From Enterobacter sp. JBIWA008 (GTDB taxonomy: Bacteria > Pseudomonadota > Gammaproteobacteria > Enterobacterales > Enterobacteriaceae), in the NCBI RefSeq assembly GCF_019968765.1, contig NZ_CP074149.1:1798001-1862000 (forward strand): a stretch of DNA of 64,000 nucleotides, written 5' to 3'. The notes below the pieces were generated by a model, which did no database searches, was not told the origin of the DNA, and saw only the letters and a list, made by a program, of their open reading frames with translations. This document shows, piece after piece, positions 1 through 64,000 of the stretch (position 1 is its first letter; every line of letters begins with the position of its first letter). The translations under genes were made by a program, and so were the position numbers.

Positions 1-912
1 TTCTTCCGTAACCTCATCGACTCACTCTATCAGGCCGCGACCGAAGACACGCGGACCAGTCATGCTCTCGTGAAGCATAATTATCAGCGCCTGCTGGATA
101 AAATTGACAGCGGAAGCGACCGCTATTCTCCAATGGAGTACTGGAGAGCACTTCATAATCCTGATTATCGTGACGTTATTCAGAAAACAATCGTAAAACA
201 CCCAAGCGACTGGTACTTCAAAAAAGGCGATGCTATCTGGCAACCGTTCCTGAATGCGTTGAAAAAAGATGCACCAGAATGGAAGAAATACAGCGAAGAT
301 TTCCTTGATAAAATGGCATGGATGCAGGATGTCACCACGGAGAAGCTGGGCCCCTCGTTATGGCATATGCATCCAATATTTTTCCTTGGCTCTTTGAAAG
401 TACAAACAGTTTCTATATATAGAAATTACACCCCTTCAGATGCTAAAGAGGCGCTAAGAACTATTTATAAAGAGTACGGCTACGATATGGCTAAAACAAT
501 CGAGCAGCTCTATCGAGATGAGACGGGGCATTTTCAGTCAACACAGTACAAACGCTGTGGTGCAGGTGGTATGGAAGTGTCTGGTAACAACCCTCAGCCG
601 CCAGGTTATGGTTGGAATGAATCTCTATTCTCACGCCATCCAGAATACTCACCAATTGGCGTTTGGTGGGCCTTCGAGAATAAAGGCTTAAGTGGCCAGG
701 GCGGCAATCAGCAAATTACAAGCAGGAAAAAAGGGTACATTATATTCCCATCAGTTCTTGCTGCTATGGAATATAAAGTTGACTATATAAACCGAAATGG
801 CGGTAATTGGGCTAACTGGCACTCCCGAAATCCTACAGTGCAAGAATATTATAGAACTGCCATTTCGAGAATGAGGCATACTTTTGTAGATGAAATCAAA
901 GGGGAGAGTTAA
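1..912 (+). CDS. T6SS effector, probable peptidoglycan hydrolase (5' end outside window)
   Basis: The frame is open from base 1, so the gene starts before the window; the GTG at 70 is only an internal candidate start. The visible part is about 303 residues. Its C-terminal half has a lysozyme-like stretch (MAKTIEQLYRDETGHF, then CGAGGME and GYGW) that resembles muramidase-type proteins, but I cannot name the family. Support for a cell-wall target comes from context: the stop overlaps the start of a secreted immunity-like gene (TAATG at 910-914), more secreted immunity paralogues follow, and a PAAR gene and T6SS core genes lie downstream. Immunity proteins sent to the periplasm fit a toxin acting on peptidoglycan. 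Base composition is lower in GC than the T6SS core genes, as is usual for swapped effector cassettes. Confidence 0.6.
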   Translation, partial: FFRNLIDSLYQAATEDTRTSHALVKHNYQRLLDKIDSGSDRYSPMEYWRALHNPDYRDVIQKTIVKHPSDWYFKKGDAIWQPFLNALKKDAPEWKKYSEDFLDKMAWMQDVTTEKLGPSLWHMHPIFFLGSLKVQTVSIYRNYTPSDAKEALRTIYKEYGYDMAKTIEQLYRDETGHFQSTQYKRCGAGGMEVSGNNPQPPGYGWNESLFSRHPEYSPIGVWWAFENKGLSGQGGNQQITSRKKGYIIFPSVLAAMEYKVDYINRNGGNWANWHSRNPTVQEYYRTAISRMRHTFVDEIKGES

Positions 913-1499
913 TGAAGACTTATAAAAGAATAACGGCTCTATTACTTTCGTTGTTGCCGGTGTCCATGTCTTTTGCTGCAAGCCCGGAACAGTGCTACTC
1001 ATATTTTACTGAGTTAGTGAGGAGCAGCAACTATCCATTTAGTGAATGGAATATAAATCCCAACAAAGTAAACTTAATAATCGATGAAGATGATGATTCG
1101 ATTATAAGAGCAAAATTAGTGGTTGATACAGATGGTACAGGCACGATTGGATGGGTTTTATTTAACAAAAGCAAAGCAGAGTTGCTTAACACCACTATTG
1201 ATCCAGAAAAGCCAATTAAACTGACCTATAACAATGAATACGAAAAAGCTCAAAAGTATTGTCTTTCAGGTGAGGTTATTTATCAGGTTCAAAGTAAGAA
1301 ACGTGTGTACTTTTTTGAGATGACTGATTCCGGAATGAAACAGACAAACACTTTCATTGTCAATGGAGATTATGTTAAGCGATTTGAAACACAGAATAAA
1401 TACACCAAAGTGTCTTATCAAACAAAGTCAGGGACTACTGTTACAGGCTGGGTTGAGTTGGCCTCACTGAGACAAATTGACTTTAAAAGCTCCTGGTAA
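912..1499 (+). CDS. Secreted SH3-like T6SS immunity protein
   Basis: This 195-residue protein starts with a Sec signal peptide (cleavage likely after SMSFA). Its C-terminal part, about residues 120-190, has an SH3-like pattern: an aromatic strand (KRVYFFE), a TFIVNGDYV strand and a G-x-V-x-GWVELASL ending. The same pattern recurs in the two immunity-like genes downstream, which shows a paralogous family. The ATG overlaps the stop of the upstream effector by one base, so the two are probably translationally coupled, the normal arrangement for an effector-immunity pair. The inferred job is protection of the periplasm against the upstream toxin. The family name is not known to me, and the role rests on position and signal peptide. 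Confidence 0.6.
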   Translation: MKTYKRITALLLSLLPVSMSFAASPEQCYSYFTELVRSSNYPFSEWNINPNKVNLIIDEDDDSIIRAKLVVDTDGTGTIGWVLFNKSKAELLNTTIDPEKPIKLTYNNEYEKAQKYCLSGEVIYQVQSKKRVYFFEMTDSGMKQTNTFIVNGDYVKRFETQNKYTKVSYQTKSGTTVTGWVELASLRQIDFKSSW

Positions 1500-1528
1500 G
1501 AAACACATGCTTCATTATTTAACAGTAG

Positions 1529-1633
1529 CGATCCCATAGAATGGACAGTGGTTTACAAAGAGCCGGATATGCAACTGATCCAAATTATGCCAATTCATTA
1601 ATTGCTGTCATGAGAAGCCAGGGGGTTATATAA
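1529..1633 (+). pseudogene. 3' remnant of a glucosaminidase (GH73/FlgJ-like) effector
   Basis: After a TAG at 1526 the frame reads RMDSGLQRAGYATDPNYANS and then LIAVMRSQGVI before a TAA at 1631-1633. The string LQxAGYATDPxYAxxL is the typical C-terminal end of FlgJ-type glucosaminidase domains. No start codon with upstream domain sequence remains, so this is only the tail of a lost gene. Its stop overlaps the ATG at 1633 (TAATG), exactly as the intact effector-immunity pair overlaps at 910-914. It therefore looks like the last piece of the effector that once partnered the next immunity gene. Confidence 0.6.
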
Positions 1634-1998
1634 TGAAAATTTTATTTGCATTTCTATTTTCTTTGTTGTCATTCACCAGTCAAGCTAATGATTTTTGTTC
1701 AAAATTGTCTACAAAGGCGGATGATGAAAGAGCAATAATTCAAAGTTCCGAGTCAGGATATAAAGCCTCGGGGAAAGGGCGTATTTATTTCCATAGCGCC
1801 CCGAGTGAAAAGTGCTGAATAATCAATACGTTCATCATCCCTGGCGACTTAGTAAATGCTTACGCTGATTTCGGCGATTATACATATATTATGTATTTCA
1901 CTAAGGATGGGAAAGATGTTGAAGGTTGGGTGAGAGCCGACCGTTTGGTGGAAACAGGTACAGGCATTGGCCCATCAGAAGAAAACAAAAGTGAGTAA
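1633..1998 (+). pseudogene. Secreted SH3-like immunity paralogue broken by an in-frame TGA
   Basis: The reading frame has a signal peptide (MKILFAFLFSLLSFTSQAND) and then the family motif RIYFHSAPSEKC, where it hits a TGA at 1816-1818. Past this stop the same frame stays open to TAA at 1996-1998 and encodes the rest of the domain (TFIIPGDLVNAY, then GKDVEGWVRADRL). That aligns with the C-terminal SH3-like parts of both neighbours. The intact length would be about 121 residues. A single nonsense change explains it; a sequencing error or a suppressed stop cannot be ruled out. The decayed effector just upstream makes loss of selection plausible. Confidence 0.75.
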
Positions 1999-2023
1999 TA
2001 ATACTATGCTGTATAGGGGTGTA

Positions 2024-2845
2024 ATGAGAGGTTTTTACGTAAAAATAGTCAGTATATTAATCTTGTCATCAATAGCATTCAGAGGCACTGCCGCTGAACA
2101 TTGTACCGGCGGCCCGAATTATTATCCCTATAATAAACATCAGACTCCAATTCCGGAAAAAGTCCAATCGGCGGATTCAAGTAAGAGAGTTTATTTTTAC
2201 TCACTCCCCAAAGAGGAATGCAAGACCACTACTTTTGTTATTAATAACGAAAAGTTACTTAAATATAGAGATGAAAATGGTTTTTCATATGTAAACTACA
2301 TAAATAAAAATAGTGAATTAATTGATGGTTGGGTGAAGAAAGAGAACATAATCCCAGATAGTGATTCTGTTAATGGATTATCGTACAATGACTTCAAATG
2401 GGACATGCCTGAAGGCCAGATAAGTCTTATAGGAAAAGCAACACCAGAACTTGATGCATGGATTAAAGAAAAGGGTTTCAATGTTCCTGAACCAGAAAGC
2501 CACGGTTTTAATAAAGGATTTGAAACTTGGGTGCTGTTTATTCAGGGGGTGAGCGTAAGTATTTCTCAAACTAATAGCATTATTGAAAAAAGAACAGGTT
2601 TTAACGATACCTTTATATCTGAGATTTCATTTTTTGATAACAAACACAAAACAGTTAGAGGGGTATCTGTAGGTGATGGCTGGGATAAGGTTGTTTCGAT
2701 GTATGGAAATGAGAGCCGATTAGATAGATTCAGCCAGTGCAGGTACTATCAGTATTTTGATATGAGATTAAACTTTTGTCTGGATTCGAAAAATATTATT
2801 CAATCAATATCATTCAATGATTACCCTACAGAGCCAAGACAGTAG
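2024..2845 (+). CDS. Secreted two-part immunity paralogue
   Basis: I place the start at ATG 2024 because AGGGG sits about six bases upstream and a signal peptide follows at once (VKIVSILILSSIAF, cleavage near GTAA). Upstream in-frame starts at 1967 and 2006 lack a good ribosome site. The 273-residue product has an N-terminal SH3-like domain ending in a DGWVKKENI motif near residue 105. A second domain (about 120-270) contains VRGVSVGDGWDKVVSMYG and a cysteine pair near the end. That second domain matches the fragment at 2912-3118. The inferred role is periplasmic immunity to a cell-wall toxin; no intact effector partner lies directly upstream. Confidence 0.6.
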   Translation: MRGFYVKIVSILILSSIAFRGTAAEHCTGGPNYYPYNKHQTPIPEKVQSADSSKRVYFYSLPKEECKTTTFVINNEKLLKYRDENGFSYVNYINKNSELIDGWVKKENIIPDSDSVNGLSYNDFKWDMPEGQISLIGKATPELDAWIKEKGFNVPEPESHGFNKGFETWVLFIQGVSVSISQTNSIIEKRTGFNDTFISEISFFDNKHKTVRGVSVGDGWDKVVSMYGNESRLDRFSQCRYYQYFDMRLNFCLDSKNIIQSISFNDYPTEPRQ

Positions 2846-2911
2846 AATAAAGTATTCAATGTAATTATATGTCGCAAGAAAATATACAATTAATGATGGC
2901 TAGCAATTAAC

Positions 2912-3118
2912 TTGGAAACCCCAGCGCATTCTACGTTACGTGGAATAAAAGTAGGCGACCCAGCTGATAAACTTTTTAAAGCCTATCCTGCTAATCAGGC
3001 ACAAATAACACCTGAAAAAATCAGTTACACGTTAGGTGATATGTATCTGGATTTCACACTAAAAGCTAACAAAGTAGCATCAATTAATATGGGGATACCT
3101 ATCCCTGGAGAGGAATAA
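2912..3118 (+). pseudogene. 3' fragment of an immunity paralogue
   Basis: The open frame (TTG at 2912) gives 68 residues with LRGIKVGDPADKLFKAYP and LDFTLKANKVASINMGI. These match the second domain of the preceding gene (VRGVSVGDGWDKVVSMYG, MRLNFCLDSKNIIQSISF). Signal peptide and N-terminal domain are missing and no ribosome site is evident. It is best read as the tail of another array member left after recombination. Expression as a small protein is not excluded. Confidence 0.6.
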
Positions 3119-3119
3119 A

Positions 3120-3383
3120 ATGCTTCAGATAATCAGAAAAGGCGATAAAACATCCCACGGCGGATCTGTACTGACCGCTTCTGAAACGATGAAATTTGGT
3201 GGTATCGGCGTTGCCCGCAAAGGCGACAAAGTGTCCTGCCCGGTTCTGGGGCATGGCCCAACAACCATCGTAGAAGGAAACCCTAATTACCTTGATCATG
3301 GTATACCGGTAGCCTTTCACGGTCACAAATGTGCCTGTGGTTGCACATTAATCAGTTCATTTGCCGCAGCAAAGGTTGCCTGA
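3120..3383 (+). CDS. PAAR-domain T6SS spike tip protein
   Basis: The 87-residue protein is a single PAAR domain with the expected glycine-rich start (GDKTSHGGSVLTAS), the central GDKVSCP and a C-terminal HGHKCACGCTL cluster that would supply metal-binding residues at the tip. PAAR proteins sharpen the VgrG spike and help load effectors. The gene lies between the effector-immunity array and the T6SS structural genes and starts two bases after the fragment upstream. There is no C-terminal toxin extension, so it would recruit cargo rather than carry it. Confidence 0.9.
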   Translation: MLQIIRKGDKTSHGGSVLTASETMKFGGIGVARKGDKVSCPVLGHGPTTIVEGNPNYLDHGIPVAFHGHKCACGCTLISSFAAAKVA

Positions 3384-3385
3384 TT

Positions 3386-4594
3386 ATGCCCGTCTGGCTG
3401 GATGCCATCCCTGAAAAGGCTCCTAAGGCTGCGCGTCCCGGCACCGGCCGTTGGCTGCTCTTCCTCGCGTTTGTCATGCTGGGGGGCATTGCGCTCACGC
3501 TATGGTGCTGGACATCAGAGCGAACCGGATTTGTCTTCTGGTTCACCGCGCTGGGCCTCCCGTTTTGTACCTGGGGGCTTATTTTCGGCTTACGCCGGTT
3601 TGCCTACAAAGCCGAACAGGTGGGGGCCGAGTCCCGTAATGTCGAGCGAGAAGCGCTTATTGACAGTGAAATTCTGCGCGGTCAGCGCTGCGCCTGGATC
3701 CTCGGTACGCACATCCAGGCTCCGGCCGGAAACAACGCCGATGACCTGCTGAAGGCAATGAAAGTCGCAGCCCCGGCTATCGACTTCTCCTACCCGAGAG
3801 GATGTGACAAACCGGTCAGATACGCGGCATTAACAGAATATCAGACAGATTTAACGAAGGCCCTGAAAGCAGCGGTTAATAAACTGACCACACGTGTAGC
3901 GGGGATAGTTAAGCCGCTTCCGCCCGAGCTGCCATGCTGGCTGGTGCTGGATTGTGATAACGATCTGTATCCCCTGTTTGAAGAGCAGCTTAAAGCCGAT
4001 CTCTCACTCAAGACGGGCAGGATTTTTCGCCTGATGGCCGGAAAAGGGCTGGGGGCGTTTGATACCTGGCTGGACAAGCGATGGGACACCCCGGGCATTC
4101 TGGTTGCCATCACGCTGTCGTTACCGGCGTCTCCCCGGGAAGAAGATGCTGATGCTGTCTCGATGGTGGTATTGAGCAACCGCAAAGCCCACGCCTGGCC
4201 GGATGCACTCCGCCTTAGTCGCCCCGAAAGGGGAACAGAAACAACGCTCACAAAGACACTCACCCGGGCGCTGCTCTGGGCTAAGACCAGCCCCGATGAA
4301 CTCAAAGGAAGCTGGATCTCCGGTCCTACATTGACCTCTGGAAGCGGCTGGAATAATGCCTGCGAGCAGAGCGGCGTGGAATTTAGCCTTTCAGAAGACA
4401 ATTCCAGTATCGATCCCGTGCTTGGCTATACCGGCCATGCTGCTCCATGGCTGGCCATCACGCTAGCCAATGCTGACGTTGAACAACGAGGGGCGCAGGT
4501 CATCGCCGCACAACCCGTCGCTGACAAGGACGACATCTGGGTCGCCGTCATCACCAAAGAAGAAGTTCGCAAGGAATCGCCTAAGAATGTCTAA
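3386..4594 (+). CDS. T6SS-associated membrane protein of unknown role
   Basis: The start is set at ATG 3386 (MPVWLDAIPEK), two bases after the PAAR stop; an upstream in-frame extension would run through the PAAR gene. The 402-residue protein has two N-terminal hydrophobic segments (about residues 21-45 and 50-70) and then a long soluble region without a motif I recognise. Its end overlaps the tssM start by eight bases, so it is in the same transcription unit and likely coupled to TssM. Position and topology suggest an accessory to the TssJLM membrane complex, but the function is unknown. Confidence 0.6.
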   Translation: MPVWLDAIPEKAPKAARPGTGRWLLFLAFVMLGGIALTLWCWTSERTGFVFWFTALGLPFCTWGLIFGLRRFAYKAEQVGAESRNVEREALIDSEILRGQRCAWILGTHIQAPAGNNADDLLKAMKVAAPAIDFSYPRGCDKPVRYAALTEYQTDLTKALKAAVNKLTTRVAGIVKPLPPELPCWLVLDCDNDLYPLFEEQLKADLSLKTGRIFRLMAGKGLGAFDTWLDKRWDTPGILVAITLSLPASPREEDADAVSMVVLSNRKAHAWPDALRLSRPERGTETTLTKTLTRALLWAKTSPDELKGSWISGPTLTSGSGWNNACEQSGVEFSLSEDNSSIDPVLGYTGHAAPWLAITLANADVEQRGAQVIAAQPVADKDDIWVAVITKEEVRKESPKNV

Positions 4595-7500
4595 GGTAAA
4601 AGTAAAAACTCTCATCGGCTCGGTTGTGACTGTCGCCTTTTTCCTGACAGTCATCGTGGCATTTCTGTTTTATGCCTTTCCGGAAAATGTGGCCTCAGCC
4701 ACCGGCTTCGGACCCTATGACGGCCAGCGCATACTCACATTCTGCGCCATTATGGTTGCCGCGATGTTTTTACTCGGCTGGCTGACAGAGAAGGCTTTCG
4801 ACTTCGCCGGTAAATCCGGGCTGTATTTCCAGTGGGGCCAGAAAAAGGCTGAGAGTATCACTCCGGTGACGAACACCATTCCCAGTGAAGAAGACGAGGA
4901 TGAACCGGTTTTCAGCGAAGACGTCGTGTCCGAACACCTGCGCTTTCGCTATGGACGTCGCTGGAAGCGTAAAGTGCGTCTCCTGCTGGTGATGGGCAAC
5001 CAGGACGATGTTCACAAAGCTGCCCCGGGCCTGTGTCATGACCTCTGGCAGGAAGGCGACGGCAACGTACTGATTTATGGCGGTGATGCTCAGTCCCTGC
5101 CGGATGAGATTTTCCTTGCAAAACTGAAGCGTCTTCGTTCCAACCGCCCTGTGGATGGAATCATTCAGGTGATGAATATCTCAACCCTCCCAACTGATAG
5201 CGAACGGGATGCCTTTTTGCGTTGTCGCCAGAAAGCAGACCATCTGCTGGGGTGGCAGGCGCCTGTCTGGCTGTGGCAGACAGACAAAGCGACAGGCGCT
5301 CAGCCGGACGCGGAAACGACGCCCGCAGGGGTTATTTTTGGCCCGGGAGGCACCGTCAAAGGGGCGCGTGAAGCGTTTTCTACACTGGCGCAACGTCTGC
5401 AAAAAGCCGGTATGGCACAGATACTGAATAATCCGGCACATGACGGCCTGCTTCAGTTGTCCTCGCGCCTGCGACACGAACTGAAGGCCAGCCTGACCGT
5501 TTTACTCAGCGGGCTGATGCAGGGATCTGCGGCATGGCGCTTACGCGGGGTCATGTTCAGTCCGGAACTGGCCGTTGCCGGAACGATGCCGAACACACGT
5601 ATCGACACCCCGACATGGAAGGCTGTCATTGATGACTGTGATGCCGTCAGCGGCAGAAAGCTGGGCTTCAACTGGCTGAAGGTTCTGCGATTACTCCTGC
5701 TTTCCCTGATTCTTTTATGGGGAGCCGGTACTCTGCTGTCTCTCATCGTTAACCGGGCTCAGATTTATCAGGCGCAGGAGACAGCCCGGCAGGCAGCGGA
5801 TACTGCAAAACCACTCGCCGAACGCCTCCACAACCAGCTCGTACTCCAGCAATCAATTGCCCGTCTGCAACATCGTGAGGCGACCGGCGCTCCGTGGTAC
5901 ACGCGCTTTGGTCTTAATCAGGACAGCGACACGCTGGCCGCGCTCTGGCCGCTGTATGCGAAAAACAACGCACAGCTGATGAGGGATGCCACCGCAGATT
6001 ATCTCAGGCAGCAGCTGAATGCGTTTGTGCAACTGCCTCCTGCCAGTGATGCCCGTACGCAGGGTACACAGCACACCTATGACGTGCTCAAAAGTTATCT
6101 GATGCTGGCCCGCCCGGATAAATCGGACGCGAGCTGGCTGGCAAAATACGTACTGGTAGCCTGGCCGAAGCGTCAGAATGTACCGGATGGCACATGGCAG
6201 GACCTCGCACCGAAACTGCTGGGCTTCTATGCGCAGAACCTCCCGGCGCATCCGGAATGGAAAATTAAGCCTGACGCGGAATTAATCAGCACGGTCCGTC
6301 AGATCCTGCTCAAACAGATAGGCCAGCGTAACGCTGAATCCGGGTTATACCAGGACATGCTGAAGCGCGTTGCCAGCAACTGGCCTGATTTAACGCTTGC
6401 AGATATGACCGGTGACACCGATGCCTCAACGGTATTCAGCACTGACGAAGTCGTCCCGGGGATGTTTACACGTCAGGCCTGGGAAGAGCAGGTTCAGGAT
6501 GCGATTAACGAGGTCGTCAAAACCCGCCGTGACGAAATTGACTGGGTACTGACGGATAAGACGCACCAGACAGGGAGCGATATCTCCCCGGAGGCGCTAA
6601 AATCCCGCTTGACAGAACGCTATTTTACCGATTTTGGTAATGCCTGGCTGAACATGGTCAACAGCATTCAGTGGCAGGAAGCTACGTCACTTTCTGAAGC
6701 GATTGCCCAGCTCAATCTGATCGGTGATGTCCGCCAGTCACCGCTGGTGGCTTTGATGAACACGCTGGCCTGGCAGGGAAAAACTGGGCAGAAGGGTGAG
6801 GCACTGGCAGATTCGATAGTGGACTCAGCGAAAAAGCTGATCGGTCAGAAAAAAAATGCCAGACAATTTATTGAACAGGCACGGGGCCCTAAAGGCCCGC
6901 TCGATGGGGTATTTGGACCGTTGATGGGTCTGATGGAAGGTAAAGAGGGCACCGGTGCCAACGGTAACCTTAGCTTCCAGTCCTGGCTCGCCCGTGTTAC
7001 CCAGGTGCGACTGAAGCTTCAGCAGGTCACCAGCGCCCCGGATCCGCAGGCTATGTCGCAGATGCTGGCCCAGACCGTGTTTCAGGGTAAAGCCATCGAC
7101 CTGACGGATACCCGCGATTATGAGTCTGCCGTTGCCAACTGGCCGGAAGCTGAAAAGCCTTCTTTGGCTGGCCTGTGTACTGCACTGGAAAACCGCCTGG
7201 CACGCTCAGGCGGTATGGAGGCGCTGGTCCCCCAGAACAGCAGCGCCCAGGAGCAGGGACGTGAATCGGGCCATTCAAATTCACCGCAACTGTCAGCCGT
7301 GAAATCGGGCCGCGATTTACTCGACCAGGCCAGGTTACTTTCCCGCTGGCTGAGCGAGCAGCCGCAGGGCTGGCTTGCCTCTCACCGGCTGATAAAGACC
7401 GTGCGGTGGGATACGGTCGATCAGATCCCTCCGCTGGACAGTAGCGGGCGCAGCCGCCTGGTACCGCCGAAGGCCGAGTACCGGGCTCAACTCAAGCGGC

Positions 7501-8219
7501 TCTACCTTCAGAAAAACTGGACTGAACTGGTTGAGCAGGCCAGCCAGATGTTTTGCGAGGGGGTCAATCATTTCTGGCTCGACCTCCAGTGGTATCTCTG
7601 GCAGGGGCTCAGCCATGCCGGTCAGCCCTGGGAAAACTGGGCTGACTCCGTCCTTCTCGATCTGCGGCTGTTACTTAAACGCCTCCCGGGCCTTGAAGGG
7701 CTGGCATGGAATGACGGCACCCCCTTCGCTGATGAAGTCACCACCGCCTGGATCGCTGAAAAAGTGAATGAGGAAGGCCTTCTGTACGGTGATGAACCGG
7801 CCGCCGTCGTTAATAGTCAGGCCGACGATGTGCTGCTTCTTGAATCCGAAGCCATGGAAAAGGGCGACGCGGAAGGTCCCGAAGCGGCGCTTGCCTGGCT
7901 TCAGTCCCGGCCAGGAATGGACACACCGCGCCATCGCTGGCTGACACGCCTGCTGATGGCACGTGTGGCAGAGCAGTATGGCCGAAACGAAATGGCGCTT
8001 CATCTGCTTGGCGAACTGACCAGCAGCGCACCACAGCTGACGCTGGAAGACTGGGAACCCGCTCTGTTGTTTGAAGTCCAGGCTCGCCGCCTGAAACTGC
8101 TGCGCCTGAAAGCCGGTCGCAGCGAATCAGATAAAGCCCGTCTGATGCCTGAGATGGATACGCTATTGGCGGGTCTGATCGCCATTGACCCGGCTCGTGC
8201 CATGGTGCTCTGTGGCTAA
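4587..8219 (+). CDS. tssM: T6SS inner-membrane protein TssM (IcmF/VasK)
   Basis: The 1210-residue protein has the IcmF layout: two N-terminal membrane segments (about 8-30 and 47-68), a cytoplasmic region, a third membrane segment (about 366-388) and a large periplasmic C-terminal half. TssM links the inner membrane to the outer-membrane lipoprotein TssJ and forms the trans-envelope channel. The start at 4587 gives an overlap with the previous gene and an immediate membrane segment; an upstream start would add an unrelated basic tail. In the cytoplasmic region, where many IcmF proteins have a Walker A loop, the text reads RLLLVMGNQDDVHKAAPGL, so no P-loop is present. Some TssM proteins naturally lack it. 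Confidence 0.92.
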   Translation: MSKVKVKTLIGSVVTVAFFLTVIVAFLFYAFPENVASATGFGPYDGQRILTFCAIMVAAMFLLGWLTEKAFDFAGKSGLYFQWGQKKAESITPVTNTIPSEEDEDEPVFSEDVVSEHLRFRYGRRWKRKVRLLLVMGNQDDVHKAAPGLCHDLWQEGDGNVLIYGGDAQSLPDEIFLAKLKRLRSNRPVDGIIQVMNISTLPTDSERDAFLRCRQKADHLLGWQAPVWLWQTDKATGAQPDAETTPAGVIFGPGGTVKGAREAFSTLAQRLQKAGMAQILNNPAHDGLLQLSSRLRHELKASLTVLLSGLMQGSAAWRLRGVMFSPELAVAGTMPNTRIDTPTWKAVIDDCDAVSGRKLGFNWLKVLRLLLLSLILLWGAGTLLSLIVNRAQIYQAQETARQAADTAKPLAERLHNQLVLQQSIARLQHREATGAPWYTRFGLNQDSDTLAALWPLYAKNNAQLMRDATADYLRQQLNAFVQLPPASDARTQGTQHTYDVLKSYLMLARPDKSDASWLAKYVLVAWPKRQNVPDGTWQDLAPKLLGFYAQNLPAHPEWKIKPDAELISTVRQILLKQIGQRNAESGLYQDMLKRVASNWPDLTLADMTGDTDASTVFSTDEVVPGMFTRQAWEEQVQDAINEVVKTRRDEIDWVLTDKTHQTGSDISPEALKSRLTERYFTDFGNAWLNMVNSIQWQEATSLSEAIAQLNLIGDVRQSPLVALMNTLAWQGKTGQKGEALADSIVDSAKKLIGQKKNARQFIEQARGPKGPLDGVFGPLMGLMEGKEGTGANGNLSFQSWLARVTQVRLKLQQVTSAPDPQAMSQMLAQTVFQGKAIDLTDTRDYESAVANWPEAEKPSLAGLCTALENRLARSGGMEALVPQNSSAQEQGRESGHSNSPQLSAVKSGRDLLDQARLLSRWLSEQPQGWLASHRLIKTVRWDTVDQIPPLDSSGRSRLVPPKAEYRAQLKRLYLQKNWTELVEQASQMFCEGVNHFWLDLQWYLWQGLSHAGQPWENWADSVLLDLRLLLKRLPGLEGLAWNDGTPFADEVTTAWIAEKVNEEGLLYGDEPAAVVNSQADDVLLLESEAMEKGDAEGPEAALAWLQSRPGMDTPRHRWLTRLLMARVAEQYGRNEMALHLLGELTSSAPQLTLEDWEPALLFEVQARRLKLLRLKAGRSESDKARLMPEMDTLLAGLIAIDPARAMVLCG

Positions 8220-8252
8220 TGTTCTCTTTAATAATTTTCAGGAATGCCGTGC

Positions 8253-10022
8253 ATGGATGATTTAACCCTGCGCTATTACGAAGCAGAGATGCGCTACCTG
8301 CGAGAAGCCGGTAAAGAGTTTGCCCGTGCCCATCCGGATCGGGCAGCAATGCTTAATCTGGATAAACCCGGCGCACGCGATCCCTATGTGGAACGCCTGT
8401 TTGAAGGCTTTGCCTTCCTGATGGGCCGTTTGCGTGAAAAGCTGGATGATGACCTGCCTGAACTGACCGAAGGGCTGGTGAGTCTGCTGTGGCCACACTA
8501 TATGCGGACCATCCCGTCGCTGGCCATCGTCGAGTTCTCCCCTGACTGGCGTAGTCTACGTCAGGCCGAAATGCTGGCTGAAGGCTTCTCCATTCTGTCT
8601 CGTCCTGTCGGGCCGCGTAAAACCGCCTGTCAGTACCGCACGACTCGCGATGTGCCGCTACAACCGCTGCACCTTGCAGATGCTCGCCTCCATACTGAAA
8701 CCGATGGCCGCTCTGCTATCCGTCTGCGTTTCGAATGCCCTGAAAAAGTGGATTGGAGTAAAGCCGGGATCGACAAGGTCGCCATTTTTCTAAACGCAGA
8801 GAGTCCGGTTAGCTCTGCGCTGCATCTGGCAATGACCCGGCGTGTACATGCCATGTATGCGCGTCATGCCGGGACGCATACTGAACGTCATCAGTTTGAT
8901 GGCTGGTGCAAACCCATGGGCTTTGACGACAATGACGGCCTGTGGAAGAAAGCAGAAACAGCCTTCAGTGGTTACCAGCTGCTGCTGGAGTATTTCAGCT
9001 TCCGTCCGAAATTCATGTTTGTTGAACTTCGCGGTCTCGACGCCATCGGGCTCACGGAGGCCAGCTCCTGGTTTGAAATCGACATTGTGCTCAGTGAAGC
9101 CTGGTCCTCCGACCTACCTTTTGAGACGGAAAACTTCCGGCTGCACTGTGCGCCGGTCATCAATCTTTTTACCCTGGAAGCCGATCCGCTGACCCTTAAC
9201 CCGCTGGAAAACGAATACCTGCTCAGGCCGCTGCGTCTTCAGGATGGTCACACCGAGATTTACAGCGTCGATAACATCCATGGCGCGGTGAAGAATGGCA
9301 AACACCCCTATGTGCCTTTCACCAGCTTCCGGCACCGGGGCGGTATGATGCGCCACGATGCCCCTGAACGCTATTACCACACCCGCGTGAAACGCGGCCC
9401 TTCTGGCCTGTATGACACCTGGCTAATTCTCGGGGGGCGTTCTTTCGAGCTGGAGCAGCTGTCCGATAAACCAGAATCCCTCTCGATGCAAATAACCGGT
9501 ACCAATGGCCAGCTTCCGCGTAAGGCGCTGGAAAGTACCCTGCTGGACAGGGTGGTCAAAACCGGGAAGGTGCCCGTCAGGGTACTGAACGTCACAGCAC
9601 CGACGATGCCGCTGTATCCACCCGCAAATGACCGTTTTCACTGGCGGGTGATGAGCCACCTCGGCTCAAACTTCCTCAGCATGATGGACAATCCGGAGGT
9701 CCTGCGAGGGACACTGGCGCTGTACGACTGGACCGACGATGAAATGAACCGACGTCGGCTTGAAGCTATCGTCGCCGTGAAGCACACCCTGATCCGCCGT
9801 TTTGAGAAGGGCTTTATGCTCCGGGGCGTGGACATAGAGGTCACGCTGAACATGGATAATTTTGCAGGCGAGGGGGATGTGAATCTCTTCGGCGAAATGC
9901 TGCACCGGTTCTTCGCGCTCTATGCCGATATTCACCTCTTTAACCAGCTCACGCTGGTGCTGCAACCGACAGGGAAACGACTGAGATGGCGCGAGAATCA
10001 CAGCCAGCACGTACCGGGCTGA
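8253..10022 (+). CDS. tssF: T6SS baseplate protein TssF (VasA/ImpG)
   Basis: The 589-residue protein begins MDDLTLRYYEAEMRYLREAG and contains DPYVERLFEGFAFL, both typical of the TssF family. TssF joins TssE, TssG and TssK in the wedge of the baseplate on which the sheath assembles. ATG 8253 is preferred over 8244 because AGGA lies nine bases before it and the family starts at MDDLT. The gene follows tssM after a short gap and its end overlaps tssG by 37 bases, so the two baseplate parts are probably made together. Confidence 0.93.
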   Translation: MDDLTLRYYEAEMRYLREAGKEFARAHPDRAAMLNLDKPGARDPYVERLFEGFAFLMGRLREKLDDDLPELTEGLVSLLWPHYMRTIPSLAIVEFSPDWRSLRQAEMLAEGFSILSRPVGPRKTACQYRTTRDVPLQPLHLADARLHTETDGRSAIRLRFECPEKVDWSKAGIDKVAIFLNAESPVSSALHLAMTRRVHAMYARHAGTHTERHQFDGWCKPMGFDDNDGLWKKAETAFSGYQLLLEYFSFRPKFMFVELRGLDAIGLTEASSWFEIDIVLSEAWSSDLPFETENFRLHCAPVINLFTLEADPLTLNPLENEYLLRPLRLQDGHTEIYSVDNIHGAVKNGKHPYVPFTSFRHRGGMMRHDAPERYYHTRVKRGPSGLYDTWLILGGRSFELEQLSDKPESLSMQITGTNGQLPRKALESTLLDRVVKTGKVPVRVLNVTAPTMPLYPPANDRFHWRVMSHLGSNFLSMMDNPEVLRGTLALYDWTDDEMNRRRLEAIVAVKHTLIRRFEKGFMLRGVDIEVTLNMDNFAGEGDVNLFGEMLHRFFALYADIHLFNQLTLVLQPTGKRLRWRENHSQHVPG

Positions 10023-11068
10023 CGCTGACCCTTAACAAAGATATCTGGCGGGCCAATTTCTATCGTTTCTGCCAGCTGCTGGAACAGGAAAATCCGGACG
10101 CGCCGAAACTGGGCTCCACCAGCCACCCGGGCGATGATCCGGTTCGATTCAGGCCCTGGCCTGGTATGGGTTTCCCGGTCAGTACCCTGAAAGCGGTGGA
10201 GACCGACGAAGACAACCCGACATTGCCCCCAACGGTCCGTACGACATTTTTGGGGATGTATGGCGTGGACTCCCCTCTGCCAACGTCCTGGCTGGACGAC
10301 ATTGCGCAGCGCCGCGAAGGGCACGAGGCGGTCACCTCGTTTCTGGATATTTTCAGCCACCGCATCACCACCCAGTACTATCGGATCTGGCGAAAATACG
10401 CCTGGCCGGCGACCTTCGAGGCAGGTGGCCGTGATGCCACATCTCAGTGTCTGCTGGGGCTGGTGGGACTCGGTATACCAGGCACGGCGGAACAGGTGGC
10501 AACGCCGGTTTCCCGTTTTCTGGCCCTGCTGGGCACCATGCGATTACCCACCCGCAATGCAGAAGGCATCCGGGCACTGGTGAGCCTGCTCGCGCCGAAT
10601 ACCCGGGCCATTATCACCGAACCCGATCCGGTTAAGGTCCATATCGATAACCGCAGTGGGCTGGGGGCCAAAAACCGCATTCGTCTTTCGCAGCGGGCCA
10701 CGCTGGGTAAAACGGCAAAGGAAGCATGCAGTCGGGTCCTGGTGACACTGGAGACAGAAGATCCGGTCGAGGCGGAAGGCTGGTTACCCGGTGGAGTCCT
10801 TCATACCGATTTGCTGGTCCTGCTGCGCGTCTATCTTGGCTACCGTAGCGACGCCCGGCTGCGCCTCACTGTACCCGTGCGGTTGTTGCCTGAGCCCCGC
10901 TTTGGGAAAGGCAGGCGTATTCAGCTGGGCAGAACCGGTTTGCTGGGGCTGAAAGCAGGAAAACTTAGCAACAACCGGGAGAGCCTGACTGTCAATCTGG
11001 GTTGCTATGAAGGGTTGCAATGTTCTGTTTTACCTCCTGCGCAAGACGGGCGCTACCGCTTCGACTAA
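9986..11068 (+). CDS. tssG: T6SS baseplate protein TssG (VasB/ImpH)
   Basis: The 360-residue protein has the family hallmarks VRFRPWPGMGFP near residue 55, FLGMYGVDSPLPTSW near residue 90, and FLDIFSHRITTQYYRIW near residue 120. TssG partners TssF in the baseplate wedge. It starts inside the 3' end of tssF, which is common for this pair. The length is normal and the frame is intact. Confidence 0.93.
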   Translation: MARESQPARTGLTLTLNKDIWRANFYRFCQLLEQENPDAPKLGSTSHPGDDPVRFRPWPGMGFPVSTLKAVETDEDNPTLPPTVRTTFLGMYGVDSPLPTSWLDDIAQRREGHEAVTSFLDIFSHRITTQYYRIWRKYAWPATFEAGGRDATSQCLLGLVGLGIPGTAEQVATPVSRFLALLGTMRLPTRNAEGIRALVSLLAPNTRAIITEPDPVKVHIDNRSGLGAKNRIRLSQRATLGKTAKEACSRVLVTLETEDPVEAEGWLPGGVLHTDLLVLLRVYLGYRSDARLRLTVPVRLLPEPRFGKGRRIQLGRTGLLGLKAGKLSNNRESLTVNLGCYEGLQCSVLPPAQDGRYRFD

Positions 11069-11101
11069 TCACGTATTCCCTGTCAATAAAGGAACTTTTG
11101 A

Positions 11102-11626
11102 ATGGCAACAGTAACACGCTGGTGGGCGCTGACGCTTATTGCCTGTAGCCTGCTCGCAGGCTGCGGTCTGACGCAGACCGTCACGGACGGTACGGTCAGC
11201 ATCACGAAATCCATCTTCTACAAGAAAATTAAAACGTTGCATCTGGATTTTACCCCGCGAACGGCCATCAACGCCGATGGCGCACAGACGCCGCTGGCGA
11301 CGATGGTGAGAGTCTATCAGCTCAGGGATCGTAAGGCGGTTGATGCCGCAAATTACCAGACGCTGCTGCGCAAGGCCGATACGGTACTTAAGGACGACGT
11401 GCTGGCATCAAAAGAGCTGCTGGTGATGCCAAAAGGCAGCATTACGCTCAATGTTCCCATGGATGAAGAAACCCAGTTCGTGGCTGTGGTGGGATTATTT
11501 AACCGCCCGGATCAGAAGGACAACCGCTGGCGCCTGGTGCTGACCCGTGACGACCTCGACCCGGATAAACCCCGTACGATTGAACTGGGTGAGGGCTGGC
11601 TCAGCCTCGTGCCGGTGAAGGAGTGA
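11102..11626 (+). CDS. tssJ: T6SS outer-membrane lipoprotein TssJ (VasD)
   Basis: The 174-residue protein has a lipoprotein signal with lipobox LLAGC, Cys at residue 21. The mature part has the TssJ beta-sandwich pattern, including the region before LLVMPKGSITLNVPMDEETQFV and a C-terminal strand (TIELGEGWLSLVPV). TssJ anchors the TssLM complex to the outer membrane. It lies between tssG and vgrG with an AAAGGAAC ribosome site before ATG 11102. Confidence 0.92.
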   Translation: MATVTRWWALTLIACSLLAGCGLTQTVTDGTVSITKSIFYKKIKTLHLDFTPRTAINADGAQTPLATMVRVYQLRDRKAVDAANYQTLLRKADTVLKDDVLASKELLVMPKGSITLNVPMDEETQFVAVVGLFNRPDQKDNRWRLVLTRDDLDPDKPRTIELGEGWLSLVPVKE

Positions 11627-11630
11627 CGTG

Positions 11631-14042
11631 ATGGATAACTGGTCAGCGCTTTTTGACGGACAGACCCGATATTTTCTGGATATCAATGACAGCTCAGTGA
11701 AGCCGGATGTCCTGCGCTTCTACGGCAGGGAAGCACTGAGCGAGCCGTTCAGATGGGACATCGAGTTCACCACGCCGCAGACGAACATTCCCCCGGAACA
11801 GGTCCTGATGAAGTATGCCTCTTTCCGGATGCGGAGCGGCAAAAGTGTTCACGGCATGGTGACCCGCCTGGAATGGCTGTCCACCTCGAAAGACCAGTCC
11901 CGCTACCGGCTCACGCTCAGCTCCCGCCTGGCGCTGCTGGGATATACCCGGCAGTGCGCCGTGTTTCAGAACCAGTCCGTCCCGGAGGTGGTGGAGCAGG
12001 TATTGCGCAAACACGGGCTGGAAGGTGCGGATTTTGAATTCAGGCTGGAGCGCACCTACCCGCCGCGTGAAATTATCACCCAGTGGCGGGAAACTGACCT
12101 GCAGTTCATTCAGCGTATATTGTCCGAGGTGGGGATTTACTGGCGCACGATGATGGACGACGTGCGCGGTCTGGATACGTACATTTTTGCCGACAGCCAG
12201 CTGAACTATCAGTTTGACGTGCAGTTGCCCTACAGCGAGCCCTCGGGTCTGTTCGACGGCGCGGCGGAATCGGTCTGGGACGTGCGGACCTGGCACAAGG
12301 TTGCCACCGGGACCGTCACCACGCGGGATTACAGCTACCGGACCGCCACCACGCCGATGGATGCCACGGTCAGCGTGCGCAGTGATGCGGTGACGACGGG
12401 CGAACACTACCGCTACAAAGAGCCGTACCGGGAAGCAGGCGACGACAGCGACCCGGAGCCGGAAACCGAGTCCGGCGCGTTTTATGCCCGGCTTCATCAC
12501 GAGCGGGAACTGAACAAATCGGCCCGCATCCACCTGTTCAGCAACGCCTCACACCTCGCGCCCGGGCAGGTTCTGGAGCCGCAGGGCGACGTCATCACGG
12601 CCCTGAAAGAGGGTGTTGTTCTCACCCTGGTGACCTTCCGGGGAGCGCGTGATTCCCGCCTGCACGTGTCGGTCTGGGGCCAGCCCTACACCGAACGATA
12701 CTGCTTCCGTCCTGTAGAAGTCCCGCGTCCTGTCATCCCGGGTACGCTTCCGGCCCGAATTGAGAGCCGGGAGAAGAACGACATATATGCCCATCTGGAC
12801 GAGCAGGGGCGCTATCGGGTGAAGCCGGACTTCGACCGGGAGGGGACGGAACCCGGTTACGGCTACCTGTGGCTGCGGATGGCAAAGCCTTATGCCGGTG
12901 AAACGCTGGGCTGGCATACGCCGCTCATCGACGGCACCGAAGTGGCGATTGCGTACAGCAACGGCGATATTGACCTGCCGTACATCGCGTATGCGCTGCA
13001 CGACTCTGAGCATCCTGACCCTGTGAACCGGGACAACCACACCTGCAACGTGCTGCGAACTCCCGCGAACAACAAGCTGCGGATGGAAGACAGGCGCGGT
13101 GAGGAGCACATCAAGCTCGCCACGGAATACGGCAGGACGCAGCTCAACAGCGGGCACCTGGTGGACAGCAAGGGGCAGCTTCGCGGTAAAGGCACAGAGC
13201 TGCGCACCGATGAACGGGGAACCCTGAGAGCCGGGAAGGGGCTGTTTGTCAGTGCGGATGCACAGGCGAAAGCGCAGGGTGATGCGCTGGACATGGATGC
13301 CGCGCTGAAGGAAATCGACAGGCTCAATCAGCAACTGCAGCAGCTGGAAATCGCCGCAGAGCAGGCGCAGGCGCTGAAAGCGGACGTGGACAGCCAGATA
13401 GCGATGTTTGAGCAGCGGCTGAAGCCGCTCAATGAGGCGCTGCTGATGTCCGCTCCGGAAGGAATGGCCCTGACCAGCGGGGAGCACCTGCAGATGACGG
13501 CCACGAAGAATGTCGCCATTAATGCGGGCGGGGATATCAGCACCGGAACAATGGGAAACATGACGGCGCTGGCAGGGGAAAAGCTGGGGCTGTTTGCGCG
13601 GGAGGGGCAGCTGAGCCTGAAGGCGTCGGAAGGACCGGTGGATGTGCAGGCGCAGAACGCCAGCCTGCGGTTGTTTGCTGAGAAGAAGCTGACGCTGAGC
13701 TCAGCGAGTGACATCTCGCTTGCCGGAAAAAAGCGTATCACGCTGATCGGTGGAGGCAGTTACCTGAAGCTTGAGGCCGGGAAGGTCGAATATGGCACGA
13801 CTGCGTCGTATTTGCGCAAAGTGAAGCGGACTATGTTTGCTGGTGCAACCGATCTACCAATTGAGTCAATGAAACAGATGACAATGATCACTCAGTATTA
13901 CGACAGAAAGTTAAATTTCTCTTCAAATGTCAATTATCGTGTTGAAACATCGGGTGGAGAGGAATTACTTTCTGGCTCCGGCACAGATGGATACATAGAC
14001 AAAAGAGACAGTGAACATGAATATTGGATATTTGTAAGTTGA
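11631..14042 (+). CDS. vgrG: T6SS spike protein VgrG (TssI)
   Basis: The protein of about 803 residues has the gp27-like N-terminal half (LSEPFRWDIEFTTP, then TLSSRLALLGYTRQCAVFQN), the gp5-like OB region (about 370-480, with LPARIESREKNDIY and GYGYLWLRMAKPYAGE), a coiled stretch near 545-580 and a C-terminal beta-helix of DUF2345 type. A GTG at 11628 is also possible as start. The final 70 residues or so, from about base 13830, switch to visibly AT-rich sequence with a different style, and the AT-rich composition continues into the next two genes. This is the usual place where VgrG proteins exchange cargo-binding tails. The two genes downstream are therefore its likely cargo and immunity. 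Confidence 0.95.
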   Translation: MDNWSALFDGQTRYFLDINDSSVKPDVLRFYGREALSEPFRWDIEFTTPQTNIPPEQVLMKYASFRMRSGKSVHGMVTRLEWLSTSKDQSRYRLTLSSRLALLGYTRQCAVFQNQSVPEVVEQVLRKHGLEGADFEFRLERTYPPREIITQWRETDLQFIQRILSEVGIYWRTMMDDVRGLDTYIFADSQLNYQFDVQLPYSEPSGLFDGAAESVWDVRTWHKVATGTVTTRDYSYRTATTPMDATVSVRSDAVTTGEHYRYKEPYREAGDDSDPEPETESGAFYARLHHERELNKSARIHLFSNASHLAPGQVLEPQGDVITALKEGVVLTLVTFRGARDSRLHVSVWGQPYTERYCFRPVEVPRPVIPGTLPARIESREKNDIYAHLDEQGRYRVKPDFDREGTEPGYGYLWLRMAKPYAGETLGWHTPLIDGTEVAIAYSNGDIDLPYIAYALHDSEHPDPVNRDNHTCNVLRTPANNKLRMEDRRGEEHIKLATEYGRTQLNSGHLVDSKGQLRGKGTELRTDERGTLRAGKGLFVSADAQAKAQGDALDMDAALKEIDRLNQQLQQLEIAAEQAQALKADVDSQIAMFEQRLKPLNEALLMSAPEGMALTSGEHLQMTATKNVAINAGGDISTGTMGNMTALAGEKLGLFAREGQLSLKASEGPVDVQAQNASLRLFAEKKLTLSSASDISLAGKKRITLIGGGSYLKLEAGKVEYGTTASYLRKVKRTMFAGATDLPIESMKQMTMITQYYDRKLNFSSNVNYRVETSGGEELLSGSGTDGYIDKRDSEHEYWIFVS

Positions 14043-14053
14043 GCAATAACACC

Positions 14054-14848
14054 ATGAAAAAAATAAATATTGAAATAGATGGAACCCCCTATCTGATTGT
14101 TACAAAGGATGGAAAGACTGAACTGGGTATAAAAGGAAACACTACTCCAGAAAATGACAGCACACCTCATGACATTAAAGTGCCAAACGTTTTAATTATC
14201 ACCAGAAAAAACGGTGAGGTTCTATTTGTTTTACGAGGTGCCGAAGAGGATGAGTTTTCAATGTTAACGGCTCAAACCCTTTATGACAATTTTCAATATC
14301 AATGGTTTGAGCCGTTAGCAGATAACTATCGTGAATTGCTCTTTGTTAACGAAGCTGATTATGTTAATGAAGCATACAAAATATTTACATGGAATGATAT
14401 CGCGGAATTCTCCGTTATCGACAGAGCGCCTTTATCCTTCCGTCCAGAAGGTGAGGGCGACTGGAAAAATAACAGTGCGGGTGGTGCAGGTTATCTCCTT
14501 GTATTGATAAATAAAATTCCATATTGGACTGATGCCGTTGGGCAAATACCTTTCGCAGTAGACACATATAGAATGGCAAAAAATATACCCTCAACAGTAG
14601 AAACAGGTATGGTATGGGGAACGGGTAAGCGTACTGATGTTGCAGATAGGACTAATACGTATGATAATTTCTTTGTGCTGCGAGGGGCTTTATATGCAAG
14701 TCAAAGATTTACATATAGCATTAAATCTGGTTATGGCACTTACCCTGCGGTGACGGTTGTTGAACAAGACAATGACACGCCGGCTGATACATTAGGTAAT
14801 TCGATAACACCAGAAGAGTGTAATAAATATGCAACCTGGAATAAATAA
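14054..14848 (+). CDS. Candidate VgrG-linked effector of unknown activity
   Basis: ATG 14054 (MKKINIEIDG) lies 12 bases after the vgrG stop; an upstream in-frame start would overlap VgrG. The 264-residue product shows no signal peptide, no membrane segment and no enzyme motif that I recognise. Features to search with are GMVWGTGKRTDVADR and YDNFFVLRGALYASQRFTYS near residues 185-220. It is AT-rich like the VgrG tail, and its 3' end overlaps a small multi-pass membrane protein by 20 bases. That arrangement is typical of an effector with a membrane immunity partner, which would point to the inner membrane as target. The role is inference from position only. Confidence 0.5.
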   Translation: MKKINIEIDGTPYLIVTKDGKTELGIKGNTTPENDSTPHDIKVPNVLIITRKNGEVLFVLRGAEEDEFSMLTAQTLYDNFQYQWFEPLADNYRELLFVNEADYVNEAYKIFTWNDIAEFSVIDRAPLSFRPEGEGDWKNNSAGGAGYLLVLINKIPYWTDAVGQIPFAVDTYRMAKNIPSTVETGMVWGTGKRTDVADRTNTYDNFFVLRGALYASQRFTYSIKSGYGTYPAVTVVEQDNDTPADTLGNSITPEECNKYATWNK

Positions 14849-15377
14849 AAGCATTAACTCACTTAATAGTAAACTACTGCTAGGTTTGTTAGCATGTATG
14901 ATCTATAGAGTTATTACCATTTCGATTTCTTTAACTTACTCCCAATTTTTCAATCCGCACAAAATTAATATATCAACAAATCTTTATGGTTTTTATTTAT
15001 ATTTGATTCTTGTAATTTGCATATTCATATTCGCGGTTACTTCCAATAAAATAATCGGTTTTACTATAGCGGTAGGTTCAATTTTGTTCTTAGGAGGGGG
15101 GATCTATAAATCAGATTTTCCATATAGGGCAATGCTGTTTGTTTTTTCAGCTTTCTGGGCTTACTTATTTATTTTTATATCTAATAGCCAGCTGAAAGAG
15201 GTGCATTCAGAATCGCATATATCCAAAACGGCAAGGCATTTTAAATACACTCTACTAATTGTTTATCCAGTTTACATCTTCTTTGAGATGGAAGCATTCA
15301 GGAATGTTTCATTATTCATTGCTTGCGTCATATTCTTGATATTCTTCATATCTTGGCTGGATAGAAAATTACAATAA
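14829..15377 (+). CDS. Multi-pass membrane protein, candidate T6SS immunity
   Basis: The 182-residue protein is strongly hydrophobic with about five membrane helices (around 16-35, 48-67, 72-92, 98-118 and 138-175). It has no recognised family motif. It overlaps the candidate effector and is followed by tssE after a 76-base gap. Small polytopic proteins placed like this usually protect against toxins that attack the inner membrane. A structural role in secretion is possible but less likely given the AT-rich composition shared with the effector. Confidence 0.5.
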   Translation: MQPGINKSINSLNSKLLLGLLACMIYRVITISISLTYSQFFNPHKINISTNLYGFYLYLILVICIFIFAVTSNKIIGFTIAVGSILFLGGGIYKSDFPYRAMLFVFSAFWAYLFIFISNSQLKEVHSESHISKTARHFKYTLLIVYPVYIFFEMEAFRNVSLFIACVIFLIFFISWLDRKLQ

Positions 15378-15453
15378 ATTTATAGGAAATCATCTTTAGG
15401 TAGTGATTATTAAATACATTTCTCTCACCATGCAAGGAGTCAGGAATTAAAAA

Positions 15454-15903
15454 ATGGATAGAAAATCCCCATCTTTATACGAAATTCTTACTGGCAACTT
15501 TGCAGGGGATCTTCCCCTTGAAGCTGTAACTGAAGAAGACCAGGTTATTTTATCCGTACTGGATAACATCCAGCGAATTTTAAACGCCCGGGCCGGTACC
15601 ATATCCCATCTACCAGATTATGGTTTGCCGGATATGACCAAAATTCTGCAAGGCATGCCCGGAACAGCCCACGAGCTGATCGATACGCTGGCCGGTGTCC
15701 TGCTCAAGTATGAACCCCGCTTGCAGTCCCTCAATGTAACTTTACTCGAACAGCAAGTGCCTGGAGAGTTGCGCTACGCCATCGATGCGGAGCTGAGAGG
15801 TATCGGACTTGTACGGTATGGCACCGAGTTTCTGCCTGAAGGTAAAGTGCTGATCAGGCATTTGAAACAGCAGCAACATCTGGAAAACAAGCAATTTATC
15901 TAA
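15454..15903 (+). CDS. tssE: T6SS baseplate protein TssE (gp25-like)
   Basis: The 149-residue protein contains the gp25/GPW core: IQRILNARAGTISHLPDYGL near residues 40-60, followed by a helix and the YEPRLQSLNVTLLEQ strand near residue 90. TssE sits in the baseplate next to TssF/TssG and contacts the first sheath ring. The frame returns to host-like composition here, so the AT-rich cassette ends between 15377 and 15454. A ribosome site (AAGGAGT) lies upstream, rather far from the ATG. Confidence 0.92.
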   Translation: MDRKSPSLYEILTGNFAGDLPLEAVTEEDQVILSVLDNIQRILNARAGTISHLPDYGLPDMTKILQGMPGTAHELIDTLAGVLLKYEPRLQSLNVTLLEQQVPGELRYAIDAELRGIGLVRYGTEFLPEGKVLIRHLKQQQHLENKQFI

Positions 15904-15938
15904 TCCACTCATACCCTCATTAGATACGGATTTCATTA

Positions 15939-17285
15939 ATGTCCTACACAACTGAACGCCACCTTAAGACCGGGAGTGATCCCCGCACAATGCCCGATTA
16001 TTCAGCATTGCGTGATGAGCTCGCTAAACTATCCCATCCTGCCCGCCCGGATGTGGACTGGGGGCATGTTGAAAAGCTGGCATTAAACCTATTCGATACC
16101 AATGGTGTCGAACTTCAAACGGCAGCGTGGTATACCCTGGCAAGAGCACAACTTGCAGGTATACAGGGCTTCAATGAAGGTATGGCGATTCTGGATGCCC
16201 TGATACGCTATCAATGGTCCGCAATGTGGCCCGCTTCTGCACATGCCAGAATAGAAATACTCAGTAGCCTGAGTAAGCGACTTCAGCAGCTATTCCGAAC
16301 CCTATCACTCCAGAGGTCGGATTTACCGGAACTGAATCAGGGCATAAGGCTTTTGGGCTCCACGGGGGAGGCCTTGCAGCGGCTTGAGCTTCACAATGCA
16401 AGCGGAGTTGATACTCTCCGTCAAATGCTGCATAACGCCATCATCAGGCTGGAAAATAGCGATCCCCTCCCAGGCCAGATAGAGAATAATCTAACGGACG
16501 TAGTGCTGCCTGTAAGGGCGGAAAAGCAGAATAGTCAGCACTGGGTGTATGTAGTTAATTCTGAACCAACAGTTGAAATAGAAGTTAGCAAAAAGCCTGC
16601 CATCAGAATCACTCCACTAATGGCTTATTTCAGCGGCATTTTAACCGCTGGCGTTCTGAGCATAGCCGCCTTTAATTTCGTGCCGAAATTATTCAGTCAC
16701 CCAGGTGAAGTTGCGTTGAACAACTCTCTCGCAGCTTTACCGGCCAGCATGCCTCTTCCGGTTGTCGATCAATTACGCCAGGATGCCCCGTCATGGCTTA
16801 AATCCAGCGATGCATACGCGGAAAAAGTTAATTCCAGACTGACCGAACTAAGCATGCTTCCACCATACTGGCCGTTACAATACGGAACTCAACTGGTTGA
16901 GCAAACCCGTCATCTTTACCCCAACACCAGGCTGGCAGAGAAATTGTCAGCAGACTGGCAGTCAAAACTGAAAGCCAACGCTTTGCCCGATGCCAGCATG
17001 ACCGGTTGGTACAAGGGGGTATCTGAACTTCAAATGCTTCAGGACAGACTTAATCAACTCGACGAGAAGAAGGGTAAGTACCTGACTGTAAGTGAGCTTA
17101 AAACGGCCGTGTTCTCAATATCAAAATCTTTCAACGAAAACATGCCGGTTGAAGAGTTAATCAGGCAACTGCAAAATCCTCCTCAGAACCAACCGCTGTC
17201 CAGAGACCTGCTTAATCGGGCAGAGCTTCAGCTCAGGCAGCTGAACAATTCCTACATGATGGCCACATCAGGCAAACTGGAATAG
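15939..17285 (+). CDS. TssA-family T6SS protein with VasL-type C-terminus
   Basis: The 448-residue protein has an ImpA-like N-terminal domain (about 20-150, with WYTLARAQLAGIQGFNEGM and YQWSAMWPASAHARIE). One membrane segment follows near residues 225-248, then a C-terminal region with YWPLQYGTQLVEQTRHLYP that resembles the VasL family. TssA proteins organise tail assembly or anchor the far end of the sheath. The membrane segment and the VasL-type tail suggest the anchoring or accessory variant rather than classical TssA1. It is the last gene of the cluster in this orientation. Confidence 0.8.
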   Translation: MSYTTERHLKTGSDPRTMPDYSALRDELAKLSHPARPDVDWGHVEKLALNLFDTNGVELQTAAWYTLARAQLAGIQGFNEGMAILDALIRYQWSAMWPASAHARIEILSSLSKRLQQLFRTLSLQRSDLPELNQGIRLLGSTGEALQRLELHNASGVDTLRQMLHNAIIRLENSDPLPGQIENNLTDVVLPVRAEKQNSQHWVYVVNSEPTVEIEVSKKPAIRITPLMAYFSGILTAGVLSIAAFNFVPKLFSHPGEVALNNSLAALPASMPLPVVDQLRQDAPSWLKSSDAYAEKVNSRLTELSMLPPYWPLQYGTQLVEQTRHLYPNTRLAEKLSADWQSKLKANALPDASMTGWYKGVSELQMLQDRLNQLDEKKGKYLTVSELKTAVFSISKSFNENMPVEELIRQLQNPPQNQPLSRDLLNRAELQLRQLNNSYMMATSGKLE

Positions 17286-17806
17286 GTTTTGTGTGCAAAC
17301 GTACCGGTTAATGATGAAGTGCAGTTTCATATGGCTTCGTACACCTTACCGTATCCATTCCAGGTATCGAAGCTTGACCTCAATTAGCCAGTTCGCCAAC
17401 ATCCAATTTCACGTTAATCTCCGGCCATAAAATTTCCCCTAACAGTCGTGAAGAAAGTATTAACTGAGCTAACTACTAAGCGTCCTGATACTGAACTGGC
17501 TCATCTTGCCTGGTGCATCATCGTAGGGGTTAAGCTTGCACGGAACGAGGGGAAATCTCTCACGCCTCTTCACTGACATTATTTGTTTACGTGAGCGAGG
17601 AAAGCTGAAGGGGCACGCTGCACGGCTTTACAGCAAGGTGGAGTATAAAGTTCTGATGAGTTAGCCGATCAGAGCACACTGTTTCGGTTTACTTGTATGA
17701 TCGACATTCTGCGCTCAATGGGCTGGAAGGATTATCTTCTATCGGATGCTGACTGGGAGAATAATTTGATGGCTGGAACTGAGGTATCGGCCATATATAC
17801 TCAAAA
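17286..17806. other. Gene-poor spacer with possible gene remnants
   Basis: This stretch between the T6SS cluster and the tRNA region holds no intact gene that I can support. Two short frames are visible: one from GTG 17448 to TGA 17576 (VLTELTTKRPDTELAHLAW in the middle) and one from ATG 17697 to TGA 17858 (MIDILRSMGWKDYLLSDADW). Neither is recognised and neither has a clear ribosome site. The second runs into the duplicated tRNA terminator. They could be leftovers of genes lost at the T6SS boundary. Confidence 0.35.
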
Positions 17807-17880
17807 CGGAGAATATAAAAGAAAAAAGCCCGTACTTTCGTACGAGCTCTCATCTTGAATATGGCGGTGAGGGGGGGATT
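17807..17880. repeat. Direct repeat copy 1 (tRNA-Ser 3' end plus terminator)
   Basis: This 74-base sequence is repeated exactly at 17989-18062. It contains the last 19 bases of the tRNA-Ser gene (reading on the minus strand) and its terminator. Here the tRNA part stops after the run of seven G, and unrelated sequence follows from 17881. It is thus a truncated copy of the tRNA 3' end. Such duplications arise from unequal recombination or from elements that integrate at tRNA 3' ends. Confidence 0.85.
17822..17849 (-). terminator. Duplicate rho-independent terminator
   Basis: On the minus strand GCTCGTAC and GTACGGGC pair around a GAAA tetraloop and are followed by TTTTTTC. It is the copy of the tRNA-Ser terminator carried by direct repeat 1. 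Confidence 0.7.
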
Positions 17881-17988
17881 GACTCGCTTCGCTCGCCCTT
17901 CGGGCAGCCTGTTCACTGCGCTCTCAGTCTGTCCAACTGGCTGTCGCCAGTTGTCGAACCCCGGTCGGGGATTCTCATCCCCCCTTTT

Positions 17989-18062
17989 CGGAGAATATAA
18001 AAGAAAAAAGCCCGTACTTTCGTACGAGCTCTCATCTTGAATATGGCGGTGAGGGGGGGATT
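17989..18062. repeat. Direct repeat copy 2 (overlaps the intact tRNA-Ser 3' end)
   Basis: This is the second copy of the 74-base repeat and is continuous with the full tRNA gene. The 108 bases between the copies contain short C-rich and inverted stretches but no gene. The copies are in the same orientation and identical as far as I can read. Confidence 0.85.
18003..18031 (-). terminator. Terminator of tRNA-Ser
   Basis: The minus strand has an eight-pair stem (GCTCGTAC / GTACGGGC, one G-T pair), a GAAA loop and a T tract, just downstream of the tRNA 3' end. Its position and shape fit termination of the tRNA transcript. Confidence 0.8.
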
Positions 18063-18131
18063 CGAACCCCCGATACGTTGCCGTATACACACTTTCCAGG
18101 CGTGCTCCTTCAGCCACTCGGACACCTCACC
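18044..18131 (-). tRNA. serX: tRNA-Ser (anticodon GGA)
   Basis: On the minus strand the 88-base gene begins GGTGAGGTGTCCGAGTGG, has the anticodon loop CCTGGAAAG with anticodon GGA, a long variable arm (TATACGGCAACGTA), the TTCGAAT T-loop and an encoded CCA end. Its place just before ghrA matches serX of E. coli. It reads UCC/UCU serine codons. Confidence 0.96.
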
Positions 18132-18363
18132 ATATTGTCATCCCGTTGTTGCCGGGACGGGCGCTAATGTAAGGAAAAGCCGAACTGCCGTCAACTCACT
18201 TTTTCAGTAATTTAGCGCGTTTAGACAAACTTCAGGCAACATGATTCTTAAATGTGCATAAAGCGCCTCTTTTATCAGCAACGCGGTTTCCTGATAAATT
18301 TGTTATGCTGACAATCCACTTGAAAATGAAAGTAAAACAGCGCAATAAAAGGCAGGAATGACC

Positions 18364-19302
18364 ATGGATATTCTCTTCTATCACCCTACATTTGATACCG
18401 CTTACTGGATTGACGCACTTTCGGCGGCGTTACCCGGCGTACGCGTTCGCGAGTGGAAGCGTGGCGATAATGAACATGCTGACTATGCGCTGGTCTGGCA
18501 CCCTCCGGTAGAAATGCTCCAGGGGCGCAAGCTGAAGGCCGTTTTTGCTCTGGGAGCCGGCGTGGATTCCATTCTGAGCAAACTGAAGGCACACCCTGAA
18601 ATGCTGCCGGAAGAAGTCCCACTGTTCCGCCTGGAAGATACCGGAATGGGCCAGCAGATGCAGGAATATGCCGTTAGCCAAGTGCTGCACTGGTTCCGCC
18701 GCTTCGATGATTATCAGGTGTTTAAACAGCAGGCCCACTGGGAACCGCTTCCGGAGTACCGCCGTGAAGACTTTACGATCGGTATCCTCGGTGCGGGAGT
18801 TCTGGGCTCAAAAGTGGCCGAAGCGCTCGCCCCGTGGGGCTTTCCGCTGCGCTGCTGGAGCCGCAGCCGCAAGAATTATCCGGGCGTAGAGAGCTTTGCC
18901 GGAACTGATGAGCTTTCTGCCTTTCTGAAAGGGACGCGCGTGCTTATTAACCTGCTGCCAAACACGGCGGAAACGGTAGGGATTATCAATGGAGCCCTGC
19001 TCAATCAGCTCGTCGATCAGAGCTACCTGATGAATCTGGCGCGCGGGGTGCATCTGGTCGAGCCCGATCTGCTGAAGGCGCTGGACAGCGGAAAGCTAAA
19101 AGGCGCCATGCTGGATGTCTATAGCCGTGAGCCGCTGCCCGCGGAAAGTCCACTGTGGGCGCATCCGCGCGTGGCAATGACCCCGCACGTGGCCGCCGTG
19201 ACGCGTCCGGCAGAAGCGGTGGCGTATATATCCCATACCATCAGCGAAATGGAAAAGGGTAACCCGGTCACCGGACAGGTCGACAGACAGCGCGGCTACT
19301 GA
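18364..19302 (+). CDS. ghrA: Glyoxylate/hydroxypyruvate reductase A
   Basis: The 312-residue protein is a D-2-hydroxyacid dehydrogenase that reduces glyoxylate and hydroxypyruvate with NADPH. It shows the dinucleotide motif [14 protein letters not shown] near residue 140, [10 protein letters not shown] with the substrate arginine, the [11 protein letters not shown] stretch with the catalytic Glu, and TPHVAA with the catalytic His. I prefer ATG 18364 ([12 protein letters not shown]), as in E. coli, because AGGA lies six bases upstream; ATG 18358 is too close to it. It follows divergent tRNA-Ser, so its promoter lies in 18132-18363. Confidence 0.95.
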
Positions 19303-19305
19303 GAG

Positions 19306-19329
19306 AAACCCGGCGTTCGCCGGGTTTTT
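19306..19329 (+). terminator. Terminator after ghrA
   Basis: AAACCCGG and CCGGGTTT pair around CGTTCG and lead into TTTTTG, three bases after the ghrA stop. Confidence 0.8.
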
Positions 19330-19386
19330 GCTAATATTCGCCGCTGATAACTGCTATCCTTTGGGAAAACCGCAGAGGAGAGAGAG

Positions 19387-20124
19387 ATGTATCCCGTTGA
19401 CCTGCATATGCACACCGTCGCCAGCACCCACGCGTATAGCAACCTCCATGATTATATCGCCCAGGCGAAGCTTAAAGGCATCAAGCTGTTCGCGATCACC
19501 GATCATGGTCCGGACATGGCGGATGCGCCGCACTACTGGCATTTTGTGAATATGCGGATCTGGCCACGCCTGGTGGACGGCATTGGGATACTGCGCGGCA
19601 TTGAGGCGAACATTAAAAATACCGACGGTGAGATCGACTGCACCGGCCCGATGCTGACGTCACTTGATCTTATTCTCGCCGGTTTCCATGAGCCGGTTTT
19701 CCCACCTCAGGATAAAGAAACCAATACCGCGGCGATGATTGCCACCATTGCCAGCGGCAATGTGCACATTATCAGCCATCCCGGCAACCCGAGGTACCCA
19801 ATTGATATTCAGGCTGTCGCGAAGGCGGCAGCGAAACACCGCGTGGCGCTGGAGATTAATAACTCCTCCTTTGTTCACTCGCGTAAGGGCAGTGAAGCCA
19901 ACTGTCGCGCCGTGGCGGCCGCCGTGCGTGATGCGGGTGGCATGGTGGCGCTGGGCTCAGACTCTCATACCGCGTTTACGCTGGGTGATTTCAACGAGTG
20001 CCTGAAGGTGCTGAATGATGTTAACTTCCCGGAAGCGCAAATCCTGAACGTGACCCCACGCCGCATGCTCGATTTCCTCGAGTCGCGCGGAATGGAACCG
20101 ATTGCCGAATTTGCCGATCTTTAA
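19387..20124 (+). CDS. ycdX: PHP-domain phosphatase YcdX
   Basis: The 245-residue protein has the metal-binding PHP motifs in order: [14 protein letters not shown] at the N-terminus, ITDHGPDM near residue 37, [12 protein letters not shown] near residue 130 and GSDSHT near residue 193. These hold a trinuclear metal site in the E. coli protein, a phosphatase linked to swarming. GAGGAGAGAGAG precedes the ATG. It is followed closely by ycdY, whose E. coli product acts as its chaperone. Confidence 0.94.
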
Positions 20125-20145
20125 TTGAGTAATGGAATTATAAAA

Positions 20146-20700
20146 ATGAACGAGTTTTCCATCCTTTGCCGCGTGCTGGGTACGCTCTACTATCGCCAGC
20201 CGCAAGACCCGCTGTTGGTTCCGCTCTTTACGTTAATCCGTGAAGGTAAACTGGCGCAGAACTGGCCGCTGGAACAGGATGATTTACTGGAACGTCTGCA
20301 AAAAAGCTGCGACATGCAGCAGATTGCGACGGACTATAATGCGCTGTTTGTCGGGGATGAATGCCGCGTTTCGCCATACCGCTCAGCCTGGCAGGACGGG
20401 GCAACGGAAGCGGAAGTTCGTGCTTTCCTCTCTACGCGCGGTATGCCGCTGAGCGATACGCCAGCCGATCATATCGGTACGCTGCTGCTGGCGGCGTCCT
20501 GGATCGAAGACAATGCCGGTGATGATGAGAACGAAGCCATCGAAACCCTGTTCGAAACGTACCTGCTGCCGTGGATCGGGACATTCCTGGGTAAAGTTGA
20601 AGCGCATGCCGCCTCGCCATTCTGGAGAACGCTGGCGCCGCTGACCCGCGACGCTATCGCGGCAATGTGGGATGAGCTGGAAGAAGAGAATGAAGAGTGA
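20146..20700 (+). CDS. ycdY: TorD/DmsD-family chaperone YcdY
   Basis: The start MNEFSILCRVLGTLYY at 20146 matches the E. coli protein; an in-frame ATG... upstream would only add seven residues. The 184-residue helical protein has the family signature YNALFVGDECRVSPYRSAW near residue 65. In E. coli YcdY stimulates YcdX, apparently by helping metal incorporation. The gene lies 21 bases after ycdX, so the pair is an operon. Confidence 0.93.
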   Translation: MNEFSILCRVLGTLYYRQPQDPLLVPLFTLIREGKLAQNWPLEQDDLLERLQKSCDMQQIATDYNALFVGDECRVSPYRSAWQDGATEAEVRAFLSTRGMPLSDTPADHIGTLLLAASWIEDNAGDDENEAIETLFETYLLPWIGTFLGKVEAHAASPFWRTLAPLTRDAIAAMWDELEEENEE

Positions 20701-20796
20701 TTTAGATCACATAAACTCTGCAACTCAACATTCAAACTTGCACGTAATGTGCTGCTGATCTCATTTCTATGGTGCGCTTCTGCTAAGATGCGCGCC

Positions 20797-21279
20797 ATGA
20801 ACATATTACTTTGTATCGCAATAACGACAGGTATTCTCTCCGGGCTCTGGGGATGGGTAGCCGTGTCTCTCGGATTGCTCAGCTGGGCCGGGTTCCTCGG
20901 CTGTACCGCCTATTTCGCCTGTCCGCAGGGGGGAGTCAAAGGGCTCTTTATCTCAGGCTGCACGCTGATGAGCGGTGTTATCTGGGCGCTGGTGATCATG
21001 AAAGGCAGCGCGCTGGCGCCGCATCTGGAAATCCTGGGATACGTCATGACGGGTGTCGTCGCCTTTTTAATGTGCATCCAGGCTAAGCATCTGCTGCTTT
21101 CATTTGTACCGGGAACCTTTATGGGGGCGTGCGCGACCTTTGCAGGGCAGGGTGACTGGAAGCTGGTTGTTCCTTCCCTGGCCCTGGGGTTGCTGTTTGG
21201 CTATGCCATGAAAAACAGCGGTCTTTGGCTGGCGTCGCGGCGGGAAAAAGCGCAAAACATCACGGCGGTGAGCGAATAA
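20797..21279 (+). CDS. ycdZ: Inner-membrane protein YcdZ (DUF1097)
   Basis: The 160-residue protein has about five membrane helices and starts MNILLCIAITTGILSGLWG, nearly the same as E. coli YcdZ. The highly conserved middle includes LGLLSWAGFLGCTAYFACPQ. Sequence upstream of 20797 in frame is not conserved, so the longer reading is rejected. The function is unknown. The gene faces csgG across a shared terminator. Confidence 0.92.
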   Translation: MNILLCIAITTGILSGLWGWVAVSLGLLSWAGFLGCTAYFACPQGGVKGLFISGCTLMSGVIWALVIMKGSALAPHLEILGYVMTGVVAFLMCIQAKHLLLSFVPGTFMGACATFAGQGDWKLVVPSLALGLLFGYAMKNSGLWLASRREKAQNITAVSE

Positions 21280-21280
21280 A

Positions 21281-21312
21281 AAAAGGCGAGATAATCATCT
21301 CGCCTTTTTTAT
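21281..21312. terminator. Bidirectional terminator between ycdZ and csgG
   Basis: A perfect 12-pair stem (AAAAGGCGAGAT / ATCTCGCCTTTT) with an AATC loop is flanked by A and T runs, so it can stop both converging transcripts. Confidence 0.9.
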
Positions 21313-21322
21313 GCGCTTCCTG

Positions 21323-22156
21323 TCAGGATTCCGGAGGTACTGACATATCGCGGTATTTCACCAGTATCGGGTTCTGGACGTCTGCTTTGTTTTGCAGATC
21401 CCACAGCCCGCGATCAATACCGTCGTTGATTAAGAATATCACGCCGGTTTCAATGGCTGACATCAGGCACATCATGACCGGTTCGTTAGAGGTGTAGCCA
21501 ATTTCACCCTCCAGCAAACGCTGGTAATCGATGAAGCGGAATACCCCAGCCTGAACTTCATAGGACAGTATGGTTTTACTGGTGTTCACCGAAGAGAGCA
21601 CTTCGCCAGTACTGACGTTGACAACCCGCAGGTTGACGGCGATTTGGTCGAGCTGGTACTGGGTATCCGCACCGATACCGAAGTAACGTGCCCCCACACC
21701 ACCCGATTTAACGTTACTTTCATAGCCAATAATCGATCCTTCAATCATCACGTTCGCTGCCGCCAGAGATTGCAGAGGCATGCGGTTATTGTCTGCGACG
21801 GTTCCATTTTCCTGCGCGGCACGGATGATTTTGCGTTCATTCAACAGGTTCTGCAGCCCCTGACGTTCCAGGGGAATAAACCAGTGAGAATCCTTGAGCG
21901 CGGTAACCAGCATGGCGGTGGCGCTTTGCGGCACGGCCGTGGAGAAGTTACTTGCCGGGTAAGGCTTGAATTGCCCGGTTTCATCCTGAATGTTGTATAC
22001 GGAGACAAATATTTTCCCCGTTGGAGCTGGTAAATGCGTTAAATCGCGATAACTCTGGGCCCGAGGCATTAATGTAGGTTTTGCAGCTTCTTTAGGTGGA
22101 GCAGTTAAACAACCGCTCAATAAGCACACTGCAACAAATATCAGGAAGCGCTGCAT
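21323..22156 (-). CDS. csgG: Curli secretion channel lipoprotein CsgG
   Basis: The 277-residue protein has a lipoprotein signal with lipobox LLSGC (Cys 16) and is close to E. coli CsgG throughout. CsgG forms the nonameric outer-membrane pore that exports CsgA and CsgB. The constriction-loop region (SVYNIQDETGQFKPYPASNF) and the transmembrane hairpins (VGARYFGIGADTQYQLDQ) are present. It is the last gene of csgDEFG and ends at the shared terminator. Confidence 0.97.
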   Translation of the reverse strand: MQRFLIFVAVCLLSGCLTAPPKEAAKPTLMPRAQSYRDLTHLPAPTGKIFVSVYNIQDETGQFKPYPASNFSTAVPQSATAMLVTALKDSHWFIPLERQGLQNLLNERKIIRAAQENGTVADNNRMPLQSLAAANVMIEGSIIGYESNVKSGGVGARYFGIGADTQYQLDQIAVNLRVVNVSTGEVLSSVNTSKTILSYEVQAGVFRFIDYQRLLEGEIGYTSNEPVMMCLMSAIETGVIFLINDGIDRGLWDLQNKADVQNPILVKYRDMSVPPES

Positions 22157-22182
22157 GATCGTTGTCCTTATTTAGCTATTGT

Positions 22183-22596
22183 TTAAAAGTCAGTTGAATT
22201 ACTTTGTAGACCGGAAACCTGAATGGTAGAGATTCTTCCGGTTTTACGATCGGTCACGTTCAACTGAAGCTGTCCATCTGTATTGGCGATATCAACGATA
22301 AAATCGTTGGTCACCATCCTGCCTGGCTTACCGGTATTTATATTGGTCAATAACCCGCCTAAAATCTGCGACTGGATAGCTTGAGTGAAGTTGTCCAGTG
22401 CGGACGGTGTATCAATGCTAAAATCCTTTAAGCTAGGATCCTTATAGGAGTTTTGCGCCTGAGCTTCGTTCAGCAGAAACGCGCCGTTGTTAGGGTTACC
22501 GCCAAAGTTAGGGTTACGGAACTGAAACGTCATGTTTCCGGCCCAGCTTATAGGTGTTATCAGCATTATCGAAACAACTGCATATGCAATACGCAT
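22183..22596 (-). CDS. csgF: Curli assembly factor CsgF
   Basis: The 137-residue protein has a signal peptide (cleavage after ISWA) and a conserved mature N-terminus ([19 protein letters not shown]), the part that plugs into the CsgG channel. CsgF couples CsgB nucleation to the pore at the cell surface. It lies between csgE and csgG with short gaps. Confidence 0.97.
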
Positions 22597-22619
22597 GACA
22601 GCCTCCGCATATCGGTTCG

Positions 22620-23009
22620 CTAGAACTCGTCTTTTGCTAAATCGCTGGTGCTTAATAGGGCTTTATCTATTTGCAGGCGATTAATAGCGTCTTCTGATTG
22701 TGCCAGTGCCAAGGCTACGTTTTTATCGAAGTCTAGTTTTGTGGGGAATAAAAACGTTTGATAAATAACGTACTGATTAGCCGTTATTGTTATCCAACTT
22801 CCCCATCGTGCACTGGGCCGCTCGTTGATTGTTATATTTCCGGTGTAGGTACTGTCCCATTTGTCACTGAAGGCGCGGTAAAAACTGTGCCCGACCGATG
22901 AGACAGTGTGGTCTGTTAACAATCCGGGAACTTCGACCTCGACGGCCTTCAGATTCCCGGCAGCGAGCAGGAAACTCGCTGCGGCGATCCAACTCAACGT
23001 GCGCTTCAT
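22620..23009 (-). CDS. csgE: Curli periplasmic adaptor CsgE
   Basis: The 129-residue protein has a signal peptide and the CsgE core ([20 protein letters not shown] and [15 protein letters not shown]). CsgE caps the CsgG channel from the periplasm and guides subunits. It starts four bases after csgD ends, so it is co-transcribed with csgD. Confidence 0.97.
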
Positions 23010-23013
23010 GTGA

Positions 23014-23664
23014 TTAACGCCTGAGGTTATCGTTTGCCCACGAAACAGCCTGAGTTCGGTTTTTCACAGCTATCTTCTTGAAAAGATTATAAAGGTGCGT
23101 CTTTACCGTATTTTCGCTGATAAATAACGAACGGGCGATTTCAATATTTGAAGCACCAATGCGTAACTTGTTCAGGATCTCTTTCTCACGGTGCGTGAGC
23201 AGTGCTGACTCTGAGCTGTTATAGCGATAATTTCCGGAGTGCGTGATGAGATAGCTGGCAAGTTTTTGCGAAAAATAACACTCTCCGCGCAATATACCTT
23301 GCAGCCCCTTTACCACCCGGTCCTCTTCTTCAGTGACGTAGAACACGCCATTGATATGCGGCCAGCTTTCAATATCTCTGAAAGGGTACTCATCAGGTGT
23401 ATTCAATAATAACACGCGGATATTATTGTTTTTCCTGCTTAAAATATCTTGCCAGTAATGGATAAGCTTTTTATCAGCTTCCATCATATCGAGCAGAATG
23501 ATGCTGCCAGGTACAATATCATCAAAAGAACGTTGAATATTATGCAATTTCCCGTTCAGTGATAAAGATTGCTTTAAATGTTGTAATAACGCTGTCGCTT
23601 GCAAAGAAGGTTTTGTGATCAACAGTAATGTATGACCATGTAAACTATGGACTTCATTATACAT
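23014..23664 (-). CDS. csgD: Biofilm master regulator CsgD (LuxR family)
   Basis: The 216-residue protein has an N-terminal receiver-like domain and a C-terminal LuxR helix-turn-helix ([18 protein letters not shown], then [16 protein letters not shown]). CsgD activates csgBAC and cellulose-related genes in stationary phase. It heads csgDEFG and is divergent from csgBAC across a 760-base control region. The protein is nearly identical to E. coli CsgD across the DNA-binding part, so its target sequence should be the same. Confidence 0.97.
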
Positions 23665-23698
23665 GATGAAACCCCACTTTTTTAGGCACCTGGCAGCT

Positions 23699-23718
23699 GT
23701 CCTCCTTTAAAAGAGGAC
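23699..23718 (-). promoter_or_regulatory. csgD 5' leader hairpin
   Basis: GTCCTC and GAGGAC form a perfect six-pair stem about 35 bases before the csgD ATG. In E. coli the csgD leader is folded and is the target of several small RNAs (OmrA/B, McaS, RprA, GcvB). The equivalent position suggests the same use here. Confidence 0.5.
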
Positions 23719-24288
23719 ACCAGAAGTACTGACAGATGTTGCACTGCTGTGTGTAGAATCAGACCATAACCTCCACAGGGAGGTAAATATAAAACCAATT
23801 TCGTACATCTAATTTCAATCTAGCTTTTACGAAGTTTAAAGCAAGTGTTAAACGTGTAACAAAACGTAAAAATCAATATTAATTTGTTAAATCACCTTTT
23901 GGTTAATCGCGATAATTGATGAGAAAGTTGTACACATAAATAGAGGTGCACAGATTTTAAAAATCATACAAATATTTTTATGTGTTTGATTTTTATAATT
24001 ATTTGTTATTTTTATTTCGTTGTAATTAAGTATGAGTTACGGCTTATTTCTAAGTCCTAGAATGAGTTGCTGTCTGGCTTAAGAAAACAGGCTCCATGTC
24101 ACGTGATGAGAGAAATGATCTCCAGCCGTTACGTTTAAGGAGCGCAGGATGGAGCGTGGACAGCCTTCGCCTCGATGTACAACCCTTCCGCAAAACACCT
24201 GTAATAAAAATATAAGCTGGCCTGATTAAAGTGATTTTTGATGTAAATTACGACTTTGTGGTGAGCCGATAAATAAAAATAAGCCGCG

Positions 24289-24299
24289 CGGGTGAGATA
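24289..24299 (+). promoter_or_regulatory. CsgD binding box of csgBAC
   Basis: CGGGTGAGATA fits the published CsgD consensus CGGGKGAGNKA at every defined position. It lies about 126 bases before the csgB ATG, comparable to the E. coli site, so it is the likely activator site of the csgBAC promoter. Confidence 0.75.
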
Positions 24300-24424
24300 T
24301 TTAAAATGTTTCAGCGGACATACTCTTCACCGTAACGACGCGTTAACACATTACGAGTCGTTTTAACAAGTAAAATCCTTATAGGGTTATGGCGTGATTA
24401 AATAGCCAGGTCCAGGGTGACAAC

Positions 24425-24880
24425 ATGAAAAACGCATCGTTAGTTATGATGTTTACATTACTGGGTGCGCCTGGATTTGTAACCGCAGCGAATTCAGATT
24501 TGGCAAATTCTGAATATAACTTTGCGGTTAACGAATTAAGTCTTTCATCACTAAATCAGGCAGCCATTATTGGTCAACGGGGCGTTTTCAATAACGCTGA
24601 GGTTAGCCAGGACGGTTCAAGACTCTTATCCATTGTATCCCAGGATGGGGCAGGTAACAGAGCGAGAGTTGATCAATCAGGGGGTTACAATATAGCCTGG
24701 ATCGATCAGAGCGGTAACGCGAATGATGCAGGTATTACGCAAGATGGATACGGTAATAGCGCGAAAATTATCCAGAAAGGGTCGGGTAATAGAGCAAATA
24801 TTACGCAGTACGGTACGCAGAAAACCGCAGTTGTAGTGCAGAAACAGTCGCAAATGGCGATTAACGTTATTCAACATTAG
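24425..24880 (+). CDS. csgB: Curli nucleator CsgB
   Basis: The 151-residue protein has a signal peptide and the mature start DLANSEYNFAVNELS as in E. coli. Five imperfect amyloid repeats of about 22 residues follow, such as GNRARVDQSGGYNIAWIDQS. The last repeat (KTAVVVQKQSQMAINVIQH) is the variant one that holds CsgB at the surface through CsgF. It is the first gene of csgBAC. Confidence 0.97.
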   Translation: MKNASLVMMFTLLGAPGFVTAANSDLANSEYNFAVNELSLSSLNQAAIIGQRGVFNNAEVSQDGSRLLSIVSQDGAGNRARVDQSGGYNIAWIDQSGNANDAGITQDGYGNSAKIIQKGSGNRANITQYGTQKTAVVVQKQSQMAINVIQH

Positions 24881-24921
24881 CGCATTTGCGACGACTTTAA
24901 TCAATCCGATGGGGGTTTACC

Positions 24922-25374
24922 ATGAAATTTCTCAAAGTGGCAGCGCTTGCAGCAATCGTAGTTTCTGGTAGTGCTATGGCGGGTTCTATTAATCAGGGCG
25001 GCTGGGGTCATGGACATGGACACGGCGGATATGGCGGCCCAAATTCAACCCTGAATATTTATCAGAACGGTGGCGGTAACTCCGCTCTGGCTCTGCAGAC
25101 AAACGCCAGAAATTCCGTCCTAAATATTAGCCAGACGGGTGGTGGTAACGGTGCAGACGTTGGCCAGGGATCTGATGACAGTAGCATCAACCTGACCCAG
25201 AACGGTTTTGGTAACAGTGCAACTCTTGATCAGTGGAACAGTAAAGATTCCAAAATGAATGTTAGCCAGTATGGCGGTCTTAACGGTGCACTGGTAGATC
25301 AGACTGCGTCTAACTCGACTGTTAACGTTACCCAGATCGGCTTTGGTAACCACGCTACAGCTCATCAGTACTGA
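24922..25374 (+). CDS. csgA: Major curlin CsgA
   Basis: The 150-residue protein has a signal peptide, then a GH-rich export segment (GGWGHGHGHGGYGG) that differs from E. coli, then five repeats of type S-x5-Q-x-G-x-G-N-x-A-x3-Q, ending GNHATAHQY. CsgA polymerises outside the cell into amyloid fibres. The His-rich segment may give a weak metal affinity. The gene follows csgB by 41 bases and is followed by a terminator. Confidence 0.97.
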   Translation: MKFLKVAALAAIVVSGSAMAGSINQGGWGHGHGHGGYGGPNSTLNIYQNGGGNSALALQTNARNSVLNISQTGGGNGADVGQGSDDSSINLTQNGFGNSATLDQWNSKDSKMNVSQYGGLNGALVDQTASNSTVNVTQIGFGNHATAHQY

Positions 25375-25393
25375 TACTGAAATCTGTGCTACA

Positions 25394-25423
25394 AAAAAAC
25401 AGGGCTGATGCCCTGTTTTTTTT
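25394..25423 (+). terminator. Terminator after csgA
   Basis: AAAACAGGG and CCCTGTTTT pair around CTGATG and run into eight T. It separates csgBA from csgC and would lower csgC expression. Confidence 0.88.
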
Positions 25424-25435
25424 CGGGAGTTCATC

Positions 25436-25768
25436 ATGAATACCTTAATTTTACTCGCCGCGCTTTCCAGCCAGATAACCTTCAAAACGTCACAGCAGGA
25501 AAATATGACCACTATTATTCCTCAGGTCACTCTGGCGCAATCGTGTGATTGTCAGGTTCAGATTGTTTCTTTACGAGAAGGGCAGGGGGGACAAAGTTCT
25601 TCCCGGCAGCAAAACACACTATTTATACCCGCTAATCAGACGATTGATTTAATGCGCCTGAGTTTAAATATAAGCGCGGGAGACACGGTAAAAATCGTTG
25701 TCACCGTTTCAGACGGTAAATCGCTACATTTATCACAACAGTGGTCGCCAGCGGAACGTTCGCTATAA
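25436..25768 (+). CDS. csgC: Curli inhibitor CsgC
   Basis: The 110-residue protein has the Ig-like CsgC fold pattern and the C-x-C pair (SCDCQVQIV) near residue 38. The N-terminal segment is a short signal peptide. In E. coli CsgC stops CsgA from forming amyloid inside the periplasm. It lies after the csgA terminator in the usual order. Confidence 0.9.
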   Translation: MNTLILLAALSSQITFKTSQQENMTTIIPQVTLAQSCDCQVQIVSLREGQGGQSSSRQQNTLFIPANQTIDLMRLSLNISAGDTVKIVVTVSDGKSLHLSQQWSPAERSL

Positions 25769-25932
25769 AAGTTCGTTAAATCAATATGTTGTGGATGTGG
25801 CGGGTCTGTGCCGTTGAGCTATGCTGATATCAGGGACCAGGTCGTTATGTTCCGTAACGTGAAACTTCATTTGCCATAATAAATGAAGCGCGTTTACCCC
25901 TCATGGATGATTTTCGTTGAGGAGTACTTATA

Positions 25933-26253
25933 ATGAACAACTATTTTTCTCGACTCGTGTCAGGTCTGGGTCTTGTCGTTTCTGCTTTGAGTATCCCGGC
26001 TTATTCGGCCACAGTTGTTGACGGTGGTGTTATTCATTTTCGCGGTGCCATTGTCGCCACCCCCTGTGAAGTCGCTCCCCGGAAGCAAAAGATTGCAATG
26101 TCATGTCCAAATAATAACCGTATGCAAACACGTATGATCAGCTATGAAGAGGCGCTTAACGGGAAAGTGAGCGACTCAAATTTGGCAATGCTCAATATGA
26201 AATACCTTAATCCTGAAAAAACGCTCGCGGTTGTCGAAATCCAGTATCGCTAA
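25933..26253 (+). CDS. ymdA: Secreted protein YmdA, pilin-like N-terminus
   Basis: The 106-residue protein has a signal peptide (cleavage near AYSA). The mature start VVDGGVIHFRGAIVATPCEV resembles the beginning of chaperone-usher pilins, with the first cysteine of the usual pair and a second in MSCPNN. GAGGAGT lies before the ATG. Position after csgC matches ymdA. Its function is unknown; the pilin likeness is my reading of the sequence. Confidence 0.8.
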   Translation: MNNYFSRLVSGLGLVVSALSIPAYSATVVDGGVIHFRGAIVATPCEVAPRKQKIAMSCPNNNRMQTRMISYEEALNGKVSDSNLAMLNMKYLNPEKTLAVVEIQYR

Positions 26254-26359
26254 TGCGCGCTCGCGCGCCCTGCGGTGGAAAAGGATTTTTTCTGATAGTT
26301 TTTTCTCCCGGTCTCCTCTGCGATACACTTAAGAAAAAGGCGGGTTGCAGAGGGGCTTT

Positions 26360-26902
26360 ATGAAACCGCAAATTGAAATTATCCATGGCGATATTACGAC
26401 AATGCACGTCGACGTCATCGTCAATGCGGCCAATCCATCCCTGATGGGGGGCGGCGGCGTGGACGGGGCTATCCACCGGGCTGCCGGACCGCAGCTGCTG
26501 GAAGCCTGTAAAACCGTGCGGCAACAGCAGGGCGAATGTCCTCCCGGTCACGCGGTGATTACGCTGGCGGGCAATCTGCCTGCGAGAGCGGTAATTCACG
26601 CCGTAGGGCCGGTCTGGCATGGCGGTGACCAGCACGAGGCGAGTATTCTGGAAGAGGCTTACCGGAACTGTCTGCGACTGGCCGCTGACAACGGTTATAA
26701 AACGATGGCGTTTCCGGCCATAAGCACCGGCGTGTATGGTTACCCTAAGGCCTCTGCCGCAACGATCGCCGTTGAAACTGTTTATCGCTATCTGTCGTTA
26801 AAACCTTTGCCAGAGAAGGTGATTTTTGTCTGTTTCGACGACGACACCACTCATCTTTATCAGCGGCTTCTGACTCAGCGCAGACAAGAGCTGGAGAGTT
26901 GA
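26360..26902 (+). CDS. ymdB: O-acetyl-ADP-ribose deacetylase YmdB (macro domain)
   Basis: The 180-residue protein is a single macro domain with the ligand-binding motifs [20 protein letters not shown] near residue 20 and ISTGVYGYP near residue 120. In E. coli YmdB hydrolyses O-acetyl-ADP-ribose and inhibits RNase III. ATG 26360 has AGGGG just upstream and matches the E. coli start. In K-12 clsC follows, but here opgC comes next. Confidence 0.94.
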
Positions 26903-26909
26903 AGCAAAT

Positions 26910-26930
26910 GCGGCGCATCGGGGCGCCGCG
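26910..26930. terminator. Hairpin terminator between ymdB and opgC
   Basis: GCGGCGC and GCGCCGC pair around ATCGGG in the short gap between the convergent genes. The T tract is weak (TGGTTT), so termination strength is uncertain. Confidence 0.55.
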
Positions 26931-26934
26931 TGGT

Positions 26935-28074
26935 TTATGAGGCTTTTGCCTGCGGTTTTCCTGAAAAGAGGAAGCGCAGGAGCGGGATCCGCAGATGGAT
27001 TTCGTAGAGTACGATCGCCACCCCTACAACAAACACCAGCCCGGTAAAGAAGCCCAGCGTGTTGGAGGCAATGTGCGGTGTGATGTAAGCCCCGAAGAAA
27101 AGCGTCAACGGGTGATGCACCAGATAGATAAACAGTGACGCATTAACGAAGTAAGTTACGCGGCTGGACTTAAAGTTCAGCAAGCGGTGGCCCAGTGCGA
27201 ATACCACGTTCACCATCCACAGGCCCAGCAGCATAGTGATCACGCTTTCCGTTTCATACATCCAGGCGTCGCCGCTGCCGTAGCGCTGATTCAGCAGATA
27301 GGCCGCGAATGCGAGGCTTGCCCCCAGCGCGCACCACGGTGACGGGGTGACAAACAGCGATTTAAGCTTCGGATGAATAAAGGCCAGCGCGCCGATTAAA
27401 AAGAACGGAATGTAGAACAGTGACTGCATCACCACAAAATTAAATAATCCGTCGCTCAAAATCGGTGGGTAGACGATTAGCAGCGTCCGTCGCACGGCGG
27501 CATAGGCAATTCCCAACAGCAAGAAGAGCGCTGACAGTTTACCCATCGTAACGTTGGCGAAAAAGGTGTCGGCTCTTGTACTCAGATGTTGGCGAAGACG
27601 GCTGAAAATCAACAGACTCACCGTTGTGAGCACCACCAGGACCAGCAGGAACCACAGGTGAGACACCAGCTCCCAGACCAGCGTATTATACTTTTCGTAC
27701 AGCGACAGATTCGGCCAGTTCTCCGCTTTGCCTTTGACGTATTGCAACATAATGAACTGAGGCAGCGTCAGCAGTGGAATTGCGGTCAGCAAGGGGATCC
27801 CCACGCGCTCTACGCGCACTTTCCACCAGCGCTTGAGCGGATATCGCAGAAACAGCATGTAAGAGAAATAGCCGGATATGACGAAAAACACCTGCATACG
27901 GAAGGCGTGAATAAAGTCATTAAACAGCGTCAGCCACCAGGAGGGCATCTGGCTATTCACATGCCATGTGTGGCTGGAGTAAATCAGTGAAATGTGAAAG
28001 GGGATCCCCAATAGCATCAGCCAGGCCCGGATCGAGTCGAGGAAATATTCACGTTCTGTTGGTGTTGTGCTCAT
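26935..28074 (-). CDS. opgC: Glucan succinyltransferase OpgC
   Basis: The 379-residue protein is a polytopic acyltransferase-3 family member with about ten membrane helices. The start [20 protein letters not shown] carries the family arginine-histidine region ([13 protein letters not shown]). OpgC adds succinyl groups to osmoregulated periplasmic glucans made by OpgGH. It is divergent from opgG, as in E. coli. Confidence 0.95.
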
Positions 28075-32403
<4,329 letters not shown>

Positions 32404-32424
32404 GCCTTCTCTGTGATAAACAAA

Positions 32425-32452
32425 ATACCGGCTGAGAGGCCGGTATTTTTTT
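32425..32452 (+). terminator. Terminator after opgH
   Basis: ATACCGGC and GCCGGTAT form a perfect stem around TGAGAG, followed by seven T. Confidence 0.9.
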
Positions 32453-32463
32453 AGAGGTCATTG

Positions 32464-32691
32464 ATGAGAATAATCATCGTCGTCATCATGGCATGCCTGC
32501 TCAGCGGCTGCGGGAGTATCATCAGCCGCACCATTCCAGGGCAAGGCCACGGAAATCAGTATTACCCGGGCGTGAAATGGGATCTCCGTGATTCCGCATG
32601 GCGCTATCTGACCGTGCTCGATCTGCCATTCTCGCTGATTTTCGACACGCTTTTACTGCCGATCGATGCCAGCCACGGCCCTTACGAATAG
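32464..32691 (+). CDS. yceK: Lipoprotein YceK
   Basis: The 75-residue protein has a lipoprotein signal with lipobox LLSGC (Cys 15 or so) and a mature part close to E. coli YceK (YYPGVKWDLRD, LDLPFSLIFDTLLLPID). It belongs to a family of small lipoproteins with no known role. AGAGGT lies before the start. Its 3' end faces the msyB 3' end seven bases away. Confidence 0.9.
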   Translation: MRIIIVVIMACLLSGCGSIISRTIPGQGHGNQYYPGVKWDLRDSAWRYLTVLDLPFSLIFDTLLLPIDASHGPYE

Positions 32692-32697
32692 CGTAAA

Positions 32698-33087
32698 TTA
32701 ACGCTCGTCCCACTCATCGGCTGCAGTTTGACCTTCTTCCGTATCCAGCGGTGGCTCGAGCTGAAACTCACCCTCATCCCACTCGTGCAGGGTGTTCTCT
32801 TCCAGCCATTCCTGCCGAAGTTCGATTTCGTCGTAGTCGCCATCAAAGACGGCCTGCGCACCTTCACCACTTAATATCGGCAAACATTCCCCTTCTTCCC
32901 CTTCATCGGTAAAGAATTCGGCCTGCCACATAATATCCCCATCCTGCAGAACGTATTTTTGGATATTAAGCTGTTGCACGTCAGCATCTTCTTCTTGAAC
33001 GCCGGGGTTGTCGGCGAGGAACTCTTCACGAGCGGCATCAATAGCTTCTTCCAGCGTACTATAGAATACATATTCTTTATCGGACAT
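32698..33087 (-). CDS. msyB: Acidic protein MsyB with prophage-altered N-terminus
   Basis: The 129-residue acidic protein matches E. coli MsyB from STLEEAIDAAREEFLADNP to the end (EEGQTAADEWDER). E. coli MsyB starts with a short MTMYATLEEA; here it starts MSDKEYVFYSTLEEA, so the first nine or so residues differ. The change falls exactly where host sequence meets the prophage. The new ATG at 33087 has a good ribosome site (GAGGAA) on the prophage side. MsyB in E. coli is a multicopy suppressor of secretion mutants. Transcription must now come from the prophage or from a new promoter. Confidence 0.88.
   Translation of the reverse strand: MSDKEYVFYSTLEEAIDAAREEFLADNPGVQEEDADVQQLNIQKYVLQDGDIMWQAEFFTDEGEEGECLPILSGEGAQAVFDGDYDEIELRQEWLEENTLHEWDEGEFQLEPPLDTEEGQTAADEWDER
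33055..33087. other. Host-prophage junction (attL) inside the msyB 5' end
   Basis: Similarity to E. coli MsyB is lost upstream of the TAT-AGT-ACG-CTG codons on the minus strand, around 33055-33066. The integrase starts 46 bases beyond msyB and reads away from the junction, the common layout beside an attachment site. The exact crossover cannot be set because the right end lies outside the window. Confidence 0.55.
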
Positions 33088-33133
33088 AATGAGTTCCTCA
33101 ATGATTATGTTTATCAAATGTATAGGTGCATGA

Positions 33134-34969
33134 ATGCGAACTGTCAAAGCCTACATCTATAGTAGGGTATCAAGCTTGCAGCAGGTTGATGCTTTTGGCT
33201 TAGATCGCCAAATTAGTACAGTATTAGACTTCCTCGAAAACGCTAAACTACCCGCTGAATTAGGGTATCAGCTCGATCCAAGCAATCATGAAGTACTGGA
33301 AAGTGATAAAGGTCTGTCAGGGTACAAAGGGCATAACTTTACCAAAGGTTCTTTAGGTCAGTTTAAGCGGCGTGTAGAGGCAGGGGAGATAACTGAAGGT
33401 TGCTTGCTAATCGAGTCTGTAGACCGCTTTTCACGTAAGCAAGGCTACGATGCTATCGATGAGTTTACTTTTTTAATCAAACGTAACATTGATATTGTAG
33501 AGGTTGAGACTGGACAAATTTACAGCTACAAACTCGACCACAAGTTATCCGCATTATCCACCAGTATCGAACGTGCTCACCAGGAATCGAAAAGAAAAGC
33601 CCGTATAAGTAAAAAATCATGGAATAGACGCAAAGAAGAATCATTGGCTACTGGTGTTGCCCTTAACAACAATACACCTGACTGGCTTTCACTTAGCCAA
33701 GATAAAAAAACATATGAGATTGATGCACAAAAGGTACAAACCATAACCAGTATTTTTGAATGGTATCGCGATGGCTATGGCGTGACTGAAATCGTCAACC
33801 GACTTAATAGTGAAGGCAATAGGTACAATGGAAGAGGCTGGAACACGGTCACAGTTTATAACAAGTTAAGAGATCGCCGTCTCAATGGTTATCTAATCGG
33901 TAAGTACAAAACAATTCCAAAGAAAGATAGTGAAAGTACTACTGACACTGAAAAGCGAATCTTAGAAAATATCAAGATTAAGAAAGAAGCAAATGATAAT
34001 GCACAGCGTATCTATCCTGTAGTGATTGATGATGAATTGTTTACAAAAATTCAATCCATGATGGATAGAAACGTATCTTCCAAAAAACAAAGAAGTACTA
34101 CGACGAAGCAAAGAAATCTCTTTAACGGTTTAACTAAGTGCCATGAGTGCGGTAGTCCTATGATCGTTCAAAGTATGTCTAATGGTGGACAGTATTTGAG
34201 GTGTTATAGACAACGTACAAAAGATGAGAAATGTAATTCAAAAATGCTTCGGTACTTTGAAAGTGAGAAGGTTCTATTAGGACACATTAAAAATCTTAAT
34301 CTTGATGAAATTTATAGTGACCGAAAACACGCCCAATCGTTAGATGTACTGAAAAGACAACTTTCAGATGTTAATGAAAAAATAGTGTTGCTTAATGATA
34401 AGGTCAAGAGTGCCAGTGATGAAGATGAACTTTTTGCTATCATGGAATTTAAAAGGAAACGTATACTAGAAAAAGATGAGTTAAATCAGAAGATAAGTTC
34501 ACTTGAAAACGAAAGCGAAATCGTACGTCTGAATTATAACTATGATATAGATAAGCTCACAGACCAGGACAACACAGCACTTAGACGTAAGGCTAATGAG
34601 CATATAGCGAAGGTTATTTCTGCAATTAAATGCCGAAGAATTGATTCGAGTTACATAGGTGCTTACTATCTTTATGATATCACCTACCATAGAGATATAC
34701 TAAAGCACATACTGATTACTGATAACAGCGGCAAGCTGATTAGTGAAATCACCATATCCGAAAAAGACAACGAACGTACTTATCTGGTAAGAGAAGAAGA
34801 TCAAACTGTATTCAAGGTAGAATCTAATGGCAATACGTGGGTAATGTATGCGAGTAGAACAAAAACAATAGATGATCTACTCTATTATATAAACACAATG
34901 ATGGTAGGAAGAGAGCCTGATGATTTCGCATACCAACTGAACGAAGACCATATAGAATGGATTGACTAA
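33134..34969 (+). CDS. Large serine recombinase (prophage integrase)
   Basis: The 611-residue protein has an N-terminal resolvase domain (YSRVSS with the catalytic Ser at residue 13, then SVDRFSRKQGYDAIDEF near residue 97). A recombinase domain follows (about 175-275, with YRDGYGVTEIVNRLNSEG), then a zinc-ribbon with paired cysteines (CHECGSPM, RCYRQ, KCNS near 335-375), then a coiled coil at about 400-460. It would integrate the phage at a short attachment site without host factors; excision needs a directionality factor that I cannot identify. AGGTG precedes the ATG. It sits at the left junction and points inward. Serine integrases are less common than tyrosine integrases in enterobacterial prophages. 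Confidence 0.95.
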   Translation: MRTVKAYIYSRVSSLQQVDAFGLDRQISTVLDFLENAKLPAELGYQLDPSNHEVLESDKGLSGYKGHNFTKGSLGQFKRRVEAGEITEGCLLIESVDRFSRKQGYDAIDEFTFLIKRNIDIVEVETGQIYSYKLDHKLSALSTSIERAHQESKRKARISKKSWNRRKEESLATGVALNNNTPDWLSLSQDKKTYEIDAQKVQTITSIFEWYRDGYGVTEIVNRLNSEGNRYNGRGWNTVTVYNKLRDRRLNGYLIGKYKTIPKKDSESTTDTEKRILENIKIKKEANDNAQRIYPVVIDDELFTKIQSMMDRNVSSKKQRSTTTKQRNLFNGLTKCHECGSPMIVQSMSNGGQYLRCYRQRTKDEKCNSKMLRYFESEKVLLGHIKNLNLDEIYSDRKHAQSLDVLKRQLSDVNEKIVLLNDKVKSASDEDELFAIMEFKRKRILEKDELNQKISSLENESEIVRLNYNYDIDKLTDQDNTALRRKANEHIAKVISAIKCRRIDSSYIGAYYLYDITYHRDILKHILITDNSGKLISEITISEKDNERTYLVREEDQTVFKVESNGNTWVMYASRTKTIDDLLYYINTMMVGREPDDFAYQLNEDHIEWID

Positions 34970-34977
34970 TACTGAAG

Positions 34978-35136
34978 ATGTTAAATGACATGTGGATTAA
35001 CCCACTTATAGATATGATACTTGGTATTGGCCTAGTGTGCGGTATTGGTTGGTTAATCATTAGGTTTTGGCCTTACTTCTTTAGTGTAGTATTCATAATG
35101 GCGACGATTTATGAAGTGTGGAATATCTTCAGATGA
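34978..35136 (+). CDS. Small hydrophobic protein, unknown
   Basis: A 52-residue frame (MLNDMWINPLIDMILGIGLV at its start) follows the integrase by eight bases. It has two hydrophobic stretches (about 9-27 and 31-44), so it would be a small membrane protein. The ribosome site is weak. It could be an excision or exclusion factor, but nothing in the sequence shows this. Confidence 0.4.
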   Translation: MLNDMWINPLIDMILGIGLVCGIGWLIIRFWPYFFSVVFIMATIYEVWNIFR

Positions 35137-35817
35137 TAGATACGCCGAAAGGGGGGTTGCGGGATTAGTAACTATCTATAACTATGAATAGTACTGAAAA
35201 GATTCAGAAAGGTAGTTTCATCATTTAAAACTTAATTTTGACCTCACCTGATGCTCTGTGTGAGGTTTTTTTGTATAAGGAGTGTGTTTCTGTGTCTGAA
35301 GAAATCAGACGCATATGGAGCGTTAAAGGGGTCGTTGTGAGGTGCTATTCAAATAACTGAAGACTGAACCTAAGCTATACACTTGCTTTTGTAGAGAGCA
35401 GATCCGATATGAGAAAAGAGAGGAAATCTCTCTAATTCAATCACTTGCGTGATTTTTGGGATAATCGACTGAAAATAGATAAAAAAAAGTAAGAAAATCT
35501 ATAATAGATGAAAGCTAATAAAAAATGATTTTTAATAGCTTAGTGTCTCACGGAATTAATAAAAAGTCAACATCTGAAATTACAATACCGCACCCAGTGG
35601 GTTTGATTTCATCAATTGAAGTAACATTGTACCACTCTTGATTGTAACTTGTCAAAATCCTGTTTGATTTCATTTAAGTAACTTTTTGACTAAGCCGTTT
35701 TCCGCCCTTACCATAGCAACTGTCAAAACGAGATGGTTTCAATACACGAGTAAAACAATAGATAACAGGAGGTAGCCCATGAGATGACTTTTAATTTAGA
35801 CAACAAAGGGGGTCTCT
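35137..35817. promoter_or_regulatory. Non-coding prophage region with repeats and a terminator
   Basis: No gene is supported in this 681-base stretch. It contains a terminator at 35241-35272. A repeated element GTTTGATTTCAT with AAGTAAC following occurs at 35601-35625 and 35662-35682, and a smaller repeat GTCAAAA at 35651 and 35721. Repeats of this kind just before a gene cluster are typical of repressor operators. With no repressor gene visible, the assignment stays open. Confidence 0.45.
35241..35272 (+). terminator. Terminator downstream of the integrase unit
   Basis: ACCTCAC and GTGAGGT pair around CTGATGCTCTGT/near loop and run into seven T. Confidence 0.8.
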
Positions 35818-36198
35818 ATGACCGTATCAAAACGTGGCCGTGTGCCAAAAACAATCAAAGAAGCAGTACAAGCACAGTTTGCTCACATGGGGGAGGGCTA
35901 TACAACACTTACAAAGTGGAAGAAGACTGAAAGCGTAGCCTACTTTAGTGTCTATCGTGAGTTGCCAAATGAACCAGAACCAATAATCTATACATTTGCT
36001 ATTCATGGTGATGAAATACGCTACACATGTTGTGACGTGAACACCTGTGAAGCAACTCAGATATCATTAGCCTACTCAGAGGATGCTTTCTTTCAGTTCA
36101 TGTTCAAATGTAATCTACCATTAGAATTTGAAGCATTTTCAGAAATAATGCGTCTGATAACTATACATGGGATAGACGTTTCAGCATTCTATAAATAA
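35818..36198 (+). CDS. Phage protein of unknown function
   Basis: The 126-residue protein starts after a G-rich ribosome site (AAGGGGG). The N-terminus is basic (SKRGRVPKTIKEAVQAQF), the middle has a cysteine cluster (YTCCDVNTC) and the rest is mixed alpha/beta. No family is recognised. As the first gene after the repeat-bearing region, it may be an early regulator. Confidence 0.6.
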   Translation: MTVSKRGRVPKTIKEAVQAQFAHMGEGYTTLTKWKKTESVAYFSVYRELPNEPEPIIYTFAIHGDEIRYTCCDVNTCEATQISLAYSEDAFFQFMFKCNLPLEFEAFSEIMRLITIHGIDVSAFYK

Positions 36199-36291
36199 AA
36201 AGAATGAGAGGCATTATATTATGCCTCTTCTATATCAACTCCTATTTTTGCTAGTCACTATAAATAGTACTACATGAATAGGAGAGTGATT

Positions 36292-36486
36292 ATGGTTTGG
36301 TTAGGTAATGTACTCATTGAAGTACTTGCTACTATTGTATATATGTTTGTACTATTCCCACTTTGGGTAGTGCTATATCTTTGTTTTATGGTTTTAGTGT
36401 TACTGTCACTTCCCCTAAAGATTACGATGATTAGAAGGTGCCTCGGAGTTAGTAACTCACAAGATTCTACAAAAGAAGATAATTAA
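36292..36486 (+). CDS. Small phage membrane protein
   Basis: The 64-residue product from ATG 36292 (AGGAG seven bases upstream) is almost all hydrophobic through residue 45, with a short charged tail (SQDSTKEDN). Two membrane helices are likely. Function is unknown; superinfection exclusion is one common role for such proteins. An earlier ATG at 36274 has no ribosome site. Confidence 0.5.
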   Translation: MVWLGNVLIEVLATIVYMFVLFPLWVVLYLCFMVLVLLSLPLKITMIRRCLGVSNSQDSTKEDN

Positions 36487-36755
36487 AACGTAAGACAGAA
36501 AAATGAAACGGGATTTGTTTACATGGTATAATATAAGTATCTTGGGACACTTGGGGATCTATGTCCTATAATAAGATGTTGCTATTTGTATAAAGTCGAA
36601 AAACATCCAGATAGCCGAAATCCCCACTCTATCTACAGAGAATAAATAGTAGTAATAACATTATAACTCCTCCTATTGCTAATTAAAGATAGTCCTTTTA
36701 GGGCTACTTTTTTACGCATGAGAACGTGAATTATGTAACACAAAAGGTATACATT

Positions 36756-36908
36756 ATGGAAAAGAAAAATAAAGATATTCCAGTATCTATTCGTATCACG
36801 GCAGAACAAGCTGAAGCAATTCAAAAGATGCTAGTTGATACCGGCAAGGCAAAGAACCGTTCCGCAGGTATTCAGTATTTGATCACTCAAATGATGATTC
36901 AGGGATAA
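36756..36908 (+). CDS. Ribbon-helix-helix-like small DNA-binding protein
   Basis: The 50-residue product has the short beta strand DIPVSIRITAEQAEAIQKML followed by a second helix (NRSAGIQYLITQMM). This matches the Arc/CopG pattern of strand, helix, turn, helix. Such proteins act as dimeric repressors. ATG 36756 has AAGGT eight bases upstream; a longer start is not supported. It is the best candidate regulator in the left part of the prophage. Confidence 0.55.
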   Translation: MEKKNKDIPVSIRITAEQAEAIQKMLVDTGKAKNRSAGIQYLITQMMIQG

Positions 36909-36990
36909 ATTATATAATGGTTGTCTACTAACCACACAATAAGTAGAAACGTAGTTACAGGAAGTAACGCGGAATCATAAGGAAACAAAC

Positions 36991-37257
36991 ATGAGAAGAC
37001 AAGTAAGTTATAGTAAATTGAAAAGAACAATCAGGACTAATAGAAAGTCATTGAACAAATCAATACAAAAGAAAGAAAAGGTAAATTTCATTCAACTAAC
37101 ATTTTCACAGTACGAAAATATCCTACTAAGCGATATGACAAGTGCTAGAATTTGTAATGTACTAAAAGTGAATTGTGATAAACATTTCATTAGCAATCTA
37201 CGCAAAAATAAAGTTCCAGAGTATCGTGAATGGTTCAAAAAGGTACGCGGAGTGTAA
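36991..37257 (+). CDS. Basic phage protein of unknown function
   Basis: The 88-residue product is very rich in Lys and Arg, with a first half (SYSKLKRTIRTNRKSLNKSI) that could bind nucleic acid. A region near residues 45-75 (SARICNVLKVNCDKHFISNL) could form a helix-turn-helix. AAGGAAAC lies before the ATG. No homologue is recognised. Confidence 0.5.
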   Translation: MRRQVSYSKLKRTIRTNRKSLNKSIQKKEKVNFIQLTFSQYENILLSDMTSARICNVLKVNCDKHFISNLRKNKVPEYREWFKKVRGV

Positions 37258-37347
37258 TGCCTTCCCAAATTTTCCGGAGTAAAAAAGCCTGAGTGCTAGG
37301 AACACATCAGGCCAGTATTAATTAACATTTTTATAGGGATAATTATC

Positions 37348-37872
37348 ATGACGAAAAAGAAAGAAGCACATGAACTAAAGAAACGTGGACGAAAATCGAA
37401 AGAACACGACAATGCAGAATTACAAGATCATCTAAGAGGGGTACGCTACCTCAATCAACTTACAGATGAAGCACGTAGAGTAATATCCAATTCAGTAAAA
37501 AGTTACTTTGAGAAGAACAAGAAACGTAAGACTTTTGCAAACAAAAACATGCTGCTATTAGTAACTTCTACACGCTACATCACTGATATATCAATAAAGC
37601 ACAATATTGAGTTCTACGATGCTTTTACACAAAAGGAGTATGGCGATTCATCAGTACGTGATTACAAGATGGTTACGATAGCCATATGTGAGGGTTTAAA
37701 TGAACTTCTAAACAGTGGTAAGCCTATCAGAAGTGATACACCAGAGGGAGCAGAGTACCTAACAGGTGAGGAAGCGTATCAACTACGCGAAGCTATTGAT
37801 GCTGGGTGCTCTAAAGCCGATTTACTAAAGGTTATAGCTTCAATTTATCCCGAATTAAAACATTCTATGTAG
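37348..37872 (+). CDS. Phage protein with AT-hook-like N-terminus
   Basis: The 174-residue protein starts with a highly basic segment containing KKRGRKSKEHD, close to the RGRK core of AT-hook DNA-binding motifs. The rest is mainly helical, with YLTGEEAYQLREAIDAGCSK near residue 135. Function is unknown; DNA binding is inferred only from the basic start. A large non-coding region with inverted repeats follows. Confidence 0.55.
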   Translation: MTKKKEAHELKKRGRKSKEHDNAELQDHLRGVRYLNQLTDEARRVISNSVKSYFEKNKKRKTFANKNMLLLVTSTRYITDISIKHNIEFYDAFTQKEYGDSSVRDYKMVTIAICEGLNELLNSGKPIRSDTPEGAEYLTGEEAYQLREAIDAGCSKADLLKVIASIYPELKHSM

Positions 37873-38450
37873 TGTTTTAATTCAGGGTCAAATGTCGTAA
37901 TTCGGGTTAAAGTGGGGTTTTATAGGGAAAATTAGTGATTTAGGTACTCCATTTAGTGGTGTAAATGGCCTAAAAATCACCATATATAGTGATTCCCGAA
38001 TTTCGACACCATAATTAGAAATTATTAAGACCTCTTGAACTACGTCCAAATCGGTCTTTGAGTGCCTACACTCCCTGCGGTCGTATAGTCACTGAAACAC
38101 AAATTAAACCGATCCTTGCGTTTTTTCTCGGTAGTACTCGAAAAGAACGCGAGGGATTTTACTCGCTTTCGCTCAGACAAGTAACAGTACTGTCAAAGTA
38201 ACAAAAACCCAAGAGCTACTATCAAAGTAATTAATCAAAGTATTTGTGAGTCACCACGGAGTTACGCCTGAACGAGTCACCCGCACACGCAGCCGCCCAC
38301 AGAGGGCATTACTAACAAGAAGGAATACCTAATGAAACCTAACTGGAAACACGGCCAGTATTGACTTTATTAAATATTTCTCTAAAGGGGTTCACTTTTT
38401 AATTCAGTCTGGAATAATAGACTTATCAAACACACACGAGGATGATAGAA
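37873..38450. other. Repeat-rich non-coding region (possible origin or control region)
   Basis: This 578-base stretch has nested inverted repeats. The outer arms are GTCGTAATTCGGG (37894-37906) and CCCGAATTTCGAC (37995-38007), 12 of 13 matching. The inner arms are GTGATTTAGG (37935-37944) with CCTAAAAATCAC (37969-37980), around a perfect CCATTTA-GTGGTG-TAAATGG hairpin (37949-37968). Another imperfect palindrome near 38120-38153 has AGTACT in its loop. TCAAAGTA occurs three times (38193, 38222, 38235). A ten-codon frame with AAGGAATA before it (38332-38364) may be a leader peptide. This could be an origin, a control region or a structured RNA. Confidence 0.5.
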
Positions 38451-38645
38451 ATGACCACATACACAAAGATTTATGGGAGATATGCCGTTAACGCTGATAA
38501 AGTAGATACGGTTATATTGTATGATGGAATTACTAACCAGCAATTACCATCAGATGCACAAATCAATTTACCAGTTAGTGATATCCAGAAAATGTTTGAA
38601 CAGGCCTATAATAGGAAAGGTGATTCAGATACTTTCGATAACTAA
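38451..38645 (+). CDS. Small phage protein, unknown
   Basis: The 64-residue product (MTTYTKIYGRYAVNADKVDT at its start) is acidic at the C-terminus (KGDSDTFDN). GAGGAT lies nine bases before ATG 38451; ATG 38442 is too close to it. No family is recognised. A strong terminator follows. Confidence 0.5.
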   Translation: MTTYTKIYGRYAVNADKVDTVILYDGITNQQLPSDAQINLPVSDIQKMFEQAYNRKGDSDTFDN

Positions 38646-38672
38646 TTCACTACTAAATATGAATTAGAAGAT

Positions 38673-38701
38673 AAAGCCGCAAATTATATGCGGCTTTTTT
38701 A
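38673..38701 (+). terminator. Rho-independent terminator
   Basis: AAAGCCGC and GCGGCTTT pair around AAATTATAT and lead into a T run. Confidence 0.85.
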
Positions 38702-38917
38702 CTGGGCAAAACCTGTATGCTAATAATCCCAATTATATGTACTTACCAAACAGTGTAATACTTACTGGATGGTACTGAGTAGTAGAGAGGCCAGCCAGTT
38801 GGCAGGGATGCTTGAAAAAATTCATTGTATTAATTTAATTTTTTACAGCCTCATTTAAGCATTATCAGTAAATACATTGAAGGGTTAGCTATACTAACCT
38901 AATAACAGGATTTAAAT

Positions 38918-39208
38918 ATGCTTAGAACAGAATTTCAAACTTATGATGATGATTCATTTTACTTTCTATATGTTACAGACAAGATAAGAATAGAAACTGA
39001 TGGCGATAGTGGTTTGGTACTTGAACATATTGGCTCATTTAGGCAAGAACCAATAGACATGAACTATTATCTGAACCTGCCAGATGATGAGGCTGCTTAC
39101 TTCCAGCAATCATTGGTAAACTCAGAACTGGATACAATAATTAAGGGGATGAATATTTTATATGTCAATTTATACTGGAGTCTTCATAATCCCCCTTCAA
39201 AGGTATAG
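38918..39208 (+). CDS. Phage protein, unknown
   Basis: The 96-residue product is acidic and mixed alpha/beta (FQTYDDDSFYFLYVTDKIRI at its start). AACAGGA lies upstream of the ATG. It has no motif I know. It converges with the reverse-strand gene that follows. Confidence 0.5.
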   Translation: MLRTEFQTYDDDSFYFLYVTDKIRIETDGDSGLVLEHIGSFRQEPIDMNYYLNLPDDEAAYFQQSLVNSELDTIIKGMNILYVNLYWSLHNPPSKV

Positions 39209-39223
39209 GGGGAGTATATCCGA

Positions 39224-39916
<693 letters not shown>

Positions 39917-40122
39917 TTATTTCCGTATATATGATAAGAATTACTTTACCACTATAAACTCAATCAAGTACACTCACAACCTCACGCCCCCCACGATGGG
40001 TAGGTTTGTTAAAGGTGTGGGTGTGGCGTGAAGCTATCTTATGGTAATCCTCAGTACTGATTTACTCCCTTCAGTTCACATGTAAGTAAAGAAATTCTAC
40101 TTAAGGCCGATACTACCCATGA

Positions 40123-40147
40123 TAGGAAATCTGTTGTTGATTTCCTA
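40123..40147 (+). promoter_or_regulatory. Perfect hairpin in the 5' leader of the next gene
   Basis: TAGGAAATC and GATTTCCTA are perfect inverted repeats around TGTTGTT, with partial outer pairing (ATGATAG / CTATCAT). It lies 32 bases before the following ATG. It could be an operator or a leader RNA structure. Confidence 0.45.
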
Positions 40148-40179
40148 ACTATCATTACTGATAGCTTATAAGGACGAAA

Positions 40180-40464
40180 ATGAAAAAACTATTATTAGCA
40201 ACATTATTCATGGCGAGTTCATCACAGGCCGCTACTATCTCTGAGGGTTTTTACTGCGACAGCTACGGCAATCTGATGAAGATGATTAGTGCTATCTCGA
40301 CTAAAGATCAGGGTGTGATGTTGAAGATGGTCAAAGCTGGTAGTTGCGTTACGGTTGAAGAACCTATGACGATACGTAACGTACAGGTTATGGATCATGG
40401 GTTCGTGTCATTCGGTCATTCAGGCGAAGTAGGGTATTCAGTACAACAATTCATTAAGGAATGA
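40180..40464 (+). CDS. Small secreted phage protein
   Basis: The 94-residue product has a clear signal peptide (MKKLLLATLFMASSSQA). The mature part holds two cysteines (YCDSYG, GSCVTV) that could form a disulfide and ends as a small beta-rich domain. AAGGACGA lies before the ATG. Periplasmic cargo of prophages often alters the host surface, but no specific role is visible. It is followed four bases later by a membrane protein. Confidence 0.6.
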   Translation: MKKLLLATLFMASSSQAATISEGFYCDSYGNLMKMISAISTKDQGVMLKMVKAGSCVTVEEPMTIRNVQVMDHGFVSFGHSGEVGYSVQQFIKE

Positions 40465-40468
40465 TGAT

Positions 40469-40930
40469 ATGGTAATCACAGAAGCAGGCATTAAACGTAC
40501 ATTCACTGGTACTAAAGCATTGGCAGTACTCTCTATCCTGGGTGGTGTGTTAGTGATGTTCAATGTTAGAAGAGAAGACGGATATGTCTCTACATTCATG
40601 GGGGATACTGCTGTATTCATACTTGGGATGATTGCTACAGTACTGTATGGTTGGGTAGGTATGTTGGTCGGATTACTGACTATTCCAATTGCGAAAATGT
40701 TTAGCATTGAGAGTAGTAAACTCAAGAAAGTATTAAGCATAATTTACTGGTTCGTAATTTCGTGGGCTGTTTATGTCATTGGATTTATCGTCACTTACTT
40801 TATTTTCGGTGATGATGAAATGACTTTAATGGAACTTAAACCAGCAGTAGCCGTTGCCTCATTGGTTGTAGCGAGTATTCACACCGGGCTGTTTAGAGAA
40901 ATGTTGAATAAAGAAGCATTACCAAATTAA
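40469..40930 (+). CDS. Membrane protein, unknown (prophage cargo)
   Basis: The 153-residue protein has four likely membrane helices (about 17-35, 45-75, 88-110 and 125-142) and no known motif. It is coupled to the secreted protein upstream (four-base gap) and followed by a hairpin terminator. The pair could work together at the inner membrane. Confidence 0.55.
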   Translation: MVITEAGIKRTFTGTKALAVLSILGGVLVMFNVRREDGYVSTFMGDTAVFILGMIATVLYGWVGMLVGLLTIPIAKMFSIESSKLKKVLSIIYWFVISWAVYVIGFIVTYFIFGDDEMTLMELKPAVAVASLVVASIHTGLFREMLNKEALPN

Positions 40931-40936
40931 AAAGAA

Positions 40937-40960
40937 ATGCCCCTCTAAGTAGGGGCTTTT
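40937..40960 (+). terminator. Hairpin terminator
   Basis: GCCCCT and AGGGGC pair around CTAAGT and run into TTTT just after the membrane protein stop. Confidence 0.7.
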
Positions 40961-41009
40961 AATTATAAATTATAAAGCTAATCAACCTTTGAGTAAAACT
41001 AAATAGACG

Positions 41010-41735
41010 TTAGCCTTTATTAAGATTGTTTTTCTCAAATAGACATTCATCAGTAGATATTAATTTAAACTTATTATCCCCAAGTCTTACAACGACAGAT
41101 GAATCCTGCGTTTCATAAATGACAAAGCCATTACAAGTTAAATCAAGTTTAGATGTCATTGCTACAAGTCCACCTAATAAATGCGAAATAGAGATTGCTA
41201 TCATAAATAAAATCAAATAAATATTGAAGTTGGTTTTGGTTGCCTTAGCAAATAAATTAAGAACGTTTGACTGAGATTGTTCTTTTGCATTTTCATCAAT
41301 ACTTTGGGAAAGTGATAGATCACGTTTAAATAGCAGTGGAATTAGAATGTCATTAGCAACTAATGTTAACAAGAAAAGAAATTGCAGTATGGTACTCAGA
41401 AGTGACATCACATGATGAAAGACAATAATATATAAAAAGAAAACTATGAACATGAATATATAAGTTAGTATAGTACTATTGATTGGTGTTTGTTGATTAA
41501 TTTTCTTGCGTTCATAAATTATTTTTGAAATGAGATTTGCAAAAGGAATGAAGATAACGAAGGTGAATGATAGAAAGATAAATCCAAAAGTGATAAGTGT
41601 TTTAAGATTAACATTGATTAATTCGTTGGGAAGCTCAAAGTATCGGAAGTAACCACTTTCATAACTAAATGTCAATAAATAGCACGTAGTTGTGAGAAGT
41701 AAAACACGAACGCCATCAGAAAGGCTCATCCTCAA
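41010..41735 (-). CDS. Five-helix membrane protein, unknown (prophage cargo)
   Basis: The 241-residue protein has about five membrane helices (around 10-25, 45-70, 88-110, 115-140 and 172-192) and a short C-terminal soluble domain with a cysteine pair (LTCNGF, DECLF). No family is recognised. It is on the minus strand with the nuclease-like gene upstream, so they may share a promoter near 42430-42480. It is probably accessory cargo. Confidence 0.5.
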   Translation of the reverse strand: MRMSLSDGVRVLLLTTTCYLLTFSYESGYFRYFELPNELINVNLKTLITFGFIFLSFTFVIFIPFANLISKIIYERKKINQQTPINSTILTYIFMFIVFFLYIIVFHHVMSLLSTILQFLFLLTLVANDILIPLLFKRDLSLSQSIDENAKEQSQSNVLNLFAKATKTNFNIYLILFMIAISISHLLGGLVAMTSKLDLTCNGFVIYETQDSSVVVRLGDNKFKLISTDECLFEKNNLNKG

Positions 41736-41854
41736 AACCCCATCATCAGTAAAAAAAATATTATAGGTACTCCTACGCGAAGTGTCTAGTAGCGAGTTTT
41801 CGGCAGCGGGTTTAATTATTTATGTGTTAGAAAAATAATCATACCCGCACCGCA

Positions 41855-42415
41855 TTAAATTACGGCGAAGCCGATGTTTCTTTCTTCACAATCACATTCA
41901 ACATCATCACCACAATCGCATAGCTTCATTACTTCATGATAACCATACTCATAACCATCAATGTAACTTTTGATTTTTGCTACACTACGGGGGGAGCAAT
42001 TCAAATGAAAACCAACACACCAAAATGATCTGGTGTCGTAAACACATCTCTTGATTGCATTTATTTTTTTAATGTCCTTTTCAAATCCATTAATCAATGG
42101 TTGAATGTCGCGAGAGCATTTTAATTCTAGGAAAATGAAGGAATTTAAACGAGTACGCTTTTTTCTTATGGCGAGATCTATAAACATATTATATCTCTCG
42201 CGTAACATACGGTTATCTGGAATTGCCTCAATTTCTCTTTCTACTTGGATGCCCTCTGTTTGTGTAATGAAGTATTCAAGCTCAACCTGTAACCATTTCT
42301 CCCAGTCATTTCTATTTCTTTCACGAATCATCTTAAGCCTGGCTTTTACGCCTTCATCTTTAAGAAACTGAACCATTATTGTTCTAACTGTTATGGCATC
42401 GGCTTTATAGGTCAT
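41855..42415 (-). CDS. PD-(D/E)XK-nuclease-like protein (prophage cargo)
   Basis: The 186-residue product (MTYKADAITVRTIMVQFLKD at its start; ATG 42427 is an alternative) contains MFIDLAIRKK, then SFIFLELKCS about 10 residues later. This D...E-x-K spacing with hydrophobic strands is the core of PD-(D/E)XK nuclease-like folds. A C-terminal cysteine cluster (CDCGDDVECDCEE) may bind metal. The gene is reverse to the late operon and ends 114 bases before the downstream membrane gene. Nuclease activity is inferred from the motif only. Confidence 0.5.
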   Translation of the reverse strand: MTYKADAITVRTIMVQFLKDEGVKARLKMIRERNRNDWEKWLQVELEYFITQTEGIQVEREIEAIPDNRMLRERYNMFIDLAIRKKRTRLNSFIFLELKCSRDIQPLINGFEKDIKKINAIKRCVYDTRSFWCVGFHLNCSPRSVAKIKSYIDGYEYGYHEVMKLCDCGDDVECDCEERNIGFAVI

Positions 42416-42486
42416 AAATAGGTCCATAGGATAAATGAATATTGTTATCGGCAAACTGGATAAATACTTTAACAAAAAAAGGATAA

Positions 42487-44845
<2,359 letters not shown>

Positions 44846-44853
44846 AATGATAA

Positions 44854-48678
<3,825 letters not shown>

Positions 48679-48692
48679 TACAAGGATGACAA

Positions 48693-48992
48693 ATGAGAGC
48701 ATTTTTTAGTAACTCACAAATAGAGTATCTATTAAATGCTTTTGGTGAAAAGCTCGTCATTGTTCAAGATGGTGTATCAATAACGATTACCGCAATTTTT
48801 GAACAAGACGAGCTTTTTTTCGATGATAGTCAAACTACCGTAACATATTTTAGTGCTAAGTCAGGAATTAAACTAAATAGCACCTTCACGATTGATAACA
48901 CCGAATACGTAGTAAATAGAATAGATGATGATACGAGCGGTATCTCTAACTATCACTATGTTCGCAAGATCGATTTAGAAGAGGAAATATAA
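48693..48992 (+). CDS. Head-tail joining protein (gpFII-like)
   Basis: The 99-residue, mostly beta protein has the pattern of small head-tail connectors, with TVTYFSAKSGIKLNSTFTID and YVVNRIDDDTSG. Position directly after the capsid and before the tail terminator supports the gpFII role. CAAGGAT precedes the ATG. Sequence identity with lambda is not obvious. Confidence 0.65.
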   Translation: MRAFFSNSQIEYLLNAFGEKLVIVQDGVSITITAIFEQDELFFDDSQTTVTYFSAKSGIKLNSTFTIDNTEYVVNRIDDDTSGISNYHYVRKIDLEEEI

Positions 48993-48993
48993 T

Positions 48994-49431
48994 ATGTTCA
49001 CGGCAGACTATACAATAAGAAAGTATTTGATTAATAAATTAGCAGTAATTGTTAATCTACAATATCCATCAAAAGCAACGGTAGATGATACCACTATGGT
49101 TTACATTGGTGATTCTTCAGTACAACGTTCACAGATAGCCAAAGCAAATCAAATTGTAAACAATCAAATCGTACCTTCAACTATTAGAAATTTATGTGAA
49201 TTTCGAGTTGAGTTTGTAGCTGTCGGACAATCATTTAAAAGTGCTTCAGATGAAATAGAAAAGATTCTTGAAGCACTTTATACATCTGGTTTCTTTGATG
49301 AACTAAACCAGCAACTTCCAATGCCATTATTCAATATCCGTATTGAAGATAGCCTAATGACTACTCAAGCCGAAGCAACGGAAACCGCTTATGTACACAC
49401 GCAAACTCTATCTTTTAGCTATGGGGAATAA
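48994..49431 (+). CDS. Tail completion/terminator protein (gpU/Z-like)
   Basis: The 145-residue alpha/beta protein has the layout of tail terminator proteins, with a helix near residues 85-110 (SFKSASDEIEKILEALYTSG) and a final strand YVHTQTLSFSYGE. It starts one base after the connector gene. By order it is gpU or gpZ. It would cap the tail tube at the head end. Confidence 0.6.
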   Translation: MFTADYTIRKYLINKLAVIVNLQYPSKATVDDTTMVYIGDSSVQRSQIAKANQIVNNQIVPSTIRNLCEFRVEFVAVGQSFKSASDEIEKILEALYTSGFFDELNQQLPMPLFNIRIEDSLMTTQAEATETAYVHTQTLSFSYGE

Positions 49432-49433
49432 TT

Positions 49434-51125
49434 ATGGCTCAAACATTTTTAGGGAATCTAACTACAGTATGGATTAATACCGATACAACCAACGTTGATC
49501 CAAATGCCCGTACTTTTGTTCAAGTAGAAAACCTTTCAGCATTTCCAAGTATTAGTGAATCAACTTCTGTTTCAACTGTAGAAACATATGATAGTACTTA
49601 CACCTCTAAAGTAGCGGGTGATAGTTCATATGGTGATATGACTATTTCAGTTAACTATATTCCAGGTGAAAACGCCGTACTTGATTCTGTTGTTGATTCT
49701 CAGCAATTAGTACAGGTCAAGGTAGAAATGCTTGATGAAGGTTTAAACGATACTACCATAAACTATGTGCTTTACAACGGTTACTTATCCAGCGTTTCCG
49801 ATACGTCAGATATGGATCAGGTTGTTACCCGCTCTTACGTATTCACACCAGAAAGCCAGGTATCAGCAGGTATTCTTGATGAATCAGTAGTTGAACTCTA
49901 TCGCGGTGATTGGGGTGTTGGTTCGAACGGTAACGAGTTTCCAAGCTATCAAGGCCGTGACGGTAACTCATTCGTTAAGATCGCAGCAGCCAACGCACCA
50001 ACAGGTGTTGATATGTTGGGTATCACTAACCTTGATGGTTCTAACGGTACTCAATTGGTAATGAGCAAAACCGGTACGCCAGTACTCAATTTTCGTAACT
50101 TCTCAACAGCAAGTAACGGGGCATGGTACAAGGTCTACACCAGTGCAGATAAACCAACGTTAACAGAACTTGGTGCGGCAGCCGCTACCGATCTCAGTAA
50201 CTACGTACTAATCACACGTACTGTCAATGGTAAAGCACTTACAGCCAACATTACTTTGGTAGCAGCAGATATTAGTGATGTTTACTCTAAGACCTACATT
50301 GATTCAAACGTAGTACCGAAAGTGTTTCAATTAAACGGACACGCATTATCAGGAACGGCGTTGAACTTAGTAGCGGCAGATATACTTGATGTGTATTCAC
50401 AGACACAGGTTAACAATACCTTTGTAGCTAAAACGGTTACTGTTAACGGTTTGCCTTTGAGTAGCAATATCACACTAACGGCAGCACAACTTACTGATAT
50501 GGCATCTTTAGCATATAGTAATAGTACTTATGTGCCTAAGACGTTCTTAATCAATAACAAGCCATTATCTGGTACTAACATTCAATTGGTAGCAGCAGAT
50601 ATTAGTGATGTGTATTCCCGTACTGAAAGCAACGGATTGTTCGCGTTACGTATCACTACAATTAACGGTTATGCTTTAAACAGTAACGTAACCTTGAACT
50701 ATAACGATGTTGGAACGTATTCAAAAGCACAAATTGATGCCAAAGATGCCGCACTTCAAGCGAACATTGATACCAAAGTAACTATCACTCAAGACCTTCT
50801 AACAATAAATAACGTAGAAGATACATTAGAACTTGATATGTCTGATGGTAAACGTGTTTTCAAAGCAACTCTAACAGCACCAGTAACACAACTCAGTGTT
50901 ATAAATGCGAGTGGAAGTAATTTAAACAGTCAAACTATCACGATGTTATTAAAGCAAGGAACAGGGGCAAATAAAATTTCATGGCCTTCTAATGTTAAAT
51001 GGTCTTATGGGCGTGAACCAGTATTAACCTTTACGAAAGATTCAATTGATGTAATTCAATTCTTGTCAGTAGATGGAGGAAGTACCTGGTACGGCTCCTT
51101 ACTAATGGCGGATCTACAAGAATGA
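49434..51125 (+). CDS. Tail-tube domain fused to fibre repeats
   Basis: Residues 1-145 of this 563-residue protein are homologous to the tail-tube protein at 54001: both share FVQVENLSAFPS / FTVVEEVGAFPS, a QLVQVKVEM / ILIQVKVTY strand, NGYLSSVS / NGYVSSDV, and DQVVTRSYVF / DGVVTRDFVV. Residues about 260-440 contain at least five repeats like VNGKALTANITLVAADISDV with YSKT, the collar repeat of phage tail fibres. A beta-rich C-terminal domain follows. A tube subunit carrying a fibre would decorate the tail. This gene and the next lie between tail terminator and true tail tube, outside the lambda plan. Confidence 0.7.
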   Translation: MAQTFLGNLTTVWINTDTTNVDPNARTFVQVENLSAFPSISESTSVSTVETYDSTYTSKVAGDSSYGDMTISVNYIPGENAVLDSVVDSQQLVQVKVEMLDEGLNDTTINYVLYNGYLSSVSDTSDMDQVVTRSYVFTPESQVSAGILDESVVELYRGDWGVGSNGNEFPSYQGRDGNSFVKIAAANAPTGVDMLGITNLDGSNGTQLVMSKTGTPVLNFRNFSTASNGAWYKVYTSADKPTLTELGAAAATDLSNYVLITRTVNGKALTANITLVAADISDVYSKTYIDSNVVPKVFQLNGHALSGTALNLVAADILDVYSQTQVNNTFVAKTVTVNGLPLSSNITLTAAQLTDMASLAYSNSTYVPKTFLINNKPLSGTNIQLVAADISDVYSRTESNGLFALRITTINGYALNSNVTLNYNDVGTYSKAQIDAKDAALQANIDTKVTITQDLLTINNVEDTLELDMSDGKRVFKATLTAPVTQLSVINASGSNLNSQTITMLLKQGTGANKISWPSNVKWSYGREPVLTFTKDSIDVIQFLSVDGGSTWYGSLLMADLQE

Positions 51126-53944
51126 TAAGAAAACAAAATATCAGCAATGCCCAACAGATGATTGAAGGGCATTGGGAATTTTTAGAACGTAATACGGGTT
51201 TAGTTAATGATAATAAAACAGATCACTATGTACTAAACCCACAAAACGTTATATGTAACAACAGGCATTTTATAGCGGAAACTGGATGGGAAGCACAACC
51301 GGACGGTGACGCAACCACAGAAGGACAATCCTTAGCAATTCTTGGTGCTATCTATGCGTATCAGGCAACCAAAGAACCGTACTACCTACAGCGAGCTAAA
51401 GACTTTTTCAACGCCTATCACATGGCGTTCTTCCGTGGTGTAGCGTTCCCCGATCCACCTGATGGTTCATTGCGTTGTAACTGGATCTGTAATGGCAAGG
51501 CTCCAGTACTGGCACATTACCCATTAGATCCAGAGTATCCAACTCACGGCGGGTTCAAGGGCGTATTGTTCACATGGACGAACGGACAAACACAGATACC
51601 TCATGGTTCACCTAACTACGGTGAATACCTCGATGCTGTATGGTTTGCCTTTCCCGAAAGAGCGGGGCTTGGTTGGAATCAGGTAAACGCAACAGCCTAC
51701 GCATGGTTAGCTAATGAAGATTCCATAGATTGGGATACTAAAGCACCCACGTATGATGTTGATTGGATTGTTGACCGTACAGGCCGTAAGGTAGATAGCA
51801 ATGGTGATGTACTGGCAGAAGGACTAACAAGCCAGATCGGTACAGTCCAGCTCAAGGACACGTCTATAAACGGTAATTACCGATTCAACTACGCCACAAA
51901 GAACCCTGTATCAGAGGGTGGTTATCTGATGGGGCGTAATGAACGTTGGCACAACAGGCCAGTAAACGTACCCATTGATAACTACGGTTCACTTGATTTC
52001 GCTGATAACGCATCAGATGCTGAATTGTGGTTCTGTCAGGCGGCAAAGCTACTATGGGATATCACAGGCGAGCGTATCTATTACTTAGCATGGCAGAACT
52101 CACTACTTACATGTATTGGATATTCCGATATTGATAAATTTGATATGTTCTTTCGTAAAAGTACTCTTGCTATAACGCCTTTCACTGATGGCATTTCATA
52201 TGATTATTTCTATCCGAGTAATCAAGTAGCATCATATTCACGTGATTCAGATGGCTATATAGTCATTAATCAAAGTGCCTCAGCACAAACAACGCTTGAA
52301 CAACAATCTATATGGTTCAAATTTAATAATAGTTCAACTTTCCATGTTGAATATAGTGGTGTTGATACTACTGGCAAACCATTAAGCCTTGCTGTAGCAA
52401 TGACAGTTAATAAAACTAAAACAGAAGATGGTGCTATAAGATACCGTTGCGGTTTACCCATTACCAATACTGACAACAGTATTATATCTATGGATATACC
52501 GATGAATCATTTTACACGTATTGCTAAACCAGATGGTGGACAGTACTTAACAGCAGATATGCGTATGATTTCCGATTATGGGGATAACACAGTAACTACC
52601 TTACAATATGTATCTGGTATCGCTGGAACGTACTATGACAACGTGATTTCTACTACTATGGATTCTGACGGTAGTTCTACAGTTGGTTTCTGGATCTTTG
52701 ATGATGAAACACAGGATTTAAACAGCTTCACATACAGAACATATGCTGATGATTTTAATATCCGTATCGTTGATGATCTTGGTTGGCGTTGGTGGGCTAT
52801 GCTACCAGCAAGTAACGGGGCATGGATAACACAAACGTTTAATGTACTGGATTTTAAATTGAGTTCTTATCAACCGGATCATGAAGAAGGTGATGAACAA
52901 CCAGGACAACCAACACTAACAGGACGTACAGAGTTTACACTATTACTTGATACCGATCCGGTTGATGGTGTCTCAGGGCGTATTGACTGGTATTGTGTTA
53001 ACGATTTACCAGCACTCTATAACGATGGTGGTACAGGTGATTATTCAGTGTTAGTAAGTTTAACATTCAATGATAGTACTGGTAATGGATATACAGCACG
53101 TTTAGGTGATTGTGTAATTCGTAATTACATGCTTGATAGCCTTTCATATACACCAGGACTAATACCATTCAGTAACATCACAGATCCATATGCTCAATTG
53201 TATTCCGGTTGGCGTGGATTACCATACCCTGGGTATCAATTGCCCGCGATTTGGTGCTTTAAGGGTACGACAATTGATCAAACCAGACTAAATAATAGTA
53301 TTAAGTTCTTATGTGATGCTCAGGACTGGTTTACTAATAAATTCCATCCTACTTTACCTGGTCCGTGTGCTCAGGCTTATGTATGGAACCGTCAGGACGC
53401 TTTAGCATATGCCCCTGATGGTAAACCGGATCAATTCATTATGCAGCACTGGTATGAAGAAGCATGGTCAGGTTATGAACCTCGTGCGTTCTTTGCAGGT
53501 TGTGATGTAGTTCATGAGCTATATCAACGTGGTGATTATGCTATTCCACAGAACATTATCACTTACAGTAAGAACTGGATGAATTACTTAAAGTGGTTTA
53601 TGAAAAATAATGATGGCCACGCACCAACACGATTTAAAGATGATGGTGAAGTAATTTATGATGGGTTTACAGGTCATATGTCTGGTTTGTGGCTTGCTGG
53701 TGCTTCAATGATGGCAATAGCAGGTTATCCAGATCACGAATTACTTGATTTACTATTCGCGGAAATTCAACAGAACTATAACATAGTTTCAGCTAATCAC
53801 GTAATGAATGGTGGATGGTCATCAGCTATCAGAAGTGGAACACCTACAACACCAGAGAATAATTCAATGTTCTTTGGATTCTATACAGGTGAACTACTAA
53901 GAGGTTTAGCACTTTACATGAAGTACTACAACCAACATATATAA
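51122..53944 (+). CDS. Large toroid-like tail protein, candidate polysaccharide-degrading enzyme
   Basis: The 940-residue protein has N- and C-terminal parts rich in paired helices typical of alpha/alpha toroid glycosidases: TTEGQSLAILGAIYAYQATK near residue 65, NASDAELWFCQAAKLLWDIT near residue 298, NSIKFLCDAQDWFTN near residue 725, and MMAIAGYPDHELLDLLFAEI near residue 863. A beta-rich insert of about 330 residues lies between. Trp and acidic residues are abundant (FIMQHWYEEAWSGYEP). No catalytic residues can be assigned. It overlaps the fibre-tube gene by four bases, so it is probably a partner on the tail surface, perhaps a capsule depolymerase. Confidence 0.55.
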   Translation: MIRKQNISNAQQMIEGHWEFLERNTGLVNDNKTDHYVLNPQNVICNNRHFIAETGWEAQPDGDATTEGQSLAILGAIYAYQATKEPYYLQRAKDFFNAYHMAFFRGVAFPDPPDGSLRCNWICNGKAPVLAHYPLDPEYPTHGGFKGVLFTWTNGQTQIPHGSPNYGEYLDAVWFAFPERAGLGWNQVNATAYAWLANEDSIDWDTKAPTYDVDWIVDRTGRKVDSNGDVLAEGLTSQIGTVQLKDTSINGNYRFNYATKNPVSEGGYLMGRNERWHNRPVNVPIDNYGSLDFADNASDAELWFCQAAKLLWDITGERIYYLAWQNSLLTCIGYSDIDKFDMFFRKSTLAITPFTDGISYDYFYPSNQVASYSRDSDGYIVINQSASAQTTLEQQSIWFKFNNSSTFHVEYSGVDTTGKPLSLAVAMTVNKTKTEDGAIRYRCGLPITNTDNSIISMDIPMNHFTRIAKPDGGQYLTADMRMISDYGDNTVTTLQYVSGIAGTYYDNVISTTMDSDGSSTVGFWIFDDETQDLNSFTYRTYADDFNIRIVDDLGWRWWAMLPASNGAWITQTFNVLDFKLSSYQPDHEEGDEQPGQPTLTGRTEFTLLLDTDPVDGVSGRIDWYCVNDLPALYNDGGTGDYSVLVSLTFNDSTGNGYTARLGDCVIRNYMLDSLSYTPGLIPFSNITDPYAQLYSGWRGLPYPGYQLPAIWCFKGTTIDQTRLNNSIKFLCDAQDWFTNKFHPTLPGPCAQAYVWNRQDALAYAPDGKPDQFIMQHWYEEAWSGYEPRAFFAGCDVVHELYQRGDYAIPQNIITYSKNWMNYLKWFMKNNDGHAPTRFKDDGEVIYDGFTGHMSGLWLAGASMMAIAGYPDHELLDLLFAEIQQNYNIVSANHVMNGGWSSAIRSGTPTTPENNSMFFGFYTGELLRGLALYMKYYNQHI

Positions 53945-54000
53945 ATAAACAGAAGGGGTATCAAGGACTGATTCCCCAAATATATAAAGGAATATTGAAT

Positions 54001-54474
54001 ATGGCTTTTAATTCTATTTTTGTAGGCAATAATGTAAAAGTTGAAATCGCTAATGCTCCAGCGGGTGGCGGTCAGGCAACTACCTTTACTGTTGTTGAAG
54101 AAGTTGGTGCTTTTCCATCAGCGGCAGGTGCGGAATCTAACGTTGTTAGTGTGAACACTTTCGGTCAACAGTACGCTAAGAAATTGCTTGGTTCTCGTTC
54201 AGTACCGGATCTAACTCTAACTGTTAACTGGAAACCAGGTGCGACAGGTCAAGAAATGCTTGCGGCAGCCGCAGCAGCACAAATACTAATCCAGGTTAAA
54301 GTAACCTATTTCCAGAATATTGATGATCAAGATGGTGCCGCTTATTACAGCATCGTAAACGGTTATGTAAGTTCTGATGTAGTTAATGGTGATTTTGATG
54401 GTGTAGTAACTCGTGATTTCGTTGTTTCCGTTACTGGTGCTCCAATTGCGGTTGGTGAAGTTACTGGTGCGTAA
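54001..54474 (+). CDS. Major tail tube protein (gpV-like)
   Basis: The 157-residue protein starts MAFNSIFVGNNVKVEIANAP after AAAGGA; a TTG two codons upstream is rejected. It is a mainly beta protein with a C-terminal strand DGVVTRDFVVSVTG. Position just before the tail chaperone pair is that of gpV. It lacks the Ig-like extension of lambda gpV. Homology to the N-terminus of the fibre-tube gene shows a past duplication. Confidence 0.8.
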   Translation: MAFNSIFVGNNVKVEIANAPAGGGQATTFTVVEEVGAFPSAAGAESNVVSVNTFGQQYAKKLLGSRSVPDLTLTVNWKPGATGQEMLAAAAAAQILIQVKVTYFQNIDDQDGAAYYSIVNGYVSSDVVNGDFDGVVTRDFVVSVTGAPIAVGEVTGA

Positions 54475-54514
54475 GTACTAAATACTACAAACCAACTAAC
54501 AAGGATAAAGCGAA

Positions 54515-54805
54515 ATGGATTTTACTAATCTTATGAATGCTATTGGTGTGAAATTAACACCAGTAGTACTAACACCAGAATGTACTGTATACATCAAACT
54601 ACCAACTATTACCCAACACGCAGAAGTTTCAGATCCATATAAAGCGATCTTCTATTGTGTGGTTGATGAAAGTGGTAAACAGATTTTTGATTCACCTGAA
54701 CAAGTTGAACAGAATGTTGATTTAACAGTACAACTAAAACTAAATGCCGAGATCGGTAATGTGTTTGCCAAATCCTTTAATGTTGAGGATGTAGAGGCAA
54801 AGTAA
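54515..54805 (+). CDS. Tail assembly chaperone gpG-like
   Basis: The 96-residue protein lies between tail tube and tape measure, the place of lambda G, and has an acidic end (FAKSFNVEDVEAK). ACAAGGATAAAG precedes the ATG. The frame stops at TAA 54803-54805, directly after GGCAAAG. The -1 frame is open from 54787 and continues into the next gene, so a G-T fusion by frameshift is likely. Confidence 0.7.
   Translation: MDFTNLMNAIGVKLTPVVLTPECTVYIKLPTITQHAEVSDPYKAIFYCVVDESGKQIFDSPEQVEQNVDLTVQLKLNAEIGNVFAKSFNVEDVEAK
54796..54802 (+). promoter_or_regulatory. Candidate -1 frameshift site GGCAAAG
   Basis: GGCAAAG is one base away from the lambda G/GT slippery sequence GGGAAAG and sits in the same phase (G-GCA-AAG), right before the zero-frame stop. 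Slippage of Lys tRNA from AAG to AAA puts ribosomes in the open -1 frame. Confidence 0.55.
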
Positions 54806-54840
54806 GACGCGATCCGATTCTCAGACTATCACTATCTTTA

Positions 54841-55173
54841 TTGTATAACAGCGGGTGTAGTGTGGATGATCTCTACACTATGCCCATTTTGCTTTTCTTC
54901 TACCTATTAGTTTTCAAAGAATCGGTTGATCCTGATTCATCACAAATTGAACAAATCAGGCATACAGAACTACTACAGGCAATATGGTTAAGTACTGGCA
55001 ATATCAAGAAAGAAGATATACCGAAATTTAGTATCTATGAACTCGATTCATTGAACATTATTTCAAATAAAACCTTAGCTGAACAACAAGCAGAGAGGGA
55101 GAAGAAGATCGTAGAACAACAAAAAGCAAACATGCTTAATTGGATGGGAGTAAAGCCTAATGGCAAACAATAA
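54841..55173 (+). CDS. Tail chaperone T part, probably made by -1 frameshift
   Basis: This frame (YNSGCSVDDLYTMPILLFFY onwards) has only a TTG at 54841 as a start and no ribosome site. It is open upstream to 54787, overlapping the G gene end. The best reading is a G-T fusion of about 219 residues made by frameshift at 54796-54802. The T part ends with a charged helix (EQQAEREKKIVEQQKANM) and overlaps the tape measure start by 14 bases. In lambda, the T domain holds the tape measure during tail assembly. Confidence 0.65.
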   Translation: MYNSGCSVDDLYTMPILLFFYLLVFKESVDPDSSQIEQIRHTELLQAIWLSTGNIKKEDIPKFSIYELDSLNIISNKTLAEQQAEREKKIVEQQKANMLNWMGVKPNGKQ

Positions 55174-57622
55174 TAAACAATCAATGATATTTGAAATCAC
55201 AGGTGATGAATCTGGATTACAAAAATCATTAAAAAACGCAGCAAATGATATAGGGGATTTTGGGGATCGTGCTGGCGGTGTGTTCGGTAGTTTCAATACC
55301 GGACTATCAACCACGGCTAAAGCTATGTCTGGTTTCGCTGGTGCGGTAGGGGTGGCAGGTATCGCCATTGCCGCCACATTAGCCAACGTTCAAGCTCAAT
55401 CAGAAAAGGCGTTTGAAGTCTTTCAGGCAGCATCACTATCACAAACTGGCATAGTACAGATCCAACAGGCGGCTAATATGTTTGCGGGTGTTGGTCTGAC
55501 TATGGATCAAGTAGCCGATCAGATGAAAGATGCTAAGGATAAGTTAGGCGATGCGATCACTAATAACGCTGGTTCAATGCTTACTGATGTAATTCAACCA
55601 TTGAAGTTGAATATGTTTGAGTTACAGAAAGCAGCAGAAAACGGTGAAGATATTATTGCTAAGATTTACTATCAAGCTAAACAAATGGGCTTTAGTCAGG
55701 CTCAGATTGTACAGATGATGGAAACCGTAGCTAACGATGCTACTAAACGCATGACTGTATATAGAGAATTTAGTACTGAACAAGAGTACCAAAATAGCCT
55801 TGCTAATGAAACTATACAGTTAACAGCAGAGCAATCACGACAATTTGAAGAATATAGAACGGCAACTAATAATCTATCAAGGGCGTGGGATGCGTGGCGA
55901 AATTCAACACTTGCCCCTGTTGCTAAAAGCCTTGCTGATATTCTTGATCTAATGACTAAGATACTTAACAGTAAGCCAGTGGCAGCAGCCGCAGCAGCTA
56001 CCAGTAAGCAGGGTATACAGGCAGTACAGGAATATCAAAAACAGTACCAACAGCAGATACAGAAAAACTCTTCTATCTATGGTGCTCAGATGGTAGAGGA
56101 ACAGCAGAAGCAACAAGAAGCCAATAACAAAACCTTTGAGAATCTTTTAGCTAATCTTGATGCCGCAAATAATCTACTTGATAAACAGAAAGAAGAATAT
56201 AATAAAGGATCAGATAGAAGTGTTATTGATACAGCGTTGAAACCTTATCTTTCAGCTAAGCAGAAGACACAAGCACAGATTGATACACTTGATGCTACTC
56301 ACAAGCAACTACGAGCAACAATTAAAGATTCTTTAGTACGTGCTTATAAGGGTGATGAAGCGGCAATGAATGCCGATTTAGCTAAACTTGATGAAGGTTA
56401 TAAAGCTAACCGTGAGAAGTTAGTGAAAAGCCTAACAGCCGATGAAGATAAAGCACGTGAAGATAAAGCTAAGAAAGATGAAGCAGCAGCCAAGAAAGCA
56501 CAAGCCGCACAAGATAAACTTAATGAACAAACTAAAAGAGCAAAAGCACTATTAGAACAAACCCTATCACAGATCGGTACTAACGAAGCTCAGATACGTA
56601 TTACTCGTTTTAACTATGAACAAGATGAAATTGAAACGCGTATCAGTACAGCAGGTAAATTAGCTGGTAAGAGTGAAACTGAAATTACAGCAATGTTAGA
56701 TCAGCAATATAAAAGTCGTGCGACTAAGTACAAAACTATGGTTGATGAAATGCTTGCTGAAACAGACCGTTTAAAACAAGCACAAAACATTGCCGCAATT
56801 GCCAGTGATCCGAATGCCACACCAGAGGCTAAAGCCAAAGCAGCAGCAGCGGGTAAGACATGGACAGGTGACACAGCAGGTCAGGGATTAGGGTATACAA
56901 ACCCATTAGACTTCTCACCAGATCCAACGAAAGTACAGCAAGTAAACACTGAACAGCAAGAGAACCAGGATGGGGCTAAAGCTCTATACGATGCCAAAGT
57001 AATTGGGTTCCAGGAGTACCAGGATCAGCTAACAGCGATTCAGGCCAACGCCGATATGAAACGTGGTCGATTAACCGCAGACGCACTAACCAGTACTTTA
57101 GGTATGTGGCAAGCTGGGGCAGGTGATGTAGGAACTATCATGGCTGGGGTTTTCGGTGAGTCATCAGCAGCGGCTAAGGCAGCTTTTGCCGTAAGTAAAG
57201 GTATTGCTATTGCTCAGGCAGTGATCAACATCCAGCAGGGCATATCCGAAGCTATCAAACTTGGCTGGCCTATGGGGATCGCAGCAGGTCTACAGGTAGC
57301 AGCTCAAGGTGCGTCCATTGTCCGTACTATTAAAGGTACAGCTATCCAGGGGCAAGCCCATGATGGTTGGGATTCACTACCAAGTACTGGTACATACAAT
57401 CTTGAAAAAGGTGAACGTGTAGTAGGTAAATCACTAAACCAGGATTTAACAAAATACTTGAGTAATCAGGATGGTAGTAAATCAGGTGATATTAAGATTG
57501 ACGCACCGTTAATTATTAATAGTAATGGTCAAATCTCAGATTCAGATTTCCAAAAGATGTGTGATAAACACGCTGATACTATAGTTCAGGCAACACGTAA
57601 ATCTCAGAAGAATAATGTATAA
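55160..57622 (+). CDS. Tape measure protein
   Basis: The 820-residue protein is the longest helical protein of the tail module. It has a small N-terminal domain, a hydrophobic Gly/Ala stretch (GFAGAVGVAGIAIAATLANV near residue 57), long coiled regions (about 320-600, KAREDKAKKDEAAAKKAQAA) and a C-terminal helical domain with AAKAAFAVSKGIAIAQAVIN. It sets tail length and is ejected ahead of DNA. Its position after G/T is as in lambda H. Confidence 0.92.
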   Translation: MANNNKQSMIFEITGDESGLQKSLKNAANDIGDFGDRAGGVFGSFNTGLSTTAKAMSGFAGAVGVAGIAIAATLANVQAQSEKAFEVFQAASLSQTGIVQIQQAANMFAGVGLTMDQVADQMKDAKDKLGDAITNNAGSMLTDVIQPLKLNMFELQKAAENGEDIIAKIYYQAKQMGFSQAQIVQMMETVANDATKRMTVYREFSTEQEYQNSLANETIQLTAEQSRQFEEYRTATNNLSRAWDAWRNSTLAPVAKSLADILDLMTKILNSKPVAAAAAATSKQGIQAVQEYQKQYQQQIQKNSSIYGAQMVEEQQKQQEANNKTFENLLANLDAANNLLDKQKEEYNKGSDRSVIDTALKPYLSAKQKTQAQIDTLDATHKQLRATIKDSLVRAYKGDEAAMNADLAKLDEGYKANREKLVKSLTADEDKAREDKAKKDEAAAKKAQAAQDKLNEQTKRAKALLEQTLSQIGTNEAQIRITRFNYEQDEIETRISTAGKLAGKSETEITAMLDQQYKSRATKYKTMVDEMLAETDRLKQAQNIAAIASDPNATPEAKAKAAAAGKTWTGDTAGQGLGYTNPLDFSPDPTKVQQVNTEQQENQDGAKALYDAKVIGFQEYQDQLTAIQANADMKRGRLTADALTSTLGMWQAGAGDVGTIMAGVFGESSAAAKAAFAVSKGIAIAQAVINIQQGISEAIKLGWPMGIAAGLQVAAQGASIVRTIKGTAIQGQAHDGWDSLPSTGTYNLEKGERVVGKSLNQDLTKYLSNQDGSKSGDIKIDAPLIINSNGQISDSDFQKMCDKHADTIVQATRKSQKNNV

Positions 57623-57630
57623 ATATCATA

Positions 57631-57653
57631 TAGCCCACATGGATTGTGGGCTA
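57631..57653 (+). other. Intercistronic hairpin
   Basis: TAGCCCAC and GTGGGCTA pair perfectly around ATGGATT between the tape measure stop and the next gene. There is no T run, so it may stabilise or process the late mRNA rather than end it. Confidence 0.6.
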
Positions 57654-57673
57654 ACTATTAAAGGAATAATAAT

Positions 57674-58228
57674 ATGTTAAATAACACTCTTATTAGTGAG
57701 TTCATGTTAACGGACAATATACCGCAATACCAAAACCAAACATGGACAGGTGAAACTATTACACGTGTTGTTGGTTCGCAGTACTTCACACTTAGTTTTA
57801 AAGTAACTCTAAACAAGATGAACCGTGCTGAACTCGCTAACTTCTATGCTCTATATGGTCAGGGTAAACCGTTCTCTATGCCTCTTGGATGGTGGAGTAC
57901 ATACAACGGTACTCAAACATCACAAGTACAGGCAACAGCAGCAAGGGAGGAGGGGGCAACATCCATTGCCGTTAATGCTAATACACTTGAAGTTGGTACG
58001 TTAGTTCAATTCAACGGTCACAAGAAACTATACCGAATCATAGCCAACACTGGCAACGTGATTACTATCTTCCCTGGATTAATCAAAAACATCCAACTTG
58101 GGGAAGTAATGAAATATGACAATATTCAAGGTTCATTTATTCTTACACCACAGAACGCAGCATATCAAATGCCAAGTACAAACATTATGGAAGTGACAAT
58201 AAATGCAACCGAAAACATCAGAGGTTAA
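57674..58228 (+). CDS. Minor tail protein (gpM-like)
   Basis: The 184-residue beta-rich protein follows the tape measure, the place of lambda M. Marks are FTLSFKVTLNKMNRAELANF near residue 40 and KPFSMPLGWWSTYNG near residue 70. It would sit at the distal tail. Family identity is inferred from order and shape. Confidence 0.6.
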   Translation: MLNNTLISEFMLTDNIPQYQNQTWTGETITRVVGSQYFTLSFKVTLNKMNRAELANFYALYGQGKPFSMPLGWWSTYNGTQTSQVQATAAREEGATSIAVNANTLEVGTLVQFNGHKKLYRIIANTGNVITIFPGLIKNIQLGEVMKYDNIQGSFILTPQNAAYQMPSTNIMEVTINATENIRG

Positions 58229-58231
58229 TTT

Positions 58232-58876
58232 ATGTCAATTCCAAGTAATGTACTAACTAATGCGGATCTTGTCGCGTACTGGAACCTTACACGAGGCGAT
58301 AACAAAACCGTACTAACAGAAAAAGAATTATATCAATGTGGTGTTATGGTAAAGCTAATAGATGTACTTCCACCTACCGGAAGTAACATATATCTAACTG
58401 ATGCCATTGCTGATCAAAACTATAATGGGATTAACTATAAGTCTGTACCTGATTTCCTTGATTCATCATTTGCTAACTATGTAGAAAAGAACCAAATCAA
58501 CAATAACGGTACTTCTTTGAAAGTAAGTAATGTAAGCCAGGATTATCTATCTATGGCATTACGCGGATTGTGGAATGATGCCAAAGTTAATATCTGGATG
58601 GGTATTGTAAACCCAGCTACAGGGGGTATTCTATATGCCTATCGTATGTTTAGTGGTTACATAGATTACTTTAGTTCAGACTTTAACAACACAGCAGGTA
58701 ATACCACAAATGAAACAACAGTAAATATAAATTCATTGTGGAAGAAGTTAGACCAAACACAACGCCTGTTATCAAGTACATCAGTACACCAATCATTACA
58801 CACTGGTGATAAGTTCTTTGACCTAATCGGAATACTAAATAGTTCAGAGCAATTCTGGAAGAGTAGCAAGAAATAA
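58232..58876 (+). CDS. Minor tail protein (gpL-like)
   Basis: The 214-residue protein lies between M-like and K-like genes and has the mixed beta pattern of L-type or DUF2163-type tail-tip proteins (GVMVKLIDVLPPTGSNIYLT, then YRMFSGYIDYFSSDFNNTAG). Four bases separate it from the gene before, and its stop overlaps the next ATG. Lambda L carries an iron-sulfur cluster bound by cysteines; only one cysteine is visible here, so that feature is absent. Confidence 0.55.
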   Translation: MSIPSNVLTNADLVAYWNLTRGDNKTVLTEKELYQCGVMVKLIDVLPPTGSNIYLTDAIADQNYNGINYKSVPDFLDSSFANYVEKNQINNNGTSLKVSNVSQDYLSMALRGLWNDAKVNIWMGIVNPATGGILYAYRMFSGYIDYFSSDFNNTAGNTTNETTVNINSLWKKLDQTQRLLSSTSVHQSLHTGDKFFDLIGILNSSEQFWKSSKK

Positions 58877-59271
58877 TGAAAAACGGATTTATAACAGAGT
58901 ACCTAAGTGGTTTAGTTGGTGAACCTTTAGTGTACGGTACTAATGATTGTCATATCATGGTGCTAACAGTAATTGATATGATCACAGGTAGTAATTACCG
59001 TGATGAAATCTACCAGAAATACACAACACCAACAGCAGGTAGAAAATACGCAAAAGCAAACTGTAGTTATTCTACTCTACATCTATTGTGTAAAGAAAAA
59101 GGCGAATTAGTAACTGAACCACTTGACGGGGATATCATCATTTCATCAGGGCACAGTACAGTTTATTGGCGTGGGAAAGTAGTAATTTTATCAGAAGATA
59201 AATCTAACTATATCGTTTCTCAATATATCCCAAATGAAAATGACAAAATATACAGATTTAAAGGGGAATAA
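58876..59271 (+). CDS. NlpC/P60-like tail-tip peptidase (gpK-like)
   Basis: The 131-residue protein has YGTNDCHIMVLTVIDMITGS near residue 20, with a candidate catalytic Cys after Asn-Asp, and IISSGHSTVYWRGKVVIL near residue 88, with a candidate His. This spacing fits papain-like NlpC/P60 enzymes that cut peptidoglycan during entry. Its place just before the J-like gene supports the K role. There is no separate gpI gene between them. Confidence 0.65.
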   Translation: MKNGFITEYLSGLVGEPLVYGTNDCHIMVLTVIDMITGSNYRDEIYQKYTTPTAGRKYAKANCSYSTLHLLCKEKGELVTEPLDGDIIISSGHSTVYWRGKVVILSEDKSNYIVSQYIPNENDKIYRFKGE

Positions 59272-59273
59272 CT

Positions 59274-62200
59274 ATGGCAGTAGCAGCAGTTGCCGTAGCT
59301 ATTATCGCAGGGGCATCAGCAGCGGCAGCAGCATACGCAGCAGGTTTAGCTTTAGCAGCAGTAGTAGCTATAGGTATTGGTACAGCAGCACTATCTTACA
59401 TTAGTTCATCACAGATGATGAATGTAGGCCAAATGGGGGTAACGTATCCGAGTACGGGTAGTAACAATGCCCGATCAACATCACCAAGTACTGGCATACC
59501 GATTTCATACGGCGGTTCTAACCGCAACGCAACAGAGGTTGCTTATAACAAGTTAGGCTCTATTGTCGTATGGCAGAACGTCTATAAAGGTACTTCAAAC
59601 CAGTTATGTACGGTTCACGCGATTAGTATCGGTGAAATCGGGCAAGTACCAGGGGAACAATCACAAGGCGTAATCAAGCAGATCTATTTTGATAATGCTC
59701 CGGTACTCATGGATGGTGCGTACATTACCACAGAGGGGATCGTACCTACCTCAATGATGATTGAGAAGTACCGCAAATACTTACAGATTGAGGTACGTTT
59801 CGGTAAGCCGTCCTACGGTGGTTCTATGACGCTTGCCCGTCAATATGGCGGTAGTCAATGGACTGACAACATGCGTGGTGATGGTCTTGTACAGATCTGT
59901 ACCGTAATCAAGAAAACCAACGATTCATTGATTGATGGGATTCTAACGAACCAGAACTATACATTATCGGTAGAAATGCGTGGACGTATGATCTATGACT
60001 TAACTGATAATGTACGTAAACCAAGTTCAAACCCACCAAGCCAACTATATGACTTTATCACTAATACAGAATTTGGATTTGGGCTTGATCCTAATGATAT
60101 TGATATTACCAGTTTCCGTAATATGGCAAACTATTGTGCTCAGAATCATTTCTATTCCAATGGTAATATTCAATATGATAAATCCTTTAAGGAAAACATT
60201 GAAAATATTCTACAAACATTTGGTGGTGTACTTTATGAATCAAACGGTAAGTACTATCTAACCGTTGATGCTCCAGATATTCCAAGTGTACATTTTGATG
60301 AAACAAATATTATTGGCAGTGTGAATATCACAACGGGTTCTAAGTCTGACTATTTTAATACAATGGACAGTACCTATACAAATCCAGGCAATGACTATTC
60401 ACAAGATATTATCCGTTATCCAAGTGATGCCATTAGTAACGCATCCATTGCTAAAGATGGTTATATTATCAAAAAGGATTTAAACTATCTTTGGGTACAG
60501 GATAAGAATCAGCTTGCTATTCTTAGTAACATTGAATTACTAAAATCTAAGTACATTACGAACACAATTACTTTCAATACCTATGTGACAGATATGAAAG
60601 TATATGATGTGTTTAAACTTGATTTTAAAGAAGCTGGATTTAGTAATAAAAAGTACAGATGTATTCAACGTACTGTACCAATGACCGTTGATAAAGCAGG
60701 CATTGTCCAGATCACCGCGATTTCATATGATGATGGTATATATCAAGGAAAAGATCCGGGACAATTCCCACAGGATGGATTAACCAATCTACCTAATCCA
60801 ACATACGTAGAACCGCCAAGTAGCCTACAGGCTCAACGTTTAGGGGCAACGGCATCAGGTAACACCGTTCTATTAACATGGGATTTATCACAGGATACAA
60901 CTGTACGTGGTTATAAGATTCGCTATAAACGCAGTGATTCCAGTGTTTGGATCAGCATTGGTAACGTAGGGCAGTACTCTACTAGTTTTGAGATACTAAA
61001 TCTTCTATATGGTGTTCAGTACGATTTTGCTATTGAGGCGTATAACACATTAGGTTATTCATCGGAATTAGTAGCTATCTATAATCAAACACCACAAGTT
61101 ATATTCGCATTACCGAAGATTACTAACCTTGATATGGTGAACGATGATGTAGGTTTAAACCAGACATATGCTCAAGATTTTATTTTACGTTGGGATGATC
61201 AGGCTAACATAGCCGTAAATGGTAAAACATTTGCTGATTTCTTCAAACATTATGAAATTCGTGTGTATGACCGATACAGGAACTACATCACATCGTATTA
61301 CACCACTACAAGCAACTGGACGTACTCATATTCAATGAATACCAGTGATGGCCTTAGCCGTTACCGTGTGTTTGGGATCATCGCTCATGGTTGGGGTACT
61401 GGTATCTATAGCGAAGAAGTTCAGATTGAAGTTAGTAACCCACAGCACCCACAGTTGTTAGGGATCAACCTTAAGAGTGGTTATGATTCCGTGTTTATCG
61501 ACTGGACAGAATCAAACGTACCGGATTATGCGGGTGTTGTTCTTCAAATCGCACTTGATGAAGGGTTTAGCTCAGGGTCGAAGTACTTTAGCAGTACAAA
61601 TCGATATTCAGCATCGTTTGGTATTGAAGATGGTTCATGGTTCGCTCGTGTAGCAGCCTATGACGTGTTCGGACAGGATGAATTGGTATGGTCGCCTACT
61701 ATCGGTTTTAACCAGAATACGAAGGTTCCGTACAGCAAATTAAACGAAGATGTTATTGATGGCCTACTTAACAGTGATACGGCTACTGGCATTGTTGAGA
61801 AACAGATCGTAGATGAACTTGGTTCACGCTGGCAGGTTCAGGTATCAAATAATGGTAACGTTACTGGTATTGCCCTAGCAGCAGATGAGAAAACATCAGT
61901 GTTTACAGTGATGGCAGATCGCTTTTCAATTATCAGTACTGACTCAGCTAAACAAAGTGATAAGGTATATCCGTTTGTAGTTCAGAATGGTAAGACTTTT
62001 ATTAACTCAGCAGTCATAGCCACGGCGAGTATTAATGAGGCGATGATAAATGATCTAAGCGTTTCACGAGCTAAAATTCAGAACGCCGCAATCGACAATA
62101 CGAAAATTGCCAATGCCGCGATACGTAACGCCCACATCATGGACGGCGTGATCGACTCAGCGAAGATTAGCCAACAGATACAATCCAGTAATTGGGATGG

Positions 62201-62810
62201 TACTAATGGTTGGGCTATCAATAAAAATGGTAATGCCTGGTTTGGTAACGTATCTGTACGTGGAAATATACAGGCAACATCTGGTGTACTCAACAACGTT
62301 ACTATCAATGAAAACTGTAACATTCTTGGTACTCTTAGTGCCGCACGTATTGTAGGTGATATTTGTCGTCCACAATCAACGGGCATTTCATCAGTACCGT
62401 TTATCTTTGGTTCACATACTGTTTCAGGTGGTCAGGCCGCTAATGATCCAGTTGCTTACCAGCACTATATAGCGTTACGTATTCGTGGTGAAGATTTTGA
62501 TCGTATTCTTGATAGTAATATGACAATTACACTTACTTCATATGAACGTCAGTACTTCTATATTCGTATGGGTGGTGATGGTATCGGTATGACTAACTTA
62601 GAGTATGTTGATGCTGGTAATGAAGGACATAACACACCATTTACATTCCCAATCAATGGTATCTTTGTTCCTCGTGTTGGTCGTGGTAATTGGAATTATA
62701 TCTATGTTATGTGTACTACATCACGTAGTGGTATAGCATCTTTAAATGTACCTTCATTACTAAATTCTTTCCTATATCGTGCGGGGGATCAACCTTTATA
62801 TAATGCGTAA
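59274..62810 (+). CDS. Tail-tip receptor-binding protein (gpJ-like)
   Basis: The 1178-residue protein has a hydrophobic Ala-rich N-terminus (residues 1-45), then J-type tip domains (YDFITNTEFGFGLDPNDIDI near residue 265). At least one fibronectin type III domain follows (TVLLTWDLSQDTTVRGYKIR near residue 525). Near the C-terminus lies the J/DUF1983 pattern NNGNVTGIALAADEKTSVFT, then repeats of AxIxNAxIxN type (KIQNAAIDNTKIANAAIRN). The end is probably the host-recognition part. It starts two bases after the K-like gene and closes the tail operon. Confidence 0.9.
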   Translation: MAVAAVAVAIIAGASAAAAAYAAGLALAAVVAIGIGTAALSYISSSQMMNVGQMGVTYPSTGSNNARSTSPSTGIPISYGGSNRNATEVAYNKLGSIVVWQNVYKGTSNQLCTVHAISIGEIGQVPGEQSQGVIKQIYFDNAPVLMDGAYITTEGIVPTSMMIEKYRKYLQIEVRFGKPSYGGSMTLARQYGGSQWTDNMRGDGLVQICTVIKKTNDSLIDGILTNQNYTLSVEMRGRMIYDLTDNVRKPSSNPPSQLYDFITNTEFGFGLDPNDIDITSFRNMANYCAQNHFYSNGNIQYDKSFKENIENILQTFGGVLYESNGKYYLTVDAPDIPSVHFDETNIIGSVNITTGSKSDYFNTMDSTYTNPGNDYSQDIIRYPSDAISNASIAKDGYIIKKDLNYLWVQDKNQLAILSNIELLKSKYITNTITFNTYVTDMKVYDVFKLDFKEAGFSNKKYRCIQRTVPMTVDKAGIVQITAISYDDGIYQGKDPGQFPQDGLTNLPNPTYVEPPSSLQAQRLGATASGNTVLLTWDLSQDTTVRGYKIRYKRSDSSVWISIGNVGQYSTSFEILNLLYGVQYDFAIEAYNTLGYSSELVAIYNQTPQVIFALPKITNLDMVNDDVGLNQTYAQDFILRWDDQANIAVNGKTFADFFKHYEIRVYDRYRNYITSYYTTTSNWTYSYSMNTSDGLSRYRVFGIIAHGWGTGIYSEEVQIEVSNPQHPQLLGINLKSGYDSVFIDWTESNVPDYAGVVLQIALDEGFSSGSKYFSSTNRYSASFGIEDGSWFARVAAYDVFGQDELVWSPTIGFNQNTKVPYSKLNEDVIDGLLNSDTATGIVEKQIVDELGSRWQVQVSNNGNVTGIALAADEKTSVFTVMADRFSIISTDSAKQSDKVYPFVVQNGKTFINSAVIATASINEAMINDLSVSRAKIQNAAIDNTKIANAAIRNAHIMDGVIDSAKISQQIQSSNWDGTNGWAINKNGNAWFGNVSVRGNIQATSGVLNNVTINENCNILGTLSAARIVGDICRPQSTGISSVPFIFGSHTVSGGQAANDPVAYQHYIALRIRGEDFDRILDSNMTITLTSYERQYFYIRMGGDGIGMTNLEYVDAGNEGHNTPFTFPINGIFVPRVGRGNWNYIYVMCTTSRSGIASLNVPSLLNSFLYRAGDQPLYNA

Positions 62811-62852
62811 TAAATAATATTGCCACAATATATAAAATAGGGAAATTCTAAA

Positions 62853-63122
62853 ATGGGTATGGGAACAATTCTTGCTCTTGTTATTAGTGGTTTAGGCGTT
62901 TTATATACTATCTTTCGAGATAATACAAAAGATACTAATGATTTATTAAGTCGTGTATCAGATCTTGAAACAACCATTGCGGTACAGGATAGTAATATTA
63001 CACGCCTAAGCGACGAACAAGACAAGATGAAGGAAACTTTGAGAAACCTTGAAATTCAAATTCACGAATTGGATATCAAACTTGAAAGAATTATTACGAT
63101 TCTCGAACAATCAAAGCAATAA
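62853..63122 (+). CDS. One-helix membrane protein with coiled coil (holin or spanin-like)
   Basis: The 89-residue product has one N-terminal membrane helix (GTILALVISGLGVLYTIF) and then a continuous heptad-rich coiled coil. Position after the tail genes and next to a lysozyme fits a lysis role. The layout resembles an inner-membrane spanin or a class III holin; no outer-membrane partner is seen. It is followed by a strong terminator. Confidence 0.55.
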   Translation: MGMGTILALVISGLGVLYTIFRDNTKDTNDLLSRVSDLETTIAVQDSNITRLSDEQDKMKETLRNLEIQIHELDIKLERIITILEQSKQ

Positions 63123-63124
63123 AA

Positions 63125-63160
63125 AAAAGGGATAGTATCAATTACGGTACTATCCCTTTT
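63125..63160. terminator. Bidirectional terminator between late operon and lysozyme
   Basis: AAAAGGGATAGTA and TACTATCCCTTTT form a perfect 13-pair stem with a ten-base loop, flanked by A and T runs. It separates the convergent genes and ends the late transcript. Confidence 0.9.
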
Positions 63161-63162
63161 TC

Positions 63163-63609
63163 TTATTTGTTGGTTAATTGTGCGATCATCGCATTAACTC
63201 TATTTGGTGTCTGATGATACCATAAACTATCTTTTGCTTGTTTAACTGCTTCGGTGTAGTTGGCATCACGTAGTGCTTGAATCATTTTTTTAAACTTCAT
63301 CGTTCCAGATAATCCAAGTTGAAAAATCATGATGATCATGAAGTCTTGCCAATCTTTAGGAATGATAAGGTTTAGTTTACTTAGCTGGCTTTCTGCTAAA
63401 GCAATATCTTTATCAAGTAGGTTAAGTGCTTCTACCTCATTAATACCATTATTGAAATTCTCGTTTGGTAGTACCTTATGTCCGTATCCTACGGTTAAGA
63501 ATCCTTCACTATCTTTATATGGATAATACTTGTTATTTCTAAAGTACCCCATACGTGTTTGATATGCTCGTGAACCCTCATAATCTATGAGTCGTGTTTT
63601 TATATCCAT
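63163..63609 (-). CDS. T4-type lysozyme (GH24 endolysin)
   Basis: The 148-residue protein matches T4 gpe: LIDYEGSR with the catalytic Glu near residue 11, YPYKDSEGFLTVGYGHK with Asp and Thr of the active site near residues 30-40, and a C-terminal helical lobe ending PNRVNAMIAQLTNK. It has no signal peptide, so it needs a holin to reach the cell wall. It is on the strand opposite to all late genes, which is unusual for an endolysin. Confidence 0.93.
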   Translation of the reverse strand: MDIKTRLIDYEGSRAYQTRMGYFRNNKYYPYKDSEGFLTVGYGHKVLPNENFNNGINEVEALNLLDKDIALAESQLSKLNLIIPKDWQDFMIIMIFQLGLSGTMKFKKMIQALRDANYTEAVKQAKDSLWYHQTPNRVNAMIAQLTNK

Positions 63610-63612
63610 TGA

Positions 63613-63648
63613 ATAAATACCTTATGATAATTTTTATAAGGTATTTAT
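63613..63648. promoter_or_regulatory. Perfect palindrome in the divergent lysozyme/nuclease promoter gap
   Basis: ATAAATACCTTAT and ATAAGGTATTTAT form a 13-pair inverted repeat around ten bases. It lies in the 39-base gap between two divergent starts, so it could be an operator for both or a leader hairpin of the right-hand gene. Confidence 0.5.
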
Positions 63649-64000
63649 ATGGAAGCATGGCAATACAACGAAGATTGGAGTGAGAAGGAATTAACAAACG
63701 GTAGTTATGTAGGATTCGTGTACTTGTTCCAATTTGAAGATAACACAAGCTACATAGGTAGCAAACAGATGTACAAGAGAGTTAAGGATATTAAGAAACT
63801 CAAAGATAATTCAGTAGAAAACGGATGGCGTGAGTACAGTTCAAGTTCAAAAATAGTCAATTCAAAGATTGAAGAAGGGTTGAATTATACTCGTACCATC
63901 TTGTGGGCTTTCCCTTCGATGAAAGAAACACTTTTTGTAGAAACAGCCTTAATCATAAATGAAGGACTAAAAACGGGTAATCTAAACCTTGCCGTAATGC
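63649..64000 (+). CDS. GIY-YIG-type endonuclease, partial (3' end outside window)
   Basis: From ATG 63649 the frame stays open to the window edge (117 residues). Near residue 22 it reads GFVYLFQFEDNTSYIGSKQM: a GFVYL / SYIG pair in the place of the GIY and YIG strands, as in SegE-like phage nucleases. Later EYSSSSKIVN and LFVETALIINEG supply helices with a Glu that could be catalytic. AAGGTATTTAT precedes the ATG. Such genes are usually selfish nucleases or packaging helpers. Confidence 0.65.
   Translation, partial: MEAWQYNEDWSEKELTNGSYVGFVYLFQFEDNTSYIGSKQMYKRVKDIKKLKDNSVENGWREYSSSSKIVNSKIEEGLNYTRTILWAFPSMKETLFVETALIINEGLKTGNLNLAVM

What the first reader, a model, noticed from the sequence alone, without database searches (positions are those of the whole stretch)
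49434..53944. Second tail-tube subunit fused to fibre repeats, paired with a 940-residue toroid-like protein
A two-gene cassette sits between tail terminator and tail tube. Its first protein has an N-terminal copy of the tail-tube protein encoded at 54001, then at least five fibre collar repeats. Its second looks like an alpha/alpha toroid carbohydrate enzyme with a beta insert. This suggests a siphovirus whose tail shaft, not only its tip, is decorated with adhesin and possibly capsule-degrading enzyme. I know of Ig-type decorations on tail tubes but not of this arrangement.
Basis: partly seen in the sequence, partly recalled or inferred. Interest (0 to 1): 0.78.

Follow-up and report, generated by a model that had tools for sequence, protein, structure and literature searches.

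The report
Side fibre fused to tail-tube subunit
A dormant virus in an enterobacterium encodes a second copy of the protein that builds its tail tube, but with a long fibre grown onto it, and next to it a large protein shaped like a sugar-cutting enzyme; this looks like a recurring, apparently undescribed way of rooting host-grabbing fibres in the tail.

Summary

It is not a one-off. Fusion precedes TTP in all 41 of 51 related contigs that hold both. Of 295 host-family genomes 11 match; 10 show the domain heading a long fibre beside a plain TTP, the eleventh apparently, split between contigs. Eight of the 11 carry other fibre ends. Fused and plain TTPs form two groups (100/99): an old duplication. 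The toroid is encoded in 503 phage records.

Best reading: a tube paralogue forms one or a few rings that anchor a side fibre tipped by a glycosidase-like protein. Whether these rings lie along the shaft, as first proposed, or at its end is untested, as are activity and substrate. I found no description of the fusion.

The parts
49434..51125 (+). Fusion gene: TTP paralogue + side fibre, 563 aa
   Evidence: ORF; PHROG 158 at residues 1-143, fibre PHROGs 9017/7760 at 408-559; present in 48 of 51 contigs
49434..49883 (+). Tail-tube-fold domain, residues 1-150 (proposed virion anchor)
   Evidence: separate group from plain TTPs; dN/dS 0.14-0.39
49884..50213 (+). Linker domain, residues 151-260, conserved RGDWGVGSNG-type motif
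   Evidence: alignment A2; recognisable in S74-type fusions L085, L087, L088
50223..50768 (+). Five fibre repeats of 36-37 residues, overlapping the start of a predicted helix 431-458
   Evidence: helix from the low-confidence model
50796..51119 (+). C-terminal cap domain, residues 455-562, homologous to the gene upstream of the toroid in phages
   Evidence: 43-45% identity in most listed rows; bas62_0024
51122..53944 (+). 940-aa (alpha/alpha)6-toroid tail protein, PHROG 2871, glycoside-hydrolase-like
51320..51322 (+). Codon of Glu67 (motif ATTEGQS), candidate general acid
   Evidence: E in 109 of 109 rows with a residue there, 12 of 121 gapped; pairs with GH8 SEGQ motif
52016..52018 (+). Codon of Asp299 (motif NASDAE), candidate second active-site acid
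   Evidence: D in 119 of 119 rows with a residue there, 2 of 121 gapped; pairs with GH8 NSASDAD motif
54001..54474 (+). Plain tail tube protein, 157 aa, too short for an extra Ig domain
48994..49431 (+). Gene in tail-terminator position, 145 aa
   Evidence: position and conservation only; no PHROG hit
55160..57622 (+). Tape measure protein
   Evidence: PHROG 13674 E 1e-49
59274..62810 (+). Central tail fibre J; no further fibre gene recognised from here to the right end of the prophage
   Evidence: downstream ORFs of 120 aa or more read by eye, not run against families

Best explanation
The prophage encodes a dedicated tail-tube paralogue whose tube-fold domain is built into the tube wall as one or a few special rings, most likely at an end of the tube. 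Its C-terminus leaves the ring where lambda gpV carries its Ig decoration (gpV layout recalled) and continues as a presumably trimeric side fibre. The fibre's C-terminal cap holds the 940-residue toroid, which binds and probably cleaves a surface polysaccharide of Enterobacterales, bringing J to its receptor. Shown here: sequence family, predicted folds, conserved gene order, old duplication, purifying selection, swapping of fibre ends. Inferred: incorporation in the tube, trimer state, cap-toroid docking, hydrolysis. If six tube domains make a ring and three chains make a fibre, one ring carries two fibres.
For: Tube family and fold. The plain TTP has 157 aa, like the gpV chains modelled without the Ig domain (153-156 residues against 243-245 with it). 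Fusion precedes TTP in all 41 of 51 contigs that hold both and in the 11 matching genomes of 295, one of them inferred from two contig ends. Fused and plain TTPs form two groups, support 100/99; both split into toroid-type and other prophages, strongly for plain TTPs (100/99 and 99/97), less so for fused ones (100/98 and 88/72). dN/dS 0.03-0.39 over fusion parts, toroid and TTP against 10 loci that I chose (TTP: 9). Fibre ends are swapped: S74 chaperone in 6 of 8 genome fusions and in 94 of the 120 listed of 201 database proteins (my count); S74 domains are recalled to serve trimeric fibres. No other fibre gene recognised between J and the host genes (by eye). In 295 genomes the toroid occurs only beside a fusion, 3 of 3. 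Cap and toroid matches are adjacent in the 36 of 36 phage records listed in both (60 rows shown of 503 and 504; many are close relatives).
Against: No virion data. The fused domain is less conserved than the plain TTP (mean identity 37.2 against 52.3%, TTP higher in 90 of 91 pairs), which fits a minor part but also a domain no longer in the tube. The 563-aa model is poor outside residues 1-149 (mean pLDDT 51). Among 50,697 phage records only one, DCP80, gave a match to the tube domain of a fusion at the limits used, and that record looks chimeric; I met no fusion in a characterised phage. At order level only the window's own genome of 394 had a fusion. Catalysis: no Pfam hit, the GH8 alignment score is reached by 5 of 200 shuffles, and the GH8 base aligns with Ala792.
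Confidence: 0.66

Rival explanations
1. Shaft decoration: fused subunits are scattered through many rings, so the whole shaft is studded with enzyme-tipped fibres.
For: Tube-fold domain conserved; gene lies directly before TTP on the same strand; adhesin or carbohydrate-binding decorations on tube subunits are known (PMC9863714, passages).
Against: Fused domain diverges faster than TTP, unlike a subunit packed in every ring; a trimeric fibre and six-fold ring make free mixing awkward (inference); in T5-like DT57C the TTP-fold paralogue forms a single ring at the fibre site (PMC10713586, passages).
Confidence: 0.2
2. The tube-like domain is only a handle: it no longer enters the tube but docks on the outside of the neck or tip, as other fibre N-termini do.
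For: Faster divergence of the fused domain; in DT57C fibre N-termini are held by a collar rather than being tube subunits (PMC10713586, passages).
Confidence: 0.15
3. The toroid is a non-catalytic lectin-like receptor binder, not an enzyme.
For: No Pfam match; GH8 motif comparison weak, 5 of 200 shuffles as high, and the GH8 base aspartate aligns with Ala792.
Confidence: 0.3
4. A decaying fusion or assembly artefact without function.
For: Almost absent from phage records.
Against: 48 of 51 contigs, 11 genomes and 201 database proteins found from a different fusion; dN/dS well below 1.
Confidence: 0.02

Closest known systems
Lambda gpV, tail tube protein with C-terminal Ig decoration
   Same: Tube-fold N-terminal domain; among the best fold matches of the fused domain; extra part follows on the C-terminal side
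   Different: gpV is the main tube subunit and its extra part is one Ig domain (recalled; also a reference title); here a separate paralogue carries a fibre and the main TTP has no extension
Major tail proteins with adhesin or CBM extensions (PMC9863714, passages)
   Same: Tube subunit extended by a glycan-binding part
   Different: Described there as adhesins or carbohydrate-binding modules on the main tube protein, not as fibres with an enzyme partner
TTMP/LtfC/LtfA ring of T5-like phage DT57C (PMC10713586, passages)
   Same: A TTP-fold protein ring marks the side-fibre site
   Different: There the fibre is a separate protein held by a collar; here it is one chain with the tube-type domain
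Lateral tail fibre module of Justusliebigvirus, Vequintavirinae and others, e.g. bas62_0024/0025 of JohannJBalmer
   Same: Toroid at 30-57% identity; cap in the gene next to it at 43-45%
   Different: JohannJBalmer is a contractile-tail phage (tail sheath gene) and its cap gene is only 157 aa, without a tube domain
GH126/GH8/GH48 glycoside hydrolases (CPF_2247, PssZ, BcsZ)
   Same: (alpha/alpha)6 barrel; candidate Glu and Asp motifs at matching places (GH126 residues from PMC7479077 passages)
   Different: No significant sequence membership; two large beta inserts; phage tail location
T6SS evolved Hcp proteins (Hcp with C-terminal effector; recalled) and Hcp2-Hcp3 mixed hexamer 9vne
   Same: Tube-superfamily subunit with an added C-terminal part, and rings of mixed paralogues
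   Different: Cargo travels with the tube in secretion (recalled); here the fibre must lie outside

Membership tests
Tail tube protein (PHROG 158, lambda gpV type) | Profile match of the N-terminal domain | tested here: met
   PHROG 158 E 8.4e-20; Pfam Phage_TTP_12 17.3 bits, below its cut-off of 26.1
Tail tube protein (PHROG 158, lambda gpV type) | Tube fold | tested here: met
Tail tube protein (PHROG 158, lambda gpV type) | Forms stacked rings in the virion | not testable with these tools
   needs multimer prediction or imaging
Side tail fibre | Fibre repeats and fibre-family C-terminus | tested here: met
   five repeats; PHROG 9017 E 2e-29
Side tail fibre | Trimer | not testable with these tools
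   inferred from S74 and gp37_trimer domains in related fusions
Lateral tail fibre toroid (PHROG 2871) | Full-length profile match and adjacent cap gene | tested here: met
   1219 bits over residues 4-938; adjacency in 36 of 36 records listed in both
Glycoside hydrolases of GH126 / clan GH-M (GH8, GH48) | (alpha/alpha)6 barrel | tested here: met
Glycoside hydrolases of GH126 / clan GH-M (GH8, GH48) | Significant family sequence match | tested here: not met
   no Pfam family at E up to 1; profile against 10 GH8 sequences reached by 5 of 200 shuffles
Glycoside hydrolases of GH126 / clan GH-M (GH8, GH48) | Catalytic residues in place | tested here: inconclusive
   Glu67 and Asp299 invariant and motif-aligned; GH8 base aligns with Ala792
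Glycoside hydrolases of GH126 / clan GH-M (GH8, GH48) | Hydrolytic activity | not testable with these tools
   needs assay
gpV-type Ig-decorated tube | C-terminal Ig domain on the main TTP | tested here: not met
   main TTP is 157 aa and ends with the tube domain

The most novel reading that the evidence does not exclude
A separate class of siphovirus tail in which duplicated tube subunits are the covalent root of the side fibres, carried in several rings along the shaft, so that the tube itself presents swappable adhesin or glycosidase fibres; in this branch the tip enzyme attacks the ManNAc-containing NGR glycan that Vequintavirinae, phi92-like phages and N4 use.
Probability: 0.12. Interest if true: 0.85.

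Novelty: new variant of a known kind. Interest (0 to 1): 0.66.

Why it matters
How side fibres are fixed to non-contractile tails is known for few phages. A tube paralogue fused to the fibre would be a simple anchor that can be read from sequence, and it would make about 200 database proteins (201 found), now called tail fiber domain-containing, S74 family peptidase or hypothetical where they have a name, readable as tube-anchored receptor-binding proteins of prophages in E. coli, Salmonella, Klebsiella, Enterobacter and others. It also points to a large uncharacterised glycosidase-like family in some 500 phage records, including groups reported to depend on the NGR glycan.

Tried and rejected
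ECA as target: I first took the enterobacterial common antigen from the BASEL paper (PMC8594841, passages), but PMC8669472 (passages) reports that the wecB-dependent phages need wecB and are hampered without nfrB, but do not need wecA, so NGR is the better candidate. It remains a guess here: those phages also share a deacetylase, and Vibrio and Aeromonas phages carry toroid relatives.

Full-length Foldseek of the 940-aa model gave mostly uninformative multidomain hits, apart from carbohydrate-binding module matches such as CBM11 6r31; VIA-align gave the toroid. Sequence search of solved structures with the toroid found nothing useful (best E 2.1, best E 0.032, a GH76 fragment), with the 563-aa protein nothing. 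Toroid against GH8: two attempts used wrong frames, corrected in 107; one GH8 sequence (L130) was in the wrong orientation and was dropped. I first thought Asp759 or residue 786 might be the base; the alignment puts Ala792 there. The 563-aa model beyond residue 149 is not interpretable; the third Foldseek job was not used. Codon-adaptation estimates of copy number were considered and not run. E. coli genomes: no match for the L025-type gene, 1 of 5,426 genomes for the window gene. Plasmids: 3 records match only the fibre end, none the L102 fusion start. Order-level search: 4 of 394 genomes matched, only the window's own being a fusion; a class-level search for the fusion did not complete.

Literature: no description of a tube-fibre fusion appeared in the listings of searches; the library lacks most subscription papers. 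PMC13123978 and PMC10721106 were looked at by passages only; in PMC12312913 the terms asked for were not found.
Full report
Observation. The window holds a prophage whose left marker is a serine recombinase at 33134 and whose right end lies before host genes beginning near window position 68357, an mdtG-like transporter by my reading. Its tail module contains, in order, a gene in terminator position (48994), the 563-aa fusion (49434), the 940-aa protein (51122), the plain tail tube protein (54001), a weakly matching chaperone gene, tape measure, distal tail protein and J. The fusion's first 143 residues match PHROG 158, the family that also takes the plain TTP, and its last 150 match tail-fibre families; the 940-aa protein matches PHROG 2871 over residues 4-938. 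Five fibre repeats of 36-37 residues lie between. Reading the downstream ORFs of 120 aa or more by eye, I recognised no second fibre gene.

Conservation. Scans of viral contigs with the toroid and with the N-terminal domain, plus one genome contig, gave 51 contigs besides the window. A fusion is present in 48; the other 3 (L018, L033, L039) start inside or after it. The plain TTP is present in 44, fusion and TTP together in 41, and the toroid in 45 by the ORF test (some cut at contig ends, and in L069 broken into two frames) plus L072 and L077, cut at a contig end. Near-duplicates were not removed (L002 and L031 give identical values). Three contigs (L085, L087, L088) have the tube domain on a 995-1013-aa fibre and no toroid; for L085 an S74 chaperone end was confirmed. 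In 295 genomes of the host family 11 match. In 10 the domain lies in open frames of 566-1188 aa; in the eleventh the gene seems split across two contig ends. All 11 have a plain TTP; only 3 carry the toroid. Of the eight others six end in S74, one in Phage_tail_C_2, one in neither. At order level, 394 genomes, only the window's own showed a fusion. A database search from one S74-type fusion gave 201 proteins; the 120 listed are 559-1303 aa, 94 with S74 and 8 with Phage_tail_C_2 (my count); names, where given, are mostly 'tail fiber domain-containing', 'pyocin knob domain-containing S74 family peptidase' or 'hypothetical', from Enterobacter, E. coli, Salmonella, Klebsiella, Raoultella, Erwinia, Rahnella and others. 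PHROG 158 itself runs beyond the tube domain into such fibres, so that family probably mixes both.

History. In a tree of 14 fused domains and 15 plain TTPs each set is one side of a 100/99 branch, and both divide into toroid-type and other prophages, strongly for plain TTPs, with 100/98 and 88/72 for the fused ones: one old duplication, then joint inheritance. The fused domain is less conserved (37.2 against 52.3% mean identity, TTP higher in 90 of 91 pairs) but constrained: dN/dS 0.14-0.39 for the tube domain, 0.05-0.13 and 0.05-0.17 for middle and end, 0.04-0.10 for the toroid (10 loci that I chose), 0.03-0.13 for TTP (9 of them).

The toroid elsewhere. 503 of 50,697 phage records encode a relative, 499 over at least 80% of its length, all under 60% identity; they range from Seunavirus- and Justusliebigvirus-like to rV5-like, Vibrio, Erwinia and Aeromonas phages (some genus names recalled). 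In Justusliebigvirus JohannJBalmer it is annotated 'lateral tail fiber protein with several glycosidase domains' and follows a 157-aa protein that matches the fusion's C-terminal cap. In the 36 of 36 records listed in both and the cap match ends 14-23 bases before the toroid match, same strand. So cap and toroid travel together; the tube domain is what is special here. One metagenomic protein, P0118, joins the toroid to domains named for a non-contractile tail sheath.

Activity. Glu67 in ATTEGQS and Asp299 in NASDAE, each at the start of a barrel helix, are invariant wherever a residue is present (109 of 109 and 119 of 119, 121 rows). The host's own GH8 enzyme (BcsZ type) carries TTSEGQS and NSASDAD, and an unforced but weak alignment pairs both motifs. 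Against 10 GH8 sequences the score is matched by 5 of 200 column shuffles, and the GH8 base falls on Ala792, so this is suggestive only. In GH126 the corresponding residues are Glu84 and Asp136, and the GH8 base place is a leucine (PMC7479077 and PMC13363691, passages). GH126 PssZ degrades a ManNAc-containing exopolysaccharide, and Vequintavirinae, phi92-like phages and N4 are reported to depend on NGR, proposed to contain ManNAc (PMC8669472, passages). That makes NGR a testable candidate substrate, no more.

Mechanism. In gpV the extra domain follows the tube domain at about residue 156 (recalled, in line with chain lengths); in the fusion the fibre follows there. In DT57C a TTP-fold protein ring marks the side-fibre site, with separate fibre chains held by a collar (PMC10713586, passages). 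I therefore favour one or a few special rings over scattered decoration, at about 3 to 1. Six tube domains and three-chain fibres would give two fibres per ring; this is inference.

Verdict. I found no account of it in searches.

Noticed in passing
L115 and L133 (PQ671644, Escherichia phage DCP80): The record looks chimeric: about 22 kb of siphovirus-type head and tail genes with a TTP-fibre fusion (698 aa) and a 745-aa second fibre protein, then T4-like genes with motA and two rIIA entries.
   Followed up: partly
P0118 (metagenomic protein, 1557 aa): Toroid fused to NCTSP_N and TIM-barrel domains of a non-contractile tail sheath protein.
   Followed up: no
L022, fusion gene 6313-8004: Mosaic: end nearly as in the window (dS 0.058) while the middle differs strongly (dS 1.088), so fibre parts recombine.
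   Followed up: no
L069, toroid region 9689-12508: The toroid reading frame is broken into two pieces (69 and 697 aa) although the region matches over its whole length.
   Followed up: no
window 46846-48678: Capsid protein fused to a prohead protease (Peptidase_S78 + Phage_capsid).
   Followed up: no
window 33134-34969: Large serine recombinase as likely integrase; prophage sits near mdoG and a glycosyltransferase gene in mdoH position.
   Followed up: no
   Followed up: no
window 39224-39910: Membrane protein of the 8xMP family inside the prophage.
   Followed up: no
L118 and L119 (host chromosome): Two GH8 genes about 10 kb apart in the host.
   Followed up: no
records MG065639, MG065645, MG065656, MG065689: Records named Campylobacter phages carry the toroid at the same identity as E. 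coli Justusliebigvirus records; possibly mislabelled or from an E. coli host.
   Followed up: no
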